DNA of 64,000 nucleotides, taken from the IMG/VR virus record IMGVR_UViG_3300044609_000960, positions 62,001 through 126,000 of that record. One strand, 5' to 3'. Position 1 is the first letter of the stretch; each line of letters opens with the position of its first letter. The translations under genes were made by a program, and so were the position numbers. The DNA is from a virus. Below, piece after piece: positions 1 to 64,000 of the stretch. The notes below the pieces were generated by a model. That model saw only the letters and a list, made by a program, of their open reading frames with translations. It was not told where the DNA came from and ran no database searches.

Positions 1-2
1 CT

Positions 3-908
3 GTATACTATTCTGGTCAAGATTTTGCTAATCGATTGGCAAAAGTTTCAAAAGCAAAGTCTTCAGATAATACAAAAATGCGGGCTATTGGCGTAGCTTT
101 AAAAAACATATCCCCAGGATCCAGAGGTGTTGTTGTCCTTCTTGGTGAGGTAGGAGGGTTTAATACTTCTAATCTTCCCGGTGCATTACCAAATAACACT
201 AGTAATCTTGGTAGAGTTGTTTATGTTGGGGAGAATGGGGGCCTAACATTCTCACAGCCTAATACGTCTATTGGAGACATATCACAACAGATAGGAATTT
301 TAATTAGAGAAGATGCAACAGATGGGGCGATTATGGTCAACCACCCCAGTTCTTTTGTTTCTTTACCATCTCTACCTGAGAATTATATTTGGGCAGGAAT
401 CACAAATGATATTGCAATTGCTCATTACCTACTACCAACTACGTTCCAAAGAACCTATGATAATTTAACTGATACATGGAAAATAGGACTTGCTGATAAT
501 ATTGAATTTGGGGGATATAGATTCGCATCTGACGGAGAAAATTCTTCTAAAATTGAGACATTTGTAGATACAACTCAGGTCCCCTTTGATTCCTTTAGTC
601 CATTTATTGTCGAGAAATTTTCTACCTCGTATCGTTCTGCGAAGTATATTGTTCAGGTATCTGGCTCTAGTGCAGATGGAACTGACTCTATGGTCTATCA
701 AGTAGGTGAGATACTTATTGTCCATAATGAAACCAATGCTTTTGTAGTTGAATATGGTATGGTAAGTACATACCTCGATGAGAGACTGGGTCAATTTGAT
801 GCGTATATAGATACTCAATCTTCAGAAGTGGTCCTTACATTCCAGAAATTTCCTCTTGTTGTCGATAATGTAGAGCTTAAGACAGTCCGTACCTCAATCT
901 TAGTTTAA
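3..908 (+). CDS. Partial virion/tail-fibre-like protein (3' portion)
   Basis: The frame is open from base 3 with no stop before 906-908, so the gene begins upstream of the window; about 301 codons are visible. An in-frame TTG at 36 is not needed as a start. The visible protein is beta-rich with no signal peptide or membrane segment. It contains a segment near residues 40-95 rich in Gly, Asn and Val (pattern GRVVYVGENGG) of the kind seen in phage fibre and decoration proteins. Its stop codon lies inside the GTTTAAAG element that precedes the next fibre gene. Its place directly upstream of two giant fibre genes on the same strand suggests a tail-fibre or adhesin role. I do not recognise a specific family, so the role is inferred from context. 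Confidence 0.6.
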   Translation, partial: VYYSGQDFANRLAKVSKAKSSDNTKMRAIGVALKNISPGSRGVVVLLGEVGGFNTSNLPGALPNNTSNLGRVVYVGENGGLTFSQPNTSIGDISQQIGILIREDATDGAIMVNHPSSFVSLPSLPENYIWAGITNDIAIAHYLLPTTFQRTYDNLTDTWKIGLADNIEFGGYRFASDGENSSKIETFVDTTQVPFDSFSPFIVEKFSTSYRSAKYIVQVSGSSADGTDSMVYQVGEILIVHNETNAFVVEYGMVSTYLDERLGQFDAYIDTQSSEVVLTFQKFPLVVDNVELKTVRTSILV

Positions 909-910
909 AG
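903..910 (+). promoter_or_regulatory. GTTTAAAG late-promoter-like element
   Basis: An exact GTTTAAAG ends 45 bases before the ATG at 956. It overlaps the stop codon of the upstream gene and is followed by AT-rich sequence. It matches the octamer found before most transcription units in this window. Promoter function is inferred from this recurrence. Confidence 0.55.
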
Positions 911-955
911 CCATATATAGATTTCTATTATTGCTCGGGGGAGCTGTGAACCCGT

Positions 956-3900
956 ATGGCTACAAATCGTAGGTTTAATGTGCGTCATGGCCTGTCTGCT
1001 GGGACAGGTACTCTTTTAAAAGATGTAGTTACAAATAATGGTACTTTAGTAGATGTTGGAGAATTAAGTGGTTTAGATACCTCTTCGAGATCGACTATCG
1101 TCCAGGCTATAAATGAAGTAAATACTATTGCAACTGATACTTCACAAGCCCTTCAATCAGCCGGAGAACCTAACGGATTTGAGAATAGACTACATTCTGA
1201 GATTTCTTTTCAGAACTCAATTCGTACTTTTACGATTTCTCCAAACTCAACAGACGGACATACTTCCTATTATGTGTGGGCTGGGGGTGTTAGAAGGCAG
1301 ATCGTTAATAATTTAACAATTTCTCTACCCACCACTACTGGTCTTTATTACATATATTTCAATTCCTCTGGGAATTTAAGCCATAGGACTTCATACTTCG
1401 ATCTAAAGATTGATACTCCAGTAGCTTATATATATTGGAATGCTGTAACTGAAACTGCCGAATTATTCGGAGATCTCCGCCATGATGCTACTCTGGACTG
1501 GAGTACACAGAGATATCTCCATGATACTTTTGGCGTAGTAGTTTCTTCTGGATTTAATCTTCAAGGTTATACTCTTGAGGGTGATGGATCGCTAGATTCT
1601 CACGCCCAAGTTGGTCTTGCCAATGGCACGATTCATAATGCTGATATTGTTGTAACTGTAACTCATAGCGCAACTCCTGTCTTAGGTGATTTTGAACAGA
1701 AGTTAAGTTTCCCTGCTGAGATCCCAGTGATGTATCAGAGCGGAGCCACTGGTATATGGACAGTGGATGGAGCCACTACATATCCCATCAAGACATCTGG
1801 TACTACTATTCAGTATAATGTAAATAACGCCGGAGCATGGTCCACTCAACCACTTACCAGTGGGTACTATATGTCAACTTGGCTGCTAGTATCTACTAAT
1901 TTAGAGTATCCTATTCTCTCACTTCTGGGACAAAATCAATACGCAACTCAAGGTGAGGCCGAGGCATCAGACTTTGACGACCTAGACCTAACAAATATAC
2001 CTACTAAAGACCTAAAACCTATTTGGAAATTAGTATGGAGAAGTGATTCAACTTATCCTAACTCACCAAATGCTATATTAGTTAATGCTATAGACCTAAG
2101 GTCCACTGTAGGTAAGGGGGTAGGAGACCATGGTCTTCTCACAGGTACAGATGACGATGATCATCTACAATATTTACATGTCTCTAACTCAAGAAGTGGA
2201 ATCACAGCGAATATTTCAACTTCTGGCACATTACAAACTTCTAACACTACACAATCCTCCATTTCTACAGAAGGTGGGGCATATATTGCAGAAAAATTAG
2301 GCATAGGAGTTCTTCTACCATCTGTAGAACTAGAGGTAGATGGAGATGCAAAAATTGACTCCTTAGGGCTTCTTGGTAATAATTCCTACAGAACTTATAT
2401 CAACTCAGGTCAGTCTCTTACAAGTGATATCACTTATGACCTTCCATCTAACTACGGTGTTAATGGCCAGACTGTGGTCACTGATGGTAATGGCAATCTT
2501 ACTTGGGGATCTAGTTATTTTGCTGGTAGCACTTCTATCGTAGTATCTGCTGCTGATGGAAATGATAACAATGACGGAAGTTTACTCCCAGTTAGAACTA
2601 TTAAAAAAGCTTGTCAACTTGCAGCAAATAAAGCAAAACCGGTATGTATTTTTGTAAAAGCTGGTGATTATACTGAGCAAAATCCTATCATTGTTCCAGA
2701 TGACGTTTCAATTGTGGGGGATAGTTTACGATCTGTTATTATCCGCCCAGCTATTCCAAAGGCAGATATCCTTAGACTTAGGAATGGTTCTTATCTAACA
2801 GGTCTAACATTTAGAGACGCTCTAGATGAGGAAGGAGTACCCGACTTTACTTGGAGATACATCGTAGCATTTGATGATCCATTTGATACCTCTGTTTCTA
2901 GAGCAGGATACACTGGTCTTCCATCTACCAAACCTACAATCACAAGATCACCTTATATCCAAAACTGTTCCATTATTTCATTCTTGGGTGGTAGTGGAGT
3001 TATTGTCGATGGATCAAAGGTAGTCACTCCAAACATCCCAGATAATCCAGAAGAGGCAGAAAGACCCACCATTGGAGCAGTTCCAGAACAAGGTAAGTCT
3101 ATCGTTGCTAACGCATTTACAATGCTTTCTTTCGGAGGAACGGGATGGCGCGTTGTTAATGATGGTTATACCCAGGTGGTATCTTGCTTCCAAATCTTCT
3201 GTAAGAATGGTACATATTGCCAAGGTGGTGGTTATGCCTCTATCACTAACTCTGCGACAAACCACGGACTTTATGCTCTAAGATCACAAGGATACAGAGC
3301 AGAGTCATTTAACTTCGATAGGGGATATATTTCTGCTCTTTCGATCGTAGATAATAAACAAACCATGCAAGTTCTCGGTACAGGCCGAGAAGTAATCAAT
3401 CACTATATTCTAAAATTCTATAATACTGGAACAAATACCGAGATAACTTCACAATTCAAACAGACACCTATTGAAAAAGTATTTGATCCTAATATTGACG
3501 TAGATTATGCTACTAATGTTATTACGTATAACAACCATGGTTATATCAATCGTCAACAAGTAATCTATAGCGCTAATGGTGGCGCAGAAATTACCGGATT
3601 ATTCGATGAAACTGTTTATTACGTAAATGTAATTGATCCGAATACTTTCAAACTTTTTGACGACGAAGAATTATCCTCAGAGGTTGACCTCGAAACAGGG
3701 ACGTATACTCAAACTCATAAATTAATTACAAACCTTGAAGAGTTTTTTGTAGATGGAGTCATTGAGTATCATAACTTCTACCAAGAACTTACCCTTAGCG
3801 CTGGATCCTATACCTTCAATAAAGGTGAGATTGTAATTGGTACGTCTTTAACTACTACGTCATCGGGTACTGTTTGGAGTTGGAATTCATCTACAAATAA

Positions 3901-6900
3901 ACTTATTGTCTCTGTTAATAAGGTCTTAGTTGCTGGGCAACAAGTCCGCCAACAATTCACAAATGGAATGACCTTACAGGACCACTCTGTGACTCCTGTT
4001 ACTGCCACTGTTAATACAAACTTCCGTAGAGAAGATCTCTATACCTCATTATTTAAGACTAATTCAACAAGCCCAGGTAATTCAATCCAGAACTTTGAGA
4101 ATCTAGAGGGTAAGGACATTCACCTCCATCGCCCCTCGATTGTTAACTCATCTGCTCATACTTGGGAATATGCCGGATCTGGAATGGATTATAATGCTCT
4201 GCCTCAAAACGGAGCAAAAAGCATCCCAGCCTATGAACAATTCCAAAACCTTCCCGGTAGAGTCTATTCCTCTGGTACGAATGAACTCGGGGACTTTAAG
4301 ATCGGGGACTCGATTGTCGCTGAGAATAGAACCGGTAATATCTTCTTCAAGCAGACAGTAACAGTTGGTGAACTTTCCTCACTGAAACTGACCATCTCCG
4401 ATATCACCATTGAAGAGATTTCCACCGATGTTGGTCTTGGTGATAATGAGGTGGGTGGAGCATCTAATTCCAGGTTATCCACTCAGTTTGCAATTAGGGG
4501 TTTCTTAGATCAAAAACTAGGTTCTTTCCAAGGAAAAACCGTATCAACTAACTCTATTCCTGGTTCGGTTGTACAACTTAACTCCTCTGGTAAGATCAAC
4601 CTCGACCTTATTCCAGCTGTTAGAACTTTTAATACCTATAAGTTCGAAGGGCAAGATTCTAGACTCGAGGCTTATCTCGACGTGCCCCCAGTAGAGGTGT
4701 TGGCTGGTGATTTTGTTACTGAGAGTGTTAGTGGCAGCGATACTACCTATGTGCTCCAGAGTGATGACATATCTCAATATATTGTTATTGATCCTGCTGA
4801 GACTATTAATCTCACTGGTATTACTCAGATCCACGGTGTTATTTCTAATGCTGATGGTATCATCGATACAAGTTTTGGCACTAATGGTCTAGTTAGTGGA
4901 ATTGTTAATAATACTTCGATTACAAATGGTGGAAGTTTATATACCCCGTCCACCGGAACAGTTACTTACAAGAATATAACTCTTACAAATATAACTGTAG
5001 CTGGAACACCGTCAGGAGCAAAAGCTACCATCATTGTAACTGATGGAGTAGTGACCTTGGTAGATATGACCAGAGGCGGATCTGGTTACGCCGTTGGAGA
5101 CATTCTATCAGCAAACTCAGCGGATATTGGAGGCACAGGAGCTAACTTTAGACTTACTGTAACAGGTGTCGAAAGAAGACTTTATATTGATCTTGCTGGA
5201 GAGAAAAGAAAGTTTGTAGCTAATTCTGTTGCTCCAGACTTCATCTCTGACGCGGACTCTCCTTCTAAAACTCTAACAAATACCTATTCTTCTGTTACAA
5301 ATTTTAGCGCAGAAGCAACACCCACAGGCGCTATAGATGTAGCAAATGATCAATTTGTTATTACAAATCATGGATTCACAAATGGGGACCTGATTTTCTA
5401 TAGTTCTGGAGTTAATATCCCTGTCGGAGGGTTATTAAGTCAGACTTCCTATTATATCAAAGTCATAAATACTAATACGATAGAACTATTTACGAGTTAT
5501 GACTTAAATCCTTCTAATAAGGTTCAAATTTCGTCCACCTCAACCGGAACGCATTCCTTTACGGTATATGGAGTAAGCACAGATAAAGATACCATTTATC
5601 TTACCTCTCACGGATATACTACAGGAGATGCCGTAAGAATCACAGGAACTGGTTTACCGGCTGGCCTATTTAGTGGTAATTATTACTTTATTGGAAGTAT
5701 TACTACAAATACTTTTACCCTTCATGAATCTAAATCCGCGGCCCTTGACTCTATCAATGGTGTAACAAACTCTGAGGTAAATTTCACATCCCAAGGTACC
5801 AGTACAACAACTTTTAAATCCCTTGATGTAAGAATTATTGGGGCTCTTAATACTTCCTGCAAGGAGTCGGATAATTGGTCGTTCCTTTCTGGTGCAAATA
5901 TCGATGCTAGCAATATTGTCTCTGGTACTATTGCAACTACACGACTCGCCACTTCAGGCACAGCCAATACCGACACTTTCTTAAGAGGAGATCAAACATG
6001 GTCTTATGCTGTTCAGTCTGTCTATATCGACCCTAATAACTCAAATGGTCTTCAGCTCTCCAATGGTGGCACTCATCTCATTACAGGCGGAATTACAGCG
6101 TATCACGGAAACGTAAAGCTAGAGATCGATAATGTAAATGGCACTGAAACTCGTACTGCAGGTTTTACTAATATTGGTGTCGCTGCGTTTAACACTGAGC
6201 AGTTCAATGTCTCTGTTGTTGGTGATGTTTCTGTCAAGAACGGCGTTATTGATGCTGGTACATTAGACGGCCAAGATAGCACTTACTATCTCGATCCATC
6301 AAACCTAATTAGCGCTATTCCAGTCGATAGAGGTGGCACAGGTCATAGTTCATATACTAATGGCCAACTTCTAATTGGTAACTCTAATAACACGCTCACC
6401 AAGGCCACTCTAACTCCCACAACCGATCAAACCACAATTACCAACGGTTCTGGCTCGGTTACTTTGGGTCTTGCAACTAACGTTACTACGTCGAGATTCA
6501 CCTCGACAGTTGCCTCGGGCACATCGCCTCTTACGGTTACATCCAATACTTTATGCGCTAACCTTAACTCCGATCTACTTGATGGACAAGAAGGAACCTA
6601 TTATCTAAACTACTCCAACTTCACCAATACTCCAGACCTTACTAAGACCTTGACGATGAACACGTCTGGTATAGGATTGAGTGGAAGTGCTACCTATTCT
6701 GCCAATACAGCAAGTAATATCACCTTCACGGTGACGTCTAACGCTACTGCGGTGAACACGGCAAGCACAATCGTTTCTAGAGATGCTAGTGGGAATTTTA
6801 GTGCTGGGACAATTACAGCTAATCTAACAGGAACTGCTTCGTTAGTAGGGATTACTGATGATACATCAACTAACACTACGCATTACATCCACTTCGGTGA

Positions 6901-8119
6901 TGCAACTTCCGGTGGAGATAATGTAAAGGTCTCTAGTACCAAGTTTGTATTTAACCCAAGTACTTCAAGAATTGGACTTGGTACTCCCTCGCCGGAAGCT
7001 AAACTAGATATAAGAGGCGACGGGAACGTATTGAATCTTGCACCAGATACTAGTGGAAGTTACACACTTATAAATTTCAATTCCAGAGTTAACTTTGGAA
7101 GCGATAAGGGATTTATTCTAACACAAGACGAAAGTTCAAACTGTGTTGGAACAGGCAATGAAGATCTACGTATGGTCATTGGTGTTCACAATGACTTTAG
7201 AAGCAACACAACTCACTCGGATGAACTATGGTTCCAAGGTGGCGGAAGATTAGTACAGAATGTGGGGTCATGGGATAGTGAACTTAATACTATTATAGGA
7301 ACACCGGGAGCAGGAACTGCAAATGGTGGTCCTCAATATGAATGGAGAATTAACAACTCTCCAGTTATTAACATTTTAAATAATGGAAATTTTGGTATTG
7401 GGATTCAAAATCCTGGACATAAATTATCTGTTAATGGTGATTTTAGAATTTCATCTACAGCCAATCTTGGAACAACTGCGGGTAACTCATTAACTCTAGG
7501 AGATATTACCTACTCCAATGGCAATCAAAGTTATTTTAGATTTAAAGCAACAAGACTAGCGGACGGAACTAATTGGACTACAGCTTCTAATAAAATAGTA
7601 TGCGTTACTGATGTTACAGAGCAAGGTTATATTGAATTCAATCCACCTAATGATAATTACGGCATTGGATTAGGTCAAGGATCTAATGAGTACCTAAGGA
7701 TAAAAAATGGTGGCAATGTTGGTATAGGAACTACAAATCCCGGCTATAAACTTGAGGTCAATGGGTCATTTGCTGCCACCACTAAGTCGTTCGTCATCGA
7801 TCACCCAACCAAACCCGATCATAAACTCCGTTATGGATCACTCGAAGGTCCTGAAAATGGCGTCTATATCCGTGGTAGGTCCAAAGAGTTTGTCATAGAA
7901 TTACCAGAATACTGGACAAAACTAGTCGATCCTGACTCAATCACTGTCAATCTCACCCCTATCGGCAAAACTCAAACGCTCTGGGTTAAAGATATAAGAG
8001 ATAATAAGATCTATCTCGGATCAAAATGTTCCGAGATCAATTACTTCTACATGGTGCTTGCGGAGCGGGCTGATGTAGATAAGCTTGAAGTTGAGATTCC
8101 TAATGGCAATAGCTTATAA
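956..8119 (+). CDS. Giant tail-fibre protein, 2387 aa, with beta-helix module and cyanophage-type C-terminal domain
   Basis: This long fibre has several recognisable parts. Residues about 524-815 resemble a pectin-lyase-like parallel beta-helix, opening with a DGNDNNDGS / RTIKKA pattern typical of such modules in phage fibres. Three copies of a repeat with an HG(Y/F) motif, then YY(V/I/F) and NT(F/I)xL, begin near residues 859, 1470 and 1550. A GGSGY repeat lies near 1374. Collagen-free fibre linkers follow near 1649 (SGTIATTRLA) and 1790 (GGTGHSSYTNGQLLIGN). The last about 110 residues, from KSFVIDHP to the end, match a domain I know from marine cyanophage fibre C-termini (LRYGSLEGPENGVY, then ELPEYW, then TVNLTPIG). 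There is no S74 chaperone signature here, unlike two other fibres in the window. It probably forms a trimeric host-contact fibre. Confidence 0.8.
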   Translation: MATNRRFNVRHGLSAGTGTLLKDVVTNNGTLVDVGELSGLDTSSRSTIVQAINEVNTIATDTSQALQSAGEPNGFENRLHSEISFQNSIRTFTISPNSTDGHTSYYVWAGGVRRQIVNNLTISLPTTTGLYYIYFNSSGNLSHRTSYFDLKIDTPVAYIYWNAVTETAELFGDLRHDATLDWSTQRYLHDTFGVVVSSGFNLQGYTLEGDGSLDSHAQVGLANGTIHNADIVVTVTHSATPVLGDFEQKLSFPAEIPVMYQSGATGIWTVDGATTYPIKTSGTTIQYNVNNAGAWSTQPLTSGYYMSTWLLVSTNLEYPILSLLGQNQYATQGEAEASDFDDLDLTNIPTKDLKPIWKLVWRSDSTYPNSPNAILVNAIDLRSTVGKGVGDHGLLTGTDDDDHLQYLHVSNSRSGITANISTSGTLQTSNTTQSSISTEGGAYIAEKLGIGVLLPSVELEVDGDAKIDSLGLLGNNSYRTYINSGQSLTSDITYDLPSNYGVNGQTVVTDGNGNLTWGSSYFAGSTSIVVSAADGNDNNDGSLLPVRTIKKACQLAANKAKPVCIFVKAGDYTEQNPIIVPDDVSIVGDSLRSVIIRPAIPKADILRLRNGSYLTGLTFRDALDEEGVPDFTWRYIVAFDDPFDTSVSRAGYTGLPSTKPTITRSPYIQNCSIISFLGGSGVIVDGSKVVTPNIPDNPEEAERPTIGAVPEQGKSIVANAFTMLSFGGTGWRVVNDGYTQVVSCFQIFCKNGTYCQGGGYASITNSATNHGLYALRSQGYRAESFNFDRGYISALSIVDNKQTMQVLGTGREVINHYILKFYNTGTNTEITSQFKQTPIEKVFDPNIDVDYATNVITYNNHGYINRQQVIYSANGGAEITGLFDETVYYVNVIDPNTFKLFDDEELSSEVDLETGTYTQTHKLITNLEEFFVDGVIEYHNFYQELTLSAGSYTFNKGEIVIGTSLTTTSSGTVWSWNSSTNKLIVSVNKVLVAGQQVRQQFTNGMTLQDHSVTPVTATVNTNFRREDLYTSLFKTNSTSPGNSIQNFENLEGKDIHLHRPSIVNSSAHTWEYAGSGMDYNALPQNGAKSIPAYEQFQNLPGRVYSSGTNELGDFKIGDSIVAENRTGNIFFKQTVTVGELSSLKLTISDITIEEISTDVGLGDNEVGGASNSRLSTQFAIRGFLDQKLGSFQGKTVSTNSIPGSVVQLNSSGKINLDLIPAVRTFNTYKFEGQDSRLEAYLDVPPVEVLAGDFVTESVSGSDTTYVLQSDDISQYIVIDPAETINLTGITQIHGVISNADGIIDTSFGTNGLVSGIVNNTSITNGGSLYTPSTGTVTYKNITLTNITVAGTPSGAKATIIVTDGVVTLVDMTRGGSGYAVGDILSANSADIGGTGANFRLTVTGVERRLYIDLAGEKRKFVANSVAPDFISDADSPSKTLTNTYSSVTNFSAEATPTGAIDVANDQFVITNHGFTNGDLIFYSSGVNIPVGGLLSQTSYYIKVINTNTIELFTSYDLNPSNKVQISSTSTGTHSFTVYGVSTDKDTIYLTSHGYTTGDAVRITGTGLPAGLFSGNYYFIGSITTNTFTLHESKSAALDSINGVTNSEVNFTSQGTSTTTFKSLDVRIIGALNTSCKESDNWSFLSGANIDASNIVSGTIATTRLATSGTANTDTFLRGDQTWSYAVQSVYIDPNNSNGLQLSNGGTHLITGGITAYHGNVKLEIDNVNGTETRTAGFTNIGVAAFNTEQFNVSVVGDVSVKNGVIDAGTLDGQDSTYYLDPSNLISAIPVDRGGTGHSSYTNGQLLIGNSNNTLTKATLTPTTDQTTITNGSGSVTLGLATNVTTSRFTSTVASGTSPLTVTSNTLCANLNSDLLDGQEGTYYLNYSNFTNTPDLTKTLTMNTSGIGLSGSATYSANTASNITFTVTSNATAVNTASTIVSRDASGNFSAGTITANLTGTASLVGITDDTSTNTTHYIHFGDATSGGDNVKVSSTKFVFNPSTSRIGLGTPSPEAKLDIRGDGNVLNLAPDTSGSYTLINFNSRVNFGSDKGFILTQDESSNCVGTGNEDLRMVIGVHNDFRSNTTHSDELWFQGGGRLVQNVGSWDSELNTIIGTPGAGTANGGPQYEWRINNSPVINILNNGNFGIGIQNPGHKLSVNGDFRISSTANLGTTAGNSLTLGDITYSNGNQSYFRFKATRLADGTNWTTASNKIVCVTDVTEQGYIEFNPPNDNYGIGLGQGSNEYLRIKNGGNVGIGTTNPGYKLEVNGSFAATTKSFVIDHPTKPDHKLRYGSLEGPENGVYIRGRSKEFVIELPEYWTKLVDPDSITVNLTPIGKTQTLWVKDIRDNKIYLGSKCSEINYFYMVLAERADVDKLEVEIPNGNSL

Positions 8120-8753
8120 TCCTCAGATAGTTACAAGTGGTTTAATACTCTGCCTGGATGCAGGGAACACAAAATCCTATCCTGGCACTGGGATCACTTG
8201 GATTGACTTGAGTGATAATAAATACATAGCCACAATGAGAAATCTTACATCGTCAAATTGGGTTTTAATCGACGGACAAAGGGCATTTGAAACAAATGAT
8301 ACACCTAATCAAGGATTTACTATATCCAATTTTGTTAGACCCGGTACTCAGAGGACATATAGTATTTGGTTAAAATCAAAATCATTTTCTATTGGATGGC
8401 AGACTTGGTTTGATGATGAAAATGAAAGAATTTTATTTGGAACTCAAACAAATACAGTTCATATTTATCCAGATGTTAATTTATCAGCAAATTTACAAAT
8501 TAATACTTGGTATAATTTAGCATATACTTTATCAGGGACAACTGCTATTGGATACGTAAATGGAATTTCTATAGGAAGTGGAACTTATACCACGGCATTA
8601 TCAGGTGGAACAGGAAATTTATGGATATTAGGCGACCCTGGAGGTGAGGTTACAAGTTGTTATTGTTCCTGCGCCTCGGTCTATAATAGGGCACTTACAG
8701 CATCTGAGATCCAGCAGAACTTCATCGCTCTCCGCGGCCGTTTCGGAATCTGA
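8103..8753 (+). CDS. LamG/concanavalin-like fibre-associated protein
   Basis: A protein of 216 residues if started at the ATG at 8103, overlapping the end of the giant fibre by 17 bases. An upstream in-frame TTG at 8085 would add six residues but overlaps more. Residues about 10-35 carry the GLILCLDAGN / TGITWIDLS pattern that opens many LamG-like (concanavalin-like jelly-roll) modules of phage tail proteins. Near the C-terminus the pattern YNRALTASEIQQNF is the usual closing motif of the same fold. Such modules bind carbohydrate or act as fibre tips. Its position between two giant fibres supports a receptor-binding or fibre-accessory role. A short Cys-rich CYCSC motif occurs near residue 190. 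Confidence 0.75.
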   Translation: MAIAYNPQIVTSGLILCLDAGNTKSYPGTGITWIDLSDNKYIATMRNLTSSNWVLIDGQRAFETNDTPNQGFTISNFVRPGTQRTYSIWLKSKSFSIGWQTWFDDENERILFGTQTNTVHIYPDVNLSANLQINTWYNLAYTLSGTTAIGYVNGISIGSGTYTTALSGGTGNLWILGDPGGEVTSCYCSCASVYNRALTASEIQQNFIALRGRFGI

Positions 8754-8761
8754 GTTTAAAG
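8754..8761 (+). promoter_or_regulatory. GTTTAAAG late-promoter-like element
   Basis: An exact octamer whose last base is 29 bases upstream of the region before the ATG at 8791. It begins immediately after the stop of the LamG-like gene. Its last base is also the first base of a strong stem-loop. Confidence 0.6.
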
Positions 8762-8785
8762 ACACTATATATAGCGTATAGTGTC
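8761..8785 (+). other. Leader stem-loop directly after the promoter-like octamer
   Basis: GACACTATA (8761-8769) pairs perfectly with TATAGTGTC (8777-8785), giving a 9-bp stem with a 7-base loop. It sits between the octamer and the ATG at 8791. No T-tract follows, so it is not a typical terminator. It is more likely a 5' leader structure of the fibre mRNA or a protein-binding dyad. No Shine-Dalgarno sequence is visible between it and the ATG. Confidence 0.55.
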
Positions 8786-8790
8786 ACTCC

Positions 8791-11700
8791 ATGGCAGCAT
8801 CCGACAAGAATATTTTAATCTCACCTCAAAGGGGTTCGACTACTCAGGTCCCCTCTATTGTCTTCACTGGAGATGGTAATGATCCGATTACTCTTAGAGT
8901 ACTTGATGGGGTTCCTGGTGCCTTAAGCTTTGAGGGAGGTGCAGGGCAATTATTTAGTCTCACCGATAATCTTACCTCTGGATCCATCTTCTCTGTTAAT
9001 GATGTCTCAGGGCTTCCTAGTATTGATGTAAATGCTTCAGGTCTTATTCAAATCGCCCCATTGGGGGGAACTGTAGCAATAGGTAAAAGTACTGTTGTAG
9101 CCGGAAGAACCGTTGATATCAAAGGAAATACACATATCGATGGTACATTAACAAGTACTGATATTAGATTTTCTATTATCTATGATTCTAATGACTCAGC
9201 TTATTATGCTGATTTTAATGGAACAACTAGACTTAATAATCTCCATTCAAACATAGCTACATTTGGTTCTAGGGCTAATAGCTCAAATTTTGGTGGGAAT
9301 ACTGGCGGTCTGTCTGGTGTATCTCAGGTACTCGAAGTTAGGGCTAATGGAAGTATTCCATTAATGACCTGGCATTATGAGAACATAGCTACAAGGCACA
9401 TAGGTCTAGACTCTTCTGGATTCTTACAAGTCTATAATCCCAATGAAGCTGGGGGATCTGTGCTTCAGGCCAACTCGAGTCTAAGAGCTCCCATCTTCTA
9501 TGATTCTAATGACACTGGATATTACATCGATCCCAACTCGACCTCAAACTTTGTTAGACAATACTTAACTTATAATAGCGCCTCTGGACTAGCTAACGGC
9601 TCATTCAATGTCTCTTCTGCCACTATAGGTGGATTACATTTTACAAACGGAAGCGGTGTTAGTGGAAGTGGTAATCAAGCAGCTATAACATTTATGGGAA
9701 GTTCAGCTTCCCAGGCTCAAGCGGGAATCTACGTCCATAACAATAATTCCGAAGGAACTCACATGGCTCTCTGTACTACAGATAGCTATGCGACTGGACC
9801 ACAGATAGGACTTAGAATAATGAATAGTGGTTATTCACTATTCCCTAGATCCTATGTTGAGGCGACCGGGTCATTTAGAGCTCCGATATTCTATGATTCT
9901 AATAATACTGGTTACTATGTCGATCCAGCTTCGCAGACTAATCTCAACTATCTGAGATTAGCAAATAATAATTCAATTTATTTCTCAACAACATTAACTG
10001 CCGAATTCAACCACGACAGTGATTCCACTCCTGTCGCCTTTAACATGATCAAGAGCGGAAATAGTATTACTGATAGTAATAACTATGGAGTCCTTTCTCT
10101 TGTAAGAAGAAACCATAATAACTCTGCAACTTCCGCCGGTGCTGGCCTCTACTTTGTCCTCAAGGATGATGGTGGCACTGATAGAGAATACGCCGGGATC
10201 TACGGAAAGAAAACTGTTGCTGGGGCGTCCGGTGGCGAGTTAGTGTTCATGAACTATGGCAGAAATGAAGTTGCCTATTGTAATTCTGATTTCTTCTCGC
10301 ATACTTCGGATATAAGAACACCGATCTTCTACGACTCAAATGATACAGGGTTTTATTTAGATCCAGCTTCTAAATCCAGATTAAACACTCTGTCCCTATC
10401 TGACGATAGAACCCTCTCCTACCCTGGAATCCTAAACCTTGGCAGCATCTCATATAACTACAACTTCCTAAACGGATCTTGGTCTTCCTCTATCACGGCT
10501 GGGATCATGGCGCATTGCGCCGATCAATGGGAAATTGCTATCCATGACTCCGGTACTAGAGTAGTATCTCCGTTCCTATTTGATGGAGGAAGTAATCACC
10601 GATTACTCATGGGTCGCGACATTGGATGGGGAACAATGTATATCGAGGCGGCTAATTCATTTAGAGCGCCTATTTTCTACGACTCTAATGACACTGCGTA
10701 CTATCTAGATGCCGCTAGTTCTACCACGTCGCTCTCGATCGCTGGCGCAATAGAGCAGGGTCCTAATTTCGCCCATCCAAACATCGAATGGAGCGCCTCA
10801 GGAACCTCCACCGGAATGGTGATTTTCCGTCTTCCTGGTGGAACTGGGAACTATGGCATGGTGCATATGGTATTCGATTATTACGAATACAATAGCCCTA
10901 GGACTGCAACTATTATCGTTGGTGGACATAACTGGAACGGAGCTTGGTATAACGTTGCATGTAATGTTGCAGGATTTATTGATAAAATAGTACGAGTTGG
11001 AGTTAAGGACGGGCAATATTGCGTTGTATTTGGCGAAGCAGGAAGCTCTTGGAGTTATGGCACTATTAGACTAAGAAAGATTCACAATGGTTCTTTCTAT
11101 AATAATATTATGGATTTAGGGGGCGTTTATTCGGCTTCCCAAACAACAACCGAGTCTTTTTCTAATATTTCTGCGGATATAAGAGAATCAAGAACTTCTG
11201 GGGCATTTATTGCATCTACAATAACTGCTTCTACGTCTGCTTCGGCTCCAATTTATTACGATTCTAATAATACTGCTTATTACACTGATCCAAATGGTCA
11301 ATCTTCACTTTGGGGCGTCGCAATAAGAGGGGACTATGGGTCCACGAACACTGATAATCAAATTTTCTTTTGGGGCGCTGGAAATACAACTACTTCTGCG
11401 ATAGGATTTAAAGCAAATGGCGGATCCTTTGGAAATCCTACAGGAACCGGTGATGGATATAACACGTACTTTACCATGGATACCGATGGTAGGGGATGGG
11501 TGTTTAGAAGAGGAGTTGGTGGAACTGATTTCAATTCTGCCTACAATTCTGGATGGATTTTAAATAATGGCGTTTGGCAAGCAAATAGCAGCATGAGAGC
11601 GCCAATATTTTATGATTCGAATAATACCGGATATTATACAGACCCAGCTTCAACATCAATTTTAAATTCATTAACAATAAATGGTACATTAAATGCATAT

Positions 11701-14700
11701 TCAAACGCAATAGTTGTTAATAGAATTAATTTTAGAGATACTTCAGGTTCGGCCGATAGCGATCCATACTGCCTAAGATGGATGGATGAGAGCGCCAATG
11801 GTGGATTGAGTTGGTTAGAACTTCAGATGAATGATGATTCTAACGAAGAGTTCAGAATCTACGGAAATTCTTGCAGTGGGTATGGATGTGGAGAAATATC
11901 AGGAAATCTTTATCATAGATTTAGAGCGGATGGCTGGGCATGGCATTCTAACTATGTAGAGGGAGGTAGTAGTGTAAGAGGACCTATTTTTTATGATTCC
12001 AATGATACTGGGTATTATGTAGATCCAGCATCCACAACCCAACTTAATGTAGCTAGGTTTGCAAGTGGTGGATATACAAAAACCTATTCATTTACCCCAG
12101 CAGGTACAAAGGGATCAGGTAACTATGTTTGGGTTAGAGCCTCGATGGGTGGATTTAACGCAGGTGGGGATACTGTAAGATTCACAATAACCCGCTCTAT
12201 TAATGATAATGGTAATGATCCTTATGGTGGTTGCACGGCTGATTTCACTGCTCACTCCAGAGAATGGCATGGTGGCCAAGAAACTTGCACAGTATTCTAT
12301 ACACAACATGGTAGTGCTCCATACGGTCAATATATTACTAACGCGGGTCCAAGAGATCTAGCTGGAAACGGTTATTGGTTCTATATGAGGGTCCTTCAAG
12401 GCGTGACCTATAAAGTCTATGTTCACGCTGAGTCGGGGCCAATGGGTAATTTTGATCCGGCTTCTCAGACTGACCCAGGAAGCGTACCAGCTGTCTATAC
12501 TGGATTTAATATACTCGGAAGTGGTGGTAATTCTGCAGATTTTGTAGCCCAGAATAACTCTTTTGGACTTTCTAGTGTAAGAGCTCCAATATTCTATGAC
12601 TATAATGATACCGGATTTTATGATGATCCTGCTTCTACCTCTAATTTAAATCTCGTACAAACCAGGGATCTTAGAGCACTTGGTCAGATCAGAGCTACTG
12701 GTTGGTATAACTCAAATAGTGGATCTCATACTGGTCCCGCTATTGAAATTGGAGTGAGTTCTCCTGGTAGTAGCAATGGGTACATTCTCGCTTATAATAG
12801 AGATAATAGTTCATATATAAATATGAATTTCAATGCCACCGCATTTAATTTCGGTGGGCAGAGCGGCGGATTTCTTAACTGTGATACCAGTATAAGGTCA
12901 CCGATCTTTTACGACTCTAATGACACTGGATATTATCTCGATCCAAATGCAGACAGATCCACAAACATCAATGGATTCTCATCCAGAACTGTAGAATATA
13001 CAAAGGGAACGTATAAATACAACACTCCAAGACCAATTCATACTTCCGACACAAACTATTGGACCGGGACTATGGGTTGGGGTACCACCGATTTTAATAA
13101 TGTAATGACCTGGGGATCTGGGTTCTTTGATACCTGGAGTTCTCCGTCTAATAGTCCAGGCGATACTTCACATTGGGTAGGTGTTCAGGCTTACCATTAT
13201 GTAAATGCGGCAAATAGCGGATATGGTTGGCAACTTGCTGGTGGAGTTACTGATTCTCTATGGTGGAGACATTCTTGGCCAAATAATAGTTCTTGGTTCA
13301 AGGTTGCGATGTATAATAACAACGCAAATACATCTACATTCTATTCTACTCTTTATTATGATTCAAATGATTCAGGATACTATCTAGATCCTAATTCAAC
13401 TAGTGACTCAGCTCTTAGGATAAGAGGAGGAGCTCTGCATGGTCCTAACTCAAGTTGGGGAGCATATTTACTCGTTGGAGGGGACGGTAGACAAAATTAT
13501 ACTAATAATACTACCACGGCCTCAGTATGTACTACAAACGGAAATCTCCATATAGATGCTGCTAGTGGATTTAATACATATATCAACCATTATGATGGAA
13601 ACATAATCTATTTTGGTAATGGTTCAAATGGCAACTGGGGAGAATGGTCGGGTAGTAATTTCATAGCATATGGACCGGTTTACGGAACTATATACTATGA
13701 TCGTGATAATAGTAGTTATTACTTAAATCCCCATAATGCCTCTAGATTAAATCTTCTTACCTCAGATTCAACGATTTCTTATAACGGTTATGAAACAGGT
13801 TACTCTGGTTCTAATAGTAACTTACCTAGAACAAATCGACCTTATGCTTTTGGTTTCCAAGAGAGTGGAGCTTGGTCTGGTACCTATCCAGATCTTGTAC
13901 TTCAATATCATACCGGAGTAACACTTGCTGGTAATGCGAGTTATGACGGTATAACATTTAAGGCCGATTTTAGCGATGATACCGTAATCTTCAGAGTTAA
14001 TGGTGGATCAAACTACCTATATAAATATCGGTGGATGTACACTACCTCAGATGGTTTCTACTCCGATACTAATAACGCCCATTGGAACCCGAACGTATCT
14101 AGCAGTTATGGTTCATGGAGAATGATTGGAGGTAGAAATGGTTGGACTGGTATCTATTTTGAGAATGCTGGAAATCAAGTCAATCACCTCATGTTTGATA
14201 CCAGTAATAATGGTGGATTCTACTCACAAAGTTCTGCTAGATGGTGGTTATATTACAATTACGGGAATAATTGTTGGGGAGTTGGAACCTCTACCACTAA
14301 TTCTGCGTACAATATCTATTGTCCAACAGGGGTTTATTCTGCAGGACGTGTAGATGGATCGATCTTTTATGATAGTAATGATACTCAATATTACATCGAT
14401 GGAAATAGCGAATCTAGACTTTATAGGCTGAGAGTTGGTCCATATGCTGGATCTGTTCAGAGCGGAGGTCAGACTGGGCTCGAATTAGTTAACACCGGAG
14501 GTACTGGAGATGGTAATGTAGCAGCGATGTCTTTCCATTGCTCTGGATATTATGCAATGCACCTGCACCTCCGGCACGATGGTTACTTCGGGGCCGGCGG
14601 ATGGTCTGCTTCCACCTGGCGTTGGTACGTTAACATGACAAATGGCGATATGACCGCCGTGGGTAACGTTACAGCGTACTCAGACATTAGACTCAAAGAA

Positions 14701-15015
14701 GAGATTGAACCACTGCAAAACTCTCTAGAGAAGTTAATGCAGATAAATGGAGTATCTTTCAGATGGAAAGATCTGCCGGAAGTTGTTGGTCACCCAGGCA
14801 AGAAGGACTTCGGAATCATCGCGCAAGAAGTCGAAAAAGTATTCCCAGAGGTAGTACATGAGTCGGCTCACGAGTCACCAGATGGTGATTCATACAAGAC
14901 AGTTGCGTACGATAAGCTCGTCCCGGTACTTTTAGAGGCAATTAAGGAGCAACAAAAGCAAATCGATGATCTTAAAAAAGAGGTTGAAAGATTAAAATCT
15001 AAACTAGGAGAATAA
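8791..15015 (+). CDS. Giant tail fibre, 2074 aa, with 13 FYDSN repeats and S74 self-cleaving chaperone domain
   Basis: Thirteen copies of a short motif of the form (I/L)(F/Y)YDSN(D/N)(T/S)xYYxDP occur from residue about 128 to 1860. They are separated by variable blocks of 90-200 residues, suggesting a modular shaft with repeated structural joints. The last about 110 residues (from about 1963) form a peptidase S74 / endosialidase-type intramolecular chaperone. The SDIRLKEEI motif contains the expected cleavage Ser-Asp, followed by the FGIIAQEVEKVFPEVV core, DKLVPVLLEAIKE and a C-terminal coiled coil. In this family the domain drives trimer folding and then cuts itself off. The mature protein should be a trimeric host-recognition fibre. 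It is the first gene after a promoter-like octamer and hairpin. Confidence 0.9.
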   Translation: MAASDKNILISPQRGSTTQVPSIVFTGDGNDPITLRVLDGVPGALSFEGGAGQLFSLTDNLTSGSIFSVNDVSGLPSIDVNASGLIQIAPLGGTVAIGKSTVVAGRTVDIKGNTHIDGTLTSTDIRFSIIYDSNDSAYYADFNGTTRLNNLHSNIATFGSRANSSNFGGNTGGLSGVSQVLEVRANGSIPLMTWHYENIATRHIGLDSSGFLQVYNPNEAGGSVLQANSSLRAPIFYDSNDTGYYIDPNSTSNFVRQYLTYNSASGLANGSFNVSSATIGGLHFTNGSGVSGSGNQAAITFMGSSASQAQAGIYVHNNNSEGTHMALCTTDSYATGPQIGLRIMNSGYSLFPRSYVEATGSFRAPIFYDSNNTGYYVDPASQTNLNYLRLANNNSIYFSTTLTAEFNHDSDSTPVAFNMIKSGNSITDSNNYGVLSLVRRNHNNSATSAGAGLYFVLKDDGGTDREYAGIYGKKTVAGASGGELVFMNYGRNEVAYCNSDFFSHTSDIRTPIFYDSNDTGFYLDPASKSRLNTLSLSDDRTLSYPGILNLGSISYNYNFLNGSWSSSITAGIMAHCADQWEIAIHDSGTRVVSPFLFDGGSNHRLLMGRDIGWGTMYIEAANSFRAPIFYDSNDTAYYLDAASSTTSLSIAGAIEQGPNFAHPNIEWSASGTSTGMVIFRLPGGTGNYGMVHMVFDYYEYNSPRTATIIVGGHNWNGAWYNVACNVAGFIDKIVRVGVKDGQYCVVFGEAGSSWSYGTIRLRKIHNGSFYNNIMDLGGVYSASQTTTESFSNISADIRESRTSGAFIASTITASTSASAPIYYDSNNTAYYTDPNGQSSLWGVAIRGDYGSTNTDNQIFFWGAGNTTTSAIGFKANGGSFGNPTGTGDGYNTYFTMDTDGRGWVFRRGVGGTDFNSAYNSGWILNNGVWQANSSMRAPIFYDSNNTGYYTDPASTSILNSLTINGTLNAYSNAIVVNRINFRDTSGSADSDPYCLRWMDESANGGLSWLELQMNDDSNEEFRIYGNSCSGYGCGEISGNLYHRFRADGWAWHSNYVEGGSSVRGPIFYDSNDTGYYVDPASTTQLNVARFASGGYTKTYSFTPAGTKGSGNYVWVRASMGGFNAGGDTVRFTITRSINDNGNDPYGGCTADFTAHSREWHGGQETCTVFYTQHGSAPYGQYITNAGPRDLAGNGYWFYMRVLQGVTYKVYVHAESGPMGNFDPASQTDPGSVPAVYTGFNILGSGGNSADFVAQNNSFGLSSVRAPIFYDYNDTGFYDDPASTSNLNLVQTRDLRALGQIRATGWYNSNSGSHTGPAIEIGVSSPGSSNGYILAYNRDNSSYINMNFNATAFNFGGQSGGFLNCDTSIRSPIFYDSNDTGYYLDPNADRSTNINGFSSRTVEYTKGTYKYNTPRPIHTSDTNYWTGTMGWGTTDFNNVMTWGSGFFDTWSSPSNSPGDTSHWVGVQAYHYVNAANSGYGWQLAGGVTDSLWWRHSWPNNSSWFKVAMYNNNANTSTFYSTLYYDSNDSGYYLDPNSTSDSALRIRGGALHGPNSSWGAYLLVGGDGRQNYTNNTTTASVCTTNGNLHIDAASGFNTYINHYDGNIIYFGNGSNGNWGEWSGSNFIAYGPVYGTIYYDRDNSSYYLNPHNASRLNLLTSDSTISYNGYETGYSGSNSNLPRTNRPYAFGFQESGAWSGTYPDLVLQYHTGVTLAGNASYDGITFKADFSDDTVIFRVNGGSNYLYKYRWMYTTSDGFYSDTNNAHWNPNVSSSYGSWRMIGGRNGWTGIYFENAGNQVNHLMFDTSNNGGFYSQSSARWWLYYNYGNNCWGVGTSTTNSAYNIYCPTGVYSAGRVDGSIFYDSNDTQYYIDGNSESRLYRLRVGPYAGSVQSGGQTGLELVNTGGTGDGNVAAMSFHCSGYYAMHLHLRHDGYFGAGGWSASTWRWYVNMTNGDMTAVGNVTAYSDIRLKEEIEPLQNSLEKLMQINGVSFRWKDLPEVVGHPGKKDFGIIAQEVEKVFPEVVHESAHESPDGDSYKTVAYDKLVPVLLEAIKEQQKQIDDLKKEVERLKSKLGE

Positions 15016-15017
15016 TA

Positions 15018-15452
15018 ATGGCCCTTATTAAGGATTTTGAGATCCCAGACACTGGATTGGTTATCAAGGATGCCTATCATGTGATCACAAAAGTCGATAC
15101 TGAGAAACGTCTCAATGATATCGCGCCTCCGCCAGACTCTTCTACTTCTACAGGTTATACCCACCGTAATAATTCAGATGAGTCCCAATGGGTGTATTGG
15201 AAGGCCGGATATATTGGTCGGATATCGATAGAGATTTACACAACCAAGCAAGCACGCGAGGAGGGAAAAAAGCCCATCGGAGCGATCTGTATCAACCCTA
15301 CCGACGTTCAGGTTAACGGGTCCCTTACTACGGATATCAAGGATTTCGATTTGAGATTTTTTATAGATCCTACTAGTCAATCGAGCATAATTGACCAGGC
15401 CTACCAACATCTTCTCATGTTAGATTTTTATAAGGGCGCTATTCCTGATTAG
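15018..15452 (+). CDS. Conserved-looking small structural protein, 144 aa
   Basis: It starts two bases after the S74 fibre stop, with an AGGAG Shine-Dalgarno sequence about 7 bases before the ATG, so it is translated as part of the fibre operon. The N-terminus MALIKDFEI closely resembles that of the 102-aa gene at 19364 (MALNIKDFEI), hinting at a shared docking segment. The rest is a mixed alpha/beta protein with no signal peptide or membrane segment. It contains a WVYWKAGYIGRISIEIYTTKQAREEGKKPIGAI stretch at about 55-90 (quoted only as a position guide, with key residues W-x-x-W and KKPIG). I do not recognise a characterised family. A role in fibre attachment or assembly is an inference from location. 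Confidence 0.7.
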   Translation: MALIKDFEIPDTGLVIKDAYHVITKVDTEKRLNDIAPPPDSSTSTGYTHRNNSDESQWVYWKAGYIGRISIEIYTTKQAREEGKKPIGAICINPTDVQVNGSLTTDIKDFDLRFFIDPTSQSSIIDQAYQHLLMLDFYKGAIPD

Positions 15453-15455
15453 TTG

Positions 15456-15463
15456 GTTTAAAG
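15456..15463 (+). promoter_or_regulatory. GTTTAAAG late-promoter-like element
   Basis: An exact octamer 27 bases before the ATG at 15491, four bases after the stop of the previous gene. The sequence after it is AT-rich. No Shine-Dalgarno sequence is visible before the ATG. Confidence 0.55.
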
Positions 15464-15490
15464 GTTTATATATTTTATACGGATTCACAT

Positions 15491-15874
15491 ATGTCTATTA
15501 CGTATTCTTGGAAAATTACTGGTATTAAAAAAGTTGATACCAAAGATGTTCAAGGTGTTATTTTTCAAACTTATTGGAAGAAAATAGGTGAGGATACCGA
15601 AGGTAATATCGGCGAGTTTGTCGGTGCTACTCCATTTGATCCTAAAACTGTCGATCCAGAAAACTTTATTTCATTTGAGAATCTTACCGAAGAACTCGTA
15701 CTTGGTTGGATTCAAAACATCGTTGTGGGTGATTATGAACGTCATGTAAATGAACGTATAGCAGAACAGATTGAAGCTAAAAAGGTTAATATTGAAGAAG
15801 TAAATGACGGTGCTTTACCATGGCAGCCTGGAGATACTCCTGTGACTCCAGCACCGACATCTGTTGCAGAATAA
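15491..15874 (+). CDS. Small conserved phage protein, 127 aa
   Basis: It opens with MSITYSWKITGIKKVDT, a pattern I associate with small proteins next to tail-fibre genes in marine cyanophages (short beta-strand N-terminus, then a FQTYWKK helix region). Residues about 70-105 contain a WIQNIVVGDYERHVNERIAEQI-type amphipathic helix (key residues W-x-x-x-V and HVNERI). The C-terminal 25 residues are Pro/Thr-rich and probably disordered. It is preceded by the promoter-like octamer and followed after 14 bases by the beta-propeller adhesin gene, so the two likely share a transcript. Function is unknown; a tail-fibre accessory or assembly role is plausible. Confidence 0.7.
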   Translation: MSITYSWKITGIKKVDTKDVQGVIFQTYWKKIGEDTEGNIGEFVGATPFDPKTVDPENFISFENLTEELVLGWIQNIVVGDYERHVNERIAEQIEAKKVNIEEVNDGALPWQPGDTPVTPAPTSVAE

Positions 15875-15888
15875 ATTGATTATTTAAT

Positions 15889-17856
15889 ATGCCTCTAGTT
15901 TCATCCGGTCAAATTAGCATCGGTGGATCCACTGTCGGCCAATCAATTAACCTAGAATTAGCAAAATCTGCTACTGCTACTTCTTCTCTTAATGACGCAG
16001 ATCTGCGATCACTTGCTGGAATTGGCAGTGGGACTATAAGCCTTAGTAGTTTTTATGGTAAGTCCCTTATATCCGCTGGCATTACCTGGGGACTCTCAAT
16101 TATTAGCGAAGATGATAGCGGAATAGCTTATTCATCTACTGGAGCGGTATATGCTGCATGTTTTTTAAATGGACAGATATATACAAGTACTGATAGAGTT
16201 AATTGGACAAAGAGAGTTAGTCCGGTCGATGTCCGTCCAATACCATCCACTAATATGCCAATTCCAAGATCCATTGCTTCAAATGGAGCTGGAAGGTTTG
16301 TCGTAGTTGGTTCAAGGGGTCTAATACTAACTAGTACTAATCAGGGAGTTACTTGGACTAATTACAGTCTTGCAACAACCAGCGCATTTTTTGAAGTAAA
16401 ATGGTTATCTGATCGATTTATTGCTGTAGGTTCTTCTGGTCTTGCTTACTATAGTACAGATGGTATTACTTGGATACAACTGGGCCTTGGAACTACCCTA
16501 CCATTATATGGTGTTGCCAGAAATGGATCTCTAACTGGGGTCATTGTAGGTGGTAGTGGGGCTATTTTATATAGCCAAAATGCTATTATTTGGACATCAA
16601 CAATCAGTGGAGCGAGTGGTGCTTTTGCTGGTGTAGCAAGAGGAACTAGTTTCTTCTTGGCTATTAATGGTACTGATAGACGTCTGTATAGAAGTACAGA
16701 TGGTATTACTTGGACGGCAAATGCTACGGCAGCTCTTAATCCAATTATAAGAATTGAATTTGCAGCGGGAGTTTTTGTTATTACTAGCAGCAATAACTTT
16801 ATCTATACTACAACTGATGGGATTACTTTAACTCTCAGAACAACCGGTAATAGTCATGTAAATGCCTCACAAATTACATGGGATGGTACCAGATTCATAA
16901 GAAGTGGCATAGGATTTCAATTATTAGAAAGTACCAATGGGACTACCTGGACTAATCCCCGTGGAACGGATAGTAGTAGGATCTGGCAGATACTTGGTAT
17001 TGCTAACAGTCCCACGGTTTGGATAAAAGTACATTATAGTGAGAGAGGACAAGGTGGACTTATACAATCCAGCCCAACTGGCACGGCCCAATGGACAACT
17101 AGAGTCGCCACTACCGCTGGTATAGGATTTTTTGGAGTGACTTATTCTGGGACTACATTTGTAGCTGTTGGGACAGGCGGAGTAGTTAGAAGAAGTACTG
17201 ATGGATTAACATGGACTTCTCCTAATAGTGGAACAACGTCACAATTAAACGCAGTAGCTGCAAGAACAACAAGTAGTATGCTCATGGTAGGACTTAGTGG
17301 TATTGCATTTACTAGCCAAGATTCTGGTTCTACTTGGACATCACAAAGTTCAGGCACTTCAAATACTCTTAGAAGCATAGCCTGGGGAGCTAATACTTAT
17401 GTCGTTGTTGGAGATTCAGGACAGATTAGAACTACCCCAGATGGTTTTACTTGGACATTTAGGAGTAGTGGAACAAGTGTAAGTAATAATTTTACTAGAG
17501 TTAAATTTGTTAATAATGTATTTATTGCGGTAGGAGATTCTGGACTAGTTCGTACTAGTACTGATGGCATAACGTGGGTTACTAGATCCGTTGGTACAAC
17601 TCAACGTATTGAAGACGTAGCTTATGGAAACGGGAGATATTTATTACTAACAAGTAAATCTGTTTCTTCAGATTTCACTGGTTATTTTCCAACAGTAATT
17701 ATATACAGCACCGATCTATCGACTTGGGGATCTACTGAAGCGGTCGGAGTAAGAGTTATAGAAAAAGTTTTACATTGGGATGGAAGTAAATTTATAACCG
17801 GAGGAGATTTTGGTTTAATGAGTCAATCACTACCACCAGCAAATGCCCAAATTTGA
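15889..17856 (+). CDS. Beta-propeller (BNR/Ycf48-like) tail adhesin, 655 aa
   Basis: Residues 1-60 form a typical virion-anchoring N-terminus (MPLVSSGQISIGGSTVG, then SLAGIGSGTISLSSFYGKS), seen at the start of many phage tail proteins. The rest is about 13 repeats of 40-50 residues, each ending in a motif such as RSTDGITWT, TSTNQGVTWT or TSQDSGSTWT. This is the signature of BNR/sialidase-like and Ycf48-like beta-propellers. With this repeat number it would make one large or two stacked propellers. The protein has no catalytic sialidase pattern that I can see (no clear FRIP plus Glu/Tyr set), so binding rather than cleavage is likely. It probably recognises a surface glycan or protein of the host. 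Confidence 0.8.
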   Translation: MPLVSSGQISIGGSTVGQSINLELAKSATATSSLNDADLRSLAGIGSGTISLSSFYGKSLISAGITWGLSIISEDDSGIAYSSTGAVYAACFLNGQIYTSTDRVNWTKRVSPVDVRPIPSTNMPIPRSIASNGAGRFVVVGSRGLILTSTNQGVTWTNYSLATTSAFFEVKWLSDRFIAVGSSGLAYYSTDGITWIQLGLGTTLPLYGVARNGSLTGVIVGGSGAILYSQNAIIWTSTISGASGAFAGVARGTSFFLAINGTDRRLYRSTDGITWTANATAALNPIIRIEFAAGVFVITSSNNFIYTTTDGITLTLRTTGNSHVNASQITWDGTRFIRSGIGFQLLESTNGTTWTNPRGTDSSRIWQILGIANSPTVWIKVHYSERGQGGLIQSSPTGTAQWTTRVATTAGIGFFGVTYSGTTFVAVGTGGVVRRSTDGLTWTSPNSGTTSQLNAVAARTTSSMLMVGLSGIAFTSQDSGSTWTSQSSGTSNTLRSIAWGANTYVVVGDSGQIRTTPDGFTWTFRSSGTSVSNNFTRVKFVNNVFIAVGDSGLVRTSTDGITWVTRSVGTTQRIEDVAYGNGRYLLLTSKSVSSDFTGYFPTVIIYSTDLSTWGSTEAVGVRVIEKVLHWDGSKFITGGDFGLMSQSLPPANAQI

Positions 17857-17863
17857 TAAAATA

Positions 17864-17871
17864 GGTTAAAT
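17864..17871 (+). promoter_or_regulatory. Possible variant of the octamer (GGTTAAAT)
   Basis: GGTTAAAT lies 22 bases before the ATG at 17893, the same position as the octamer elsewhere, but two bases differ from GTTTAAAG. The region is AT-rich, so chance is possible. Confidence 0.25.
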
Positions 17872-17892
17872 AATATTGTATTAATAAAGAAA

Positions 17893-18165
17893 ATGATAGT
17901 ACATAACATCCACTCAATGAGCTGGGGAAACCTAGAAAAAACCGGTGTTGTTTTAGTGGCCGATACTAATGAAGGAAAGAATCTTACAATAGCAACCCCT
18001 TATTCAGAGGATTCTATTATCTGGGAATGGGTTAAAGAATTTCCTCAAGATCAAATTGCTGATTTTGAGTATAAAGAACCATCTCCAGAGGACACATTGG
18101 CGAAAATCCAACGGTTTTTAGACTCAAACCCAGACGTGGTAAACCTACTAAAAGTAACTCAATAA
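17893..18165 (+). CDS. Small protein of unknown function, 90 aa
   Basis: A short acidic protein with an N-terminal beta-rich half (VGxxLVADTNEGKNLTIATPYSED region, key residues VADT and IATPY). A C-terminal helical segment with a DTLAKIQRFLDSNPDV pattern follows. No signal peptide, membrane segment or metal-binding motif is visible. It lies between the beta-propeller adhesin and a coiled-coil protein on the same strand. I do not recognise the family with certainty. Its codon use and composition match its neighbours, which supports a real gene. Confidence 0.6.
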   Translation: MIVHNIHSMSWGNLEKTGVVLVADTNEGKNLTIATPYSEDSIIWEWVKEFPQDQIADFEYKEPSPEDTLAKIQRFLDSNPDVVNLLKVTQ

Positions 18166-18195
18166 TAACATTTTTTGCCAAGAATCACATTTTCA

Positions 18196-18203
18196 GTTTA
18201 AAA
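18196..18203 (+). promoter_or_regulatory. GTTTAAAA promoter-like element
   Basis: GTTTAAAA, one base from the consensus octamer, lies 31 bases before the ATG at 18234 in the gap between two genes. No Shine-Dalgarno sequence is seen before that ATG. Confidence 0.45.
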
Positions 18204-18233
18204 TAGATACGTACAAGCATACAGTAATTACGC

Positions 18234-18458
18234 ATGGATCCTAAAGAACTTAAGGAAAATTTTTCCACTCAACTAGAAAAACTGGACCGTGAAATCGGCC
18301 AACTTCGCCAGGCTCTAGCCCAACGTCAAGAACTTGCAGTTAAACTCCAAGGCGCTATTGAGGCTATGAATCTCCAACTCGGAGAAACTGTACAACAGGG
18401 TGCTGAGCCTGAAGCAGTGACAGAGGCCGTAGCCGAGGTTGCAACTCCTGAGTCTTGA
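18234..18458 (+). CDS. Short coiled-coil protein, 74 aa
   Basis: Residues about 5-55 form a heptad-patterned helix (KLDREIGQLRQALAQRQ, then LAVKLQGAIEAMN). An acidic Ala/Glu/Thr/Val tail follows. Small proteins with the same layout (LKENF start, RQELAVKLQGAIEA core) are common in marine cyanophages, but their function is unknown. The gene has its own octamer upstream and ends 25 bases before a strong intrinsic terminator, so it can be expressed as a monocistronic transcript. Confidence 0.7.
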   Translation: MDPKELKENFSTQLEKLDREIGQLRQALAQRQELAVKLQGAIEAMNLQLGETVQQGAEPEAVTEAVAEVATPES

Positions 18459-18483
18459 TTGACTAATTAATTAAAAAAAAATG

Positions 18484-18516
18484 GCGGGAAGGAAACTTTT
18501 TCCAACCCGCTTTTTT
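18484..18516. terminator. Bidirectional intrinsic terminator
   Basis: GCGGG (18484-18488) pairs with CCCGC (18506-18510), and GGAAA (18491-18495) pairs with TTTCC (18499-18503). A 2x2 A/A internal loop separates the stems, and the apical loop is 3 bases. Six T residues follow on the plus strand (18511-18516). On the minus strand the hairpin is followed by a nine-T run, the complement of A 18473-18481. It lies exactly between a plus gene ending at 18458 and a minus gene ending at 18515, so it can stop transcription from both sides. Confidence 0.8.
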
Positions 18517-18775
18517 ATTGCTTAAATACGATTTCAGGGCTGGAGTTCTTAGGATTCCGTCTTCCTTCTGCCAAGAATATTCGCTTAATCTTCATCCCAA
18601 GATCATAATACTCATCAAAAATATCCACTCTTCGCCCTTTGACGATATCAGTTATTTCCTTGCCCCCTTCCTCTTCTGAGTAGGTAATTCCATAGCAGTC
18701 ATTGGTGAGATATCTAGGATCTACTTGGGGGAAGTTAACATCTTCCCCAATGATCTTTATCTTACTTTTTGACAT
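18515..18775 (-). CDS. Small protein of unknown function, 86 aa
   Basis: The last gene of a three-gene minus-strand cluster. Its start overlaps the end of the upstream gene by 19 bases, and its stop lies against the bidirectional terminator. The N-terminus is SKSKIKIIGEDVNFPQVDPRYLTNDCYGI. The C-terminal half is helical and basic (YYDLGMKIKRIFLAEGRRN pattern). No catalytic motif is recognised. Tight packing in an operon and a good terminator make a real gene likely. Function is unknown. Confidence 0.6.
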   Translation of the reverse strand: MSKSKIKIIGEDVNFPQVDPRYLTNDCYGITYSEEEGGKEITDIVKGRRVDIFDEYYDLGMKIKRIFLAEGRRNPKNSSPEIVFKQ

Positions 18776-19116
18776 CTTTCGGATACCTCCACAACCCTAT
18801 TGATAAATCTCTCAACAAATTTAGGATCGGCAGGTACCAGATCATCTGGCCCATAGTCAGTAAATATACTCAAGTCGAAGATGGATGGAAGGTCAAAACG
18901 AGCGCTACTAGAATCAGGCCAACCACTAGAGATATATGAAAGAAACCCTTCTCTCATCGCCCGCGGTAAAAATCTTCCCCCGATAAGTTGCCAAATCCCT
19001 CCATCATAACAGAAAATATCTCCATTAGCAAGTACAACTACATCCCCAGGTTCCTTAGACTCTGGGAATTGAGCATTACCTCCACGGAGTCTGGTGATGA
19101 TCATTGCATTTCCCAT
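18757..19116 (-). CDS. Small virion-associated-like protein, 119 aa
   Basis: The ATG at 19116 overlaps the TGA of the upstream 58-aa gene by one base (TGATG), which suggests translational coupling and supports this start over the Met at codon 5. Residues about 20-50 contain KEPGDVVVLANGDIFCYDGGIWQLIGG. This resembles the GD-beta-hairpin-W modules seen at the start of fibre-associated proteins such as those at 39551 and 55865. The remainder is helical. A structural or assembly role is possible but not shown. Confidence 0.6.
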   Translation of the reverse strand: MGNAMIITRLRGGNAQFPESKEPGDVVVLANGDIFCYDGGIWQLIGGRFLPRAMREGFLSYISSGWPDSSSARFDLPSIFDLSIFTDYGPDDLVPADPKFVERFINRVVEVSERCQKVR

Positions 19117-19292
19117 CAGTATTCGTCAGGTGACTGAGTAGATTCTATCATAGGTGCTTCGGCATCGGCACCAAAGACCTCATCAAGGGCCTTCTCAAGT
19201 TGGGCGATCATGACCTGCGTGAGGTACTTATTCCCAGAAGCCTTGGCATCACTATAAGCATCAATGAGCGTAGCTAATTCTTTCTTTCCCAT
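19116..19292 (-). CDS. Very small acidic protein, 58 aa
   Basis: An ATG at 19292 opens a 58-codon frame on the minus strand ending in TGA at 19116-19118, coupled to the next gene through a one-base TGATG overlap. The protein begins MGKKELATLIDAYSDAKASG, continues as an amphipathic helix (VMIAQLEKALDEVFG), and ends in an acidic tail. The helix-turn-helix-like length and the operon coupling argue that it is translated. No family is recognised. The start lies in a divergent promoter region shared with the plus-strand gene at 19364. Confidence 0.6.
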   Translation of the reverse strand: MGKKELATLIDAYSDAKASGNKYLTQVMIAQLEKALDEVFGADAEAPMIESTQSPDEY

Positions 19293-19313
19293 GATTGCAA
19301 TTCACTCTGTCTT

Positions 19314-19321
19314 GTTTAAAG
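19314..19321 (+). promoter_or_regulatory. GTTTAAAG late-promoter-like element
   Basis: An exact octamer 43 bases before the ATG at 19364, in the gap between divergent genes. Between it and the ATG is the perfect 14-base palindrome AAACCTCGAGGTTT (19342-19355). Confidence 0.55.
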
Positions 19322-19363
19322 TTACTTAGACCTATAAACTAAAACCTCGAGGTTTATTACCTG

Positions 19364-19672
19364 ATGGCTCTCAATATTAAAGATTTTGAGATTTCAAAAA
19401 CGTTTAACAACGTAGTTCTCACAACTGTAACAGGTTCTCCAGATACCGATGGAGTCCCTACTATCTCCATCCCTTCCCTACTCGAGGGATATACTCAACT
19501 CCGCGCCCAAGGCCGACTCCAAGATGGATTTGGCACAGCGATCCCTCTGGTTCTTTCACGTAACCTTATTGAGGTGGAAGCGGATCCTCTTTCTGCGAAC
19601 TCCGTAATCCGTAGGCGCGATATGCACGCTATTCGTGCTCAACAATACATTCATAATCTTATCTGGAGCTGA
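19364..19672 (+). CDS. Small structural-region protein, 102 aa
   Basis: The N-terminus MALNIKDFEI matches that of the 144-aa protein at 15018 (MALIKDFEI), so the two may share a virion-docking segment. The C-terminus is helical and basic (RRRDMHAIRAQQYIHNLIW pattern). It is the first gene of a plus-strand run controlled by the octamer at 19314 and is followed nine bases after its stop by the next gene. No enzymatic motif is seen. Function is unknown, probably a virion or tail component. Confidence 0.65.
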   Translation: MALNIKDFEISKTFNNVVLTTVTGSPDTDGVPTISIPSLLEGYTQLRAQGRLQDGFGTAIPLVLSRNLIEVEADPLSANSVIRRRDMHAIRAQQYIHNLIWS

Positions 19673-19681
19673 TCTACCACC

Positions 19682-20086
19682 ATGGCAAACATTCTTCTCC
19701 CCGCAAATATCTCTAGTAATGCTCTCCGTTCTCCGACAAATATCGAGAATGCAGAAGCAAATCGTCTTATCACTGTTCCTGCTTCAACCAACCCACTCAC
19801 CGAGGCTGAACGTAATTTTGCACTTGTGACTTCATTAACAATTGCTAATAAGACTCTCGGCGCTGTTGAAGTAAATGCAAGAGTTGTTAATTCAACAACT
19901 TCAGCTTATATCCTTTATGCTGTTAGTATTCCAGCCGGAACTGCCTTTGAAGTAATCCAAGGCAATAAGTTTATCCTTAAAGAAGGAGATAGTCTCTATG
20001 TCTGGCACAACTCCACCTCGAGTAATGTTATTGATGTAATGGCTTCTTATACGATCCACGTCCCCAATAATCCATATACAGTCTGA
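19682..20086 (+). CDS. Beta-rich structural protein, 134 aa
   Basis: A GGAG sequence 11-14 bases upstream lies near the start. The protein is beta-rich with strands such as AYILYAVSIPAGTAFEVI and the pattern NKFILKEGDSLYVWHNSTS. This pattern is common in small phage virion proteins that form a jelly-roll or decoration-like fold. The stop overlaps the ATG of the next gene by one base (TGATG at 20084-20088). A head or tail decoration role is inferred from sequence style and position. Confidence 0.65.
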   Translation: MANILLPANISSNALRSPTNIENAEANRLITVPASTNPLTEAERNFALVTSLTIANKTLGAVEVNARVVNSTTSAYILYAVSIPAGTAFEVIQGNKFILKEGDSLYVWHNSTSSNVIDVMASYTIHVPNNPYTV

Positions 20087-20289
20087 TGCATAACGATCCT
20101 CTTAGTTCGGTGTATAAAATCGAGGGGATCTATGCTGATCCCTATGACGTAGTAAAAGCAATTAAGTCTACTCCGCAAGAACGCAAGCAAGAACTTATTG
20201 ATGCAATCAAATCTGGACATCTTGATGCCAATCCAAATGTCCTAAAAGAAATTAAAAAATTTGAGCATGAAAGAGATTTGTCTTCCTAG
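20086..20289 (+). CDS. Small protein of unknown function, 67 aa
   Basis: It is translationally coupled to the upstream gene by a one-base stop/start overlap. It is mostly helical and charged, with the pattern DPYDVVKAIKSTPQERKQELI followed by HLDANPNVLKEIKKFEHE. No known motif. It ends six bases before the next promoter-like octamer. Confidence 0.6.
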   Translation: MHNDPLSSVYKIEGIYADPYDVVKAIKSTPQERKQELIDAIKSGHLDANPNVLKEIKKFEHERDLSS

Positions 20290-20294
20290 AAAAA

Positions 20295-20302
20295 GTTTAA
20301 AG
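20295..20302 (+). promoter_or_regulatory. GTTTAAAG late-promoter-like element
   Basis: An exact octamer 23 bases before the ATG at 20325. A 6-bp stem-loop (20306-20322) follows within four bases. Confidence 0.6.
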
Positions 20303-20305
20303 TAA

Positions 20306-20322
20306 CTAAGACTAGCTCTTAG
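20306..20322 (+). other. Leader stem-loop before the tailspike gene
   Basis: CTAAGA (20306-20311) pairs with TCTTAG (20317-20322) across a five-base loop, ending two bases before the ATG at 20325. There is no room for a normal Shine-Dalgarno sequence. The short stem alone is not strong evidence, but its position repeats that of the hairpins at 8761 and 38671. Confidence 0.35.
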
Positions 20323-20324
20323 AC

Positions 20325-22658
20325 ATGAGATACATACCTGATACAGGAAAGCAATTTGTCCTTCAGGTCCCCGAGGATAAAAATTCTTACATTAATGTAA
20401 AAAATTATGATGCTAGGGGACTCTCCACGGTATTTACTGGGAGTATTTTTTCTGGACTTGAAGACCAACTATCGATTGGATCTATTTCCGATGGTGAAGG
20501 AAAGACCCTTCAGCAATATCTAGACGTCCTTTCCGTCGGAATTGAACTCCAAGCGCATATTTACAGAGGTGTAGGATCTGGAGGAGGTGATCTTCCCATC
20601 ATCTCTGTGTCAAATGTAAACCTACAAGGGGTAAATTTTTCTAGTTCGAATGTTACATCGAATCTTATTCAACCCCTTAAGTACTATATCTTTGGCTACG
20701 ATACCTCCACGGGTAAAATGCCAAATGCTGTGCAAATTGTAGGCGCAGAAGGTCAATATTCTAAGGTCCTTGATCCTAATAATTGGAATCAAGATCAATA
20801 TGTAGATATTAATTTTACAAAAACAGGTCAATACGTAGTTCCTATTATCTACAGAGTTTGGGGAACTAGAGTTGAATTCCTAGGGATGATAGGCAATGCC
20901 AAGATCGGCTTCCCTGGGGCATCAGTTCTCACCTTTAGAGATTATGGCCTCAAAGAAATCCCAAGTTGGAATAATGATCCTGACTATTGGACACCTGATT
21001 TTCTTGATAGTGTAATCTCCATTCTTGGAGGTGTTCCAACACAACTCAAGAAAATTGTTGGTAGAGAGCATCTTAAGATCATGCCACGCATCGAAGGTTC
21101 TCAACCAAACTATATTCAATGTAAGGCTGTTCCTGATGGTTCTTTGATTAATCCCGAGGATTATCAATTTGGCGATGAGGTAAAATTTGTTATTGATGAC
21201 ACTCAGCCTATCCGCAATGCTATTAACTTAGCTGCTCAAGGTAATATCAAAGAGATCTTTTTCCCTGCTGGAACTTATCACTTTAGAAATTCCTCTTTCA
21301 TCAATACTGCTTCCACAGATTATAGCAATATTTCATTTAGAGGAATTGGAGAAGGATCTATAATAAAAAGATTGAGATCTAGTATTTCTGGATCAATTAA
21401 CCCTGGCCTTATTAACTTTTCTGGACAAGGTAGTTCGGCAAGTGTAGAAGGAATTAGGTTTAGATCTTTGGTTTTTGATGGAAACCGTTCATCAACTGCG
21501 TCACTAATCGGACCTATAGCAGGATCTATCGACCCTTCGAGATATATTGCTGAGACCCTCATATTTTTAAAATACGCAAATAATATCTCAGTAACAGAAT
21601 GTAGATTTATTGACGCCGGAGGAGCTGGAGTTCATACGGAGTTTTGTTCTGCTATCCTGCTCACTAATAGCATATTTAGTCGTCTTGGTAGATCATATGA
21701 GCCAGAGGTTCGTCCTATCGAGGTATATGAGACATCAAATTCTATTGTCCAAGGAAATATTTTTGAGTTCTGTACTTCTGGCCCATATTTCTTTAGCGTA
21801 GACTTTTCCACAATTAATAACAACATCATCCGTTCTTGCGGAGACCAAGGAGTAGTTCTTGAAACTTCGTATCAATGGAACGCAGCCAATAACCTAGCTT
21901 ATTCAGACACAGACTCCTTAATCCGTTCTGTAGATCAATATAATAATGAATACTCTAAGGCTCCGATTGAGATCCGTAGAGGCACTGCTCTTGAACCAAT
22001 TTACTTCACCGTAACAAATGGTGGTGAAACTATTGGAATTAAGAAAGACACTATTATTGCCGATATCTACGGGTTAGACGCTCTAGGTAGAAAGAATGCT
22101 TCAAATAAAATTGGATCATTTAAAGTTATTCAGACTGCCGACCAACTCGAAGCTGGAATCTTTTCAGTTACTCTACCTGGATTACAATCTGCCACAATCG
22201 ATGGCAATACAGTTCCTTCTACATCAAGTTTCTCTCTTCTAGACCCGGGTAGTAATCAATTTGGGTATATGTATGAGATCTCAGGTACTGTACGTCTAGG
22301 ATCTTCTGGCAGAGGGTATGTCCCAGTAAATATCCGAAATGCAAATATCGGTGGTACAAACTACCTTGCAATTCAACTCAGAAATTCTTCTGAACTACTC
22401 TCATTCTTAATTTTTGATGCGGATAGTGCGGAGAATGACTACATCATCATTGAAGGATTCTCAAATACCGATCTTGATGGATGGGATCAAAATTCTGCTT
22501 ATAGAGTTGTTGGTGTAGACATCAATAGTAATTCTCTCCTCATCGATCCAATCCCCAGCTTATCGCCAGGGACCACCGGAGTAGATTTCCTTGGAGGTCA
22601 ACTCTATATCCAACGTTCTAATTACCAAATTGCCGACGGCAACATTATCGTAAACTGA
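20325..22658 (+). CDS. Beta-helix tailspike-like protein, 777 aa
   Basis: Residues about 289-320 carry IDDTQPIRNAINLA then KEIFFPAGTYHF, the standard opening of pectate-lyase-3-type right-handed beta-helix tailspikes. Long rungs rich in Asn, Ile and Val follow (patterns such as NNISVTECRF, SNSIVQGNIFEF and INNNIIRSCG) to about residue 520, then beta-rich C-terminal domains. The first about 280 residues look like a virion-attachment region (YINVKNYDARG). This fold in phages usually binds and often cleaves surface polysaccharide. I cannot assign catalytic residues, so the depolymerase role is possible rather than shown. Confidence 0.75.
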   Translation: MRYIPDTGKQFVLQVPEDKNSYINVKNYDARGLSTVFTGSIFSGLEDQLSIGSISDGEGKTLQQYLDVLSVGIELQAHIYRGVGSGGGDLPIISVSNVNLQGVNFSSSNVTSNLIQPLKYYIFGYDTSTGKMPNAVQIVGAEGQYSKVLDPNNWNQDQYVDINFTKTGQYVVPIIYRVWGTRVEFLGMIGNAKIGFPGASVLTFRDYGLKEIPSWNNDPDYWTPDFLDSVISILGGVPTQLKKIVGREHLKIMPRIEGSQPNYIQCKAVPDGSLINPEDYQFGDEVKFVIDDTQPIRNAINLAAQGNIKEIFFPAGTYHFRNSSFINTASTDYSNISFRGIGEGSIIKRLRSSISGSINPGLINFSGQGSSASVEGIRFRSLVFDGNRSSTASLIGPIAGSIDPSRYIAETLIFLKYANNISVTECRFIDAGGAGVHTEFCSAILLTNSIFSRLGRSYEPEVRPIEVYETSNSIVQGNIFEFCTSGPYFFSVDFSTINNNIIRSCGDQGVVLETSYQWNAANNLAYSDTDSLIRSVDQYNNEYSKAPIEIRRGTALEPIYFTVTNGGETIGIKKDTIIADIYGLDALGRKNASNKIGSFKVIQTADQLEAGIFSVTLPGLQSATIDGNTVPSTSSFSLLDPGSNQFGYMYEISGTVRLGSSGRGYVPVNIRNANIGGTNYLAIQLRNSSELLSFLIFDADSAENDYIIIEGFSNTDLDGWDQNSAYRVVGVDINSNSLLIDPIPSLSPGTTGVDFLGGQLYIQRSNYQIADGNIIVN

Positions 22659-22678
22659 TTCACTAATTCCTCTTTACC

Positions 22679-25600
22679 ATGGCAAACAAAAAGACTATTA
22701 TCGGAAAAACAGCTCCGGTGCCTCTTGGCCAACAAAAAGCTGTTAACTCTCTCCCTGTTGTTTTTGCTGAGGACCAGCCACCGATCCCTGTAGAAGAGCA
22801 GAATAAAATTCAATCAGAAGTTGCCCTAAGCCTTCTTGGTATTCCTAGAGCTGAAGTTGCTCTTGGTATTTTTGCTGACGTAAACACTTATGATATCAAC
22901 CCATCAGAGTGGTCTCAATTCCCTATTGAAAATGAGATTGATGGAGATGGAAATACAGTAACAGGTTTAAATCACCTAGCAAAGGAAGCCGGTGCTGAGC
23001 TAGTCGCTGAGACCGGACGTACCACCGTCTTAACCTCTAAACGTTTCTTCCGTTACCAACCTGGTCGTGTGTCTTCTTCCACCATGGGTGTGAAGATGAA
23101 TAAGACCGCCTCGACATACGATTCATCAACCCCCAACCGGGATATTATGAAAGGAGCCCCCTCTATCAAAAAGTGGGGAATCTTTGATAAATTCGATGGA
23201 TACTACTTCGAGATTGTTAATGGTGGGGATAAAAATGACTTCCGTTGTGTAAGACGTACACAAGCCCTTGTATATACTCAACCAGCCGGTGTGGAAACTA
23301 CCGGTGATGGATGGAATAAAATTGCCACTGCTGCTACTGGAACAAGTAATATTAAAGCTGGTAACTGGGGTGTTGTTGGAGAAGATCCAGTAATTTTTAG
23401 AAATGGCCTGGCGTATGTTGCTGCCGCTGTCTATGACCCCAGCCTCTGCTATAGCCCGGATGATGTTCTTGCTGTTGAGAACGGCGCCGATCTTAACGAT
23501 TATGAATTTGAAGAGGGATACGCTGTAAGACTTGCTTATAGAAACGCTGCAAACAACTTTGTTGAGCATCTCGCAGGTCGCCAATTCCAATTCCCATTTG
23601 ACCAGAAGGACATTGATAAAGCTAGCGCTGACTATCTTAACTGGAAGCAGAATGATCTTTTCCTTAAGCCAGCTTCTGAATACATCCGTCTTGACGCCCA
23701 CTGCAAATGGCAGGATATTGTCACTAATTTAAGTCGTGGTGGTGGGGCCACATTTAGCCCAGAAATCGGCATCTCTGGTGATTCGATCCTTGCTAATACT
23801 ACCGATGCTAGATTCGGGTTTGATACTGATCCTTCTGAGACTAATAGCGGGGTAAAGATTTGGAATTTACTTGTTAGCACCCAAGGTGCCACTCAAGTTA
23901 CTCAAACTCAATTTAGAAATAGATTTGGTGTAGATTCTCATCGTTCTTCGGCTAAAGAATACGATCCTGCATCTGAAATTTCTGATGCTGGTAAGAAAAA
24001 TATCACTCTTAAGGAATGGTTCCATCTTTGTGTACCTAAGCAATATCGTCTGGTATATGAATGGAGACCAGTTAGAGCTATGTTCTCTGGCGACCATCTT
24101 AATGGACAAAATAATGCCGTCCGTTGGAGCGATGTATCAACAGCCAACGTAGATCCTACAGATATCTCTGTTAAGCGCCCTGGGGATCCAGTCATCCTTG
24201 ATGGAGCAGTGCTTACTGACCAATCTGTATATGATATTGACTTCACTAAGGTAACCATGTGGAAGATTGAATTCTCATGGTATGGTGCTGTTGGTGCTTT
24301 ATTCCTCTGTTATGTCCCAGTTGCTAACGGTGAGGCTAGATGGGTAAGAGTCCATCACATGAGGGCATCTAACCAACTTGATGTTGCATCACTTGGTAAT
24401 GCTACTCTGCCAATCACCTACATGACGCATGGAGGTAAGGCAAATAATTTACAAGAAGGTAACAGACTAGTTAAATACGGTGCTTCATATTACATCGATG
24501 GTGGAGATAAAGGTACTGTAAGACTTCTATCCAAGGCCTCTGATTATCCTAAGAGTTCAAAATATGGTGCATTAAATGCAACTGTTGCTACGGTACCGGT
24601 ATCCAACTCTTTTGAGATTACATTTAACCAGGCTCTTCGCGATCAACTGATTGGCTCATATCTAAAAACAGATACTACCACGAAGGTTATCTGGGTTGAG
24701 AACAGCGTTACCGCCGGTCGTGTAGTTCTCTACTTTAATAGAAATGTCTCTGGATTCTTGGCGTTAAATAATACCATAGAGTTAATTGTTCCACGTAGAC
24801 AGAGAGCTATGATGGCTTTAAGGGCTAAGGATAATGTCATTAACACATCTGGCGTCGGAGTAAGAAACCGTATCCAACTCTATCCAATAAAATATAGCCT
24901 TGGATTAACTGATTTCTCTGGAGAAGATAATATTGTATCTATTAACTTTATTAAAAATCCACTGTTAATTACAAATAACCTAAATAATACTGGATTAGCT
25001 GCTACGGTCGACACCCCCATTTATACTAATTCTTCCGAGGCAAGTAAAGGATTCGAACTTGGTTCAGGAACCGTACCCAAGAAGATTTTATCAGGTACAA
25101 ATATTTCTTCTGGAAACTATTCCACACTAATAGGAACCCTTAACGCCGATGGGAAGTACTTCTATGCCTATATGCGTTCTAAGCCCACCAATGACGTTGG
25201 AAGCGGATTCCCAACCACGCCGGGCACGGATGAAGGAGAGATGCTTGTAAGGTTCTTTAATAAAGGCGGAGTTATTTACATTCAAAACTATGAGGCCCAG
25301 GCCACTGACATCAGTGTATTTGGCAACCTCATGTTTGTGAAGATGTATACCTTTGATACTGAGGGTAATATTACGGCCTTAACAGGAACAATTGGCTCCT
25401 CGGCATCTAACGGAAATCATAATAAGTACGAGAATCAGAAGAAATGGGATGCTTCTGAAATAGGAACATGGGAGTCTATTGCTTCCCTTTCCGGCGCGAA
25501 GATTTCCCAAGACTTCCGTCTTGCCCCAGTTGCGAATACAGGTAACAATATCTTCTCAATCTACGCTAATAAGGGTGGGGCTCAGTACGATCTGACAGAT

Positions 25601-25753
25601 TACTTCTCATATAATAAGGAATATATCTCTTTCCCACTTACAAATGAAGTAGATATTTTAGGAGTCTATGCTTTCTGGGAATCAACTTCCTCCGCCACGC
25701 CACCAACGACTTCCGTTGATATCGTCAATTCATTAACTTGGGAGGAGCAGTGA
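22679..25753 (+). CDS. Virion structural protein, 1024 aa, paralogue of the following gene
   Basis: It shares a series of modules with the 1359-aa neighbour: SLLGI then ALGIFADVNTYDINPSEW (about 51-79), RFFRYQPGRVS (about 122-132), WGIFDKFDGYYFE (about 162-177), VTMWKIEFSWYGAVGA (about 523-540) and KYGASYYIDGGDKGT (about 598-612). I know this module set from large structural proteins of T4-like cyanophages, where the function is not established. There is no membrane segment. The ATG lies 20 bases after the tailspike stop without a visible Shine-Dalgarno sequence. It is likely a tail or baseplate-attached fibre component. Confidence 0.7.
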   Translation: MANKKTIIGKTAPVPLGQQKAVNSLPVVFAEDQPPIPVEEQNKIQSEVALSLLGIPRAEVALGIFADVNTYDINPSEWSQFPIENEIDGDGNTVTGLNHLAKEAGAELVAETGRTTVLTSKRFFRYQPGRVSSSTMGVKMNKTASTYDSSTPNRDIMKGAPSIKKWGIFDKFDGYYFEIVNGGDKNDFRCVRRTQALVYTQPAGVETTGDGWNKIATAATGTSNIKAGNWGVVGEDPVIFRNGLAYVAAAVYDPSLCYSPDDVLAVENGADLNDYEFEEGYAVRLAYRNAANNFVEHLAGRQFQFPFDQKDIDKASADYLNWKQNDLFLKPASEYIRLDAHCKWQDIVTNLSRGGGATFSPEIGISGDSILANTTDARFGFDTDPSETNSGVKIWNLLVSTQGATQVTQTQFRNRFGVDSHRSSAKEYDPASEISDAGKKNITLKEWFHLCVPKQYRLVYEWRPVRAMFSGDHLNGQNNAVRWSDVSTANVDPTDISVKRPGDPVILDGAVLTDQSVYDIDFTKVTMWKIEFSWYGAVGALFLCYVPVANGEARWVRVHHMRASNQLDVASLGNATLPITYMTHGGKANNLQEGNRLVKYGASYYIDGGDKGTVRLLSKASDYPKSSKYGALNATVATVPVSNSFEITFNQALRDQLIGSYLKTDTTTKVIWVENSVTAGRVVLYFNRNVSGFLALNNTIELIVPRRQRAMMALRAKDNVINTSGVGVRNRIQLYPIKYSLGLTDFSGEDNIVSINFIKNPLLITNNLNNTGLAATVDTPIYTNSSEASKGFELGSGTVPKKILSGTNISSGNYSTLIGTLNADGKYFYAYMRSKPTNDVGSGFPTTPGTDEGEMLVRFFNKGGVIYIQNYEAQATDISVFGNLMFVKMYTFDTEGNITALTGTIGSSASNGNHNKYENQKKWDASEIGTWESIASLSGAKISQDFRLAPVANTGNNIFSIYANKGGAQYDLTDYFSYNKEYISFPLTNEVDILGVYAFWESTSSATPPTTSVDIVNSLTWEEQ

Positions 25754-25754
25754 T

Positions 25755-28700
25755 ATGCCAGAGTATACTTCCGGTTCTTCAATAAGGGCGGAAAGAACTC
25801 CGCCAAGAAAGTCTGTCTCAAAAAAACAAATGGTGGATTTTAGGGGATTTCCCCTATCCACCGAGGAAGGAAACCCTTTAACTACTAGTAAAGAATCGTA
25901 TCCTAAAGCCGAGTATGGAGCAGATAATGCTCCCTCGGTTGTACTTAATAGTGATTCTTATCTAAAAGACGGGATTAGTTCAGCAAACCAATTTAGCAAG
26001 AGGAATCCAGCTGCTCTTCCCATGATCGAGCAGTTTGCAGATACTTCAGAAGTTAGTCGTTCTCTATTAGGAATTAATCGTGAGACTACTCAACAGGGAC
26101 TTTTTGGGAACGTAAGTACCTATGGCCTTGATGAGAAAGACTGGAGGGTAGATGGAACTCCGAATAGAGATCCATATTTCTGGTACTCTAGACCCTCTTC
26201 CTCTGGACCTTATTTTGAAACAAAATTTGAAGAGGACACAAAAAATTCTGCATTAGCTATCTCTGTATATCCGTCACCTTTTACCCCACCAGGCAAACCA
26301 TCTCTCCAAGACCAACTAATAAACCCAGGTGGTGCGGAGAGATATAGAGGATGGGGACAATATCTCAACTCTATCATTGCTCAATATCTTATTGAGTATA
26401 TGGTAAAGAATTTTACAGAAGATCAACTTGCTGAGTTTAATCTTTTATACCTTCTCAATAAATACCCTCCTAATATCCTACCCGATGGTTCTTATGAGTT
26501 CAATCAACTCTATTGGGATAAAATTTGGTTAGATATTCAACAAACAAGATTTGGTGCTGTATCAGACTATCCACTGATTCCATCCGGCCGTGCAATAAAT
26601 TTTGTTCCAACTTCTACAGAATCATTACTTCTCACACCGTTTAAAAGCGCTGATTTATGGGGTGAAGATGGAGATGATCGAGTTATCATCCCTCAGGCAG
26701 ATGCAGCTGTTCCGAACACCTTAAGTTGCTCATGGGATAGTTTCTTATTTAGTACGACAAGAGTATATTACCCAGAAGGTAGTTCAGAAGATAAAGGCCA
26801 TTATCGGATCAAAACCAATCCTACCCCAGAACTTTGGAGTAAGTATTTTGGTCTAAATTGGGAATATTTACGTCAAGATCTTAAGGACTGGAGCTTTACA
26901 ATTCATAACTCGTCCTCCACTGTAACTCAGGTAGAGAAAGATCTTAAACTTCCGCATTTTATTCTTGATTCTCCTATCGAAGCAAATCCAAATAATATCT
27001 TCAGTTCTACGTGGCCGAATCAACAGTTCGGAGAGGCAATCAACCTACCTACTACAGAAAATAAGATAGGCGGTTCAGCTGGTGTAAGTTCAGAGATTAC
27101 AATCAAATCTATTAGGGCCTTTAGATACCAACCTGGACGGATTAGTGGATTTACCTACGGTTCCAAAGCATCTGAAATCGGTGCTGGTCCTGGTACCACT
27201 ATCGAGTGGGGAATAGAAAATGATACTGATGGTTACTTCTTTAGACTCCGTGATGGCGCTGATTTCACAATCGTTCGCCGATCAATCATCCCTCTTGAAG
27301 AAACTGATTTCCTAGCCGATTCTGGATACGCTGAAAATACCCGTGAGATTTTTTATAATGGTCGTAGACAATATGAGACCATTATAGAACAAAAAAATAT
27401 GAATGGTGATCCTCTCAATGGCGAGGGGGAAAGTGGATATATTCTCAATCCAGATACTGTCACCATGTATAAGATTGAGTTTGGTTGGTATGGTGCTATT
27501 GGCGCTAAGTTTTATGCATATATTCCAGAAGAAAATGGAGAATGTCGTTGGGTATCATTACACACTCTAGTCATTGAAAACCAACTTGGACAACCATGTT
27601 TAGGCGATCCTTTCTTCTATTTTAGATATAGACTAACAGTATCTGACTCATCAACGATTAGATTGGATCAGTACCTTTATAAGTTTGGCGCATCATACTA
27701 TATTGATGGTTATGACAAAGGTACTCTATATTCATCATACGCAAAGTCTAAAAAACGTGATTTAGTTGATCCCAAGTTTTCTGTCTCTAAGACATATCTC
27801 AACGCGATTGATTGGACAGTACTCATGGGAGTAAAACCAAAGCAGTATCTATATAATAGATATGGTAGCGAAATATACAATAAAAAAGAAATTTTCCCTA
27901 AGAGCTTTTCTATCTTCTCTCAAGAAGATTGTGAGATAAAAATCATTCGTCAAGAAGCTTGTCCAGAATTTGCTTATACTCACCAAGAAGGATATACGTG
28001 GGCCTTATTACCAGAAAACCGTAGAATGAGGGCAAAATTTAGTGTTAATAATTTTAATATTAATGAGTCGTCCTTAGGTATTACATTACAAGACGCAACT
28101 TCTCATACAGCGACATTAGCCTATGCTGGATCGCTGGAAGGAGATTGGAGATCACCTACTAATTCGCAAAATTATTCGGTCATAGGATCAGAGTCAATTA
28201 GAGTAGTGGGTGATGATTTATTCCAACTTGTAATGACGCAGAAAAACCTCGCTGGGGTTAATAGCGTATTTAAATTAAAAAGAGTAGAAAATGGTGGATA
28301 TTTATCTTCTAGAAATAGTGATCTTGAATCGGACAATGTCTATTTACCATTTACCTATGCTCAAGTAGGCGAATATACTTCTGGATATGAAGTAGAATTT
28401 GACTATTATCGCCGGGATCAAATTCTTTTATCATCAGTAAATATTATCTCTGATGAGTTTTTTATTTTCTGGACCGGAGGTAGTCGTGAAGGAATAGACT
28501 CCACTCATGCTTCAACGGTTAGATTTGGATTTTCTTGGCCCGATGTATCAAACTCATCAAGTCTTATCCATGTAAACAGAGATGTTAATTCTTGGGGTGT
28601 AGAGCTTCCAAGTGATGATCTAGATGGCCTAGGAGATGACCATGTTAAATACGACAATGAGAAATTCTATGAAGGTCTCCCTGTTGATCTTATAAAGGAC

Positions 28701-29834
28701 TATCCAAGTAACACTCTATATGTAGAGACTAATACTGACCTACATATTAATACATACAATCTTGAAATTGAAGAATATGATATTCTTAGCGAATTTTGGG
28801 ATTTAGGAGATGATAGATTAGCAGTACCTGGAGTGGAAGGTGGAGAATGCAATGGACTTGGTTGTAAAGCAGGTCGGGAAATAAGAGATGCTGAGATTGT
28901 AAAATATAATGAAGAACTAGGAGATGGAAACTTTGCCGATATCTTCTACCTACAAAGTACCTCTCCATGGCCTTCCTTGGGCCAAGCATATTCAATAACT
29001 ATTGACCAAGGAAATAATAGTATTACAAGACAAGTAAATAACCCAATTACAAAAGTTGTCGGAGAAGCTATAGTTTATTTATTACCTTTGGGAACTTCTT
29101 TACCATCTCCTCTAGTAGAAGGAGACGCCGAAGCCTCCTATAATATTATTTATATAGCTACCATAGACAAGCAATCCAAGGTACGTTCTATTCTCGCATC
29201 AAAAATTGCACCTGGTAATATCCCATATATCAGGGTATTTATGCAAGCTAGACAAGGAGCGACTATGGGAGGAATGTGGATAGGACAAAAAACTCCAAAT
29301 GGTATTGTTCTTGATCCATTTACCCCACATCGCTCTACTGTTAATATCAAGGATGGCGGATCGGAATCTCATGGGGAAAGTTTCCCTGCTCCAAATACTA
29401 AGACTGATGGGGCTATTAAATTAATTAATACCTACACTCAGTTTGATGAGTTTGGTAAATCAACGGCACCTACTATTGATATTACAACTACGTCTTTAGA
29501 TACATATAAATCGATCCATACTAACCCTCGCAAATGTGGAAGTTTCTTATCCGCTGGTGGTACGAACGCTGCTGGTATTCTGACTCCGACTGATTATCCG
29601 ATTAGATGGTTAACATCTAAGTCCTCAGGATTACCTCTTGGAACTTTTTATGTTTCAAAAAACCAATCAGTTGAAATTTCATTAGAGGATATTTTTAATG
29701 TAGATGCTGAATCTGTTGTTAATTCAGACGATGCCAATTTGGCAACTATATTCATAGCACGTAGTTTGAATAACCACAATCCAGAAGGATCTGCAAAAGA
29801 AATCTACATGACACTTAACTACGACGAGCAATAG
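25755..29834 (+). CDS. Virion structural protein, 1359 aa, paralogue of the preceding gene
   Basis: A GGAGGAG Shine-Dalgarno sequence lies just before the ATG, one base after the previous stop. The same modules occur as in the 1024-aa neighbour: SLLGINRETTQQGLFGNVSTYGL (about 100-130; key residues LLGI and GNVSTY), FRYQPGRISGFTYG (about 454-467), WGIENDTDGYFF (about 484-495), VTMYKIEFGWYGAIGA (about 571-586) and KFGASYYIDGYDKGT (about 645-659). Between the first and second module this protein carries about 300 extra residues. It also has a longer unrelated C-terminal half. Tandem duplication followed by divergence is the simplest origin. Confidence 0.7.
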   Translation: MPEYTSGSSIRAERTPPRKSVSKKQMVDFRGFPLSTEEGNPLTTSKESYPKAEYGADNAPSVVLNSDSYLKDGISSANQFSKRNPAALPMIEQFADTSEVSRSLLGINRETTQQGLFGNVSTYGLDEKDWRVDGTPNRDPYFWYSRPSSSGPYFETKFEEDTKNSALAISVYPSPFTPPGKPSLQDQLINPGGAERYRGWGQYLNSIIAQYLIEYMVKNFTEDQLAEFNLLYLLNKYPPNILPDGSYEFNQLYWDKIWLDIQQTRFGAVSDYPLIPSGRAINFVPTSTESLLLTPFKSADLWGEDGDDRVIIPQADAAVPNTLSCSWDSFLFSTTRVYYPEGSSEDKGHYRIKTNPTPELWSKYFGLNWEYLRQDLKDWSFTIHNSSSTVTQVEKDLKLPHFILDSPIEANPNNIFSSTWPNQQFGEAINLPTTENKIGGSAGVSSEITIKSIRAFRYQPGRISGFTYGSKASEIGAGPGTTIEWGIENDTDGYFFRLRDGADFTIVRRSIIPLEETDFLADSGYAENTREIFYNGRRQYETIIEQKNMNGDPLNGEGESGYILNPDTVTMYKIEFGWYGAIGAKFYAYIPEENGECRWVSLHTLVIENQLGQPCLGDPFFYFRYRLTVSDSSTIRLDQYLYKFGASYYIDGYDKGTLYSSYAKSKKRDLVDPKFSVSKTYLNAIDWTVLMGVKPKQYLYNRYGSEIYNKKEIFPKSFSIFSQEDCEIKIIRQEACPEFAYTHQEGYTWALLPENRRMRAKFSVNNFNINESSLGITLQDATSHTATLAYAGSLEGDWRSPTNSQNYSVIGSESIRVVGDDLFQLVMTQKNLAGVNSVFKLKRVENGGYLSSRNSDLESDNVYLPFTYAQVGEYTSGYEVEFDYYRRDQILLSSVNIISDEFFIFWTGGSREGIDSTHASTVRFGFSWPDVSNSSSLIHVNRDVNSWGVELPSDDLDGLGDDHVKYDNEKFYEGLPVDLIKDYPSNTLYVETNTDLHINTYNLEIEEYDILSEFWDLGDDRLAVPGVEGGECNGLGCKAGREIRDAEIVKYNEELGDGNFADIFYLQSTSPWPSLGQAYSITIDQGNNSITRQVNNPITKVVGEAIVYLLPLGTSLPSPLVEGDAEASYNIIYIATIDKQSKVRSILASKIAPGNIPYIRVFMQARQGATMGGMWIGQKTPNGIVLDPFTPHRSTVNIKDGGSESHGESFPAPNTKTDGAIKLINTYTQFDEFGKSTAPTIDITTTSLDTYKSIHTNPRKCGSFLSAGGTNAAGILTPTDYPIRWLTSKSSGLPLGTFYVSKNQSVEISLEDIFNVDAESVVNSDDANLATIFIARSLNNHNPEGSAKEIYMTLNYDEQ

Positions 29835-29844
29835 AGAACCACTC

Positions 29845-32800
29845 ATGGCAGAATTTTTAGGATTCGGACAATTAACCCGTCCAGATATTGGTTTAATTGC
29901 GGACGGGGTTCAGAACCTCGCTGAAATTTATACATCGGACCAGCCAACCGCTCTAAGGAATATTCGTCTTGCGCCGGAAGTTTTAGATATTATCTACAAC
30001 CTCTCCAAGACTATCTCTAGAGAAGATCTTAGAGCAGTAAGTGGACTTTCTTCACTATTGCTATCTACACTTGACTTACAAGATGAAACATTCGAAAGAA
30101 TTAATGATATCTTGTATGTTCAAGAGAGATACGTAAGTTCATCAAAGCAAATTGGTATTGATGCTAATCCCTCCTTACGAGGAGATCTAGTCAAAGTACC
30201 AAATATAATTGTTTATAATGGTTCTATTCAATGCCAAGGTGTCCAATATCGCACTAAAGTCTTAGGAGAAACAAGTCTTTACTCAGGTGGAGAAAATAGA
30301 CTAACCTCTGTTTCTACATCAAGAGCCAGTCTATTTAACTCTGAGAAATTTGGTGAGAATGAAGCAAATACTGGTTACTTTAAATCCGCATCCTATCCTT
30401 CTCTGATAAGAGTACGTCGTAGATCTCATCTTAATAGAATAGTAGTTAATAAATCTACATTTATCCCACGTGCTCCAGTAAAAGAAAACCCCTCCCATGA
30501 GATTTTATGTCATGTGGATAATGGAGATACTGGAACATCACAGCCATTAAAACTTCTTGCTACAAAGAACTCACCATTGAGGATCCCATGTCGTATGGCA
30601 TCGGGAAAAATTACGTTTACTTTTACTGAGACTGGAGTGTTTTTCTTTGGATATCAGGTTCAACCACTTCAATCAAGAACCCTTGGTGAAAAACCACAAT
30701 TCCTCCCATTACCTCCAAAATCACAACTTATCGCTTCAAACTCCTTCACCCTGGATATAGATATCACCACTACTGGATACCAGAATTCCTATGATCTGTA
30801 TCTATATCTATATATAAACCCTGAAAAAATTCGTTCCATAGATATTAGTGGGATAAACGTTTCAGAGTTTGTGGATGGTAAGGATATCGGATTAGTAGGA
30901 TTCAACAATCTTACTTCATTGAGGCTTTCTGGCACCTCTATTAAAATCCTGCCTATTTGGCTAAAAACTCTAAATACAAAACTTCAGGTATTAGATCTCG
31001 CCTCAGATGGCGATACGTATAGAACTGGTATTTTAAAATATTTTGATTATAGAAACGCTACAGAATCCCCCACGTCCTCCACACCGCTCTATACTGTTAC
31101 AAGTTATTTAAGTATTCCTAAAAAAGGAGCGATTATAAACGAAGAAGGGAATGGTTGGAATGATACCATATTTGAGAAATATATAAAGTCTCAAGTACCC
31201 ACATTAACAAATAGAAACGATCCTAGTGTAGTAGCAAGAACGGCTAATACAGATTTTAGAGAATTTGGCGCAATGAGAGTCCTAAACCTAGGAGATAGGT
31301 TTTTGGGAGTTAATCCACGTTTAGACGATGTATTCCCCGGCCTAACTGAACTCCTATGGAGAGGATACGTAGGTAGAGGAATTTGGCCTATCTCAGGTAC
31401 ACCACCTAAGATCAATAATAATGGCAATGTATTCAGTAGCTATAATATCCATACTAGCGGGGTAAGTGGAAATATAACAGATATTGGCACATCAATCACT
31501 ATTGGCGATAATACCATCAATGGACCAACTCATATTTCAAAATATAAAATAGATGCTATAGATGTGGCTGGGGAATATGACTATGGTCGACAAAACATCT
31601 CTGGTAGTATCGCCACTTCTAATTTTAGCGAGTGGGCAACATGGTTTACTCAAACAAAGTCAATCAATATTTCATGGAGTTATGTATCCATAGGTCTCCA
31701 GCCTACTGGATATGTATGGCAGAATCTCCAAGGACTTGGTACAGAATACTCGGGTGGTATCGTATTTACTCCAGCAGTAGGTACAGTTGCTGATCCAATT
31801 AAGGCACCAAATATCACCGGTCTTTCTGTATATGGAACATCTTCCACAGGACCAATTCCTTCATTAGGAACAGATCCAACTCAGCATACTGCAGCAATTA
31901 CCTATGTTCAGTTTGGTGGTACTGAGACAATAAGCACTGTTAGCGAGAACGGATACCCATATATCCTGCCAAGTAACTTTGCTCCTGATCGCCCATCTTC
32001 TCCCCATAGATTAACTACATTTGCTATAAATGACACGTCAAGGGTGGGAAGATTTAGGGCCAATGACTTTAAATACCTTTATGAGTTGAATAGACTTGAC
32101 CTGAGAAGATCCCCCGGGTTATGGGGTAAATTCCCTATCTTCCCTACAAGAAAGAATCCAGAAACACAAACAAAAAATATCTCTATTGATATTGCCGAAG
32201 GATGCCGATTCTCAGATCTTAGTACATTAGATATTACACCATCGAATAGATATATCGCCAGAGACCTAATCTCTTTAGATGCTTGGAATCAAAATATCGC
32301 AAGAGGCGGATGTAAATTACCCTCCCTAGAGGGCATAGGTGGTGTTGATGCTACACGTGTTGAGTATATTCATCTCGGTAACTCCCTTACCTCTACCTAT
32401 CCATCCAGCTGGACTGGTACAAATAAATCCCCCGGCTCCTATATATTCGATACAGATATCTACTCTTCCGTTTCTGGAATAACTCCTGGTCGTCAAATTA
32501 ATTCTGATGACGTTATTTATTTTATGACCGGTGCCACTGATTTTGATCGTAAGGTACTTGTTAATGATTCTATCCACTCTTCTACCACAGGAGCAGAACT
32601 TGCTAGGGTGGTTAGTGTTGAATCTAATACTATTTATCTGGATAGAGATATTCCTGGTAGTTCTTCTGGAACTTATTTCTTTAAACGTAATACCCAATCA
32701 ATCAATACATGGTTCCAGAATGGATTCACAAATCTTCTTCGCCTAAGACTTAATGGATGCCGATTAAGTGGTTCTATTAATATCAGATCTGGATTTGATA

Positions 32801-33465
32801 AAATTGTAGATGATAATTATTTAGCCTTAGATCTATCTAATAATTGCATTACAGGTTATACTGCAGGATTCAATAGAATCTTCTCAGGTGGTAATAGAAA
32901 GATAACCATCGATCTTTCATATAATAATTTTGCCACTGGTGTAGTTAGAAATATGCTCAATGAACTTCTAAATATAGAGGCCCAGAGAGTCTTTACTAAT
33001 GTAGAAATCAGACTTAATAACACTAAGTTATCAGCATCTGACACTTACATCAACTACTCCCAAGAAGAACTATTTCCTACAACGATTCAAAGCGCATCTA
33101 ACCAAACAATCTCTCTAACAAGAACAGAAAGAGTTAAGATCTATTCTGAAGTTACTACAACTGATGCTAGTGGTACAACAACCACTACCAAAGTTGTAAC
33201 CGGATCTAAAGATATAACAGTACCAGGGGCATTTATTTCCTCACTAAATGGTTATTATAAGACACAGACAAATGGCCGTCAACAGATCGTAGAAAATAGT
33301 TTAGGAGTTAGATTAAAAGGAAATAGAAACTGGAGAATTCTACTAGGATTTACCTATCAATCCCCAGATACATCGCCTACAGTAACAGGGACTACATATT
33401 CCAATCCAACAACCCGTGAGGCATCTCTGGCCGAATTAGGTTACACCCTAGCCGATCTCGCCTGA
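29845..33465 (+). CDS. Leucine-rich-repeat-containing virion protein, 1206 aa
   Basis: Leucine-rich repeat patterns appear in two areas. Residues about 330-390 have LTSLRLSGTSIKILP and LQVLDLAS; residues about 960-1040 have LLRLRLNGCRLSGSI, YLALDLSNNCITGY and ITIDLSYNNFATG. Between them are beta-rich segments without repeats, including FKYLYELNRLDLRRSPGLWGKFP near 740. LRR proteins form solenoids that bind other proteins or glycans, so a receptor-binding or fibre role fits. The first about 60 residues resemble a virion-anchor helix region. The gene follows its neighbour after ten bases and its stop region contains the GATTAAAG variant of the promoter octamer. Confidence 0.7.
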   Translation: MAEFLGFGQLTRPDIGLIADGVQNLAEIYTSDQPTALRNIRLAPEVLDIIYNLSKTISREDLRAVSGLSSLLLSTLDLQDETFERINDILYVQERYVSSSKQIGIDANPSLRGDLVKVPNIIVYNGSIQCQGVQYRTKVLGETSLYSGGENRLTSVSTSRASLFNSEKFGENEANTGYFKSASYPSLIRVRRRSHLNRIVVNKSTFIPRAPVKENPSHEILCHVDNGDTGTSQPLKLLATKNSPLRIPCRMASGKITFTFTETGVFFFGYQVQPLQSRTLGEKPQFLPLPPKSQLIASNSFTLDIDITTTGYQNSYDLYLYLYINPEKIRSIDISGINVSEFVDGKDIGLVGFNNLTSLRLSGTSIKILPIWLKTLNTKLQVLDLASDGDTYRTGILKYFDYRNATESPTSSTPLYTVTSYLSIPKKGAIINEEGNGWNDTIFEKYIKSQVPTLTNRNDPSVVARTANTDFREFGAMRVLNLGDRFLGVNPRLDDVFPGLTELLWRGYVGRGIWPISGTPPKINNNGNVFSSYNIHTSGVSGNITDIGTSITIGDNTINGPTHISKYKIDAIDVAGEYDYGRQNISGSIATSNFSEWATWFTQTKSINISWSYVSIGLQPTGYVWQNLQGLGTEYSGGIVFTPAVGTVADPIKAPNITGLSVYGTSSTGPIPSLGTDPTQHTAAITYVQFGGTETISTVSENGYPYILPSNFAPDRPSSPHRLTTFAINDTSRVGRFRANDFKYLYELNRLDLRRSPGLWGKFPIFPTRKNPETQTKNISIDIAEGCRFSDLSTLDITPSNRYIARDLISLDAWNQNIARGGCKLPSLEGIGGVDATRVEYIHLGNSLTSTYPSSWTGTNKSPGSYIFDTDIYSSVSGITPGRQINSDDVIYFMTGATDFDRKVLVNDSIHSSTTGAELARVVSVESNTIYLDRDIPGSSSGTYFFKRNTQSINTWFQNGFTNLLRLRLNGCRLSGSINIRSGFDKIVDDNYLALDLSNNCITGYTAGFNRIFSGGNRKITIDLSYNNFATGVVRNMLNELLNIEAQRVFTNVEIRLNNTKLSASDTYINYSQEELFPTTIQSASNQTISLTRTERVKIYSEVTTTDASGTTTTTKVVTGSKDITVPGAFISSLNGYYKTQTNGRQQIVENSLGVRLKGNRNWRILLGFTYQSPDTSPTVTGTTYSNPTTREASLAELGYTLADLA

Positions 33466-33471
33466 TTAAAG
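33464..33471 (+). promoter_or_regulatory. GATTAAAG promoter-like element
   Basis: GATTAAAG, one base from the consensus octamer, overlaps the stop codon of the LRR gene and lies 24 bases before the ATG at 33495. The same variant occurs at 55831. Confidence 0.5.
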
Positions 33472-33494
33472 TTATTTAGAAATATAAGTATACC

Positions 33495-35258
33495 ATGGCC
33501 GGACTTTATAGTAAGAAAAATCTTGGTGAGGTACAATTAAACCTCAAGGACGCTTTACAAAAACTTTACGCTCCAGGTATCCAAGAGGATATTAGATTAT
33601 TTGCATTTTCTAATTCGCTATATTCTGAAATCCGGTCTGGTATTACAAAGATAGATGCGAGCACTGGGGAAGAAATTGACGTACCTAATGAGATCTTTGG
33701 TCTAATCAACGAACCATTTACAGATGATAATGGTAATGTTATTAATAGAACAAAGTTTATCACAAACAGACTAACTTTCTCTAGTAATAACAGAGTATTT
33801 TTTGAAACTATTTCCAATGCAGGATTCACTTTTGATAGAAGAACCTCTTTTACCGAAGGTGCTCCTATAATAGTATCAAGAAATGGTTCGATTGTAAACT
33901 TAGAAGTTATTGGATCTGGATCGCAATATGAGGTTATCTCATCTGCTGGACAAATAGTACCAGGTCCTGTAACTATTCAGGTTAATGTACGTGGTAAAGA
34001 ATCCGGTGCAGAAAACGCAGTTGTTGAAGTAACTATTGATGCTAATGGATCTATTTCTAAAACCTCACCACCATCTGTTATTTCTGGTGGCTCTGGTTAT
34101 TTTGAAGAGGAGGACCTTGAGTTAATAACTCAATGTAGAACTAATAGATTCGGTCAAGAAGAAACCCCTAGTTTACATAAATGTAAAAACTATCCGACTT
34201 CTGGTAATAGATTATTCCATAGACAATTTAAATATACCGTACCTTCAGCTGGTCAACAAATTGATTATAGCACCTCCTCGTTAGGATATCTTGCTACATT
34301 ACGTCAAACAAAATACTTCTATCTTACAAAAGATGCCAGTGAAGAGGGATTTTTCCTATTCGACGAAAGATCTTTGAAATGGGTTTATCTTGGTGATTTT
34401 TATGATCAGCAATACGCTATAGAATTAAGGACATCCCCTCTTCTTACTATGAGGAGATATGATACTATTTCTTCATTAAATTTACTAAATTTAGATTCTT
34501 TAGACTCTAGTTCATTCTTCTTCTCCTATAGAGAAGGGTTTGGTGTAGCTGATAATTTAGGATCTCAGATTAGGGCCTCTTCCCAAAACGTAGAAAGTAT
34601 TAGAGACTCATTTAAGTATCTTTTACAAAATAACAAACGGCAACGACTAGTAACAGACGAAAAAAATACCCTAGGAACTCAATTTAATATCTTCGAAGGT
34701 AAAAACTTTGATAGCACTTTTAGGATGATTATGCGTGATCCTGATGGTGTAGTGGATAGGAGCGACGTAGAGTTTTTTGAATTAAATTCTCTCGAAGGTC
34801 CAGATGAGGTGGAGTTAACTGCAGGGGGTGTTACATATCATATCCCTGGACTTTATCTTAATGTGGGTGGAGTGTATAAAAGAGCTTTTAGTACAGATGA
34901 TAAACCTTTCTTAAGCTCTAGAGGAAAAGTATATATCAGTCCTTTGATTGATAAAATCAATGGGTCTACTAATTACGCGACTGGAAGTTTTGTACCTAGA
35001 AATCCATCTGGTGATAATAAGTACTCTATTTCTACTGCCTATTTACGCTCTGGTGGAGAGGTGCTTGTTGGATTTGATACAACTATAGGAACATTGGTGC
35101 AAAACTTATCCTCCTCAAATAAAAATGGAGGATTTGTGTTCCATAGAGCTTTATCCACACCCACAATTAATTCTGGTAGTGGGATACAGGGATGGCCATT
35201 ATTTGACTATGAAAACCAAGGAGTAATATACTCCCCGGTTATTTTAGGCTATACCTGA
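33495..35258 (+). CDS. Virion structural protein, 587 aa, with GGSGY motif
   Basis: A beta-rich protein with no membrane segment. It includes a segment near residues 125-205 with paired patterns LEVIGSGSQYEVIS and VISGGSGYFEEEDLEL. This is the GxGSxY repeat also found in the giant fibre (near residue 1374) and in the 240-aa protein at 40647. N-terminal residues 1-60 are helical (GEVQLNLKDALQKLYAPGIQEDI). The gene ends the plus-strand run and overlaps the convergent minus-strand 1136-aa gene by 15 bases; no terminator hairpin is visible there. It is likely a tail component. Confidence 0.65.
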   Translation: MAGLYSKKNLGEVQLNLKDALQKLYAPGIQEDIRLFAFSNSLYSEIRSGITKIDASTGEEIDVPNEIFGLINEPFTDDNGNVINRTKFITNRLTFSSNNRVFFETISNAGFTFDRRTSFTEGAPIIVSRNGSIVNLEVIGSGSQYEVISSAGQIVPGPVTIQVNVRGKESGAENAVVEVTIDANGSISKTSPPSVISGGSGYFEEEDLELITQCRTNRFGQEETPSLHKCKNYPTSGNRLFHRQFKYTVPSAGQQIDYSTSSLGYLATLRQTKYFYLTKDASEEGFFLFDERSLKWVYLGDFYDQQYAIELRTSPLLTMRRYDTISSLNLLNLDSLDSSSFFFSYREGFGVADNLGSQIRASSQNVESIRDSFKYLLQNNKRQRLVTDEKNTLGTQFNIFEGKNFDSTFRMIMRDPDGVVDRSDVEFFELNSLEGPDEVELTAGGVTYHIPGLYLNVGGVYKRAFSTDDKPFLSSRGKVYISPLIDKINGSTNYATGSFVPRNPSGDNKYSISTAYLRSGGEVLVGFDTTIGTLVQNLSSSNKNGGFVFHRALSTPTINSGSGIQGWPLFDYENQGVIYSPVILGYT

Positions 35259-38200
35259 TAGTAGAGGAGAGGCAGAGTTGAGAGGATTCTGCCTTGCGTT
35301 AACGAATAAATAATAAGTATCCTTTACCTTTTCTTGATTACCAATATGGACATATACATCCTCATCAAATGAGGTTCCATCTTGTTTGAAGATAGGAAGT
35401 TCAACTTTAATTCTATGGGTGTAGTCAGACTCCGCTAGAGTTTTAGATGAAACAGTGATAATACCTGTTGGATTATCTGTTATGGAATAAGAAAATTCGA
35501 TCTTTTCTGAAACATTGAGTCTTTTACCACCGAGATCGGACAGAGTATGATCTCCCCAGAAAACATCGTAATTACCAACCGGCGTTGATGCGTTGTATAA
35601 AGTCGAGTCACTTACTGCTATATCTTGTAATAGTACATCAGATATCACATAAGGAGGATAGCAGATTCCATTGGTATAGTTTGTAGGTTGGTCGTATCCA
35701 AAAGGAGTGACTCTTTCCGCAGGGACTTTAGGAATCTCACTCTGAGAAGATACAAAGTTGCCGGATTGGTATGTTACCTTTAATGTATCAGAGAAACTAA
35801 TCGACTCTCCAGTATCTACTTTGGCGAATTGGAATGCTATATCTGCCTCTAAAAAGAACTTAACAAACTTTGTGTCTAATGAAGTCCGTGCTGGTTCAAA
35901 TGGTGTTCCAAAAGCTAATAACCAAATCTCATTAGTTCCTAGCACCCCATCATCAGCCAAGAATGTTTCTGTTGATGTGTTGTATTTAACTCTTTCTACG
36001 CTTAGAACTAAAGGAGCAACAAATCCTTGGACATTTGTAGTGAATGCCAAATCATCCGCATTAGCAATTGCATTGACAATAATAGGTTTATTCCAGTCGC
36101 TCTCACTTGCAAAGGCAGGTAACCCGTATGTAGTTGGGTTATCTGAAACAGTGACTATTGTCAAATCCGCGTGAAGATAAAAACGTGGGGACCCCTGCGT
36201 TCCTTTCCAATACATCCTTGCAATACGCTCTGTTACATTCCCAGCAGCAATTGTCTGATGATTTGGACTACCACCAAGATCATTTGCTCCAAGAGCATCA
36301 ACAGAATTAAACAGGGCATTATTAACCGGAATACCAGTAAATTTAACTATGCCTCCCTCACCTAACAAATTAGGCATTAGTCTCATGCCTATATAGTTCG
36401 ACGATGAGGCACTGGTGGGATATTTTGCCTCACCTAAGATAAGGTTTGGTCTGGAGGTATATGTTGCAGGATTTAGACCATTTCCGTAGAGTCCTATTCC
36501 ATCAGCATTAGATTTAAGAACGCTCTTAAAGCTATTATTAACAAATCCATCGATAGGATCATTAGTCTTAGAGATAGGTTGATCATAGAGATATCTATTT
36601 CCTTCACTAACCTTCCACCATTGCGGGCGTGCATCAAACTCGTATTTATAGATACTCGGTTCGAAATTTATATTAATGAGATCGTCATAGCCATTATAAT
36701 CATCCTTAGGAGATACAATGGTAGAGCTCCAAAGAGTATATCGTGAGTAATTATCTCTGTTGGGAACTATTTGAAGTACGTAGTTACCTGGTCCATTTAC
36801 TGGAGCCAAGGGATTACCACTTCCGTCAATAAGATAGATTACATTGGATACTAGACTTAGCCTAACATCTTGAGGAGTATTTAAAGGGACTGTAATTGTA
36901 ACTGTTTCTTGTATAGGATTACCATTATTATCCTCTCCAATAACCCTTGTAATTTGCTGATCAAATGCAACTAACTGATATCTGACTGAAGAAGTGCTAT
37001 CTAAAAGAATAGCCTCTATGTCAATAGTTGCTTCTGAGTCTGGAGTAACAATAGTATTAGGAGATACTTCTGAGATTGTAACATCAAGTTCTCCAGAGTA
37101 GAATTTATCAGTGATATTAGGAGTTGTTTCTGATACCCCATACTTAATGAAAATATTAGGTTCTGTAGGAACTTCTAATTCACTATCAGCTTTATCTGCC
37201 CCGCCATTCCACATTCTAATGGAGATGGGAACGTATCTATACCCTGTTGAACCAGATGTATTTGTTTGATATATAAATCTACTTGGAAGATTATCCAAGT
37301 TAAAACTCACACCTGAGATATATCTATCTCCCTCTTGAATGAATTTTGCGTTCTTATTTTCATCGGAAGAGTTAAATACTTCAGTCCATACTGGTACTGA
37401 ATTTGTGCCTCCATTAATAATATCGATTTTTAAAGAAGTATTTGTTTCAACTTCAAAAATATATTTCTTATCTACGCTATCATTATCAAGACGTAAAAAT
37501 CCGTCCCATCTAACTCCCCAGTTATCTTGATTATCTCTTAGCACTCTTGGAGGTCTTGAGAACCTCATGTTAGAGTCTTTGACTATGTTATTTCCGTCAT
37601 ATACGTATCTATCGACAACTGGTATCCGAGTTTCTATATAGGATCCTGAGTTAAAATATTCCTTTTCAGAATAAAGTTTAAAACCACCCTGCCTAAATTC
37701 TAATAAAGATAGAGATGTTACTGGGTTTATGTCATCCGCGCTATAAGAAACATTATTTCCAGAATCGTTAGGAGACTCTAGGAACCAAAGTGGTGGGTTT
37801 AGGACAGAATATGCTCTTGAGAAAGTATATACAGTATTAACAAATTGAGAACCAATAATTGCTTTAAGTTCTTTTAATTTATTAAGAGAATTTTCGTCAT
37901 TAGCTAAATATGCTCTAGTATATACAACCTCACTATTTACAATACTCGATCCAGTTACCTCACTCTTGATTGTTATATCTGTGCCAACTAAAGAGATTTC
38001 TCGCCCTGTTGACGGATTTACGTAAGATTTTAATGTCCATACAAGAGTATTAGGAGTATTAATTTGCTCATCAAAAGAATCTTGTTGTTGAGGTAAGATA
38101 CTAAGTTGATTTAAAGTAACAACCCCGGTATTCTCATTAAAAGAAGTGAACTTAAAAGTACCAAATTCTTGATCAGTGCCTGGTGTTGCACGATAGAATA

Positions 38201-38654
38201 GCGCGGTAGGTCCTGCATGAAGTCCATCTAAGGTCCCTTTGCCAGTAAAGGAATTAATTTGATCTATTCTATCCTCTACCCTAATTCTAGGATTAGTTGA
38301 TACAGTAGCACCTGCAATTCCACCGGCGATACTAATCCCAGAGAGGGGTGTTAGGAAGGAGGATGTAATTTCATTGCTTACAAAGTCTCTAGTTATTTCA
38401 AAATCTTCTGGCTTATATGTGCCATAAATAGAGATCTCATTCGCATCATCGACTCTTGTAACATACTCTAAGACATTTGTAAGGGCCTCACCAGGATCAT
38501 CCAGGTCTCCTAAGGCATTATTCCTCAGAAGACCCACATAATTAATATCATTAAGTTTCCTACCGGCCCTACGAAGTAGGAAAGATTGTAGAGCCGAGTA
38601 GTTATTAGCAATATCTAAATTCTGGGAGACCTTTTTGTCTATTCTGGTTGCCAT
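35244..38654 (-). CDS. Large virion structural protein, 1136 aa, with PA14-like region
   Basis: Residues about 375-490 (NWGVRWDGFLRLD, then YIFEVETNTSLKIDI, then YVPISIRMWNGG) resemble a PA14 domain, a beta-barrel often used for carbohydrate binding. The N-terminus (about 1-60) is helical (NYSALQSFLLRRAGRKLNDINYVGLL). Beta-sandwich-like segments follow. Near the C-terminus is a YDVFWGDHTLSDLGGKRLNVSEKIEFSYS pattern (key residues W-G-D-H). No protease or chaperone motif is seen. The gene has its own octamer and leader hairpin. A tail-fibre or baseplate-appendage role is inferred. Confidence 0.65.
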   Translation of the reverse strand: MATRIDKKVSQNLDIANNYSALQSFLLRRAGRKLNDINYVGLLRNNALGDLDDPGEALTNVLEYVTRVDDANEISIYGTYKPEDFEITRDFVSNEITSSFLTPLSGISIAGGIAGATVSTNPRIRVEDRIDQINSFTGKGTLDGLHAGPTALFYRATPGTDQEFGTFKFTSFNENTGVVTLNQLSILPQQQDSFDEQINTPNTLVWTLKSYVNPSTGREISLVGTDITIKSEVTGSSIVNSEVVYTRAYLANDENSLNKLKELKAIIGSQFVNTVYTFSRAYSVLNPPLWFLESPNDSGNNVSYSADDINPVTSLSLLEFRQGGFKLYSEKEYFNSGSYIETRIPVVDRYVYDGNNIVKDSNMRFSRPPRVLRDNQDNWGVRWDGFLRLDNDSVDKKYIFEVETNTSLKIDIINGGTNSVPVWTEVFNSSDENKNAKFIQEGDRYISGVSFNLDNLPSRFIYQTNTSGSTGYRYVPISIRMWNGGADKADSELEVPTEPNIFIKYGVSETTPNITDKFYSGELDVTISEVSPNTIVTPDSEATIDIEAILLDSTSSVRYQLVAFDQQITRVIGEDNNGNPIQETVTITVPLNTPQDVRLSLVSNVIYLIDGSGNPLAPVNGPGNYVLQIVPNRDNYSRYTLWSSTIVSPKDDYNGYDDLININFEPSIYKYEFDARPQWWKVSEGNRYLYDQPISKTNDPIDGFVNNSFKSVLKSNADGIGLYGNGLNPATYTSRPNLILGEAKYPTSASSSNYIGMRLMPNLLGEGGIVKFTGIPVNNALFNSVDALGANDLGGSPNHQTIAAGNVTERIARMYWKGTQGSPRFYLHADLTIVTVSDNPTTYGLPAFASESDWNKPIIVNAIANADDLAFTTNVQGFVAPLVLSVERVKYNTSTETFLADDGVLGTNEIWLLAFGTPFEPARTSLDTKFVKFFLEADIAFQFAKVDTGESISFSDTLKVTYQSGNFVSSQSEIPKVPAERVTPFGYDQPTNYTNGICYPPYVISDVLLQDIAVSDSTLYNASTPVGNYDVFWGDHTLSDLGGKRLNVSEKIEFSYSITDNPTGIITVSSKTLAESDYTHRIKVELPIFKQDGTSFDEDVYVHIGNQEKVKDTYYLFVNARQNPLNSASPLLSGIA

Positions 38655-38670
38655 AATGGGGCACTATGCA

Positions 38671-38686
38671 GTATCTATAAAGATAC
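38671..38686 (-). other. Leader stem-loop after the promoter-like octamer
   Basis: GTATCT (38671-38676) pairs with AGATAC (38681-38686) across a four-base loop. Read on the minus strand, the stem begins with the last base of the octamer, just as at 8761. It lies in the leader of the 1136-aa gene. Confidence 0.45.
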
Positions 38687-38693
38687 TTTAAAC
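38686..38693 (-). promoter_or_regulatory. GTTTAAAG late-promoter-like element (minus strand)
   Basis: CTTTAAAC on the plus strand reads GTTTAAAG on the minus strand, 32 bases before the ATG at 38654. It lies four bases past the phoH stop codon. Confidence 0.6.
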
Positions 38694-38696
38694 CCC

Positions 38697-39425
38697 TCAA
38701 GTCGGGGAATATAGATCAGAGTACGCGCGGATGACAGACTTGACGAAGTCAGAACGAACAATCTCATTATAGCCAAAGTTAACATGGCCAACAGATTGAT
38801 TAGAACCAAGTCTGCGGAGGGCGTCTGAAAGTCCATCATGGCCGTAGCGGTTAGCAAGGTCACGTTGAACTACGTCACCAAGCAAAGCGATAGACGAATT
38901 ATCACCAAGTCGGGTAAGGATTGTCATTACGGAATGGGTAGTGGCATTTTGCATCTCGTCCGCAATGATCATGCAACGATGTAGAGACCGTCCACGAAGG
39001 TGCTCAATAGGTAAAAACTCAATAATCTTTTTCTCAATAAGATAGTCGGCTTTACCTTTTTGCATAAATACCGCCAAGGAGTCGCGAATCGGCATGATAT
39101 GAGGCGCGATCTTCTCTTCAAGATTACCTGGAAGGAAGCCGAGACCTTGCTCACCTGGAGTGGATACAATGGGTTTTACGTAATAAATCTTCTCGATCTC
39201 ACGTTTTTGAAGTTTTTCGCATGCAGCATGGATTGAAAGTAGTGTCTTTGCTGTGCCTGGTGGTCCGGTGAGGATGGTGAGAGTTTTTGTCTTAAGGTAT
39301 CTCATTGCATCAACCTGCGAAGGATTCATAGGCAATAAAGGCTTATGATCTTCAAATTTAGGATTAGAGGCCTGGATCATTTCACCTTCGGTGATTCTTT
39401 GACGTCGAGAGGATTTTCTTGCCAT
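38697..39425 (-). CDS. phoH: PhoH-like P-loop ATPase
   Basis: A protein of 242 residues from the ATG at 39425 (MARKSSRRQR). The frame extends to an ATG at 39482, but that would place a strong inverted repeat in the first codons and give an N-terminus unlike other PhoH proteins. The Walker A GPPGTAKT lies near residues 54-61 and the Walker B IIADEMQNA near 155. GLGFLPGNLEEKI between them and LLGDVVQRDL after them are PhoH signatures. PhoH is a putative RNA-associated ATPase widespread in marine phages and sometimes linked to phosphate stress; its exact role in infection is not settled. The gene sits among virion genes and is transcribed on the minus strand. Confidence 0.9.
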   Translation of the reverse strand: MARKSSRRQRITEGEMIQASNPKFEDHKPLLPMNPSQVDAMRYLKTKTLTILTGPPGTAKTLLSIHAACEKLQKREIEKIYYVKPIVSTPGEQGLGFLPGNLEEKIAPHIMPIRDSLAVFMQKGKADYLIEKKIIEFLPIEHLRGRSLHRCMIIADEMQNATTHSVMTILTRLGDNSSIALLGDVVQRDLANRYGHDGLSDALRRLGSNQSVGHVNFGYNEIVRSDFVKSVIRAYSDLYSPT

Positions 39426-39464
39426 GAGGAGATTGTAAATCTTCTGATACGAAAAAAGACCCAA

Positions 39465-39480
39465 GGAGATAAATATCTCC
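39465..39480 (-). other. Inverted repeat in the phoH leader
   Basis: GGAGATA and TATCTCC flank two bases in a 16-base perfect inverted repeat. In RNA this gives a 6-bp stem with a four-base loop. It lies between the two possible phoH starts (39482 and 39425), so it is more likely a leader structure than coding sequence. Confidence 0.4.
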
Positions 39481-39539
39481 ATTGAGTCTCATGATCTGTA
39501 TGTCTTAGGGGACATAGAATGTCTTCGTATCCTGACAAT

Positions 39540-39547
39540 CTTTAAAC
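39540..39547 (-). promoter_or_regulatory. GTTTAAAG late-promoter-like element (minus strand)
   Basis: It reads GTTTAAAG on the minus strand, overlapping the gap after the 115-aa gene stop and lying upstream of phoH. The distance to the preferred phoH start at 39425 is long (about 115 bases); to the alternative ATG at 39482 it is 58. Confidence 0.5.
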
Positions 39548-39550
39548 TTA

Positions 39551-39898
39551 TCAGACAACTCTTACTTTAAGAACGCTACCAGTTCTATAAAGTCCGCCAA
39601 TAGGAACCGGTATAGTTGCTGCTGCGGCCGCTGTGTCATCTGCAAATTCTCTTAGACCTGTAAAATTAATACGGTTAAAGGCGACAGGAATGGTTGATCT
39701 ATCACCGAATCTTCTTACTACCCCCGTGCTATCTGCATAATAAACTTCATCAAGTACCTCGTTGAGGAACAACTCTCCTCTGTAGAGGCTTGAGGAGTCA
39801 TTGTCATGTTCATCTTGAAGATACGCCTCATCATGAGTAGCATCTGAAGTAAATCTAACTCCCCAACGATGATAAGGAGGTTGTGGCGTTGCAGGCAT
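39551..39898 (-). CDS. Small fibre-associated-like protein, 115 aa
   Basis: An AGGA Shine-Dalgarno sequence precedes the ATG at 39898. The protein has a central GELFLNEVLDEVYYADSTGVVRRFG segment (key residues GELFLNE and YYADSTG). This is the same style of module as GELCINVADGRIWAGD in the 185-aa protein at 55865, often found at the start of fibre or tropism proteins. The C-terminus VPIGGLYRTGSVLKVRV is a closing motif I associate with small cyanophage structural proteins. It is likely a virion component. It is preceded by its own octamer at 39929. Confidence 0.65.
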   Translation of the reverse strand: MPATPQPPYHRWGVRFTSDATHDEAYLQDEHDNDSSSLYRGELFLNEVLDEVYYADSTGVVRRFGDRSTIPVAFNRINFTGLREFADDTAAAAATIPVPIGGLYRTGSVLKVRVV

Positions 39899-39928
39899 AT
39901 TCCTACTCGGGTTTCTAGTTATATTAAC

Positions 39929-39936
39929 CTTTAAAC
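39929..39936 (-). promoter_or_regulatory. GTTTAAAG late-promoter-like element (minus strand)
   Basis: It reads GTTTAAAG on the minus strand, 31 bases before the ATG at 39898, in the 144-base divergent gap before the kinase gene. Confidence 0.6.
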
Positions 39937-39961
39937 TCCAGAGTTTTTTGCTCTAGTCAAA

Positions 39962-39990
39962 AGTAACAGTAACTTTTTAACTGTTACTGT
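39962..39990. promoter_or_regulatory. Operator-like inverted repeat
   Basis: AGTAACAGT (39962-39970) and ACTGTTACT (39980-39988) form a perfect 9-base inverted repeat around a nine-base spacer. A second register, ACAGTAAC (39966-39973) with GTTACTGT (39983-39990), also pairs. It overlaps the putative -35 of the kinase promoter. It lacks a T-tract in the plus direction, so it looks more like a repressor or activator site than a terminator. Confidence 0.4.
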
Positions 39991-40013
39991 CAACGCACGT
40001 ATATTTCTATGAT
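39984..40013 (+). promoter_or_regulatory. Sigma70-like promoter for the nucleotide kinase
   Basis: A -35-like TTACTG (39984-39989) and a -10-like TATGAT (40008-40013) are separated by 18 bases. They end 30 bases before the ATG at 40043. No GTTTAAAG octamer precedes this gene on its strand, in contrast to its late neighbours. Confidence 0.4.
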
Positions 40014-40042
40014 AGAATACTAAGGAATATATCGAGAAACCA

Positions 40043-40612
40043 ATGCCCTCTTATCCTAAAACAATCGTGGTCCTTGGAGCAGATCGAGTCGGAAAATCCA
40101 CTACTGTAGAAAACACATATAAAGATCTTGTAGAAAAGGATATCTGTGTCCGTTCTCTCCATTTCTCTGGTCCTCAGCCACACCATCATAGCCCCATTCA
40201 ACAATACCTTGATCCCTTCCAAGCAGCATTGGAAGAAAAAGCCCAGGTTGTTCTCTGTGATCGTGGATTTTCCGAAGTTTGTTTTTATGAGAAATTCCGA
40301 CGTCACATCGATATCTCTGAAGAATGGGCCAATAGCGCAGAATCATTCTTCGCCTCTTATAGCTCACTGATCAAAGTATTTTTGATTGAAAGGGACTGGG
40401 AATGGAGCCTCCCATTGCACATCATCGAGATCAATGAGTTATATCCTGGTTGCTCTGATTACTTTATGAATATGCAACTTCAAGCCCGAGAAAAAGAGCA
40501 TGAGGAATACTATGAATATATGAAAGACTATCTCACATACCGTTCTCTTCTTTCTGACATCACTATTCTCTCCCCGCCTGACAAGTCTTTCTCTTTGGCC
40601 GACGTAGTTTAA
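40043..40612 (+). CDS. Deoxynucleoside-monophosphate (thymidylate-type) kinase, 189 aa
   Basis: A P-loop GADRVGKST lies at residues 12-20, followed by a small phage-type kinase fold. VVLCDRGFSEVCFYE (about 69-83) supplies the DR motif expected at the substrate or Mg site, and VFLIERDWEW lies near 113-122. A helical LID-like segment rich in Glu/Tyr (about 150-165) follows. Thymidylate or deoxynucleotide monophosphate kinases supply dNTP precursors for phage DNA synthesis, acting in the cytoplasm. Exact base specificity cannot be read from the sequence. The gene is flanked by virion genes but has a different promoter style, consistent with earlier expression. Confidence 0.7.
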   Translation: MPSYPKTIVVLGADRVGKSTTVENTYKDLVEKDICVRSLHFSGPQPHHHSPIQQYLDPFQAALEEKAQVVLCDRGFSEVCFYEKFRRHIDISEEWANSAESFFASYSSLIKVFLIERDWEWSLPLHIIEINELYPGCSDYFMNMQLQAREKEHEEYYEYMKDYLTYRSLLSDITILSPPDKSFSLADVV

Positions 40613-40614
40613 AG
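40607..40614 (+). promoter_or_regulatory. GTTTAAAG late-promoter-like element
   Basis: An exact octamer overlapping the stop codon of the kinase gene, 33 bases before the ATG at 40647. It would start a late transcript covering the hub operon 40647-45068. Confidence 0.6.
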
Positions 40615-40646
40615 ATTATTGAATAGATATAGGAACTATTACCCCT

Positions 40647-41369
40647 ATGGCAACCGTATTTAACACCGGTCTTCACCGTAAGATCGGCATGGAGTTTGAA
40701 TATAAAATCTCCTTTCAAGAGTTTCTAACCGAAGCTATCGGTTCGAGTCTCGTATCTTCGTATAGCGCAGGATCAAATACTCCTACTGCTCGTACTACTG
40801 CTAAAAATGCCTTCGTGGCTTGTGGCCCTAGCATGGGTTTTGAGGCCAAGAAGTTTGCCTATGCGACCCTAGAACTTGTTGTAGGCGCTCTTGCAGCCAA
40901 TGCAAACGTCCCTGCTGCTGATAAAACTGCACTCAACGACCAATTAGTTAACATCACTCGTTATGTTGGTATTACAGGCGATGGTGATTTCCATTTCATG
41001 GTAGCCACCTTCAACCTCGCTGAGACCATCTCTTCGATCATTGCTGAAGTAGTCCCTGCTCCTCAGGCCCCTGTGGGAACAATTGTGACTCTTGAGCTTC
41101 TTGATGGAGGAAGTGGATACACTGATACTCTGGACGGAACGGCAGATGGCGAGATTACCGTAGCATTCAATTCTACTGAATCCACCAACCCCGCTGGTTA
41201 TACTGCCGGTGCGGGAACAGTGTCTATTGCTACTGGTGAAGTAATCACAATCGATGCTATTACTAATGGCGGAGCCGGATTCAAAGTTGATCAGATTGTT
41301 TCAATCACATCTGCCGGAGCGGATAATGGCGATACGCTTGCAATGGCTATTGTAACCTCTGTATCTTGA
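40647..41369 (+). CDS. Virion structural protein, 240 aa
   Basis: Residues about 1-140 are an alpha/beta region with an Ala-rich segment (ATLELVVGALAANANVPAADKTALNDQ; key residues ALNDQ) and a GDGDFHFMVATFNLAE pattern. Residues about 147-240 carry two divergent GGSGY-type repeats: LLDGGSGYTDTLDG, and AITNGGAGFKVDQIVSI then NGDTLAMAIV. Such repeats recur in the giant fibre and in the 587-aa protein. It is the first gene of the operon that encodes the baseplate hub, so a tail-tube, hub-partner or decoration role is possible. I cannot decide between them. Confidence 0.6.
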   Translation: MATVFNTGLHRKIGMEFEYKISFQEFLTEAIGSSLVSSYSAGSNTPTARTTAKNAFVACGPSMGFEAKKFAYATLELVVGALAANANVPAADKTALNDQLVNITRYVGITGDGDFHFMVATFNLAETISSIIAEVVPAPQAPVGTIVTLELLDGGSGYTDTLDGTADGEITVAFNSTESTNPAGYTAGAGTVSIATGEVITIDAITNGGAGFKVDQIVSITSAGADNGDTLAMAIVTSVS

Positions 41370-41382
41370 TCCCAGGTAAGAT

Positions 41383-44300
41383 GTGTCTAGTCTCTATCGT
41401 TGCCGAACTAGAGTAGCATATAAGCCTTTCAAATCAGAGAGGCTTATTGTCTTTGAGGAAAGACAAATTCAAGATCTAAGTGTTAAACTTAAATGGAATA
41501 ACACATTTTCCTCAATGAACTCCCAAGGTGGTGAGTCGGCTAGCGCATATACCTCTGGAATTAGTCAGTCAACTTGCCAGGTCACCCTTTCAGATCCTTA
41601 TCTGACCGGGGCGGCTTGGCCTGCGTTATTTGATGCAGCATCGATGTACTCGGCATCAAATACCGCTCAAACAAACAATATTTTGCTTCGTCCCTGTGAA
41701 GAAGGCCAAGATCCAATAAGAGACAAGTGCTTTCCTTACGCGTCCATCGATGACAGAGAACTAATTAACTCCGATGGGACATCAAGGCCATTGACGGACA
41801 CTCTGGCCCATCTTGTCATATCTTTCTGGTATGAGGTGGGAGGAACGTCTTTTGGTACAGATTATTACTTCAGAGTGAATAGGATATCAGTGTCTCATGG
41901 CGCAAATTTTCCCTCGGTTACTCTTGCGGGTGTAGAACCAAAAGCTCTAGTCTTCAACCAAAATCTTATCAATGTTAAGTTTGATGAGGGGATGACAGTT
42001 GAAGAGGCGTTAAAAAAGATCGCCGAAGAGAGCGGATATAAAGCAAGTTTCTGTGTCCCTCCTACCGAATCCCAATCTAAGCCATACATCCTCCCACGCT
42101 CAATTATATACAAAGGCGTAACTCCAGACGAGGCAATGAAAAAGCTCATTGGAGCTACGGGTGGATCGATGCTATCTCTCCCTGTCAAGGAATATGGTAA
42201 TAGGGTGAGCGTTTGCTCTCGTGGTGAAATTACTCAGAGTTGCACGGTATTTTATCTCGGTAAAGGGCTCTATGAAAGCTATGAGATTAATGGTGAGCCT
42301 CCTACCACTTTTGCACAAAGAAATTCACAGACAGGAGCAACAATTAATGAGGCCGATCCATATGTCTCTGCAAGTTTCTCCGCTGATAAATACTCCCTCA
42401 AAGAGGTCATAAAACAAAAAAGAATCAAGGCCCTCCAGAATGTAAACAAAGTCACCTTCCAAGGACTTTTCGAACCCTGCGAAAAGAGATGCCAAGGTCC
42501 ATTATCGACTGGGTACGGATGGAAGGGTGTAGGACCTACAGTAGAAAATAAAAAATATACCCAAACAAATCTATATGGCATAGCGCCTAGTGGCACGAAG
42601 TCAATCTCCTATCTCCCAGGCAAGGTGCAAAGTGCCTCTGGGGATGAGGGGAAGGTTGTCATAAAGACAGAGTTCTGGTTACAAATTTGCAAAGAGGATG
42701 CCTCGGAAAAATGCTTTGGGCGTTACATCTTCCAAGAATCCACCAATCTTTCTGAGGTAAAGGTTAAGAATGGCGATGAGGTGAAGGTGTCTCAGCAAAT
42801 TGGCTCATCTACCTCCGATAAAAAAGAGTTGGTAAGATTTTATATCCTTGGCCATGGGACAGATTTTGTAACAATTGACCCACAACTTGTTTGGAATTGG
42901 GCTTCTCCGGCAGAGACCGCTGCTGACTTCCAAGATAAAAACGCTCCTTCATCCCCTAATCAACAATCTAATCCACCATCGACTGCTAATGGGGATAATT
43001 TAATCGGTCGAGTTGGTAGCACTGGTAGATCAACGGGTCCGCACCTCCATGCAGAATGGGAAGATAAAAGACCCATTACAGCTGCTCAAGTATTTAAATA
43101 TGTTAGATTCGGCGGAGGCAATCCTCAAGTAAGTTCTACGTATCGTTCTGCAAGTAGACCGAACCATAATGGGGTTGATATAGAAGCAGATTTAGGTACT
43201 CCGTTATATATCCAAGGAGGCGCGGGTGGTCTTAATAAGCAAGAAGGATATAGTGGTGGATTTGGAAATAATGTTTTAATTTCTACGCCAGAAGGCAATA
43301 TGCTTTTAGCCCATTTACAAGATAAAAGTATTCCTTCCAACCTCCCCGGTCTTACAAGTTCCGACTCTGCCGGTAATGTAAGTCCAACCATCTCCACAGC
43401 AGCATCAAATAAAGCCCTCACTGTAGAAACATCATTTAAAGGCGTACCTAGGGCCCTGCGGATCACTCCTGGTAGAACCATCTTGTCTTTTATCACAGAC
43501 TATGATAAATGGGTGGAGAATGGTGGGCCTAGGGGCGAAGACCCTTCAACCGATCCAGGCGTATGGTTACCAAGTCGATTTAGGAATTGGTTTGTTAATG
43601 AGGTTGAATTTGTCTGGAGACAAGGGGATCTTAGGGTGAATGTTGAGGCATCTAGTCCTTGGGGTAATAGTATAATTTCCGCACCTACCTTCCCAGAGTA
43701 TCTCCAAGGGCAGCAAAGCGCAGGAGAATTTGAAATAACCAAAGACTACTATGGATATATCCGCTCAATAGGGGACTTATGTTTTCCGATTAAGAAATCT
43801 GATACCGGAGAATTGACTAACTCATGCAAAGAGTTATGCAAAGAAGCCCAAGAGTTCTATAAGCAATTTGGTAGTGGTGAAGGAACAACCACTGATCCTG
43901 GCTCAGGTGCCGGGGCTGGTTCTCAGACAGGATTCCCTGTGGGTAAATGTCAATATACTGGTACTTCTTACGACCAAAGTAAAGTAAATAAGATTATTAA
44001 CGCAGCATATGCTGGTGGTATTAGGACCAATATTGGTCTTGCTGGAGTGGTTGCAAATGCAATCTGGGAATCTCGCCTAGATCCTAAAGCCCGCGGAGAT
44101 AACGGAGATGCCTGGGGTATTTTCCAATGGAACTCTAGAAGACCTGGGCTTATTGCTTATGCTAATAGTGTGGGTGGAAGTCCAGATAACTTTGATGTAC
44201 AAATGGGATATTTTGTAAAAGAACTTAAGGGATCAGAGTCTGCTACAATCCCAGCAGTGAACGGAGCCTCTACTCTTGCCGAAGCTACCAGACAATTTGA

Positions 44301-44391
44301 ACGAGTCTTTGAAAGAGCTGGAGTCCCACGTATCGAAGAACGTATTAAAATAGCCGAACAAATCTTCCCTAGTTTTAACTGTTCGAGATGA
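41383..44391 (+). CDS. Baseplate hub protein with permuted M23 endopeptidase and tail lysozyme domains, 1002 aa
   Basis: The start is GTG at 41383 with AGG about 8 bases upstream. Residues about 1-300 resemble a hub (gp27 / late control D) framework, including a VEEALKKIAEESGYKASF helix near 205-225. Residues about 535-650 carry M23 metallopeptidase elements in unusual order: GPHLHAEW first (His554, His556), then HNGVDIE (His595, Asp599) and LLAHLQ (His644). Residues about 870-1000 match a phage tail lysozyme: VANAIWESRLDP with candidate catalytic Glu896, then DAWGIFQWNSRR. The protein would sit at the tail tip and open peptidoglycan during injection, cutting both peptide and glycan bonds. 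A Gly/Ser/Thr linker joins the last domain. Confidence 0.8.
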   Translation: MSSLYRCRTRVAYKPFKSERLIVFEERQIQDLSVKLKWNNTFSSMNSQGGESASAYTSGISQSTCQVTLSDPYLTGAAWPALFDAASMYSASNTAQTNNILLRPCEEGQDPIRDKCFPYASIDDRELINSDGTSRPLTDTLAHLVISFWYEVGGTSFGTDYYFRVNRISVSHGANFPSVTLAGVEPKALVFNQNLINVKFDEGMTVEEALKKIAEESGYKASFCVPPTESQSKPYILPRSIIYKGVTPDEAMKKLIGATGGSMLSLPVKEYGNRVSVCSRGEITQSCTVFYLGKGLYESYEINGEPPTTFAQRNSQTGATINEADPYVSASFSADKYSLKEVIKQKRIKALQNVNKVTFQGLFEPCEKRCQGPLSTGYGWKGVGPTVENKKYTQTNLYGIAPSGTKSISYLPGKVQSASGDEGKVVIKTEFWLQICKEDASEKCFGRYIFQESTNLSEVKVKNGDEVKVSQQIGSSTSDKKELVRFYILGHGTDFVTIDPQLVWNWASPAETAADFQDKNAPSSPNQQSNPPSTANGDNLIGRVGSTGRSTGPHLHAEWEDKRPITAAQVFKYVRFGGGNPQVSSTYRSASRPNHNGVDIEADLGTPLYIQGGAGGLNKQEGYSGGFGNNVLISTPEGNMLLAHLQDKSIPSNLPGLTSSDSAGNVSPTISTAASNKALTVETSFKGVPRALRITPGRTILSFITDYDKWVENGGPRGEDPSTDPGVWLPSRFRNWFVNEVEFVWRQGDLRVNVEASSPWGNSIISAPTFPEYLQGQQSAGEFEITKDYYGYIRSIGDLCFPIKKSDTGELTNSCKELCKEAQEFYKQFGSGEGTTTDPGSGAGAGSQTGFPVGKCQYTGTSYDQSKVNKIINAAYAGGIRTNIGLAGVVANAIWESRLDPKARGDNGDAWGIFQWNSRRPGLIAYANSVGGSPDNFDVQMGYFVKELKGSESATIPAVNGASTLAEATRQFERVFERAGVPRIEERIKIAEQIFPSFNCSR

Positions 44392-45068
44392 TACCAAAGG
44401 TAATTGCAAGTGGGATAATGGCCGCGGTATTAAACTCGGCTAAAAAGGAACTTCTTGAGACCGCAAAATCTCAAATCATAAAATCTCAAAAGGAAGCATT
44501 ACGTAAAGACCTACTTGCTAAAGTCACTGCCCAATACACCAAGGAAGCAGAACATAACTTCACCCAATATATCCAGGCCCTCGAATCTGCTAATGTTGAG
44601 ATTAGTTTTGAAGGGAAGCCAGGACAGGCTTTTATTAATAAGGCACAGTCAGCAGTAAATGAACTTGAGAGTTATTTAGATAATCAAAATCCAGACGGGG
44701 CTGTGATACAATTCTTAAAAAAACGATATGGGGAAGAGGGAATTAATATTATCACCGGGAGACTTTACGCGGGGCATTATGTCGGCAAGAAGTCACAAGG
44801 GGTTTATGAAGTTGCGAATAAGATGGGATATGCTGCCCCAGTAGATAAAAGAAAACCTTGGTTGTCTAGCGAGAAGACAACTCAAGGTCTGGAGGATATG
44901 TTGGCAAATGCTGCTAAGGAGATTTTTGAATTAACTTTTGAAGACTTGGATCTATCTTCGGATATTGCTCTGTTAAAATTTTCTGGACAGGGATTCAAAC
45001 CACCTCAAAAAATATCAAATAAACCACCAAAAGGTAAATCTAGTCCTAAGAAGAAAAAGAAAAAATAA
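44388..45068 (+). CDS. Lys-tailed protein of unknown function, 226 aa
   Basis: It overlaps the hub stop by four bases (ATGA), so it is translationally coupled to it. The N-terminal 90 residues are strongly helical and charged (AKKELLETAKSQIIKSQKEALRK; key residues KELLETAKSQ). A middle domain contains GRLYAGHYVGKKSQGVYEVANKMGY, and the C-terminal 25 residues are Pro/Lys-rich ending in six Lys codons. No membrane segment is seen. Coupling to the hub suggests a baseplate or tail-tip partner or chaperone. The poly-Lys tail could bind nucleic acid or the cell envelope. Function is not established. Confidence 0.6.
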   Translation: MIPKVIASGIMAAVLNSAKKELLETAKSQIIKSQKEALRKDLLAKVTAQYTKEAEHNFTQYIQALESANVEISFEGKPGQAFINKAQSAVNELESYLDNQNPDGAVIQFLKKRYGEEGINIITGRLYAGHYVGKKSQGVYEVANKMGYAAPVDKRKPWLSSEKTTQGLEDMLANAAKEIFELTFEDLDLSSDIALLKFSGQGFKPPQKISNKPPKGKSSPKKKKKK

Positions 45069-45069
45069 C

Positions 45070-45768
45070 CTAACCATAATACTTAGCACCTTTGGCTAAA
45101 TTAGCCTTAGCACTTAAGGCTTGAAGTTGAGCATTCATTGCGTGATAATCAAACCAACTCTCAGCAAGGGTTGTGTCTTTAAAGTAACATTTAGTTCCTC
45201 TACAATGTACATCAATCCGTTCCAAATCTATCTTTTCTTCCCTACACCATTCTTCGACTAAGTTTTTAAATGGATAGGTGTGGTCGATATGGAACTCACC
45301 TGAGTTAATGAATTCACCACTCATCGCGCATTTTAATGGTTTTCTTTTGAGTTGGCGATTTACACTGAGTCTAAATGTTTTAATTTGAGGCTCGATGATT
45401 TGTCTCATCGCTATAAGTGCCTCTTTTTTATTTTGCTTATATTCGGGGATAGCTATTGCCCTAGGGAAAAGTTCATCAGTGACTTTACCTTTCCCCAGCC
45501 AAATTTCCCTCTTAGACCTAGAGGTAATCATCACAATTCCTCTGACGGCCTTACCTTGAAACTTCTTATTGCGTATCTTGTACTTTACCTCGCCACGATC
45601 TTTAATCGCCTTCCATTTAGGAATCAGATCAATAACCTCATCAAGGAAATCCTTATCTGTTCCTTTTACAAAGTAGTTAGATTCTGTTCCATAGACAACT
45701 TCTGTCCACTTTTTTTCGAACCCTCCCTTCGTGTATTCGTTTCCTTGGATGGATATGACGCGTCGCAT
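45070..45768 (-). CDS. DUF3223 (DCL-like) domain protein with HNH-like C-terminus, 232 aa
   Basis: Residues about 10-95 resemble DUF3223: YFVKGTDKDFLDEVIDLIPKW, then GEVKYKIRNKKFQGKAVRGIVM (key residues KKFQGK). This module is known from plant DCL proteins, Pol IV/V tails and some phage proteins. The C-terminal part has CAMSGEFINSGEFHIDHTYP (His-Ile-Asp-His) and later DYHAMNAQLQALSAKANLAKG, an HNH-like layout with one CxxSG start. It could be a nuclease or an RNA-binding protein; neither is proven. Its first 34 codons overlap the sigma factor gene in another frame. It ends one base from the convergent Lys-tailed gene, with no terminator visible. Confidence 0.65.
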   Translation of the reverse strand: MRRVISIQGNEYTKGGFEKKWTEVVYGTESNYFVKGTDKDFLDEVIDLIPKWKAIKDRGEVKYKIRNKKFQGKAVRGIVMITSRSKREIWLGKGKVTDELFPRAIAIPEYKQNKKEALIAMRQIIEPQIKTFRLSVNRQLKRKPLKCAMSGEFINSGEFHIDHTYPFKNLVEEWCREEKIDLERIDVHCRGTKCYFKDTTLAESWFDYHAMNAQLQALSAKANLAKGAKYYG

Positions 45769-46451
45769 AGTATAAATTCGATAAGTTGTTCTGAATATTT
45801 CTTGATATCATCAGCATTTTTAAGATGAGGATTCTTTCTAACCAAGGTAGATACAGAACGTTTTTTAACTAAATAGTCAGTAAGAAAAGTTTCATCAACT
45901 GGGTCTAGATCAGTGATTTTATGGAGAAGGTCACGATGGCTCATCATAAAGTCCCCCATTGTCATCTCTGATTCATACTCTGGTTCAATGATGTTCGAGT
46001 ATTCAGTAACCTGGGAAAAACTCATTGCAAATGCTTGACGTACTGCACGGATTTTTTTAACAGATACCTGGATTTTTTCGGCGATCTGCTCATCGGTAAT
46101 GTCTGGATCAGTAGTTGTATATTTCCTAATCTTTAAATAAAGATCGGAATATGATCTGGGGATCTTTACCAATCTAGAATTATCTCTGAGATAATTTAGC
46201 ATATGAAACTGTAAACATCTATTCACCCAGGTAGAAAAATTTGCACCTTTACTCTGATCCCAAGAGTCATAGATTTTTACAATATACTCAAGGGCGGCGT
46301 CTCTAAGTTCTTCATAAGGAAGCCCTGTAAAACTTGAGATTTTTTTCGCTACCTGCGAGGCCTTCCACATTTGGGAGATGATTTGCTCATCTCGTTCTGA
46401 TTTTTGCCTACGTGATTTACGACGTGATTGCTTATCTTGTTCTACAGTCAT
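45666..46451 (-). CDS. Sigma-70-family RNA polymerase sigma factor, 261 aa
   Basis: Residues about 43-98 match sigma region 2: LPYEELRDAALEYIVKIYDSWDQSKGANFSTWVNRCL, then LNYLRDNSRLVKIPRS (key blocks YDSWDQSKGANFSTW and RLVKIPRS). Region 3 appears near 116-140 (DITDEQIAEKIQVSVKKIRAV), and a weak region-4-like helix set near 180-225. The N-terminus is a Lys/Arg-rich tail. The start overlaps the thioredoxin-like gene stop by four bases (ATGA). It would redirect host RNA polymerase to phage promoters. The repeated GTTTAAAG element is its natural candidate target, but that link is an inference. The C-terminal about 34 residues are low-complexity and overlap the DUF3223-like gene. Confidence 0.8.
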   Translation of the reverse strand: MTVEQDKQSRRKSRRQKSERDEQIISQMWKASQVAKKISSFTGLPYEELRDAALEYIVKIYDSWDQSKGANFSTWVNRCLQFHMLNYLRDNSRLVKIPRSYSDLYLKIRKYTTTDPDITDEQIAEKIQVSVKKIRAVRQAFAMSFSQVTEYSNIIEPEYESEMTMGDFMMSHRDLLHKITDLDPVDETFLTDYLVKKRSVSTLVRKNPHLKNADDIKKYSEQLIEFILCDASYPSKETNTRREGSKKSGQKLSMEQNLTTL

Positions 46452-46762
46452 GCTTTTTCGATGGCTCCTATGATAAAATCTTTGAGTTGAGACTGAGCTA
46501 AAATACCGTCTATGTTTAATCCTAAGAGTTGAGCATCACGATCAAAAACAGCAAAGTTCGGAGTACCATCGCATTCAATCTGGTCACAAAATGCCCAGTT
46601 ATCTGATGTTACGTCCCATTCCCCAAATCCCACCGAATAATGTGGGTACTCTTCAGCGATTACGTTAGCCGTTTCTGCCCATACAGGTTTCATAGCATTG
46701 CATGCCGCGCAACCTGGCTGGTGAAAAAATACAACTCTATATTTAAATTGTTGATCTGTCAT
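46448..46762 (-). CDS. Thioredoxin/glutaredoxin-like protein, 104 aa
   Basis: The ATG at 46762 has an AGGA-like site upstream and avoids overlap with terminase. A longer frame to 46909 would run 104 bases into the terminase gene and adds no recognisable sequence. The N-terminal beta strand VVFFHQPGC leads into the redox motif CAAC (Cys18 and Cys21), then MKPVWAETANVIAEEY. The cis-Pro region GTPNFAVFD lies near 70. CAAC differs from the CGPC of thioredoxin and CPYC of glutaredoxin. Phage thioredoxins can support ribonucleotide reductase or act as host-directed modifiers. The role here is open. Confidence 0.8.
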   Translation of the reverse strand: MTDQQFKYRVVFFHQPGCAACNAMKPVWAETANVIAEEYPHYSVGFGEWDVTSDNWAFCDQIECDGTPNFAVFDRDAQLLGLNIDGILAQSQLKDFIIGAIEKA

Positions 46763-46805
46763 AATGATAAGTATTCCTGCAGGTAATACGTTATGTATTA
46801 TACCA

Positions 46806-48422
46806 TTAAAGATATTTTGTAGCGGATCCTTTGCTACTTCCCATGGTAGTATTGACTTTACCCACTTCACTAGAAAGTCTTCTAGATCCACCTCGGTAGA
46901 ATGGGTCATGGACTAGGCGCGGTAATTCCTTTCTGTCCCCTCCATGGACGGTTCTACCACCCATAATCTCATCTCGATAAACGGTCACTCCATACACGAA
47001 AGCGTCTACAAAGTCGTCGTTTTTGATAAATGGGAAAGAGGTTAATTCCGCTGTTCTTTCCGCCAATGAGGGTAGGTTCTCGTAAAGAGAGACGATCCCA
47101 TCCTCTACAAGCGGGGCAATTGCGTTTGCCCTAAGTACCTTGTCTTTATTAGGTACTAATTCTTTAATCGAGATATTAATGGTTCTCTTTAGAGTTTGAA
47201 TCAAAGGGACTCCTTGGGCTCTACCCTCAATATATACACATCTTAGTTTCCAAGTTTTAACAAGTTGGGGGAAGATCTTCTCAAGATCTGGGAACTCCAT
47301 TCGATCGAGGATATAATGAATGAGATGAAGTTTACTTTCACGTTTGTCATATCCCCAGATACAAATTGCAGTATAATCATTCATCCTATCGGCCTTATAG
47401 GCCGTGTCGATAGTGGCATAGATGTAGGAATATTTACTCTTATTCTTTGAATGATACCCAAACCAATGTTCTTTAAAGATTGCACCCTGCTCACCGGCTG
47501 GTCTGCCTTGGTATAAGGAATTAAAGTCTCTATCGCCGATTGATTTCTTGATCGCCTCAAGGTTCTCCACAGGAAAAAACTGAGGCCAATGAGACTCACC
47601 CAATCTTCTCCCGAGAACATCGTTCTCTTCATCTGTACATAGAGCAGGTACATTAAGCTCCTTCCAGCCTTCGGGGTCAGCCTTAAGCAATCTACCAATC
47701 ACATCATCTACATGAAAGCGAGTTCCCATGGAAATGATTCCATGGTTAGGAAGACCACGGGTTAAGAACTGAGCCTGGGTCCAAGCAAATGTACTCTCCA
47801 TGACCGTGGGTGAGTTACCATCAGCGAGAAGGTCATCTAGAATCCCAACTCCAGGGAGTTCACTGTCATCAATTACGCCAAAACCAAATCCGGTAACGTT
47901 ACCCCCAGCCGATGCCATCTTAATCAGACCACCATTGTTGTTTCGGATGGCACTTAAATTAGATTTATCTCTATCTACCTCGCATTCAGGAAAGAGCCAT
48001 GCAAAACTCTCATGGGAGATATACTCAATCACTGCTCTAGAGTTTTCGTTGGTGAGTTGGAGCGCATAAGAGCTCATGATAAATTGGGCAGTGGGGCTCC
48101 GACCCATTTGCCATGATGGAAAAACCTTGGAGATAAGCAAAGACTTCCCTGTTCTCGGAGGTAGGGAGATAGCACTTTGCTTATAATCTTTGTCTCCGTC
48201 TCCAATCTTTTGTAGAAAGTTACCGATTACCTCATGGACATGGAATGGTTGAAACTTTCCAGCAATAGGAACTTCTGATGTTATAAATCGAGCATATGTT
48301 AAGAAGTCTGTTCGACATTTAAGTCGAAGGAGTTCTTGTTTGTCTGAAGGTGAAAGGGAAGAAATATTCCCTTCCATCTCTTTAACAATCTGCCTTTCCT
48401 TCGCGGCTTCTACCTTGTTCAT
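46806..48422 (-). CDS. Terminase large subunit, 538 aa
   Basis: The ATPase domain has Walker A PPRTGKS (residues 88-94), a Walker B area GVIDDSELPGVGILDDLLAD (about 182-201), and the coupling motif SMGTRFHVDDVIGRLL (about 231-246). The nuclease domain begins IYATIDTAYKADRMNDYTAICIWG with Asp339 and Asp349, and includes DDFVDAFVYGV near 490 with further acidic residues. The layout matches the TIGR01630/Terminase_6C-like family rather than a clear T4 gp17. It packages DNA into the prohead and cuts it. The ATG at 48422 overlaps the upstream gene by 41 bases; a Met at codon 16 (48377) is an alternative start without overlap. Confidence 0.9.
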   Translation of the reverse strand: MNKVEAAKERQIVKEMEGNISSLSPSDKQELLRLKCRTDFLTYARFITSEVPIAGKFQPFHVHEVIGNFLQKIGDGDKDYKQSAISLPPRTGKSLLISKVFPSWQMGRSPTAQFIMSSYALQLTNENSRAVIEYISHESFAWLFPECEVDRDKSNLSAIRNNNGGLIKMASAGGNVTGFGFGVIDDSELPGVGILDDLLADGNSPTVMESTFAWTQAQFLTRGLPNHGIISMGTRFHVDDVIGRLLKADPEGWKELNVPALCTDEENDVLGRRLGESHWPQFFPVENLEAIKKSIGDRDFNSLYQGRPAGEQGAIFKEHWFGYHSKNKSKYSYIYATIDTAYKADRMNDYTAICIWGYDKRESKLHLIHYILDRMEFPDLEKIFPQLVKTWKLRCVYIEGRAQGVPLIQTLKRTINISIKELVPNKDKVLRANAIAPLVEDGIVSLYENLPSLAERTAELTSFPFIKNDDFVDAFVYGVTVYRDEIMGGRTVHGGDRKELPRLVHDPFYRGGSRRLSSEVGKVNTTMGSSKGSATKYL

Positions 48423-51297
48423 AATTTATCTGGTCTAAGAGAGATGAGATTTGTTGTTGGTCAGGTGGCAGATCAAAATACTTTGTGGGCAATGAATTAC
48501 CTAATAGAGATGAAGGTTCTGGTGGCTCTGGTGAATTTATCTTAGACTCTAAAGAGTCTTTAAGCACTTTATCTTTGTTATTGGTTGTCTTACATCCATC
48601 GAAATTAATTGGAACATCAGGATTGAAGAGTCCAAGGACAATATCCGCTGCCTCAAGGAGGCCTTCTCCAGGGGAGAGTTGCTTCCATTCCTTATGAGCA
48701 GGTTTGAGGGCTTTATTAATTGTTAATGTTGCTTCAGTTCGAGATTTTTTACTTAACTTGGGAATTTGTTTGATATTTTTGTTTGTAAGTACAAGGGCTG
48801 GTGTCTTTGCAACTCCAATTCTTGGACCATCTTTAGTTCCGTCTAAACGTTTAACATACTGATAAAGGTCCATAATCGCCCTAGCGTGCTCTGTCATATC
48901 TTTTAGGGCTAGAGGAAAATAAGAGAAGTTAGATGAGAAAAATTTTCTCATTGTACGATATTGAGCATCAATTAACTTTCTCTCAATAGACTCCACCTTA
49001 GAGATATTATTATCTGCTTGCTTAAGAGCCTTTTCAATAGCCTCTAACGAATAAATAAGTTCTGAGAAAAGCTCTGGGAAGTCAGCATTCTTTGCACCCT
49101 CCATTCTATCAGCAAGGTCTTTCAACCTACTAACAGCCTTAAGGATTTTTGTTAGATCAAAAGGATTCTTAACGCATAATTCCTCACCAATCTGAGTAGG
49201 AAGAAAGTCAGTGATTGGGTTATTATTATTATCTACTGGATTCCCACTAGGTGAATAGGAACTATGCCCACTCTTAAGTACATTGCCACAGGGGTCAAGG
49301 AGTCTATTCCCATCAGAATCTACCCCATGTTCTGTCTTTCTACATTTAGGGTCACATGGGCAATCCAATCCGCCCCCACCGAATAGTCCCCCAAGGCCGG
49401 GTATCCCGCCAAGGATAGATGAGACCGGGTTAATACCAGTAAGAGCAGAAAATGCGCTTAGGCCTAAACCTGCAGGTCCTAAGAATGAGGTGAATTGCCC
49501 ACCTAACCCAACTAACTGGAGCGCTGAGGTAGCCAATTGTGGTACACCCTGTAACCCGCCAAGACTAGGAATGCCTGGTAGGTTAGCAAAATTAGCGGCC
49601 ATCTGAGCAATTTCACCAAAATCCCCACCAGAAAGTTTCCCTAGAATATCCCCAGAAACCAAGTCAGTAAGACCACCGATCCCTCCTGCTGTAGAGATAA
49701 TCTGATTAATAGAATCTGGTAGGGATTGATCCAATGCCCCAACGGCACTACCGATAATATTATTGATGGAGAGAGGTTGACCATTTAGAATATCTTTACC
49801 AATGTCCCATACAGGGGATACGAATTGTGCTACCTCTGGAGGGAGCTGGGAGAGACCAAGCATCGCAGCACTATCAATAGCACCCAATGCTCCACCAGCC
49901 ATATATGCTGAATATACTCCGGCCACCTGAGAAGGTAGGCCATTGAATGCCTGATTGAGAGAGTTCTTGCCTATGATTTGCAGAGCAGAGTCAAGAGTAT
50001 TATTTCGTATACCCCTAGCCAGCACATCCCCTGCTCCTCCAGCAGTGCGAAGAATCGCTACCAACTCATCATCAATAACACCACCCCTATTTATGGCATT
50101 GGTTATCTGTGAAGTTAATGCAGCAATGGATTGATTAGAATTGTTTGCAATCGCAATCTTTGCAAGGTTGCTAAGCATATCCGCCCCGTTAAATTGCCCT
50201 GGAAGAGCATTTGCTGCGATCATTGCTTCCTTCAGGGCCGGATCTGAAGCAATAGGTGCCACTGCATTTCCGGCAGCCTTTAAGATTTCTTTACCTGCTT
50301 TACCAACAAAATCTTGGGAGGAAGGTGATGCATTTTGAGCTAGGGCCTCCATGGGTTTTTTAGAAGCCAAGAAGTCCTTTCTGGACATTGGCTTTTCACC
50401 CGGATAGAATTGTACTGGTCTCCGAGTACCGGGATGGACCCATTTCATCTGGCCTTGGTAGCGGAGACAAATCGCCAGCTCAGAGTTATCACCGGGGTCT
50501 ATGATTGCCTCCATCCCATGATTCTTCTCAGTGCAAGAAGGGAGTGTAGTTCGGAATACTAACGGAGGTGAAGATACTGGGCTCCATGAGAAATCACCAT
50601 TCTCATCCCTACGGCACATTAGCATCGTCGAGCGAAACTTCCGATCCTCCGCAAACTCTCTTATCTCCCCCTCAAGTGCCTGAGAGCATTTAGGCATTCC
50701 AGACTTCTTAGAAAGATTGGTATTTATCTGCGATTCCACCACTCCAGGATCAAATCCCTTCTCAACTAGTTTGCCATGGGTAAGGGATTTCCATGCATAG
50801 ACCGGATCCCCACCTTCTTGGGTATTATTTCTTCTGAGGCAAATAATAACATCTTGATTTACCTCATTCTCAAGGAGATACATCCGTCCAGCATTATCTT
50901 CATTGCATCTCATACCGGGATCGGAGGCAATACTTCCTGCCTCCATTTGCTCACCAAGTACTGTGAGTTGGATAGGCGTACCTACACCACTCCCTCTAGG
51001 ATCTTTATTAAATATCTGACTTACAAATGCGTCGTTAGTATTACCTCCGGCTTTGGAAAGGAGGCAAGGAGCACCGATATATTGCGAACTTAGTTGGCCC
51101 TTATGACTACCTTGTACATACACCCAGTCACTTGTAATCCCCGAGTAAAGTACCTTAACCCTCCCAAGTCTTTTAGGATCTGACACAGAGACAATAGTCC
51201 CAATCTCATTAAATGGATCTCCAAAGGGTCCGCCTATAGCCTCCGAGGTGCGGAGGCTAAGTTCTTTCATTGTCTGTAGGTCGTCAAAAAATCCCAT
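48382..51297 (-). CDS. Baseplate spike/hub protein with OB-fold (gp5/VgrG-like), 971 aa
   Basis: Residues about 30-110 resemble the OB-fold of baseplate spike proteins: IGTIVSVSDPKRLGRVKVLYSG, then SDWVYVQGS (key residues DPKRLGRVKV). A long Gly/Ala/Leu-rich hydrophobic region spans about 350-645, including GGIPGLGGLFGGGG just before a Cys cluster (CPCDPKCRKTEHG near 645-655). The C-terminal 250 residues are helical, with coiled-coil potential near 730-770, and end in an acidic Pro/Ser-rich tail. There is no lysozyme domain; that activity appears to sit in the hub protein at 41383. It lies three bases after the gpI-like gene in the baseplate operon. Confidence 0.7.
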   Translation of the reverse strand: MGFFDDLQTMKELSLRTSEAIGGPFGDPFNEIGTIVSVSDPKRLGRVKVLYSGITSDWVYVQGSHKGQLSSQYIGAPCLLSKAGGNTNDAFVSQIFNKDPRGSGVGTPIQLTVLGEQMEAGSIASDPGMRCNEDNAGRMYLLENEVNQDVIICLRRNNTQEGGDPVYAWKSLTHGKLVEKGFDPGVVESQINTNLSKKSGMPKCSQALEGEIREFAEDRKFRSTMLMCRRDENGDFSWSPVSSPPLVFRTTLPSCTEKNHGMEAIIDPGDNSELAICLRYQGQMKWVHPGTRRPVQFYPGEKPMSRKDFLASKKPMEALAQNASPSSQDFVGKAGKEILKAAGNAVAPIASDPALKEAMIAANALPGQFNGADMLSNLAKIAIANNSNQSIAALTSQITNAINRGGVIDDELVAILRTAGGAGDVLARGIRNNTLDSALQIIGKNSLNQAFNGLPSQVAGVYSAYMAGGALGAIDSAAMLGLSQLPPEVAQFVSPVWDIGKDILNGQPLSINNIIGSAVGALDQSLPDSINQIISTAGGIGGLTDLVSGDILGKLSGGDFGEIAQMAANFANLPGIPSLGGLQGVPQLATSALQLVGLGGQFTSFLGPAGLGLSAFSALTGINPVSSILGGIPGLGGLFGGGGLDCPCDPKCRKTEHGVDSDGNRLLDPCGNVLKSGHSSYSPSGNPVDNNNNPITDFLPTQIGEELCVKNPFDLTKILKAVSRLKDLADRMEGAKNADFPELFSELIYSLEAIEKALKQADNNISKVESIERKLIDAQYRTMRKFFSSNFSYFPLALKDMTEHARAIMDLYQYVKRLDGTKDGPRIGVAKTPALVLTNKNIKQIPKLSKKSRTEATLTINKALKPAHKEWKQLSPGEGLLEAADIVLGLFNPDVPINFDGCKTTNNKDKVLKDSLESKINSPEPPEPSSLLGNSLPTKYFDLPPDQQQISSLLDQINYEQGRSREGKADC

Positions 51298-51300
51298 GTA

Positions 51301-53445
51301 TTAGTCCTCTTCTACAATCTCTGGCTCAAAAAAACCGTCTCCAACTGCCCATAGATCTGCAGAAAGATATGCATATTGAATATGTTTATTTAGGTTATCT
51401 GGTAACCAATTCTTAGAGATATAATTCACTCTATCCCAAGACTTACCGTCTCTATTATAGTAGTATGGAACTCTAAAAAATACATTCTTACTATCTTCAA
51501 CTGAAGTAACTCTAGATACTCCAGCCACTATTTGATTTGAATAGTTGTTAATAGCAAGATCAGATTCTCCACCTACCTGTAGAATTTCTGACTTATATGG
51601 CCATAAGGGAGGAGCATCAATTTCAACATTTCTAAGACCATTCTTTGGCCTTCTAACTAATACCTCTGAGGTAGTTCCATCCTCTTTTGTTAAAATTGAT
51701 GTATTTTTTATTTCAACCTCTTCCTCTGTATGGGCTTTAAGATCGAATATTGAAGATAAGAAAGCAAATGATAACACACTTCCTTTCGATTCCATAAGAC
51801 CATTCCATTTACCATCATAAATTTTTATGGAATTTGTTGGAGATAGTGATAGTATCTTAGAAGTACTATTATATGCTTTTTCTTTGTATAAATATTCGGA
51901 TGCTAATACATTTGAATTATAAGTAAGAGAACTCACCTCATCAAATTTAATTTTATTACTATTATCTTGGGAGGGATATGTCGTCCATAATTGACTCGAT
52001 ATAAAGGGGAATTTATTAAGCGCTTCGCCTTTGGGAGTTTTTATCTCACCAACACCTGGGAGGGTAAATGTTTTTTCACGATCATACCATCCGAAAGCAT
52101 TTTCGATCATCGCTACTTTGATCTTTCTTTCCCATCTACCATCCCATAGATCCCCAAATAGACCTACATGTTGCGCGAGCCAATCAAGAACCAGCGGAGA
52201 ACATGTCTCAAGATCGAGATAGTTCTGATAGAAAGATGCAATTTGGTCTTTCTTTGAGGAAAGAAACTCATCCACCCCACTTGTTAACCATTGAGCTGGG
52301 GATTCATTTTCAGAGAATAATGGATCAGAGCGATATGCCTCGGAAATACCTGGCAATCTAGAGTATACTGGACGCGCTATATCATTCTTAGAGTACTCAA
52401 GTACTCCTCTCTTTAGAGAACTTTTTGTTACCTGGATTATATTATTAAAAAGTTCTTTTACTCGGTTATATACGGTAATAATGAACTTAAAATTATCATG
52501 GACTCTTACTTCTTTATAGAGATATTCTTCCTCAATAATTAAAGCGCATTGCTCATACCACTCAGTAGGTAATGTGGAGAATACCTGTAACATCTCACCT
52601 TTAACTTCTTCTCTAACCCCATCTTCATAAAGAACTAAAGAAATGTACCCGTCCGACTTCTGTGGATAAAGGAGAGTCATGAACGACGAAATAAATCTAT
52701 CTCTTCTGTTTTCAAGACCTATTACATTTGTCTTAGGAGGATTATTTATCGCATCTAATCTCTCATCAATCACTCTTATTGCCTGATCTATAAAATCTTC
52801 TGAAAAATAATATTTTGGAGGGAGGTAAATTTTTGAATACTTAGAAGCCGGAGCATCGATATCTAATGTTAATGGACCGGATTCAGTGAAGGTTATTGCT
52901 TTACCTCTAAGTACAGAATGAAGTGATACTTCTTTTTCTACGTTTAAATAATATATCAAAGGAGCATTAGAATTATATGTATTACTTGACTGATATTTCC
53001 ACTTCTTATTTCTTACATAACTTAGTTTTCCAATAATACATTTACCAGGATTACAAAGAGTATCTTCTCCTTCACCGTCTTTACATATCAATCCTATTCT
53101 GGAGCAACTCTCCATTCCACCATGTTCTGTGCCACCAAGCGGATGCCCATGGGCGTAGATAGGAAATCCACCAAGAGTTGGATCTTCTGAAATTACCTCG
53201 GTATTGGAATACGTATGTCCAATGTTTTTATATACAAATCCATCAAGAGTTAAATTGCCACTTTGAACCGAAATTACTCTATCTCTAGGAGAGTTAATAT
53301 CTTTTGATTCAAAAACAATATTCCCTAACTTATGAGCAAATATTTTTTGCTTTTTTGTTCTATCAAACTCTAAGATAATATGAGCTGAAGAAAGGGAGGG
53401 ATTATTTTTTCTTGATTGTATACTATCCCAAACTGATAGATTCAT
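51301..53445 (-). CDS. Baseplate protein with gpI-like tail domain, 714 aa
   Basis: Residues about 405-460 contain LETCSPLVLDWLAQHVGLFGDLWDGRWERKIKVAMIENAFGWY. This matches the LxxLAWHLGVDxWD ... KRxLI pattern of P2 gpI-like baseplate wedge proteins. The N-terminal 400 residues are not recognised and include a His/Cys-rich stretch (about 93-135: AHGHPLGGTEHGG, then SC, LIC, LCNPGKC). The start overlaps the gpJ-like stop by four bases (ATGA). The J then I order is the same as in P2-type phages, supporting a baseplate role. The protein is much longer than P2 gpI, so it is likely a fusion with extra N- and C-terminal modules. Confidence 0.7.
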   Translation of the reverse strand: MNLSVWDSIQSRKNNPSLSSAHIILEFDRTKKQKIFAHKLGNIVFESKDINSPRDRVISVQSGNLTLDGFVYKNIGHTYSNTEVISEDPTLGGFPIYAHGHPLGGTEHGGMESCSRIGLICKDGEGEDTLCNPGKCIIGKLSYVRNKKWKYQSSNTYNSNAPLIYYLNVEKEVSLHSVLRGKAITFTESGPLTLDIDAPASKYSKIYLPPKYYFSEDFIDQAIRVIDERLDAINNPPKTNVIGLENRRDRFISSFMTLLYPQKSDGYISLVLYEDGVREEVKGEMLQVFSTLPTEWYEQCALIIEEEYLYKEVRVHDNFKFIITVYNRVKELFNNIIQVTKSSLKRGVLEYSKNDIARPVYSRLPGISEAYRSDPLFSENESPAQWLTSGVDEFLSSKKDQIASFYQNYLDLETCSPLVLDWLAQHVGLFGDLWDGRWERKIKVAMIENAFGWYDREKTFTLPGVGEIKTPKGEALNKFPFISSQLWTTYPSQDNSNKIKFDEVSSLTYNSNVLASEYLYKEKAYNSTSKILSLSPTNSIKIYDGKWNGLMESKGSVLSFAFLSSIFDLKAHTEEEVEIKNTSILTKEDGTTSEVLVRRPKNGLRNVEIDAPPLWPYKSEILQVGGESDLAINNYSNQIVAGVSRVTSVEDSKNVFFRVPYYYNRDGKSWDRVNYISKNWLPDNLNKHIQYAYLSADLWAVGDGFFEPEIVEED

Positions 53446-54731
53446 GGTGTATATAGATTGGTATAGGTATATGTGAGTGGGCTAAAATCGTTGATAGATG
53501 TAAATGTTATTTGGAGGTTATACAACTTATATGAGATGATTCCAGAAGTGGGAACATATACCTCATTATCTGAATTTATTACATCTATATATGAGTAGAT
53601 ACATTTACCCAATGATTCTGATTCTTCACCAATAAACCCAGCACAAAATCCTTCGACATTGGCTGAATCTTTTAACATTAACTTTGTATCAAGTGTATTT
53701 ATTGTCTTGACAAATGAGAATCCATAAAGTCTTCTCAAAAGATCTTGGTAGGATAGATTAGATCCTAGAGGGAGGTTTATTGGATTGATGTATTCTTGTA
53801 ATGAAACAAGAATCTCATTAGATCTAGATTCTATGTTTCCAGAAATTTCAGCTGGATCATAATAGACCTCAATTACCATATCAATAGGAATTATCTCTGG
53901 TGGTAATATGGAGATATTAGTGCCTAAAGTAACTCTATTTCTTACAGACTCGATAATATACTGGAGTGTTGTATCTGACAGTTGTTTTCCATTATCATCA
54001 CCAGCGCATATGACTATATTCCCAGACAGAGCAGAAGAGAGTTGATACCTTTCTTCGTATGTAAGAACTTTTATCAAGGATGCTTCTGGCGCTAGTACAG
54101 ATACCTCATTCTGAAAGTCTAAAGCAGTAGTTAGATTTCTCCTGCTCAGAACTTCAAAGGCTCTTTTCTTCATCGAGTTAACAGACTCTAAGTCTTTGCC
54201 TCCAGTCGCAGCAGAGTTATTTCTTAGAAAATCTAACCCTACAAAACTTCTTTCAATTTTATTGATTTCTCCTGCTCCGACATTATATACCGACCCCCAT
54301 TTCTCTGAGCGACAAATAGCAGTGATGGAATCTTCCGACTCAAGAATCCTTACTTCCTCAAGGAGGGTAAAACTAAGACCATTATTTGCATATACTCTAG
54401 TCCCAGATGGTATAATTACAACTCTATTATACCCAGGTACTTTATAAAAACTCACATCAACTAACGCCCTTGCTCCTATCCTTCTTTGAATGCCTAATTG
54501 TCTTAACCATTGTAGACTAAATGCCTCGGGGAGATTGTTAAGATAATAAAGAAGTTCTGATTGGGCGAATGCTTGACCTTCACTAATTGCCGCTAGTGGT
54601 GAAGCCGGAGTAAAATCATTTAACTCACCTCCAGACTCAAGATTTATTCTGGTCTGAATTGCGCGTACTAATGCCGAAGTATTTCTACTATCGAGTTGGA
54701 GTGGTAGTATCGGACCGTAGATATTAGCCAT
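53442..54731 (-). CDS. Baseplate J-like protein (gpJ / gp6 family), 429 aa
   Basis: Features of the baseplate J family are visible. An N-terminal helical part (ALVRAIQTRINLESGGELNDFTPASPLAAISEGQAFA; key residues DFTPASPLAAISE) is followed by RRIGARALVDVSFY and then VVIIPSGTRVYANNGLSFTL. A second half begins GGKDLESVNSMKKRAFEVLSRRNLTTALDFQ (the usual GGxDxExxxxxRxR then TxxDF pattern), with an EYINPINLPLGSNLSYQDLLRRLY C-terminal segment. In contractile-tail phages this protein forms the dimer scaffold of the baseplate wedge. It follows the 351-aa gene by a one-base TAATG overlap and is coupled to the gpI-like gene. Confidence 0.85.
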   Translation of the reverse strand: MANIYGPILPLQLDSRNTSALVRAIQTRINLESGGELNDFTPASPLAAISEGQAFAQSELLYYLNNLPEAFSLQWLRQLGIQRRIGARALVDVSFYKVPGYNRVVIIPSGTRVYANNGLSFTLLEEVRILESEDSITAICRSEKWGSVYNVGAGEINKIERSFVGLDFLRNNSAATGGKDLESVNSMKKRAFEVLSRRNLTTALDFQNEVSVLAPEASLIKVLTYEERYQLSSALSGNIVICAGDDNGKQLSDTTLQYIIESVRNRVTLGTNISILPPEIIPIDMVIEVYYDPAEISGNIESRSNEILVSLQEYINPINLPLGSNLSYQDLLRRLYGFSFVKTINTLDTKLMLKDSANVEGFCAGFIGEESESLGKCIYSYIDVINSDNEVYVPTSGIISYKLYNLQITFTSINDFSPLTYTYTNLYTP

Positions 54732-55786
54732 TAGAATGTATTAGAGAATTTACGAGAAGACATTGGCAATCCGTCTTCTTTATCAGAATTTAAAATTTTT
54801 GGAAGATTGGACGTATCGAAATAGTCCCCATTAGACATAGTAGCTGGGTCAAATGTTAAGAGATTATTAATTCTAGGTCCGATGAGACTTATTTCATAAA
54901 TATCCCTATCACTTTGAGAAAGACCAGCGATATTGGCCAAGTCCCCTAGAACTGAAGTAGCATTCCAAATATCCGATCCAGAAAGAACAGAATTGATTTC
55001 TAGCGAAATATCTCTAAGAGACTCGGCTCCTGCGGGGTTGAATACTGACTCAAGGGACGTATTCGATGGATAACCAACATATCCATCAATCACTGAGTTT
55101 TTAAATGTGACAGGGGTAGTAGAGGATGAAGTTTCGAATCCTGGATAAGCGATTTCAGAGAAATATTTCTGAGGAGAAAGGTATCCGGTTGCAAAAGATA
55201 CACCCCTATAATCCTTATCTAGATCAATACTTTGAGACAAAGATACGGTAGTATCTGGGGGTGGGGTGCTTATTTTATTCTTGGGATTATTACCTGCGAT
55301 TTTTGCAATGAATGAAATATCTGGCCCTAATACCGGATCTGAATTAATTGACGATATTACACCATCGGCCAAAGAGGACGTATTTTCAAATCCTACAAAC
55401 AATTTATTAAAAGTTTTAAGAATGAAATCTTTTAAACCTTCTCCATATCGCGTACTAGAATCTATCTCTAGAGATAATTGTTTTGGTAATTTTTTAAAAA
55501 TTTTTGTAATCCAATCTGCACCGAAAGTGCTATCAATATAATCCGCGAAAAAGTTATCTTGTTGATATCTAGATAATAAATAGTCTTTAATAGACTCAAA
55601 AAAGTAATCTTTCGATTCTAAAAAACTTTCAAAGATATCAGATGGTCTTTGGGAATCAAAAATCTTTGTTGGTGAGTTACTTATTATCTGATTTTGAACC
55701 TCTCTGAATAGATCGGTGCTACCATATGCTACTGAGGCGAGCCCACTCAGCGTACTAAAATTATCAGTAATATACCCTGTTTTCAA
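54731..55786 (-). CDS. Unknown baseplate-operon protein, 351 aa
   Basis: The first gene of the long minus-strand baseplate/packaging operon, 26 bases after a GTTTAAAT element. The N-terminal 130 residues are helical with many aromatic residues (SFLESKDYFFESIKDYLLSRYQQDNFFADYIDS; key residues ESKDYFFE). The C-terminal half is Ser/Asn-rich. Its position directly before the gpJ-like gene suggests a baseplate wedge component or wedge chaperone. I recognise no family, and there is no gp25/gpW-type lysozyme fold pattern in it. Confidence 0.65.
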   Translation of the reverse strand: MKTGYITDNFSTLSGLASVAYGSTDLFREVQNQIISNSPTKIFDSQRPSDIFESFLESKDYFFESIKDYLLSRYQQDNFFADYIDSTFGADWITKIFKKLPKQLSLEIDSSTRYGEGLKDFILKTFNKLFVGFENTSSLADGVISSINSDPVLGPDISFIAKIAGNNPKNKISTPPPDTTVSLSQSIDLDKDYRGVSFATGYLSPQKYFSEIAYPGFETSSSTTPVTFKNSVIDGYVGYPSNTSLESVFNPAGAESLRDISLEINSVLSGSDIWNATSVLGDLANIAGLSQSDRDIYEISLIGPRINNLLTFDPATMSNGDYFDTSNLPKILNSDKEDGLPMSSRKFSNTF

Positions 55787-55811
55787 GGCGAATTTCCTTT
55801 GCTCTATTATA

Positions 55812-55819
55812 ATTTAAAC
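55812..55819 (-). promoter_or_regulatory. GTTTAAAT promoter-like element (minus strand)
   Basis: ATTTAAAC on the plus strand reads GTTTAAAT on the minus strand, one base from the consensus, 26 bases before the ATG at 55786. It would drive the eight-gene operon 55786-45070. Confidence 0.5.
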
Positions 55820-55830
55820 CTTAGTAATTA

Positions 55831-55838
55831 GATTAAAG
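55831..55838 (+). promoter_or_regulatory. GATTAAAG promoter-like element
   Basis: GATTAAAG, the same variant as at 33464, lies 27 bases before the ATG at 55865. It forms a divergent pair with the minus-strand element 12 bases away. Confidence 0.5.
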
Positions 55839-55864
55839 ATTATCAGACAAACCTCGTATTGTTG

Positions 55865-56416
55865 ATGGCTGAGGCAACATTCCAACAACTAACAACTTTG
55901 CTCCCTGGCGAAGAACCATTCATTGGTGATCTCGATGAGGGAGAACTTTGTATCAATGTTGCTGATGGAAGGATTTGGGCAGGGGATTCAATTTCTACCC
56001 CCATAGAACTCGGAGGAGCGGTTAAAAACCATCCAATGGGCCCACTAATTACTTCGAATTATCTGGAGGTAGATGTAACATCTCCAGATAATTTACCAAT
56101 CTCGAATACGAATCCGTTGGACATCCCCCCTGGGTACTATAGAGAACAAAGAATTCTTTTAAGATTTCCAGAAACCGAACTTGAGAACTTTACAACTTAT
56201 TTCGACTACCCAGTGAACTGGGGCAGTGAGATAATTTGGAAAGCTTATTCCACAGGTTTTACCTGGGGAGGTGGTGATGAGATTTTAAATCCAACGGCGG
56301 ATAATCCTATTGATTTTTATAAAGCCCAAGGAAGAATCATCTTGGTAGAATTAAACTCTTTTGGTCCAAGTTCATATTGGATGGGAAGAGTTCTCTGGGT
56401 TAACTCTAATTCTTAA
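55865..56416 (+). CDS. Fibre-associated protein, 183 aa
   Basis: ATG at 55865 is preferred; two in-frame TTG codons lie just before it (55859, 55862). Residues about 22-45 contain FIGDLDEGELCINVADGRIWAGD. This is the GELxINxxDGxxWxGD module that opens many phage tropism and fibre proteins, forming a small beta-trefoil or prism-like head. The C-terminal domain is beta-rich (QRILLRFPETELENF, then WGSEIIWKAYSTGFTWGGGDEI; key residues WGSEIIW). It is likely a fibre hinge, fibre tip or short fibre. It leads the plus-strand run into the 1661-aa S74 fibre. Confidence 0.65.
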   Translation: MAEATFQQLTTLLPGEEPFIGDLDEGELCINVADGRIWAGDSISTPIELGGAVKNHPMGPLITSNYLEVDVTSPDNLPISNTNPLDIPPGYYREQRILLRFPETELENFTTYFDYPVNWGSEIIWKAYSTGFTWGGGDEILNPTADNPIDFYKAQGRIILVELNSFGPSSYWMGRVLWVNSNS

Positions 56417-56431
56417 TTTACGCCCTCGATC

Positions 56432-59400
56432 ATGTTAGATAAGATCCAGTTCCAGAACGGAACGATTGTAACCAAAGAATATCTCAATGAGGTGCAGAAA
56501 GGCACGAGTTTTTCTGCGACAACAGGACGTGCCAATTTTTACGCCGAGCCTACAAACTCTGAGCATGCTGGTTGGTCAGTTGGTCAAAGAGACTCTGTCA
56601 AAGACTGGGAACTAGCTGATCCCAGAGAAGATAATGAAACAGCGGTAGGTAGGCTTGCTCATGACGGTATTGTATTAAATTCCTATAATCCTACTACTGG
56701 GGCCAAGGTATGGGGTCCTCCTGCTCTTATTGAAACTGCACCTAATAGCGGAGTATATGGAGTCTGGGTAGAGGCAGGTAGTATCGTTCTTTCTGATGGA
56801 CAACCTATCTCTTGGGGAGTTCAGTTTGTTCAGTTATTAAGTGGCGTAGAAGTAAACTATCTATATATCTCAGAAGAAGGCGTAAGAAATAATATTGAAA
56901 ATAACGAGGCTATAGAGATCTCGATTGATCCAGGCCTACCATCTGTCTCCGAGCCACATATCCCTCTTGCTAAATTAACCCTATCCGCTGATGGAACTTC
57001 TTTAGCAACCAATGAGGACGGCGAAGTTGCTGGAGTTGGTTATGTAGATCTTCGTCCTTCACTATATATTGGTAATCTTAATACCTATCCCCGTACCCTA
57101 CGTAACACAGAAACCAAAGAAGATTCTTATGTTGCAAAGGCATGGGAAAGAGTTATTGCTGATACCTCGAATGGTTCATTAATTGTTTCTCTGCCTTCCA
57201 ATCCCACAGATTCCGATCGTATTGCTATTGTTGATATTTCTGGGACATTCGATAGATTCCCTGTTGTCATCCGCCCAGGTGGAGACACAAAAATTAACAA
57301 CTCAGTGGATGATTGGATTGTTAATATCCGTGATGCCCACCTAGAACTTTTCTATCACGGAGCTACTTCTGAATGGAAATTTGAGGAGACCCCCGGCGGA
57401 GATTGTAATCCCGTTCTTGGAACTTTCTTGAGTTGTGGTGGTAAGGAATTCATCGGCCAACGCCTAGCAACAGAATGTCCTGATGGTGATATCGTCCCCG
57501 TTACCTTCCCCAATACCCCAGATGGAGTATATAGATACGAGGCATCCACTCAGAAATGTTATAAAGAATACTATCCTAAAGTTGCTGTATACGCCAATGG
57601 AGAGGGTGGTCTTATTTCAATTAATAATGCACCTCGTTGCTCTAAGGATTCTTCTTCGGAAATCTCTGCTGCTTCAGTTAAGAATATCATCTATGTTGAT
57701 CCGGCAGTTGGTGATGACTCATTGACCAATAGTGGCTTTGACTCTGATCGTCCTTTCAGAACTATTGAAAGAGCACTTATCGAGGCGGTAAGAGAAAGTC
57801 GTAGGGCTGGGCAATATAACGATCGTTACGATAGAGTGATGATTGAGTTGGCTCCTGGTGACTATTATGTAGACAACTCACCAGGTGTGAGCAGTGTGCC
57901 TTCTCTCTCAGCCAATAATGGTTTGATTCAGAGAGTATTTACTGGATTTACAGTTCTTCAGGTTATCGAAGCTGATAGATCGATTAGAATTGATATCGAT
58001 GCGCTCGATCCTACTCTCACCCAACCGCCTAAGTCTTTAAATCTCGGAAGAATTCTATATTCCCAGAGTGGTGGTGTAGGTAATGTAGTTAAAGTAGAAA
58101 AGCAGACCCTTAGTTCGTCACTTTGGACAATTACTCTAGAGTATGTAAGAGGAACATTCGCGTTCAACGATGAACTATACTACGATAATCTATCAGTAGT
58201 TAACCCATCAACCGGTGGTCTAGTAGTCCCTAGAGGTATTTCGGTTGATGGTGTGGATCTTCGTAAGGTCCGTGTAAGACCAATGTATGTACCTGAGTTG
58301 ACTCCTACGGAGATTGAACCTCAGACAAAGAGAACCGCAATCTTCAAGGTGACTGGTGGTACATACATTTCACTTCTAACCTTTACTGATAACCCTCAGT
58401 ACGCAAGAACCCATAACACAGTCACCTCAGTAACATTTGCTTCAGAAGCAGAGATTTTTGGTTCTGGAGATGAAGTCTCCTATTACTCCAAACTTAATTC
58501 TCTATTCAATTCATTTGATGGTTGGGGCAATGAAGGTCTTGAGCCAATCCGTGCAGAGACCACTATCGTTGCTCCTATCGCACCTTCTAAGAGCCTGCGC
58601 CAAAATGACCTAGAGGAGAATCAAACTGGTCTCCCTGGAGCCGACTCCAGAGACCTAACTTCTGTCTCTTATCCTGGACCTACTCGTCTTATCCGTAAAG
58701 ATTCTTCAGGTAGTCAATTATTTGGTCTTCCTGACATCAACTCGACCAGATCATCCTCGCCATATGTCTTCAATTGCTCGGTAAGATCGATCTTCGGCCT
58801 TAATGGTATGTGGGCAAATGGAGCTTTAGTTTCTGGCTTCAAGTCGATGGTGACTGCCAACTTTACTCAGGTATCACTCCAGACCGATCCTAATTGCTTC
58901 AATGATCAAGGATACTATCTCGATCCCCCAACAAATAAGGAAACAGGTCAAGGTAAGCAATATCGCGTAAGCCCTAACGATCGCTTTAAGTATCGTCATT
59001 GGGGATTTAGAGGAAGTAACGACTCAACAATTCAAATTGTGTCTTGCTTTGTTATTGGTAACTCTGATCACTTTATCTCTGATAGTGGAGCTGATTTATC
59101 AATCACTAACTCCTGTTCTGACTTTGGTGATATCTCACTAAGAGGTATTGGGTATAAAGCTAATCCATTTAGCCAAGACGAAGGTATCCCAGGACCCGGT
59201 TATCTTGGTACAAGACTTTCTCAGGTCATTCCTCCTCTTCCTTTAAAGTACGCCTGTAAGAAAGATCTTCAAGGTAATGTAATTGATAATGGTAATTGTT
59301 TTACTAATCGCCAACCAACTCTAGTTGATACTGAAATCAATACGAGTTTGGTAATTAATTATGAAAAGACTGAAACTTATATTCTAGCAAATGCTGTTGG

Positions 59401-61417
59401 ATTTAATGCTCCTAGTATCTTAAGAGTATATTTTGATAATGCTGATAATGCCAATCCATTTACTCTGGAGAATCCTCCATCAGCAGATATAGCTGCCTTT
59501 GGACAATTCTCTTATACTAAAAAGAATCTTGAAGGACAATATATTCATGCTGGTGGCACAAGTTATATAAATAGAAGAAGAGTATATATCAACGGATTTG
59601 ATGAAGACGGTAATTCTGTCGTCTACTCCGGTGAAATTCAAATCTCTACTACTGCAACGCCTGGATTTGAAAAATTAGATGATAGATCTAAGGTTTTCGC
59701 TTGGGACGCAACTGCTTCTTCTTGGTATATTTCTCTCAAAACAAATGATATCGTAGAAGAGACTGTAGATGAAGATGGAGATGGATATCTCCTCAAGAAA
59801 CTTGATTATGCATTCCGATTTAAACTAGCTCCAGGTACAGCACCTAACCAAGCTATACGGGACATCGACTTTATCTTCGATCGTTCTGCGATCAAAATCA
59901 TTCGTGGTATCGACTCAAGAAAGAACGATGATCGAGTTTATAGAGTAATTCTTACCGGATTTGATAAGAGTCTCGGTATCCGTCGTCCTCAACCATACTA
60001 CGTACTTGAGAAGCAGGCATCCTCGGCCGGATTCCCTCTTAATGGTTCACCGGATCTTATCGAAGATCCTCTCATCATTACTCAGATTCGTACCTATAAT
60101 GAGGTATTTAGACCCGGCATAACTTCTCCATTAGACCAAGATAAATTTGTTACTTATCTTACTACCGGCAGTGTAGCTCGTCAGGTATTTAGTGGAGATG
60201 TATTCCCTTCTGTCGATCTTGATGAACCTGAATTGACTGAAGATCCAGCAGATTCTATTACAAAGATTGCTCTTCAGCAACTCAAGGAAAGACCCGGAGT
60301 AGACTTTGAAAGAGAGATAACTCCATCAACGGAAAGATTTAATATCAAACTCCGTGCAAATAGCACCGATGTAGGTATCCTTATTAACCTCCGTCGTCCT
60401 TCTGTAATTAGAGCCTCTAATCATACTTGGGAATGGACAGGTTATCTTAACTATGATACTGCCTTCCCAACATTCCAAGGTGATCCTCTAGAAGCTGAAT
60501 TTGCTTTAGGTAAAATTATCGTTGAAGAAAGTGGTGGTAGAGTTTATGCCACTGGGATGAATGAAGAGGGTAGTTACTATATCGGCACTACAGTATTCGA
60601 TCTTCGTTCTGGTGAGCAATTCGCTATCCCGCTTAAGGCTGATACTGAGCCCGGTAATGTAACCAACCAGGTACTTAATAATGTAATTGTTAAGAATACT
60701 CTCCTCATGGCAGATGATAGTAAGATTATCTTCCAAGATGGTACTCAGATTATCCTTAATAAGAATACTGAAATTGTATCTAATGTAGGTCCTATTACCG
60801 CCGGTGATGGTTCTAAGTCCTATGGTACTACGGATTTCGCTGGTCTTGTTCAGTTAGCTAAACGTGAGGATATCGAGGGTGCTAGAAACCTTATCGGACT
60901 TAAAGGGGTTTCAGACAAGGTAGTTGTATCGGCCCTTCAACTTGCTCAAGAATTTGAGACTAGACTCTCTGGATTTATTAGTGCAGGTACTGGCGTAACT
61001 GTCCAAGTTACACCTAATAATGCTGGTACAGAAGACGAGGCGGATGACTTTAATACTTATGCAGTGTCTATTGGCCAAGACGTTGCCACTACTGCTAATG
61101 TTACATTCAATAGTGTCACTGCTGCTGCTGATATTTGTGCTTTCTCTGATATTAGATTAAAGCAGAATGTTCTCTCGATTGATAACTCATTAGCTAAGAT
61201 CGAAGGTCTTCGCGGTGTCTCCTTTGAGTTAAAGAATGATCCCGGTGTCCCTCATCTCGGACTTATTGCCCAAGAGGTTAAGGATGTTGTACCAGAGGTG
61301 GTGCATCATGACGATGCCACTGATATGTATAAAGTATCATATCAATCATTAATTCCTGTGCTAATCGAGGCAATTAAAGAACTATCAGATCGCGTTAAGA
61401 AACTCGAGGAGAAGTGA
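56432..61417 (+). CDS. Tail fibre, 1661 aa, with beta-helix module and S74 self-cleaving chaperone domain
   Basis: Residues about 419-640 form a pectin-lyase-like module opening YVDPAVGDDSLTNSG then RPFRTIERALIEA. It is related in style to the module in the 2387-aa fibre (IVVSAADGNDNNDGS then RTIKKA). The last about 90 residues (from 1571) are an S74 intramolecular chaperone: FSDIRLKQNV with the cleavage Ser-Asp, then LGLIAQEVKDVVPEVV, SLIPVLIEAIKEL, and a short coiled coil. Before it are repeated fibre linkers. Trimerisation and autocleavage are expected as in endosialidase-type fibres. A Cys-containing segment (FLSCGGKEFIGQ ... ECPDGD) near 330-350 is unusual for a fibre. Confidence 0.85.
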   Translation: MLDKIQFQNGTIVTKEYLNEVQKGTSFSATTGRANFYAEPTNSEHAGWSVGQRDSVKDWELADPREDNETAVGRLAHDGIVLNSYNPTTGAKVWGPPALIETAPNSGVYGVWVEAGSIVLSDGQPISWGVQFVQLLSGVEVNYLYISEEGVRNNIENNEAIEISIDPGLPSVSEPHIPLAKLTLSADGTSLATNEDGEVAGVGYVDLRPSLYIGNLNTYPRTLRNTETKEDSYVAKAWERVIADTSNGSLIVSLPSNPTDSDRIAIVDISGTFDRFPVVIRPGGDTKINNSVDDWIVNIRDAHLELFYHGATSEWKFEETPGGDCNPVLGTFLSCGGKEFIGQRLATECPDGDIVPVTFPNTPDGVYRYEASTQKCYKEYYPKVAVYANGEGGLISINNAPRCSKDSSSEISAASVKNIIYVDPAVGDDSLTNSGFDSDRPFRTIERALIEAVRESRRAGQYNDRYDRVMIELAPGDYYVDNSPGVSSVPSLSANNGLIQRVFTGFTVLQVIEADRSIRIDIDALDPTLTQPPKSLNLGRILYSQSGGVGNVVKVEKQTLSSSLWTITLEYVRGTFAFNDELYYDNLSVVNPSTGGLVVPRGISVDGVDLRKVRVRPMYVPELTPTEIEPQTKRTAIFKVTGGTYISLLTFTDNPQYARTHNTVTSVTFASEAEIFGSGDEVSYYSKLNSLFNSFDGWGNEGLEPIRAETTIVAPIAPSKSLRQNDLEENQTGLPGADSRDLTSVSYPGPTRLIRKDSSGSQLFGLPDINSTRSSSPYVFNCSVRSIFGLNGMWANGALVSGFKSMVTANFTQVSLQTDPNCFNDQGYYLDPPTNKETGQGKQYRVSPNDRFKYRHWGFRGSNDSTIQIVSCFVIGNSDHFISDSGADLSITNSCSDFGDISLRGIGYKANPFSQDEGIPGPGYLGTRLSQVIPPLPLKYACKKDLQGNVIDNGNCFTNRQPTLVDTEINTSLVINYEKTETYILANAVGFNAPSILRVYFDNADNANPFTLENPPSADIAAFGQFSYTKKNLEGQYIHAGGTSYINRRRVYINGFDEDGNSVVYSGEIQISTTATPGFEKLDDRSKVFAWDATASSWYISLKTNDIVEETVDEDGDGYLLKKLDYAFRFKLAPGTAPNQAIRDIDFIFDRSAIKIIRGIDSRKNDDRVYRVILTGFDKSLGIRRPQPYYVLEKQASSAGFPLNGSPDLIEDPLIITQIRTYNEVFRPGITSPLDQDKFVTYLTTGSVARQVFSGDVFPSVDLDEPELTEDPADSITKIALQQLKERPGVDFEREITPSTERFNIKLRANSTDVGILINLRRPSVIRASNHTWEWTGYLNYDTAFPTFQGDPLEAEFALGKIIVEESGGRVYATGMNEEGSYYIGTTVFDLRSGEQFAIPLKADTEPGNVTNQVLNNVIVKNTLLMADDSKIIFQDGTQIILNKNTEIVSNVGPITAGDGSKSYGTTDFAGLVQLAKREDIEGARNLIGLKGVSDKVVVSALQLAQEFETRLSGFISAGTGVTVQVTPNNAGTEDEADDFNTYAVSIGQDVATTANVTFNSVTAAADICAFSDIRLKQNVLSIDNSLAKIEGLRGVSFELKNDPGVPHLGLIAQEVKDVVPEVVHHDDATDMYKVSYQSLIPVLIEAIKELSDRVKKLEEK

Positions 61418-61420
61418 TAG

Positions 61421-63538
61421 ATGTCTGCAAAGTTTACAACTTCTGGTAACATCAAAGTTGATGCTGGTATCCAGTACGTAAAATTACGGATGGATATTAG
61501 TTGGAATGATAGCGCAGCTACTTATGGCATTGCTTTAAAAAGTCTCTCATTTTCAGCAGATAATAGGACCATAGAATGGTCCAGAGATGATAGTAATGAG
61601 TCTGGGAGCGCAGACCGTACATTTAATATTTCCGGGCAACAAAGCGGTGCAACAGAAGTAAGTATTAATTATCAGTCTCAAGGTACATCTTTAAATGTAG
61701 TAAAGCAAAGTGATAAAAAAATAATATTTTTAGATGGTGATGGTAGTGATGCAAATGCTACCATAACTCTATCAATATTAGAAAATGTTCCTTTCTCTGC
61801 CACTCCTCCTCCAGTAGTTCCTCCAGGTGGTGGTTTTACTCCCGCTCCCCCGTTAGATTGCCCCCCAGGCCCTTGGTCAGATCCCAATATTCCTCCACCT
61901 TGTGGGGCTCCTCCTAGTGGTATTTCCTCGTCTGATGGATTGCAAATATCCATAACTGGACAAAATCAGATCACTCTTAATCTAAAAAATTACGTAAATA
62001 AACTTGTGAGTTTAAAAATAACTCATCAGGTAGATGCGGCCTGGACACAAAGTTTTAGTTTTAATATTCCTAATTGCTCGGATATTAGTCCTGATACAGG
62101 CGGGGCACCATACTCTAAAGGGGCGTATTCTAATTCAAATATCACGGGTACTAATGTATTCTACGTATATAATATAGATGGAGGAAATAATAACTACGTA
62201 TTTAATCATAGTTCTATTGCTGGTCCGGCCCCTACCCGCCAACTCTACTCAAAACAATGCACTACAACTTGTGATGAAGAAGGGAATTGTGTTGAGACTT
62301 GTGTCTGTGTACCATCTGGTATAGAGACTTTTGGTCCTTGGCCATATTGCAATACTGGCGTGGCCATATCAAAAAATGGTGGGGATAAAGTACAATGGCA
62401 ATATGAAGATGGTGGTGGTGGAAGTTATGATGATCAATATGTCACCGTAGAAGTTATTGGAGTAAGAAATGCCATTTCGTCGGTTGGAGCTATTTGTACC
62501 TCAGCTTTAAAGGCAAATGTATGGATTCCAGATTCTACTCAAGCGGGAATAGTAGGAAACTGTATCGGAAATTATAAAAACCATTCACAAAAAATCAGAT
62601 TTAGAATCCCATCTTTAAAAGTTTCTAAGACTACTTTTTCAGATCCGGTGTGTAGTTCAAGTTTTAGAGGTGTTGCTGGAGCCGTTCCACCGAGCCAACA
62701 ACTTGGTAGTTTAAGTTCAGAGTACTCAGTCTTACATCTTTTCAATGATGATTTTTATACAACAACATCATTGATATCTGGCAATGGAATTATCGTAACA
62801 CCTCAGAATCTTGATGATGACTACCATAGTCCGTTTAATGAGGCAAATCCACAATCTAATACCAATCTTGGGACCTTAGATAGGAGATATTACACTGTCC
62901 AATTTACTGATGGAACTCAGGTAACTCCGGGCGCACAAAATATAGGGGTTACTGTGGGGCAGAATGTAACTGCTGGTGGATTGAATACTAATATCACTCT
63001 ATTTAAAAAAGAACAAGTAAATACAAATACTATGAGAGTGTGGTTCTACACTTCTTATAGTGAAAATGTTCAATTTACTAATGATATAATTCATGTATTT
63101 GATGATGATCAAAATACAACAAATACCGCACTATCAAAACTAGTAAATCCCGGTAGTATTATTATTACCCCACAAAGTTTAACTGATCCCGGTAATGGTA
63201 CTGCAGGATTTGAAACTTTGAACCAAACAAATAAAAAACATTATTTAATTACATTCTCTGATGACACCATAGTACAAACTGGTGGTACTAATATAGAAAT
63301 AGATGTTAATAGAAATCTAACGGCTAGCGGATTAACAGTGCCTGGTTTTGTGTCTAAAAAAGAGAGAGTTGACGACAAGAACCTAAGGGTATGGTTTACT
63401 TGGTACTATGCAGATAGACCAGTTGGATTAGAAAATGATAACGGATTTGCCAGAGACTGGAGTGTAAGAAGAATTAAACCTGAAAACTCTTCTGGTAATG
63501 TATTTGTTCGTAACTGGTATTTAAGTAAAATTAACTAA
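61421..63538 (+). CDS. Secreted-style virion adhesin with Cys/Pro-rich linkers and two C-terminal repeats, 705 aa
   Basis: A GAGGAG Shine-Dalgarno sequence precedes the ATG, three bases after the S74 fibre stop. Residues 1-130 are a beta-sandwich-like domain. About 130-165 is a Pro/Cys-rich linker (PPLDCPPGPW, then PPPCGAPPSG). A second Cys cluster (CTTTCDEEGNCVETCVC near 285-300) follows. From about 431 to 670 there are two tandem repeats of about 120 residues, opening SVLHLFNDDFYTTTS and IIHVFDDDQNTTNT and sharing GxxIITPQxL and TFSDDT/QFTDGT. It has no signal peptide, so it is not exported by the usual route. A receptor-binding or fibre-tip role is inferred from position and composition. 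Confidence 0.65.
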   Translation: MSAKFTTSGNIKVDAGIQYVKLRMDISWNDSAATYGIALKSLSFSADNRTIEWSRDDSNESGSADRTFNISGQQSGATEVSINYQSQGTSLNVVKQSDKKIIFLDGDGSDANATITLSILENVPFSATPPPVVPPGGGFTPAPPLDCPPGPWSDPNIPPPCGAPPSGISSSDGLQISITGQNQITLNLKNYVNKLVSLKITHQVDAAWTQSFSFNIPNCSDISPDTGGAPYSKGAYSNSNITGTNVFYVYNIDGGNNNYVFNHSSIAGPAPTRQLYSKQCTTTCDEEGNCVETCVCVPSGIETFGPWPYCNTGVAISKNGGDKVQWQYEDGGGGSYDDQYVTVEVIGVRNAISSVGAICTSALKANVWIPDSTQAGIVGNCIGNYKNHSQKIRFRIPSLKVSKTTFSDPVCSSSFRGVAGAVPPSQQLGSLSSEYSVLHLFNDDFYTTTSLISGNGIIVTPQNLDDDYHSPFNEANPQSNTNLGTLDRRYYTVQFTDGTQVTPGAQNIGVTVGQNVTAGGLNTNITLFKKEQVNTNTMRVWFYTSYSENVQFTNDIIHVFDDDQNTTNTALSKLVNPGSIIITPQSLTDPGNGTAGFETLNQTNKKHYLITFSDDTIVQTGGTNIEIDVNRNLTASGLTVPGFVSKKERVDDKNLRVWFTWYYADRPVGLENDNGFARDWSVRRIKPENSSGNVFVRNWYLSKIN

Positions 63539-63855
63539 TGATAACCTCGATATCATCTTCTTCTGGGCGTAAAGCCCGACCACCAAAATGGTGGGGGAAG
63601 TTAGTAGATACTATTCCCCGCCTAGAGTTGCCATGGCTCAGACCCCAAACCTGGACACCGGAATTGGCTCAGAAGTGGATGAGAAGTATCCCATCAAAGT
63701 GCCCATTTGAACGTCAATGGTGGGTGGGGGATAGACTGATTCTCTTCATCCCAGCACTCTGCTCTCTCAATCCCCTCTCCACCCAACTCTACTCTCTACG
63801 CCTTGAAGCCCAGACGTACCTGGCCAGACTTGAGGTCGATGAAAAATCAGTTTAA
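63538..63855 (+). CDS. Mo-nitro_C-like (Mo-dependent nitrogenase C-terminus family) protein, 105 aa
   Basis: The ATG overlaps the previous stop by one base (TAATG). Residues about 50-98 carry SIPSKCPFERQWWVGDRL, then IPALCSLNPLSTQLYSLRLEAQTYL. This matches the IPxxCPFER ... IPxLCxLNPxxxxLxxLRxxAxxYL pattern of the Mo-nitro_C family. Despite its name that family is a small protein of unknown function found mainly in cyanobacteria. The first 48 residues are basic and Trp/Pro-rich (KARPPKWWGKLV). The match is by recalled pattern, not by search. If right, it is a host-derived gene carried in the late region and the best host clue in the window. Confidence 0.65.
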   Translation: MITSISSSSGRKARPPKWWGKLVDTIPRLELPWLRPQTWTPELAQKWMRSIPSKCPFERQWWVGDRLILFIPALCSLNPLSTQLYSLRLEAQTYLARLEVDEKSV

Positions 63856-63949
63856 AGAAATGTATCCAGATTTGGACCTGAAATCCAATTCTGTGATAGA
63901 ATATCCAAGTGAGCAAAGAGAGATCTTTCCTCCAAGAGACCCTTACTAA
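63839..63949 (+). CDS. Very small ORF, 36 aa, overlapping the Mo-nitro_C-like gene
   Basis: An ATG at 63839 opens a 36-codon frame to TAA at 63947-63949, overlapping the previous gene by 17 bases in another frame. A later in-frame ATG at 63860 would give 29 residues. The sequence is acidic with a Pro-rich end (REIFPPRDPY). It fills the gap to the next gene start at 63962. It may be a short coupled protein or only leader sequence. No support exists other than spacing. Confidence 0.3.
   Translation: MKNQFKEMYPDLDLKSNSVIEYPSEQREIFPPRDPY
63850..63857 (+). promoter_or_regulatory. GTTTAAAG late-promoter-like element
   Basis: An exact octamer overlapping the stop of the Mo-nitro_C-like gene. It lies 104 bases before the ATG at 63962, longer than at other sites, and only two bases before an ATG at 63860. 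It could drive the gene at 63962, or the small ORF is leader. Confidence 0.45.
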
Positions 63950-63961
63950 GAGAATTTTAAA

Positions 63962-64000
63962 ATGTCCGCAACTTTTCAAATCACGACCATTGACCTGAGC
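63962..64000 (+). CDS. Partial gene at the window end
   Basis: ATG at 63962 opens a frame that runs to the window edge with 13 codons visible (MSATFQITTIDLS). AAGAGAA lies about 8 bases upstream as a possible Shine-Dalgarno sequence. The N-terminus is typical of small virion proteins, but too little is visible to name it. Confidence 0.45.
   Translation, partial: MSATFQITTIDLS

Follow-up and report, generated by a model that had tools for sequence, protein, structure and literature searches.

Hairpins that begin at the last base of a candidate late-promoter octamer in S-TIM5-like cyanophages

Introduction

The closest described arrangement is that of phage T4, in which the e, soc, 49 and I-TevI mRNAs carry inhibitory structures over the initiation region (PMC3014915). 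Long early RNAs of gene e form such a structure and yield approximately 100-fold less lysozyme; the RNAs from the late promoter, in which the 5′ portion is absent, are well translated (PMC3014915). The same hairpin logic as in gene e applies to I-TevI (PMC2988022). In the T4 leaders, the outermost paired base of the gene e hairpin is the final base of TATAAATA, the late-promoter octamer, and the soc hairpin begins two bases later.

Polymerases with sigma-70-family factors start transcription 6–9 nt past the −10 element. Hairpins at the end of an mRNA can also serve another purpose, and the Escherichia coli ompA leader is an example of a 5′-terminal stabilising stem-loop.

The window analysed here, a stretch of 64,000 nt, comprises bases 62001–126000 of the 159,262-bp virus record G000. 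An earlier note on this DNA had described four structures next to copies of an octamer, GTTTAAAG, and had suggested that, if transcription starts just after the octamer, late mRNAs would have a stabilising 5′-terminal hairpin. These structures were compared with the T4 arrangement and with the equivalent leaders of related phages.

Experimental procedures

Octamer leaders were collected from G000, S-TIM5, S-TIM54 and 17 IMG/VR relatives, plus extra loci (39 sources). The 264 leaders comprised 219 distinct leaders, 172 below 80% identity, and 50 downstream-gene families. The position of a stem is given as its offset from the last base of the octamer (offset or register 0). For the arm-swap null, the 5′ side of one leader was paired with the 3′ side of another, so that local composition was preserved. 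Folding energies of individual leaders were compared with dinucleotide shuffles. Masking was measured as the predicted cost of opening positions −15 to +3 around the start codon. The purine peak past the octamer was used as a proxy for the start site. This proxy was calibrated on T4 late promoters, in which the purine peak (80%) lies 6 nt past TATAAATA.

Results

The large terminase of G000 is 69–71% identical to those of cyanophages S-TIM5 and S-TIM54 (Aurunvirus; hosts, marine Synechococcus), and the gene order around it (tail fibres, PhoH, baseplate, terminase) matches S-TIM5. No DNA near-identical to G000 was found in the phage collection searched.

GTTTAAAG is the top gene-start-associated intergenic 8-mer in both G000 and S-TIM5. 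It lies no more than 80 nt upstream of an ORF start in 24 of 34 copies in G000 and 23 of 36 in S-TIM5 (1.4–1.5 expected), with typically 20–32 nt between octamer and start codon. In S-TIM5, 18 of 27 octamer sites stand before genes with a structural or packaging annotation, compared with 47 of 212 genes overall (p ~1e-7). Upstream of the octamer there is no second conserved element and no −35 element. The downstream sequence is AT-rich and contains an ATA[GT]A motif. This motif is diffuse and its spacing is not fixed, and a second promoter element downstream of the octamer was rejected on that basis. No Shine-Dalgarno consensus is visible in the octamer leaders.

Divergent gene pairs carry back-to-back octamers, CTTTAAACTTTGAGTTTAAAG (Table 1). 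These octamers stand at gene junctions without an upstream transcript; the octamer therefore fits a promoter, and an RNA-processing site was rejected. A gene for a phage sigma-70-family factor lies close to the terminase gene and is conserved there in 28 aligned sequences. The structure model of this factor matches solved sigma factors over almost the full length (Foldseek probability 1.0; pTM low, 0.38), and its sequence aligns with cyanobacterial SigA and FliA rather than with T4 gp55. A phage sigma factor and a conserved element upstream of structural genes, as in a sigma-70-type late promoter, are thus both present. GTTTAAAG looks like a single-element, −10-like late promoter of S-TIM5-like cyanophages and is likely read by the phage sigma factor. 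It resembles the T4-like late promoters (TATAAATA, gp55) in having a single conserved octamer, no −35 element, AT-rich sequence downstream and a purine peak at a fixed distance. It differs in the octamer itself and in a sigma factor that is unrelated to gp55 or very distant from it. No match to the gp45 clamp family was obtained in the G000 genome (search without positive control). A single-subunit RNA polymerase that initiates at the last octamer G was rejected, as the genome gave no RNA_pol family match, a weak result from a search that likewise had no positive control.

Two variants of octamer placement were observed. The octamer at window positions 63850–63857 overlaps the end of the upstream ORF, whose stop codon it contains (GTT-TAA-AG), and a stop-codon-containing octamer is also found in relatives G001, G003 and G018, before an ORF beginning VSKERSF. 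At G000:C1:8321 and S-TIM5 8047, approximately 100–210 nt separate the octamer from the gene downstream of it (psbA in S-TIM5), and both a hairpin and a TATAAT element of host type come after the octamer.

Table 1. Positions of the octamers, structures and genes discussed (window coordinates unless a source is named)
Feature	Position	Strand	Remarks
Octamer GTTTAAAG	8754..8761	+	Upstream of 2074-aa tail fibre gene; directly after stop of co-directional ORF 8085-8753
Octamer GTTTAAAG	38686..38693	-	Upstream of 1136-aa gene
Octamer GTTTAAAG	20295..20302	+	Upstream of 777-aa gene at 20325
Octamer GTTTAAAG	19314..19321	+	Upstream of 102-aa gene at 19364
Octamer, intergenic	903..910	+	Gene at 956; register-0 stem not strong
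Octamer, intergenic	15456..15463	+	Gene at 15491; stem not strong
Octamer	39540..39547	-	Upstream of PhoH gene; register-0 stem not strong
Octamer	39929..39936	-	Upstream of 115-aa gene; 5-bp stem with G.U, 7-bp in relative G001
Octamer	40607..40614	+	Upstream of 240-aa gene at 40647; stem 4 bp only
Back-to-back divergent octamers CTTTAAACTTTGAGTTTAAAG	G000:C1:54888-54908; S-TIM5 57041-57061		Conserved between both phages
Hairpin GACACTATA-TATAGCG-TATAGTGTC	8761..8785	+	From last G of octamer; 9 Watson-Crick pairs and one inner G.U
Hairpin GTATCT-TTAT-AGATAC	38671..38686	-	6 bp; same register as 8761-8785
Stem CTAAGA-CTAGC-TCTTAG	20306..20322	+	6 bp; offset 4; ends 2 nt before ATG
Palindrome AAACCTCGAGGTTT	19342..19355	+	Core of wider ATAAAC...GTTTAT inverted repeat
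Tail fibre protein, 2074 aa	8791..15015	+	C-terminal Peptidase_S74 chaperone; downstream of 8761-8785 hairpin
1136-aa gene	35244-38654	-	By position, counterpart of S-TIM5 gp116 (virion structural)
Sigma-70-family factor	45666..46451	-	Counterpart of S-TIM5 gp108 / S-TIM54 SigF

The four structures of the earlier note are all present where it placed them, with the pairing, register, offset and perfect palindrome that it gave (Table 1). In the comparison with shuffled sequence that it had proposed, two of the four folded better. The folding energy is −12.4 kcal/mol (z −3.3) for 8761–8795, where the 3′ arm stops 5 nt short of the ATG, and −10.2 kcal/mol (z −3.1) for 38651–38686(−). The values for 20302–20336 (−4.4 kcal/mol, z −0.7) and 19321–19375 (−6.6 kcal/mol, z −0.4) are no better than those of the shuffles. 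The 19342 palindrome is a separate, sequence-conserved element; the arms of the wider repeat are invariant in nine related phages. This repeat (window 19321–19360) separates the octamer of the 102-aa gene (MALNIKDFEIS family) from its start codon, with orthologs in G001–G004, G006, G008, G011 and G014; the loop varies, and the repeat overlaps part of a GGAG-like site.

At both the 8754 and the 38693 octamer, the upstream gene is adjacent and co-directional. The hairpins at these sites could be transcription attenuators that halt the RNA arriving from upstream and let pass the late RNA, which lacks the 5′ arm. Such an attenuator is suggested by the leader at G000:C1:126918 (L010), just outside the window, in which the octamer AAAG lies inside the 5′ arm of a terminator-like hairpin, AAAGGTCC-TATAAT-GGGCCTTT, followed by a T run. 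That hairpin is directly before the ATG, and a late RNA would lack its 5′ arm and escape the terminator. The 8754 and 38693 hairpins are AT-rich with no T run after the 3′ arm, so that the GC-rich stem and T run of an intrinsic terminator are found neither at 8761–8795 nor at 38651–38686, and attenuation at these sites is regarded as very unlikely.

Among the 172 leaders, 21 have a stem of at least 6 bp (Watson-Crick plus G.U) with its outer pair at the last G of the octamer, against 8.5 expected. When arms were swapped within genomes and families were weighted, stems of this length from this base came to 9.1 family-equivalents against 2.8 (p<0.001). The excess is also present at offset 1, is weaker at offset 2 and is absent at offsets 5–11 in the arm-swap test; for stems that extend back into the octamer, no clear excess is seen. 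The register-0 excess is robust to loop and length settings. Pairing at offset 0 gives z 4.9 with G.U included and 0.5 with Watson-Crick pairs only. Two 9-bp Watson-Crick stems occur in the 219 leaders (~0.05 expected). On the upstream side of the octamer, examined as a control, hairpins are diffuse without a register-0 peak and are probably terminators of the preceding genes.

The whole excess amounts to approximately 15 hairpins. For G000 alone, stems of at least 6 bp at offset 0 or 1 occur in 4 of 26 leaders (2.0 expected, p 0.13), and the G000-only tests span p 0.05–0.13. A second collection added 88 leaders, chiefly from portal and sheath genes, and showed no excess; most of these gene families lacked an excess in the first leader set as well. 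The pooled sets give 9.7 family-equivalents against 4.2 (z 4.2). When leaders were separated by the orientation of the upstream gene, stems of at least 6 bp in the first set numbered 21 in co-directional families and 9 in divergent families, each against 6.9 expected. The pooled raw counts were 23 against 9.5 and 12 against 11.6, respectively. At the family level the contrast between the two orientations is a trend only (p 0.09; pooled p 0.22). The register is a true but minority feature, limited to some genes, mostly those with a co-directional upstream gene.

Most of these hairpins could be coincidence, since TA-rich leaders readily give rise to short AT-rich palindromes, and the count may be inflated by a small number of lineage-specific hairpins. 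The confinement of hairpins to a minority of leaders, the shuffle-like energies at 20306 and 19342, the G000-only p values, the second collection and the rarity of conservation between orthologs all agree with this explanation. The arm-swap null, in contrast, preserves the composition of both halves and still returns a significant family-weighted result; the two 9-bp stems and the pooled z are further points against coincidence, which we consider rather unlikely. Alternatively, the structures could act as DNA-level inverted repeats, namely operators that overlap the late start and are bound by repressors, the phage sigma factor or a co-factor. A repeat placed here would straddle the expected start site, the classical position of an operator. 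The arm sequences vary from gene to gene, so one protein could not read them; together with the stronger G.U-inclusive signal at offset 0 and the restriction of the excess to some families, this makes operators highly improbable.

Comparison of orthologs gave a mixed picture. The arms GTATCT/AGATAC of the 38671–38686 hairpin are intact in a 67%-identical ortholog (L242/L243), in which the flank has changed and the octamer is GTTTAAGG. Orthologs of the same gene in G005, L021 and S-TIM5 have the stem GTAACTATA/TATAGTT[A/G]C. These ortholog hairpins are 9–10 bp long in S-TIM5, S-TIM54 and G005, S-TIM54 having the 10-bp variant, and the other orthologs show little pairing. Overall, hairpins are rarely kept between orthologs and turnover is high. 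The earlier note had read differing sequences with retained pairing as a hint of selection on structure, and had looked to compensatory changes in relatives. The first part is upheld statistically over genes. In alignable ortholog leaders there is no clear double compensatory change, and no strict case was found; alignable leaders that bear a hairpin are too few for a strict comparison. What the orthologs of the 1136-aa gene show is pairing with differing sequence, not compensatory change inside an alignable stem. Three results support selection on pairing at the octamer-end register: the outcome of the arm-swap test, the stronger G.U-inclusive signal at offset 0 and the intact 38693 arms in the 67%-identical ortholog. 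A further hairpin of 10 bp, AAGAAATGTA/TACATTTCTT, was observed at S-TIM5 136334–136391 (L151), approximately 10 nt past an octamer in the intergenic region before gp084.

No mapped transcription start was found for any S-TIM5-like phage. The purine peak lies 7–9 nt past the octamer, and we infer that the late start would be at about this distance, in or beyond the 5′ arm. The late RNA would thus lose most or all of that arm. This bears on the stabilising role proposed by the earlier note, in which a decay-slowing 5′-terminal hairpin requires a start at the last base of the octamer or just after it. A stem excess that starts exactly at this base, G.U pairs included, and the low folding energy of 8761–8795 would suit that role. 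With a sigma-70-family factor, however, the start is expected 6–9 nt past the element, as the purine peak also indicates. Stems at offsets 6–10 are not enriched and those starting at offsets 5–10 are not in excess. Divergent promoters have little or no excess, although a stabiliser would be equally useful there. The ompA-type stem-loop is similar in lying near the expected mRNA 5′ end; here the 5′ arm starts at the promoter element, and little or none of it would be left after a sigma-70-type start. On these indirect tests a stabilising role is not supported and is judged unlikely.

Shortened to an RNA with its start at offset 8, the 8754 leader has a folding energy of −4.1 kcal/mol (z +0.4). 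The predicted opening cost of its initiation region is 14.4 kcal/mol in read-through RNA and 3.4 kcal/mol in RNA from 8 nt past the octamer, and is 5.6 kcal/mol when the first 8 nt are taken from another leader. Across co-directional leaders, the first 8 nt of a leader mask its start region more than foreign ones do (z 2.4, p 0.014). In divergent leaders they mask no more than foreign ones. The distance from 3′ arm to ATG is shifted to 4–11 nt, which is not decisive for masking. The 38693 hairpin gives no masking of the start region in G000 (6.2 vs 6.3 kcal/mol) and is therefore left unexplained by a timing role. Its counterparts in S-TIM5, S-TIM54 and G005 have strong predicted masking.

Discussion

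The hairpins and their register, the statistical excess and the predicted masking at 8754 are observations on the leaders. To explain them we propose a timing model patterned on T4 genes e, soc, 49 and I-TevI, in which the transcription start, the read-through transcription and the translational effect are what we infer. GTTTAAAG would serve as a −10-like late promoter and be recognised by the phage sigma factor. In a subset of late genes, the leader would be self-complementary from the last octamer G almost to the site where the ribosome docks. RNAs entering from upstream genes would hold both arms and fold, and in the case of 8754 and several relatives the fold would mask the initiation region, so that large structural proteins are not made early. 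RNAs from the late promoter would begin approximately 7–9 nt past the octamer without most of the 5′ arm; their hairpin could not fold, and they would be translated. That a hairpin on read-through RNA keeps a late gene untranslated early, as in T4 gene e, is the most likely of the explanations considered and has in our estimate an even chance of being correct.

The likeness to gene e lies in several features. At 8754 and 38693, as in T4 e, the hairpin has offset 0 from the late-promoter octamer (soc, offset 2), so that the late-promoter element is adjacent to or in the 5′ arm. The hairpin extends as far as the initiation region, with transcription of late RNA expected to start within the 5′ arm; the genes are late genes with a co-directional upstream gene. 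The two systems differ in the promoter, GTTTAAAG here and TATAAATA in T4. The 3′ arm here contains no clear Shine-Dalgarno sequence and, as no such consensus is visible in the leaders, the target of masking is less defined than in T4. Hairpin turnover between orthologs is high here, and for this phage the ends of the late RNAs and the effect on translation are predictions.

A broader proposal is that hairpins straddling the promoter have arisen in S-TIM5-like cyanophages repeatedly, each time independently, as a general timing device by which late structural genes stay untranslated on read-through RNA, on leaders without a Shine-Dalgarno consensus. This is doubtful at present; if true, an arrangement of the T4 lysozyme kind would operate across a whole late regulon in cyanobacteria.

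GTTTAAAG and the sigma factor are concrete late promoter and sigma candidates for a widespread cyanophage lineage. A puzzling stem is turned into a testable prediction, that of a hairpin on early read-through RNA which is missing from late RNA. If the timing model is wrong, the late start site of S-TIM5-like phages would be at an unusual place. If it is right, a form of control from a few T4 genes would have arisen anew in cyanophages.
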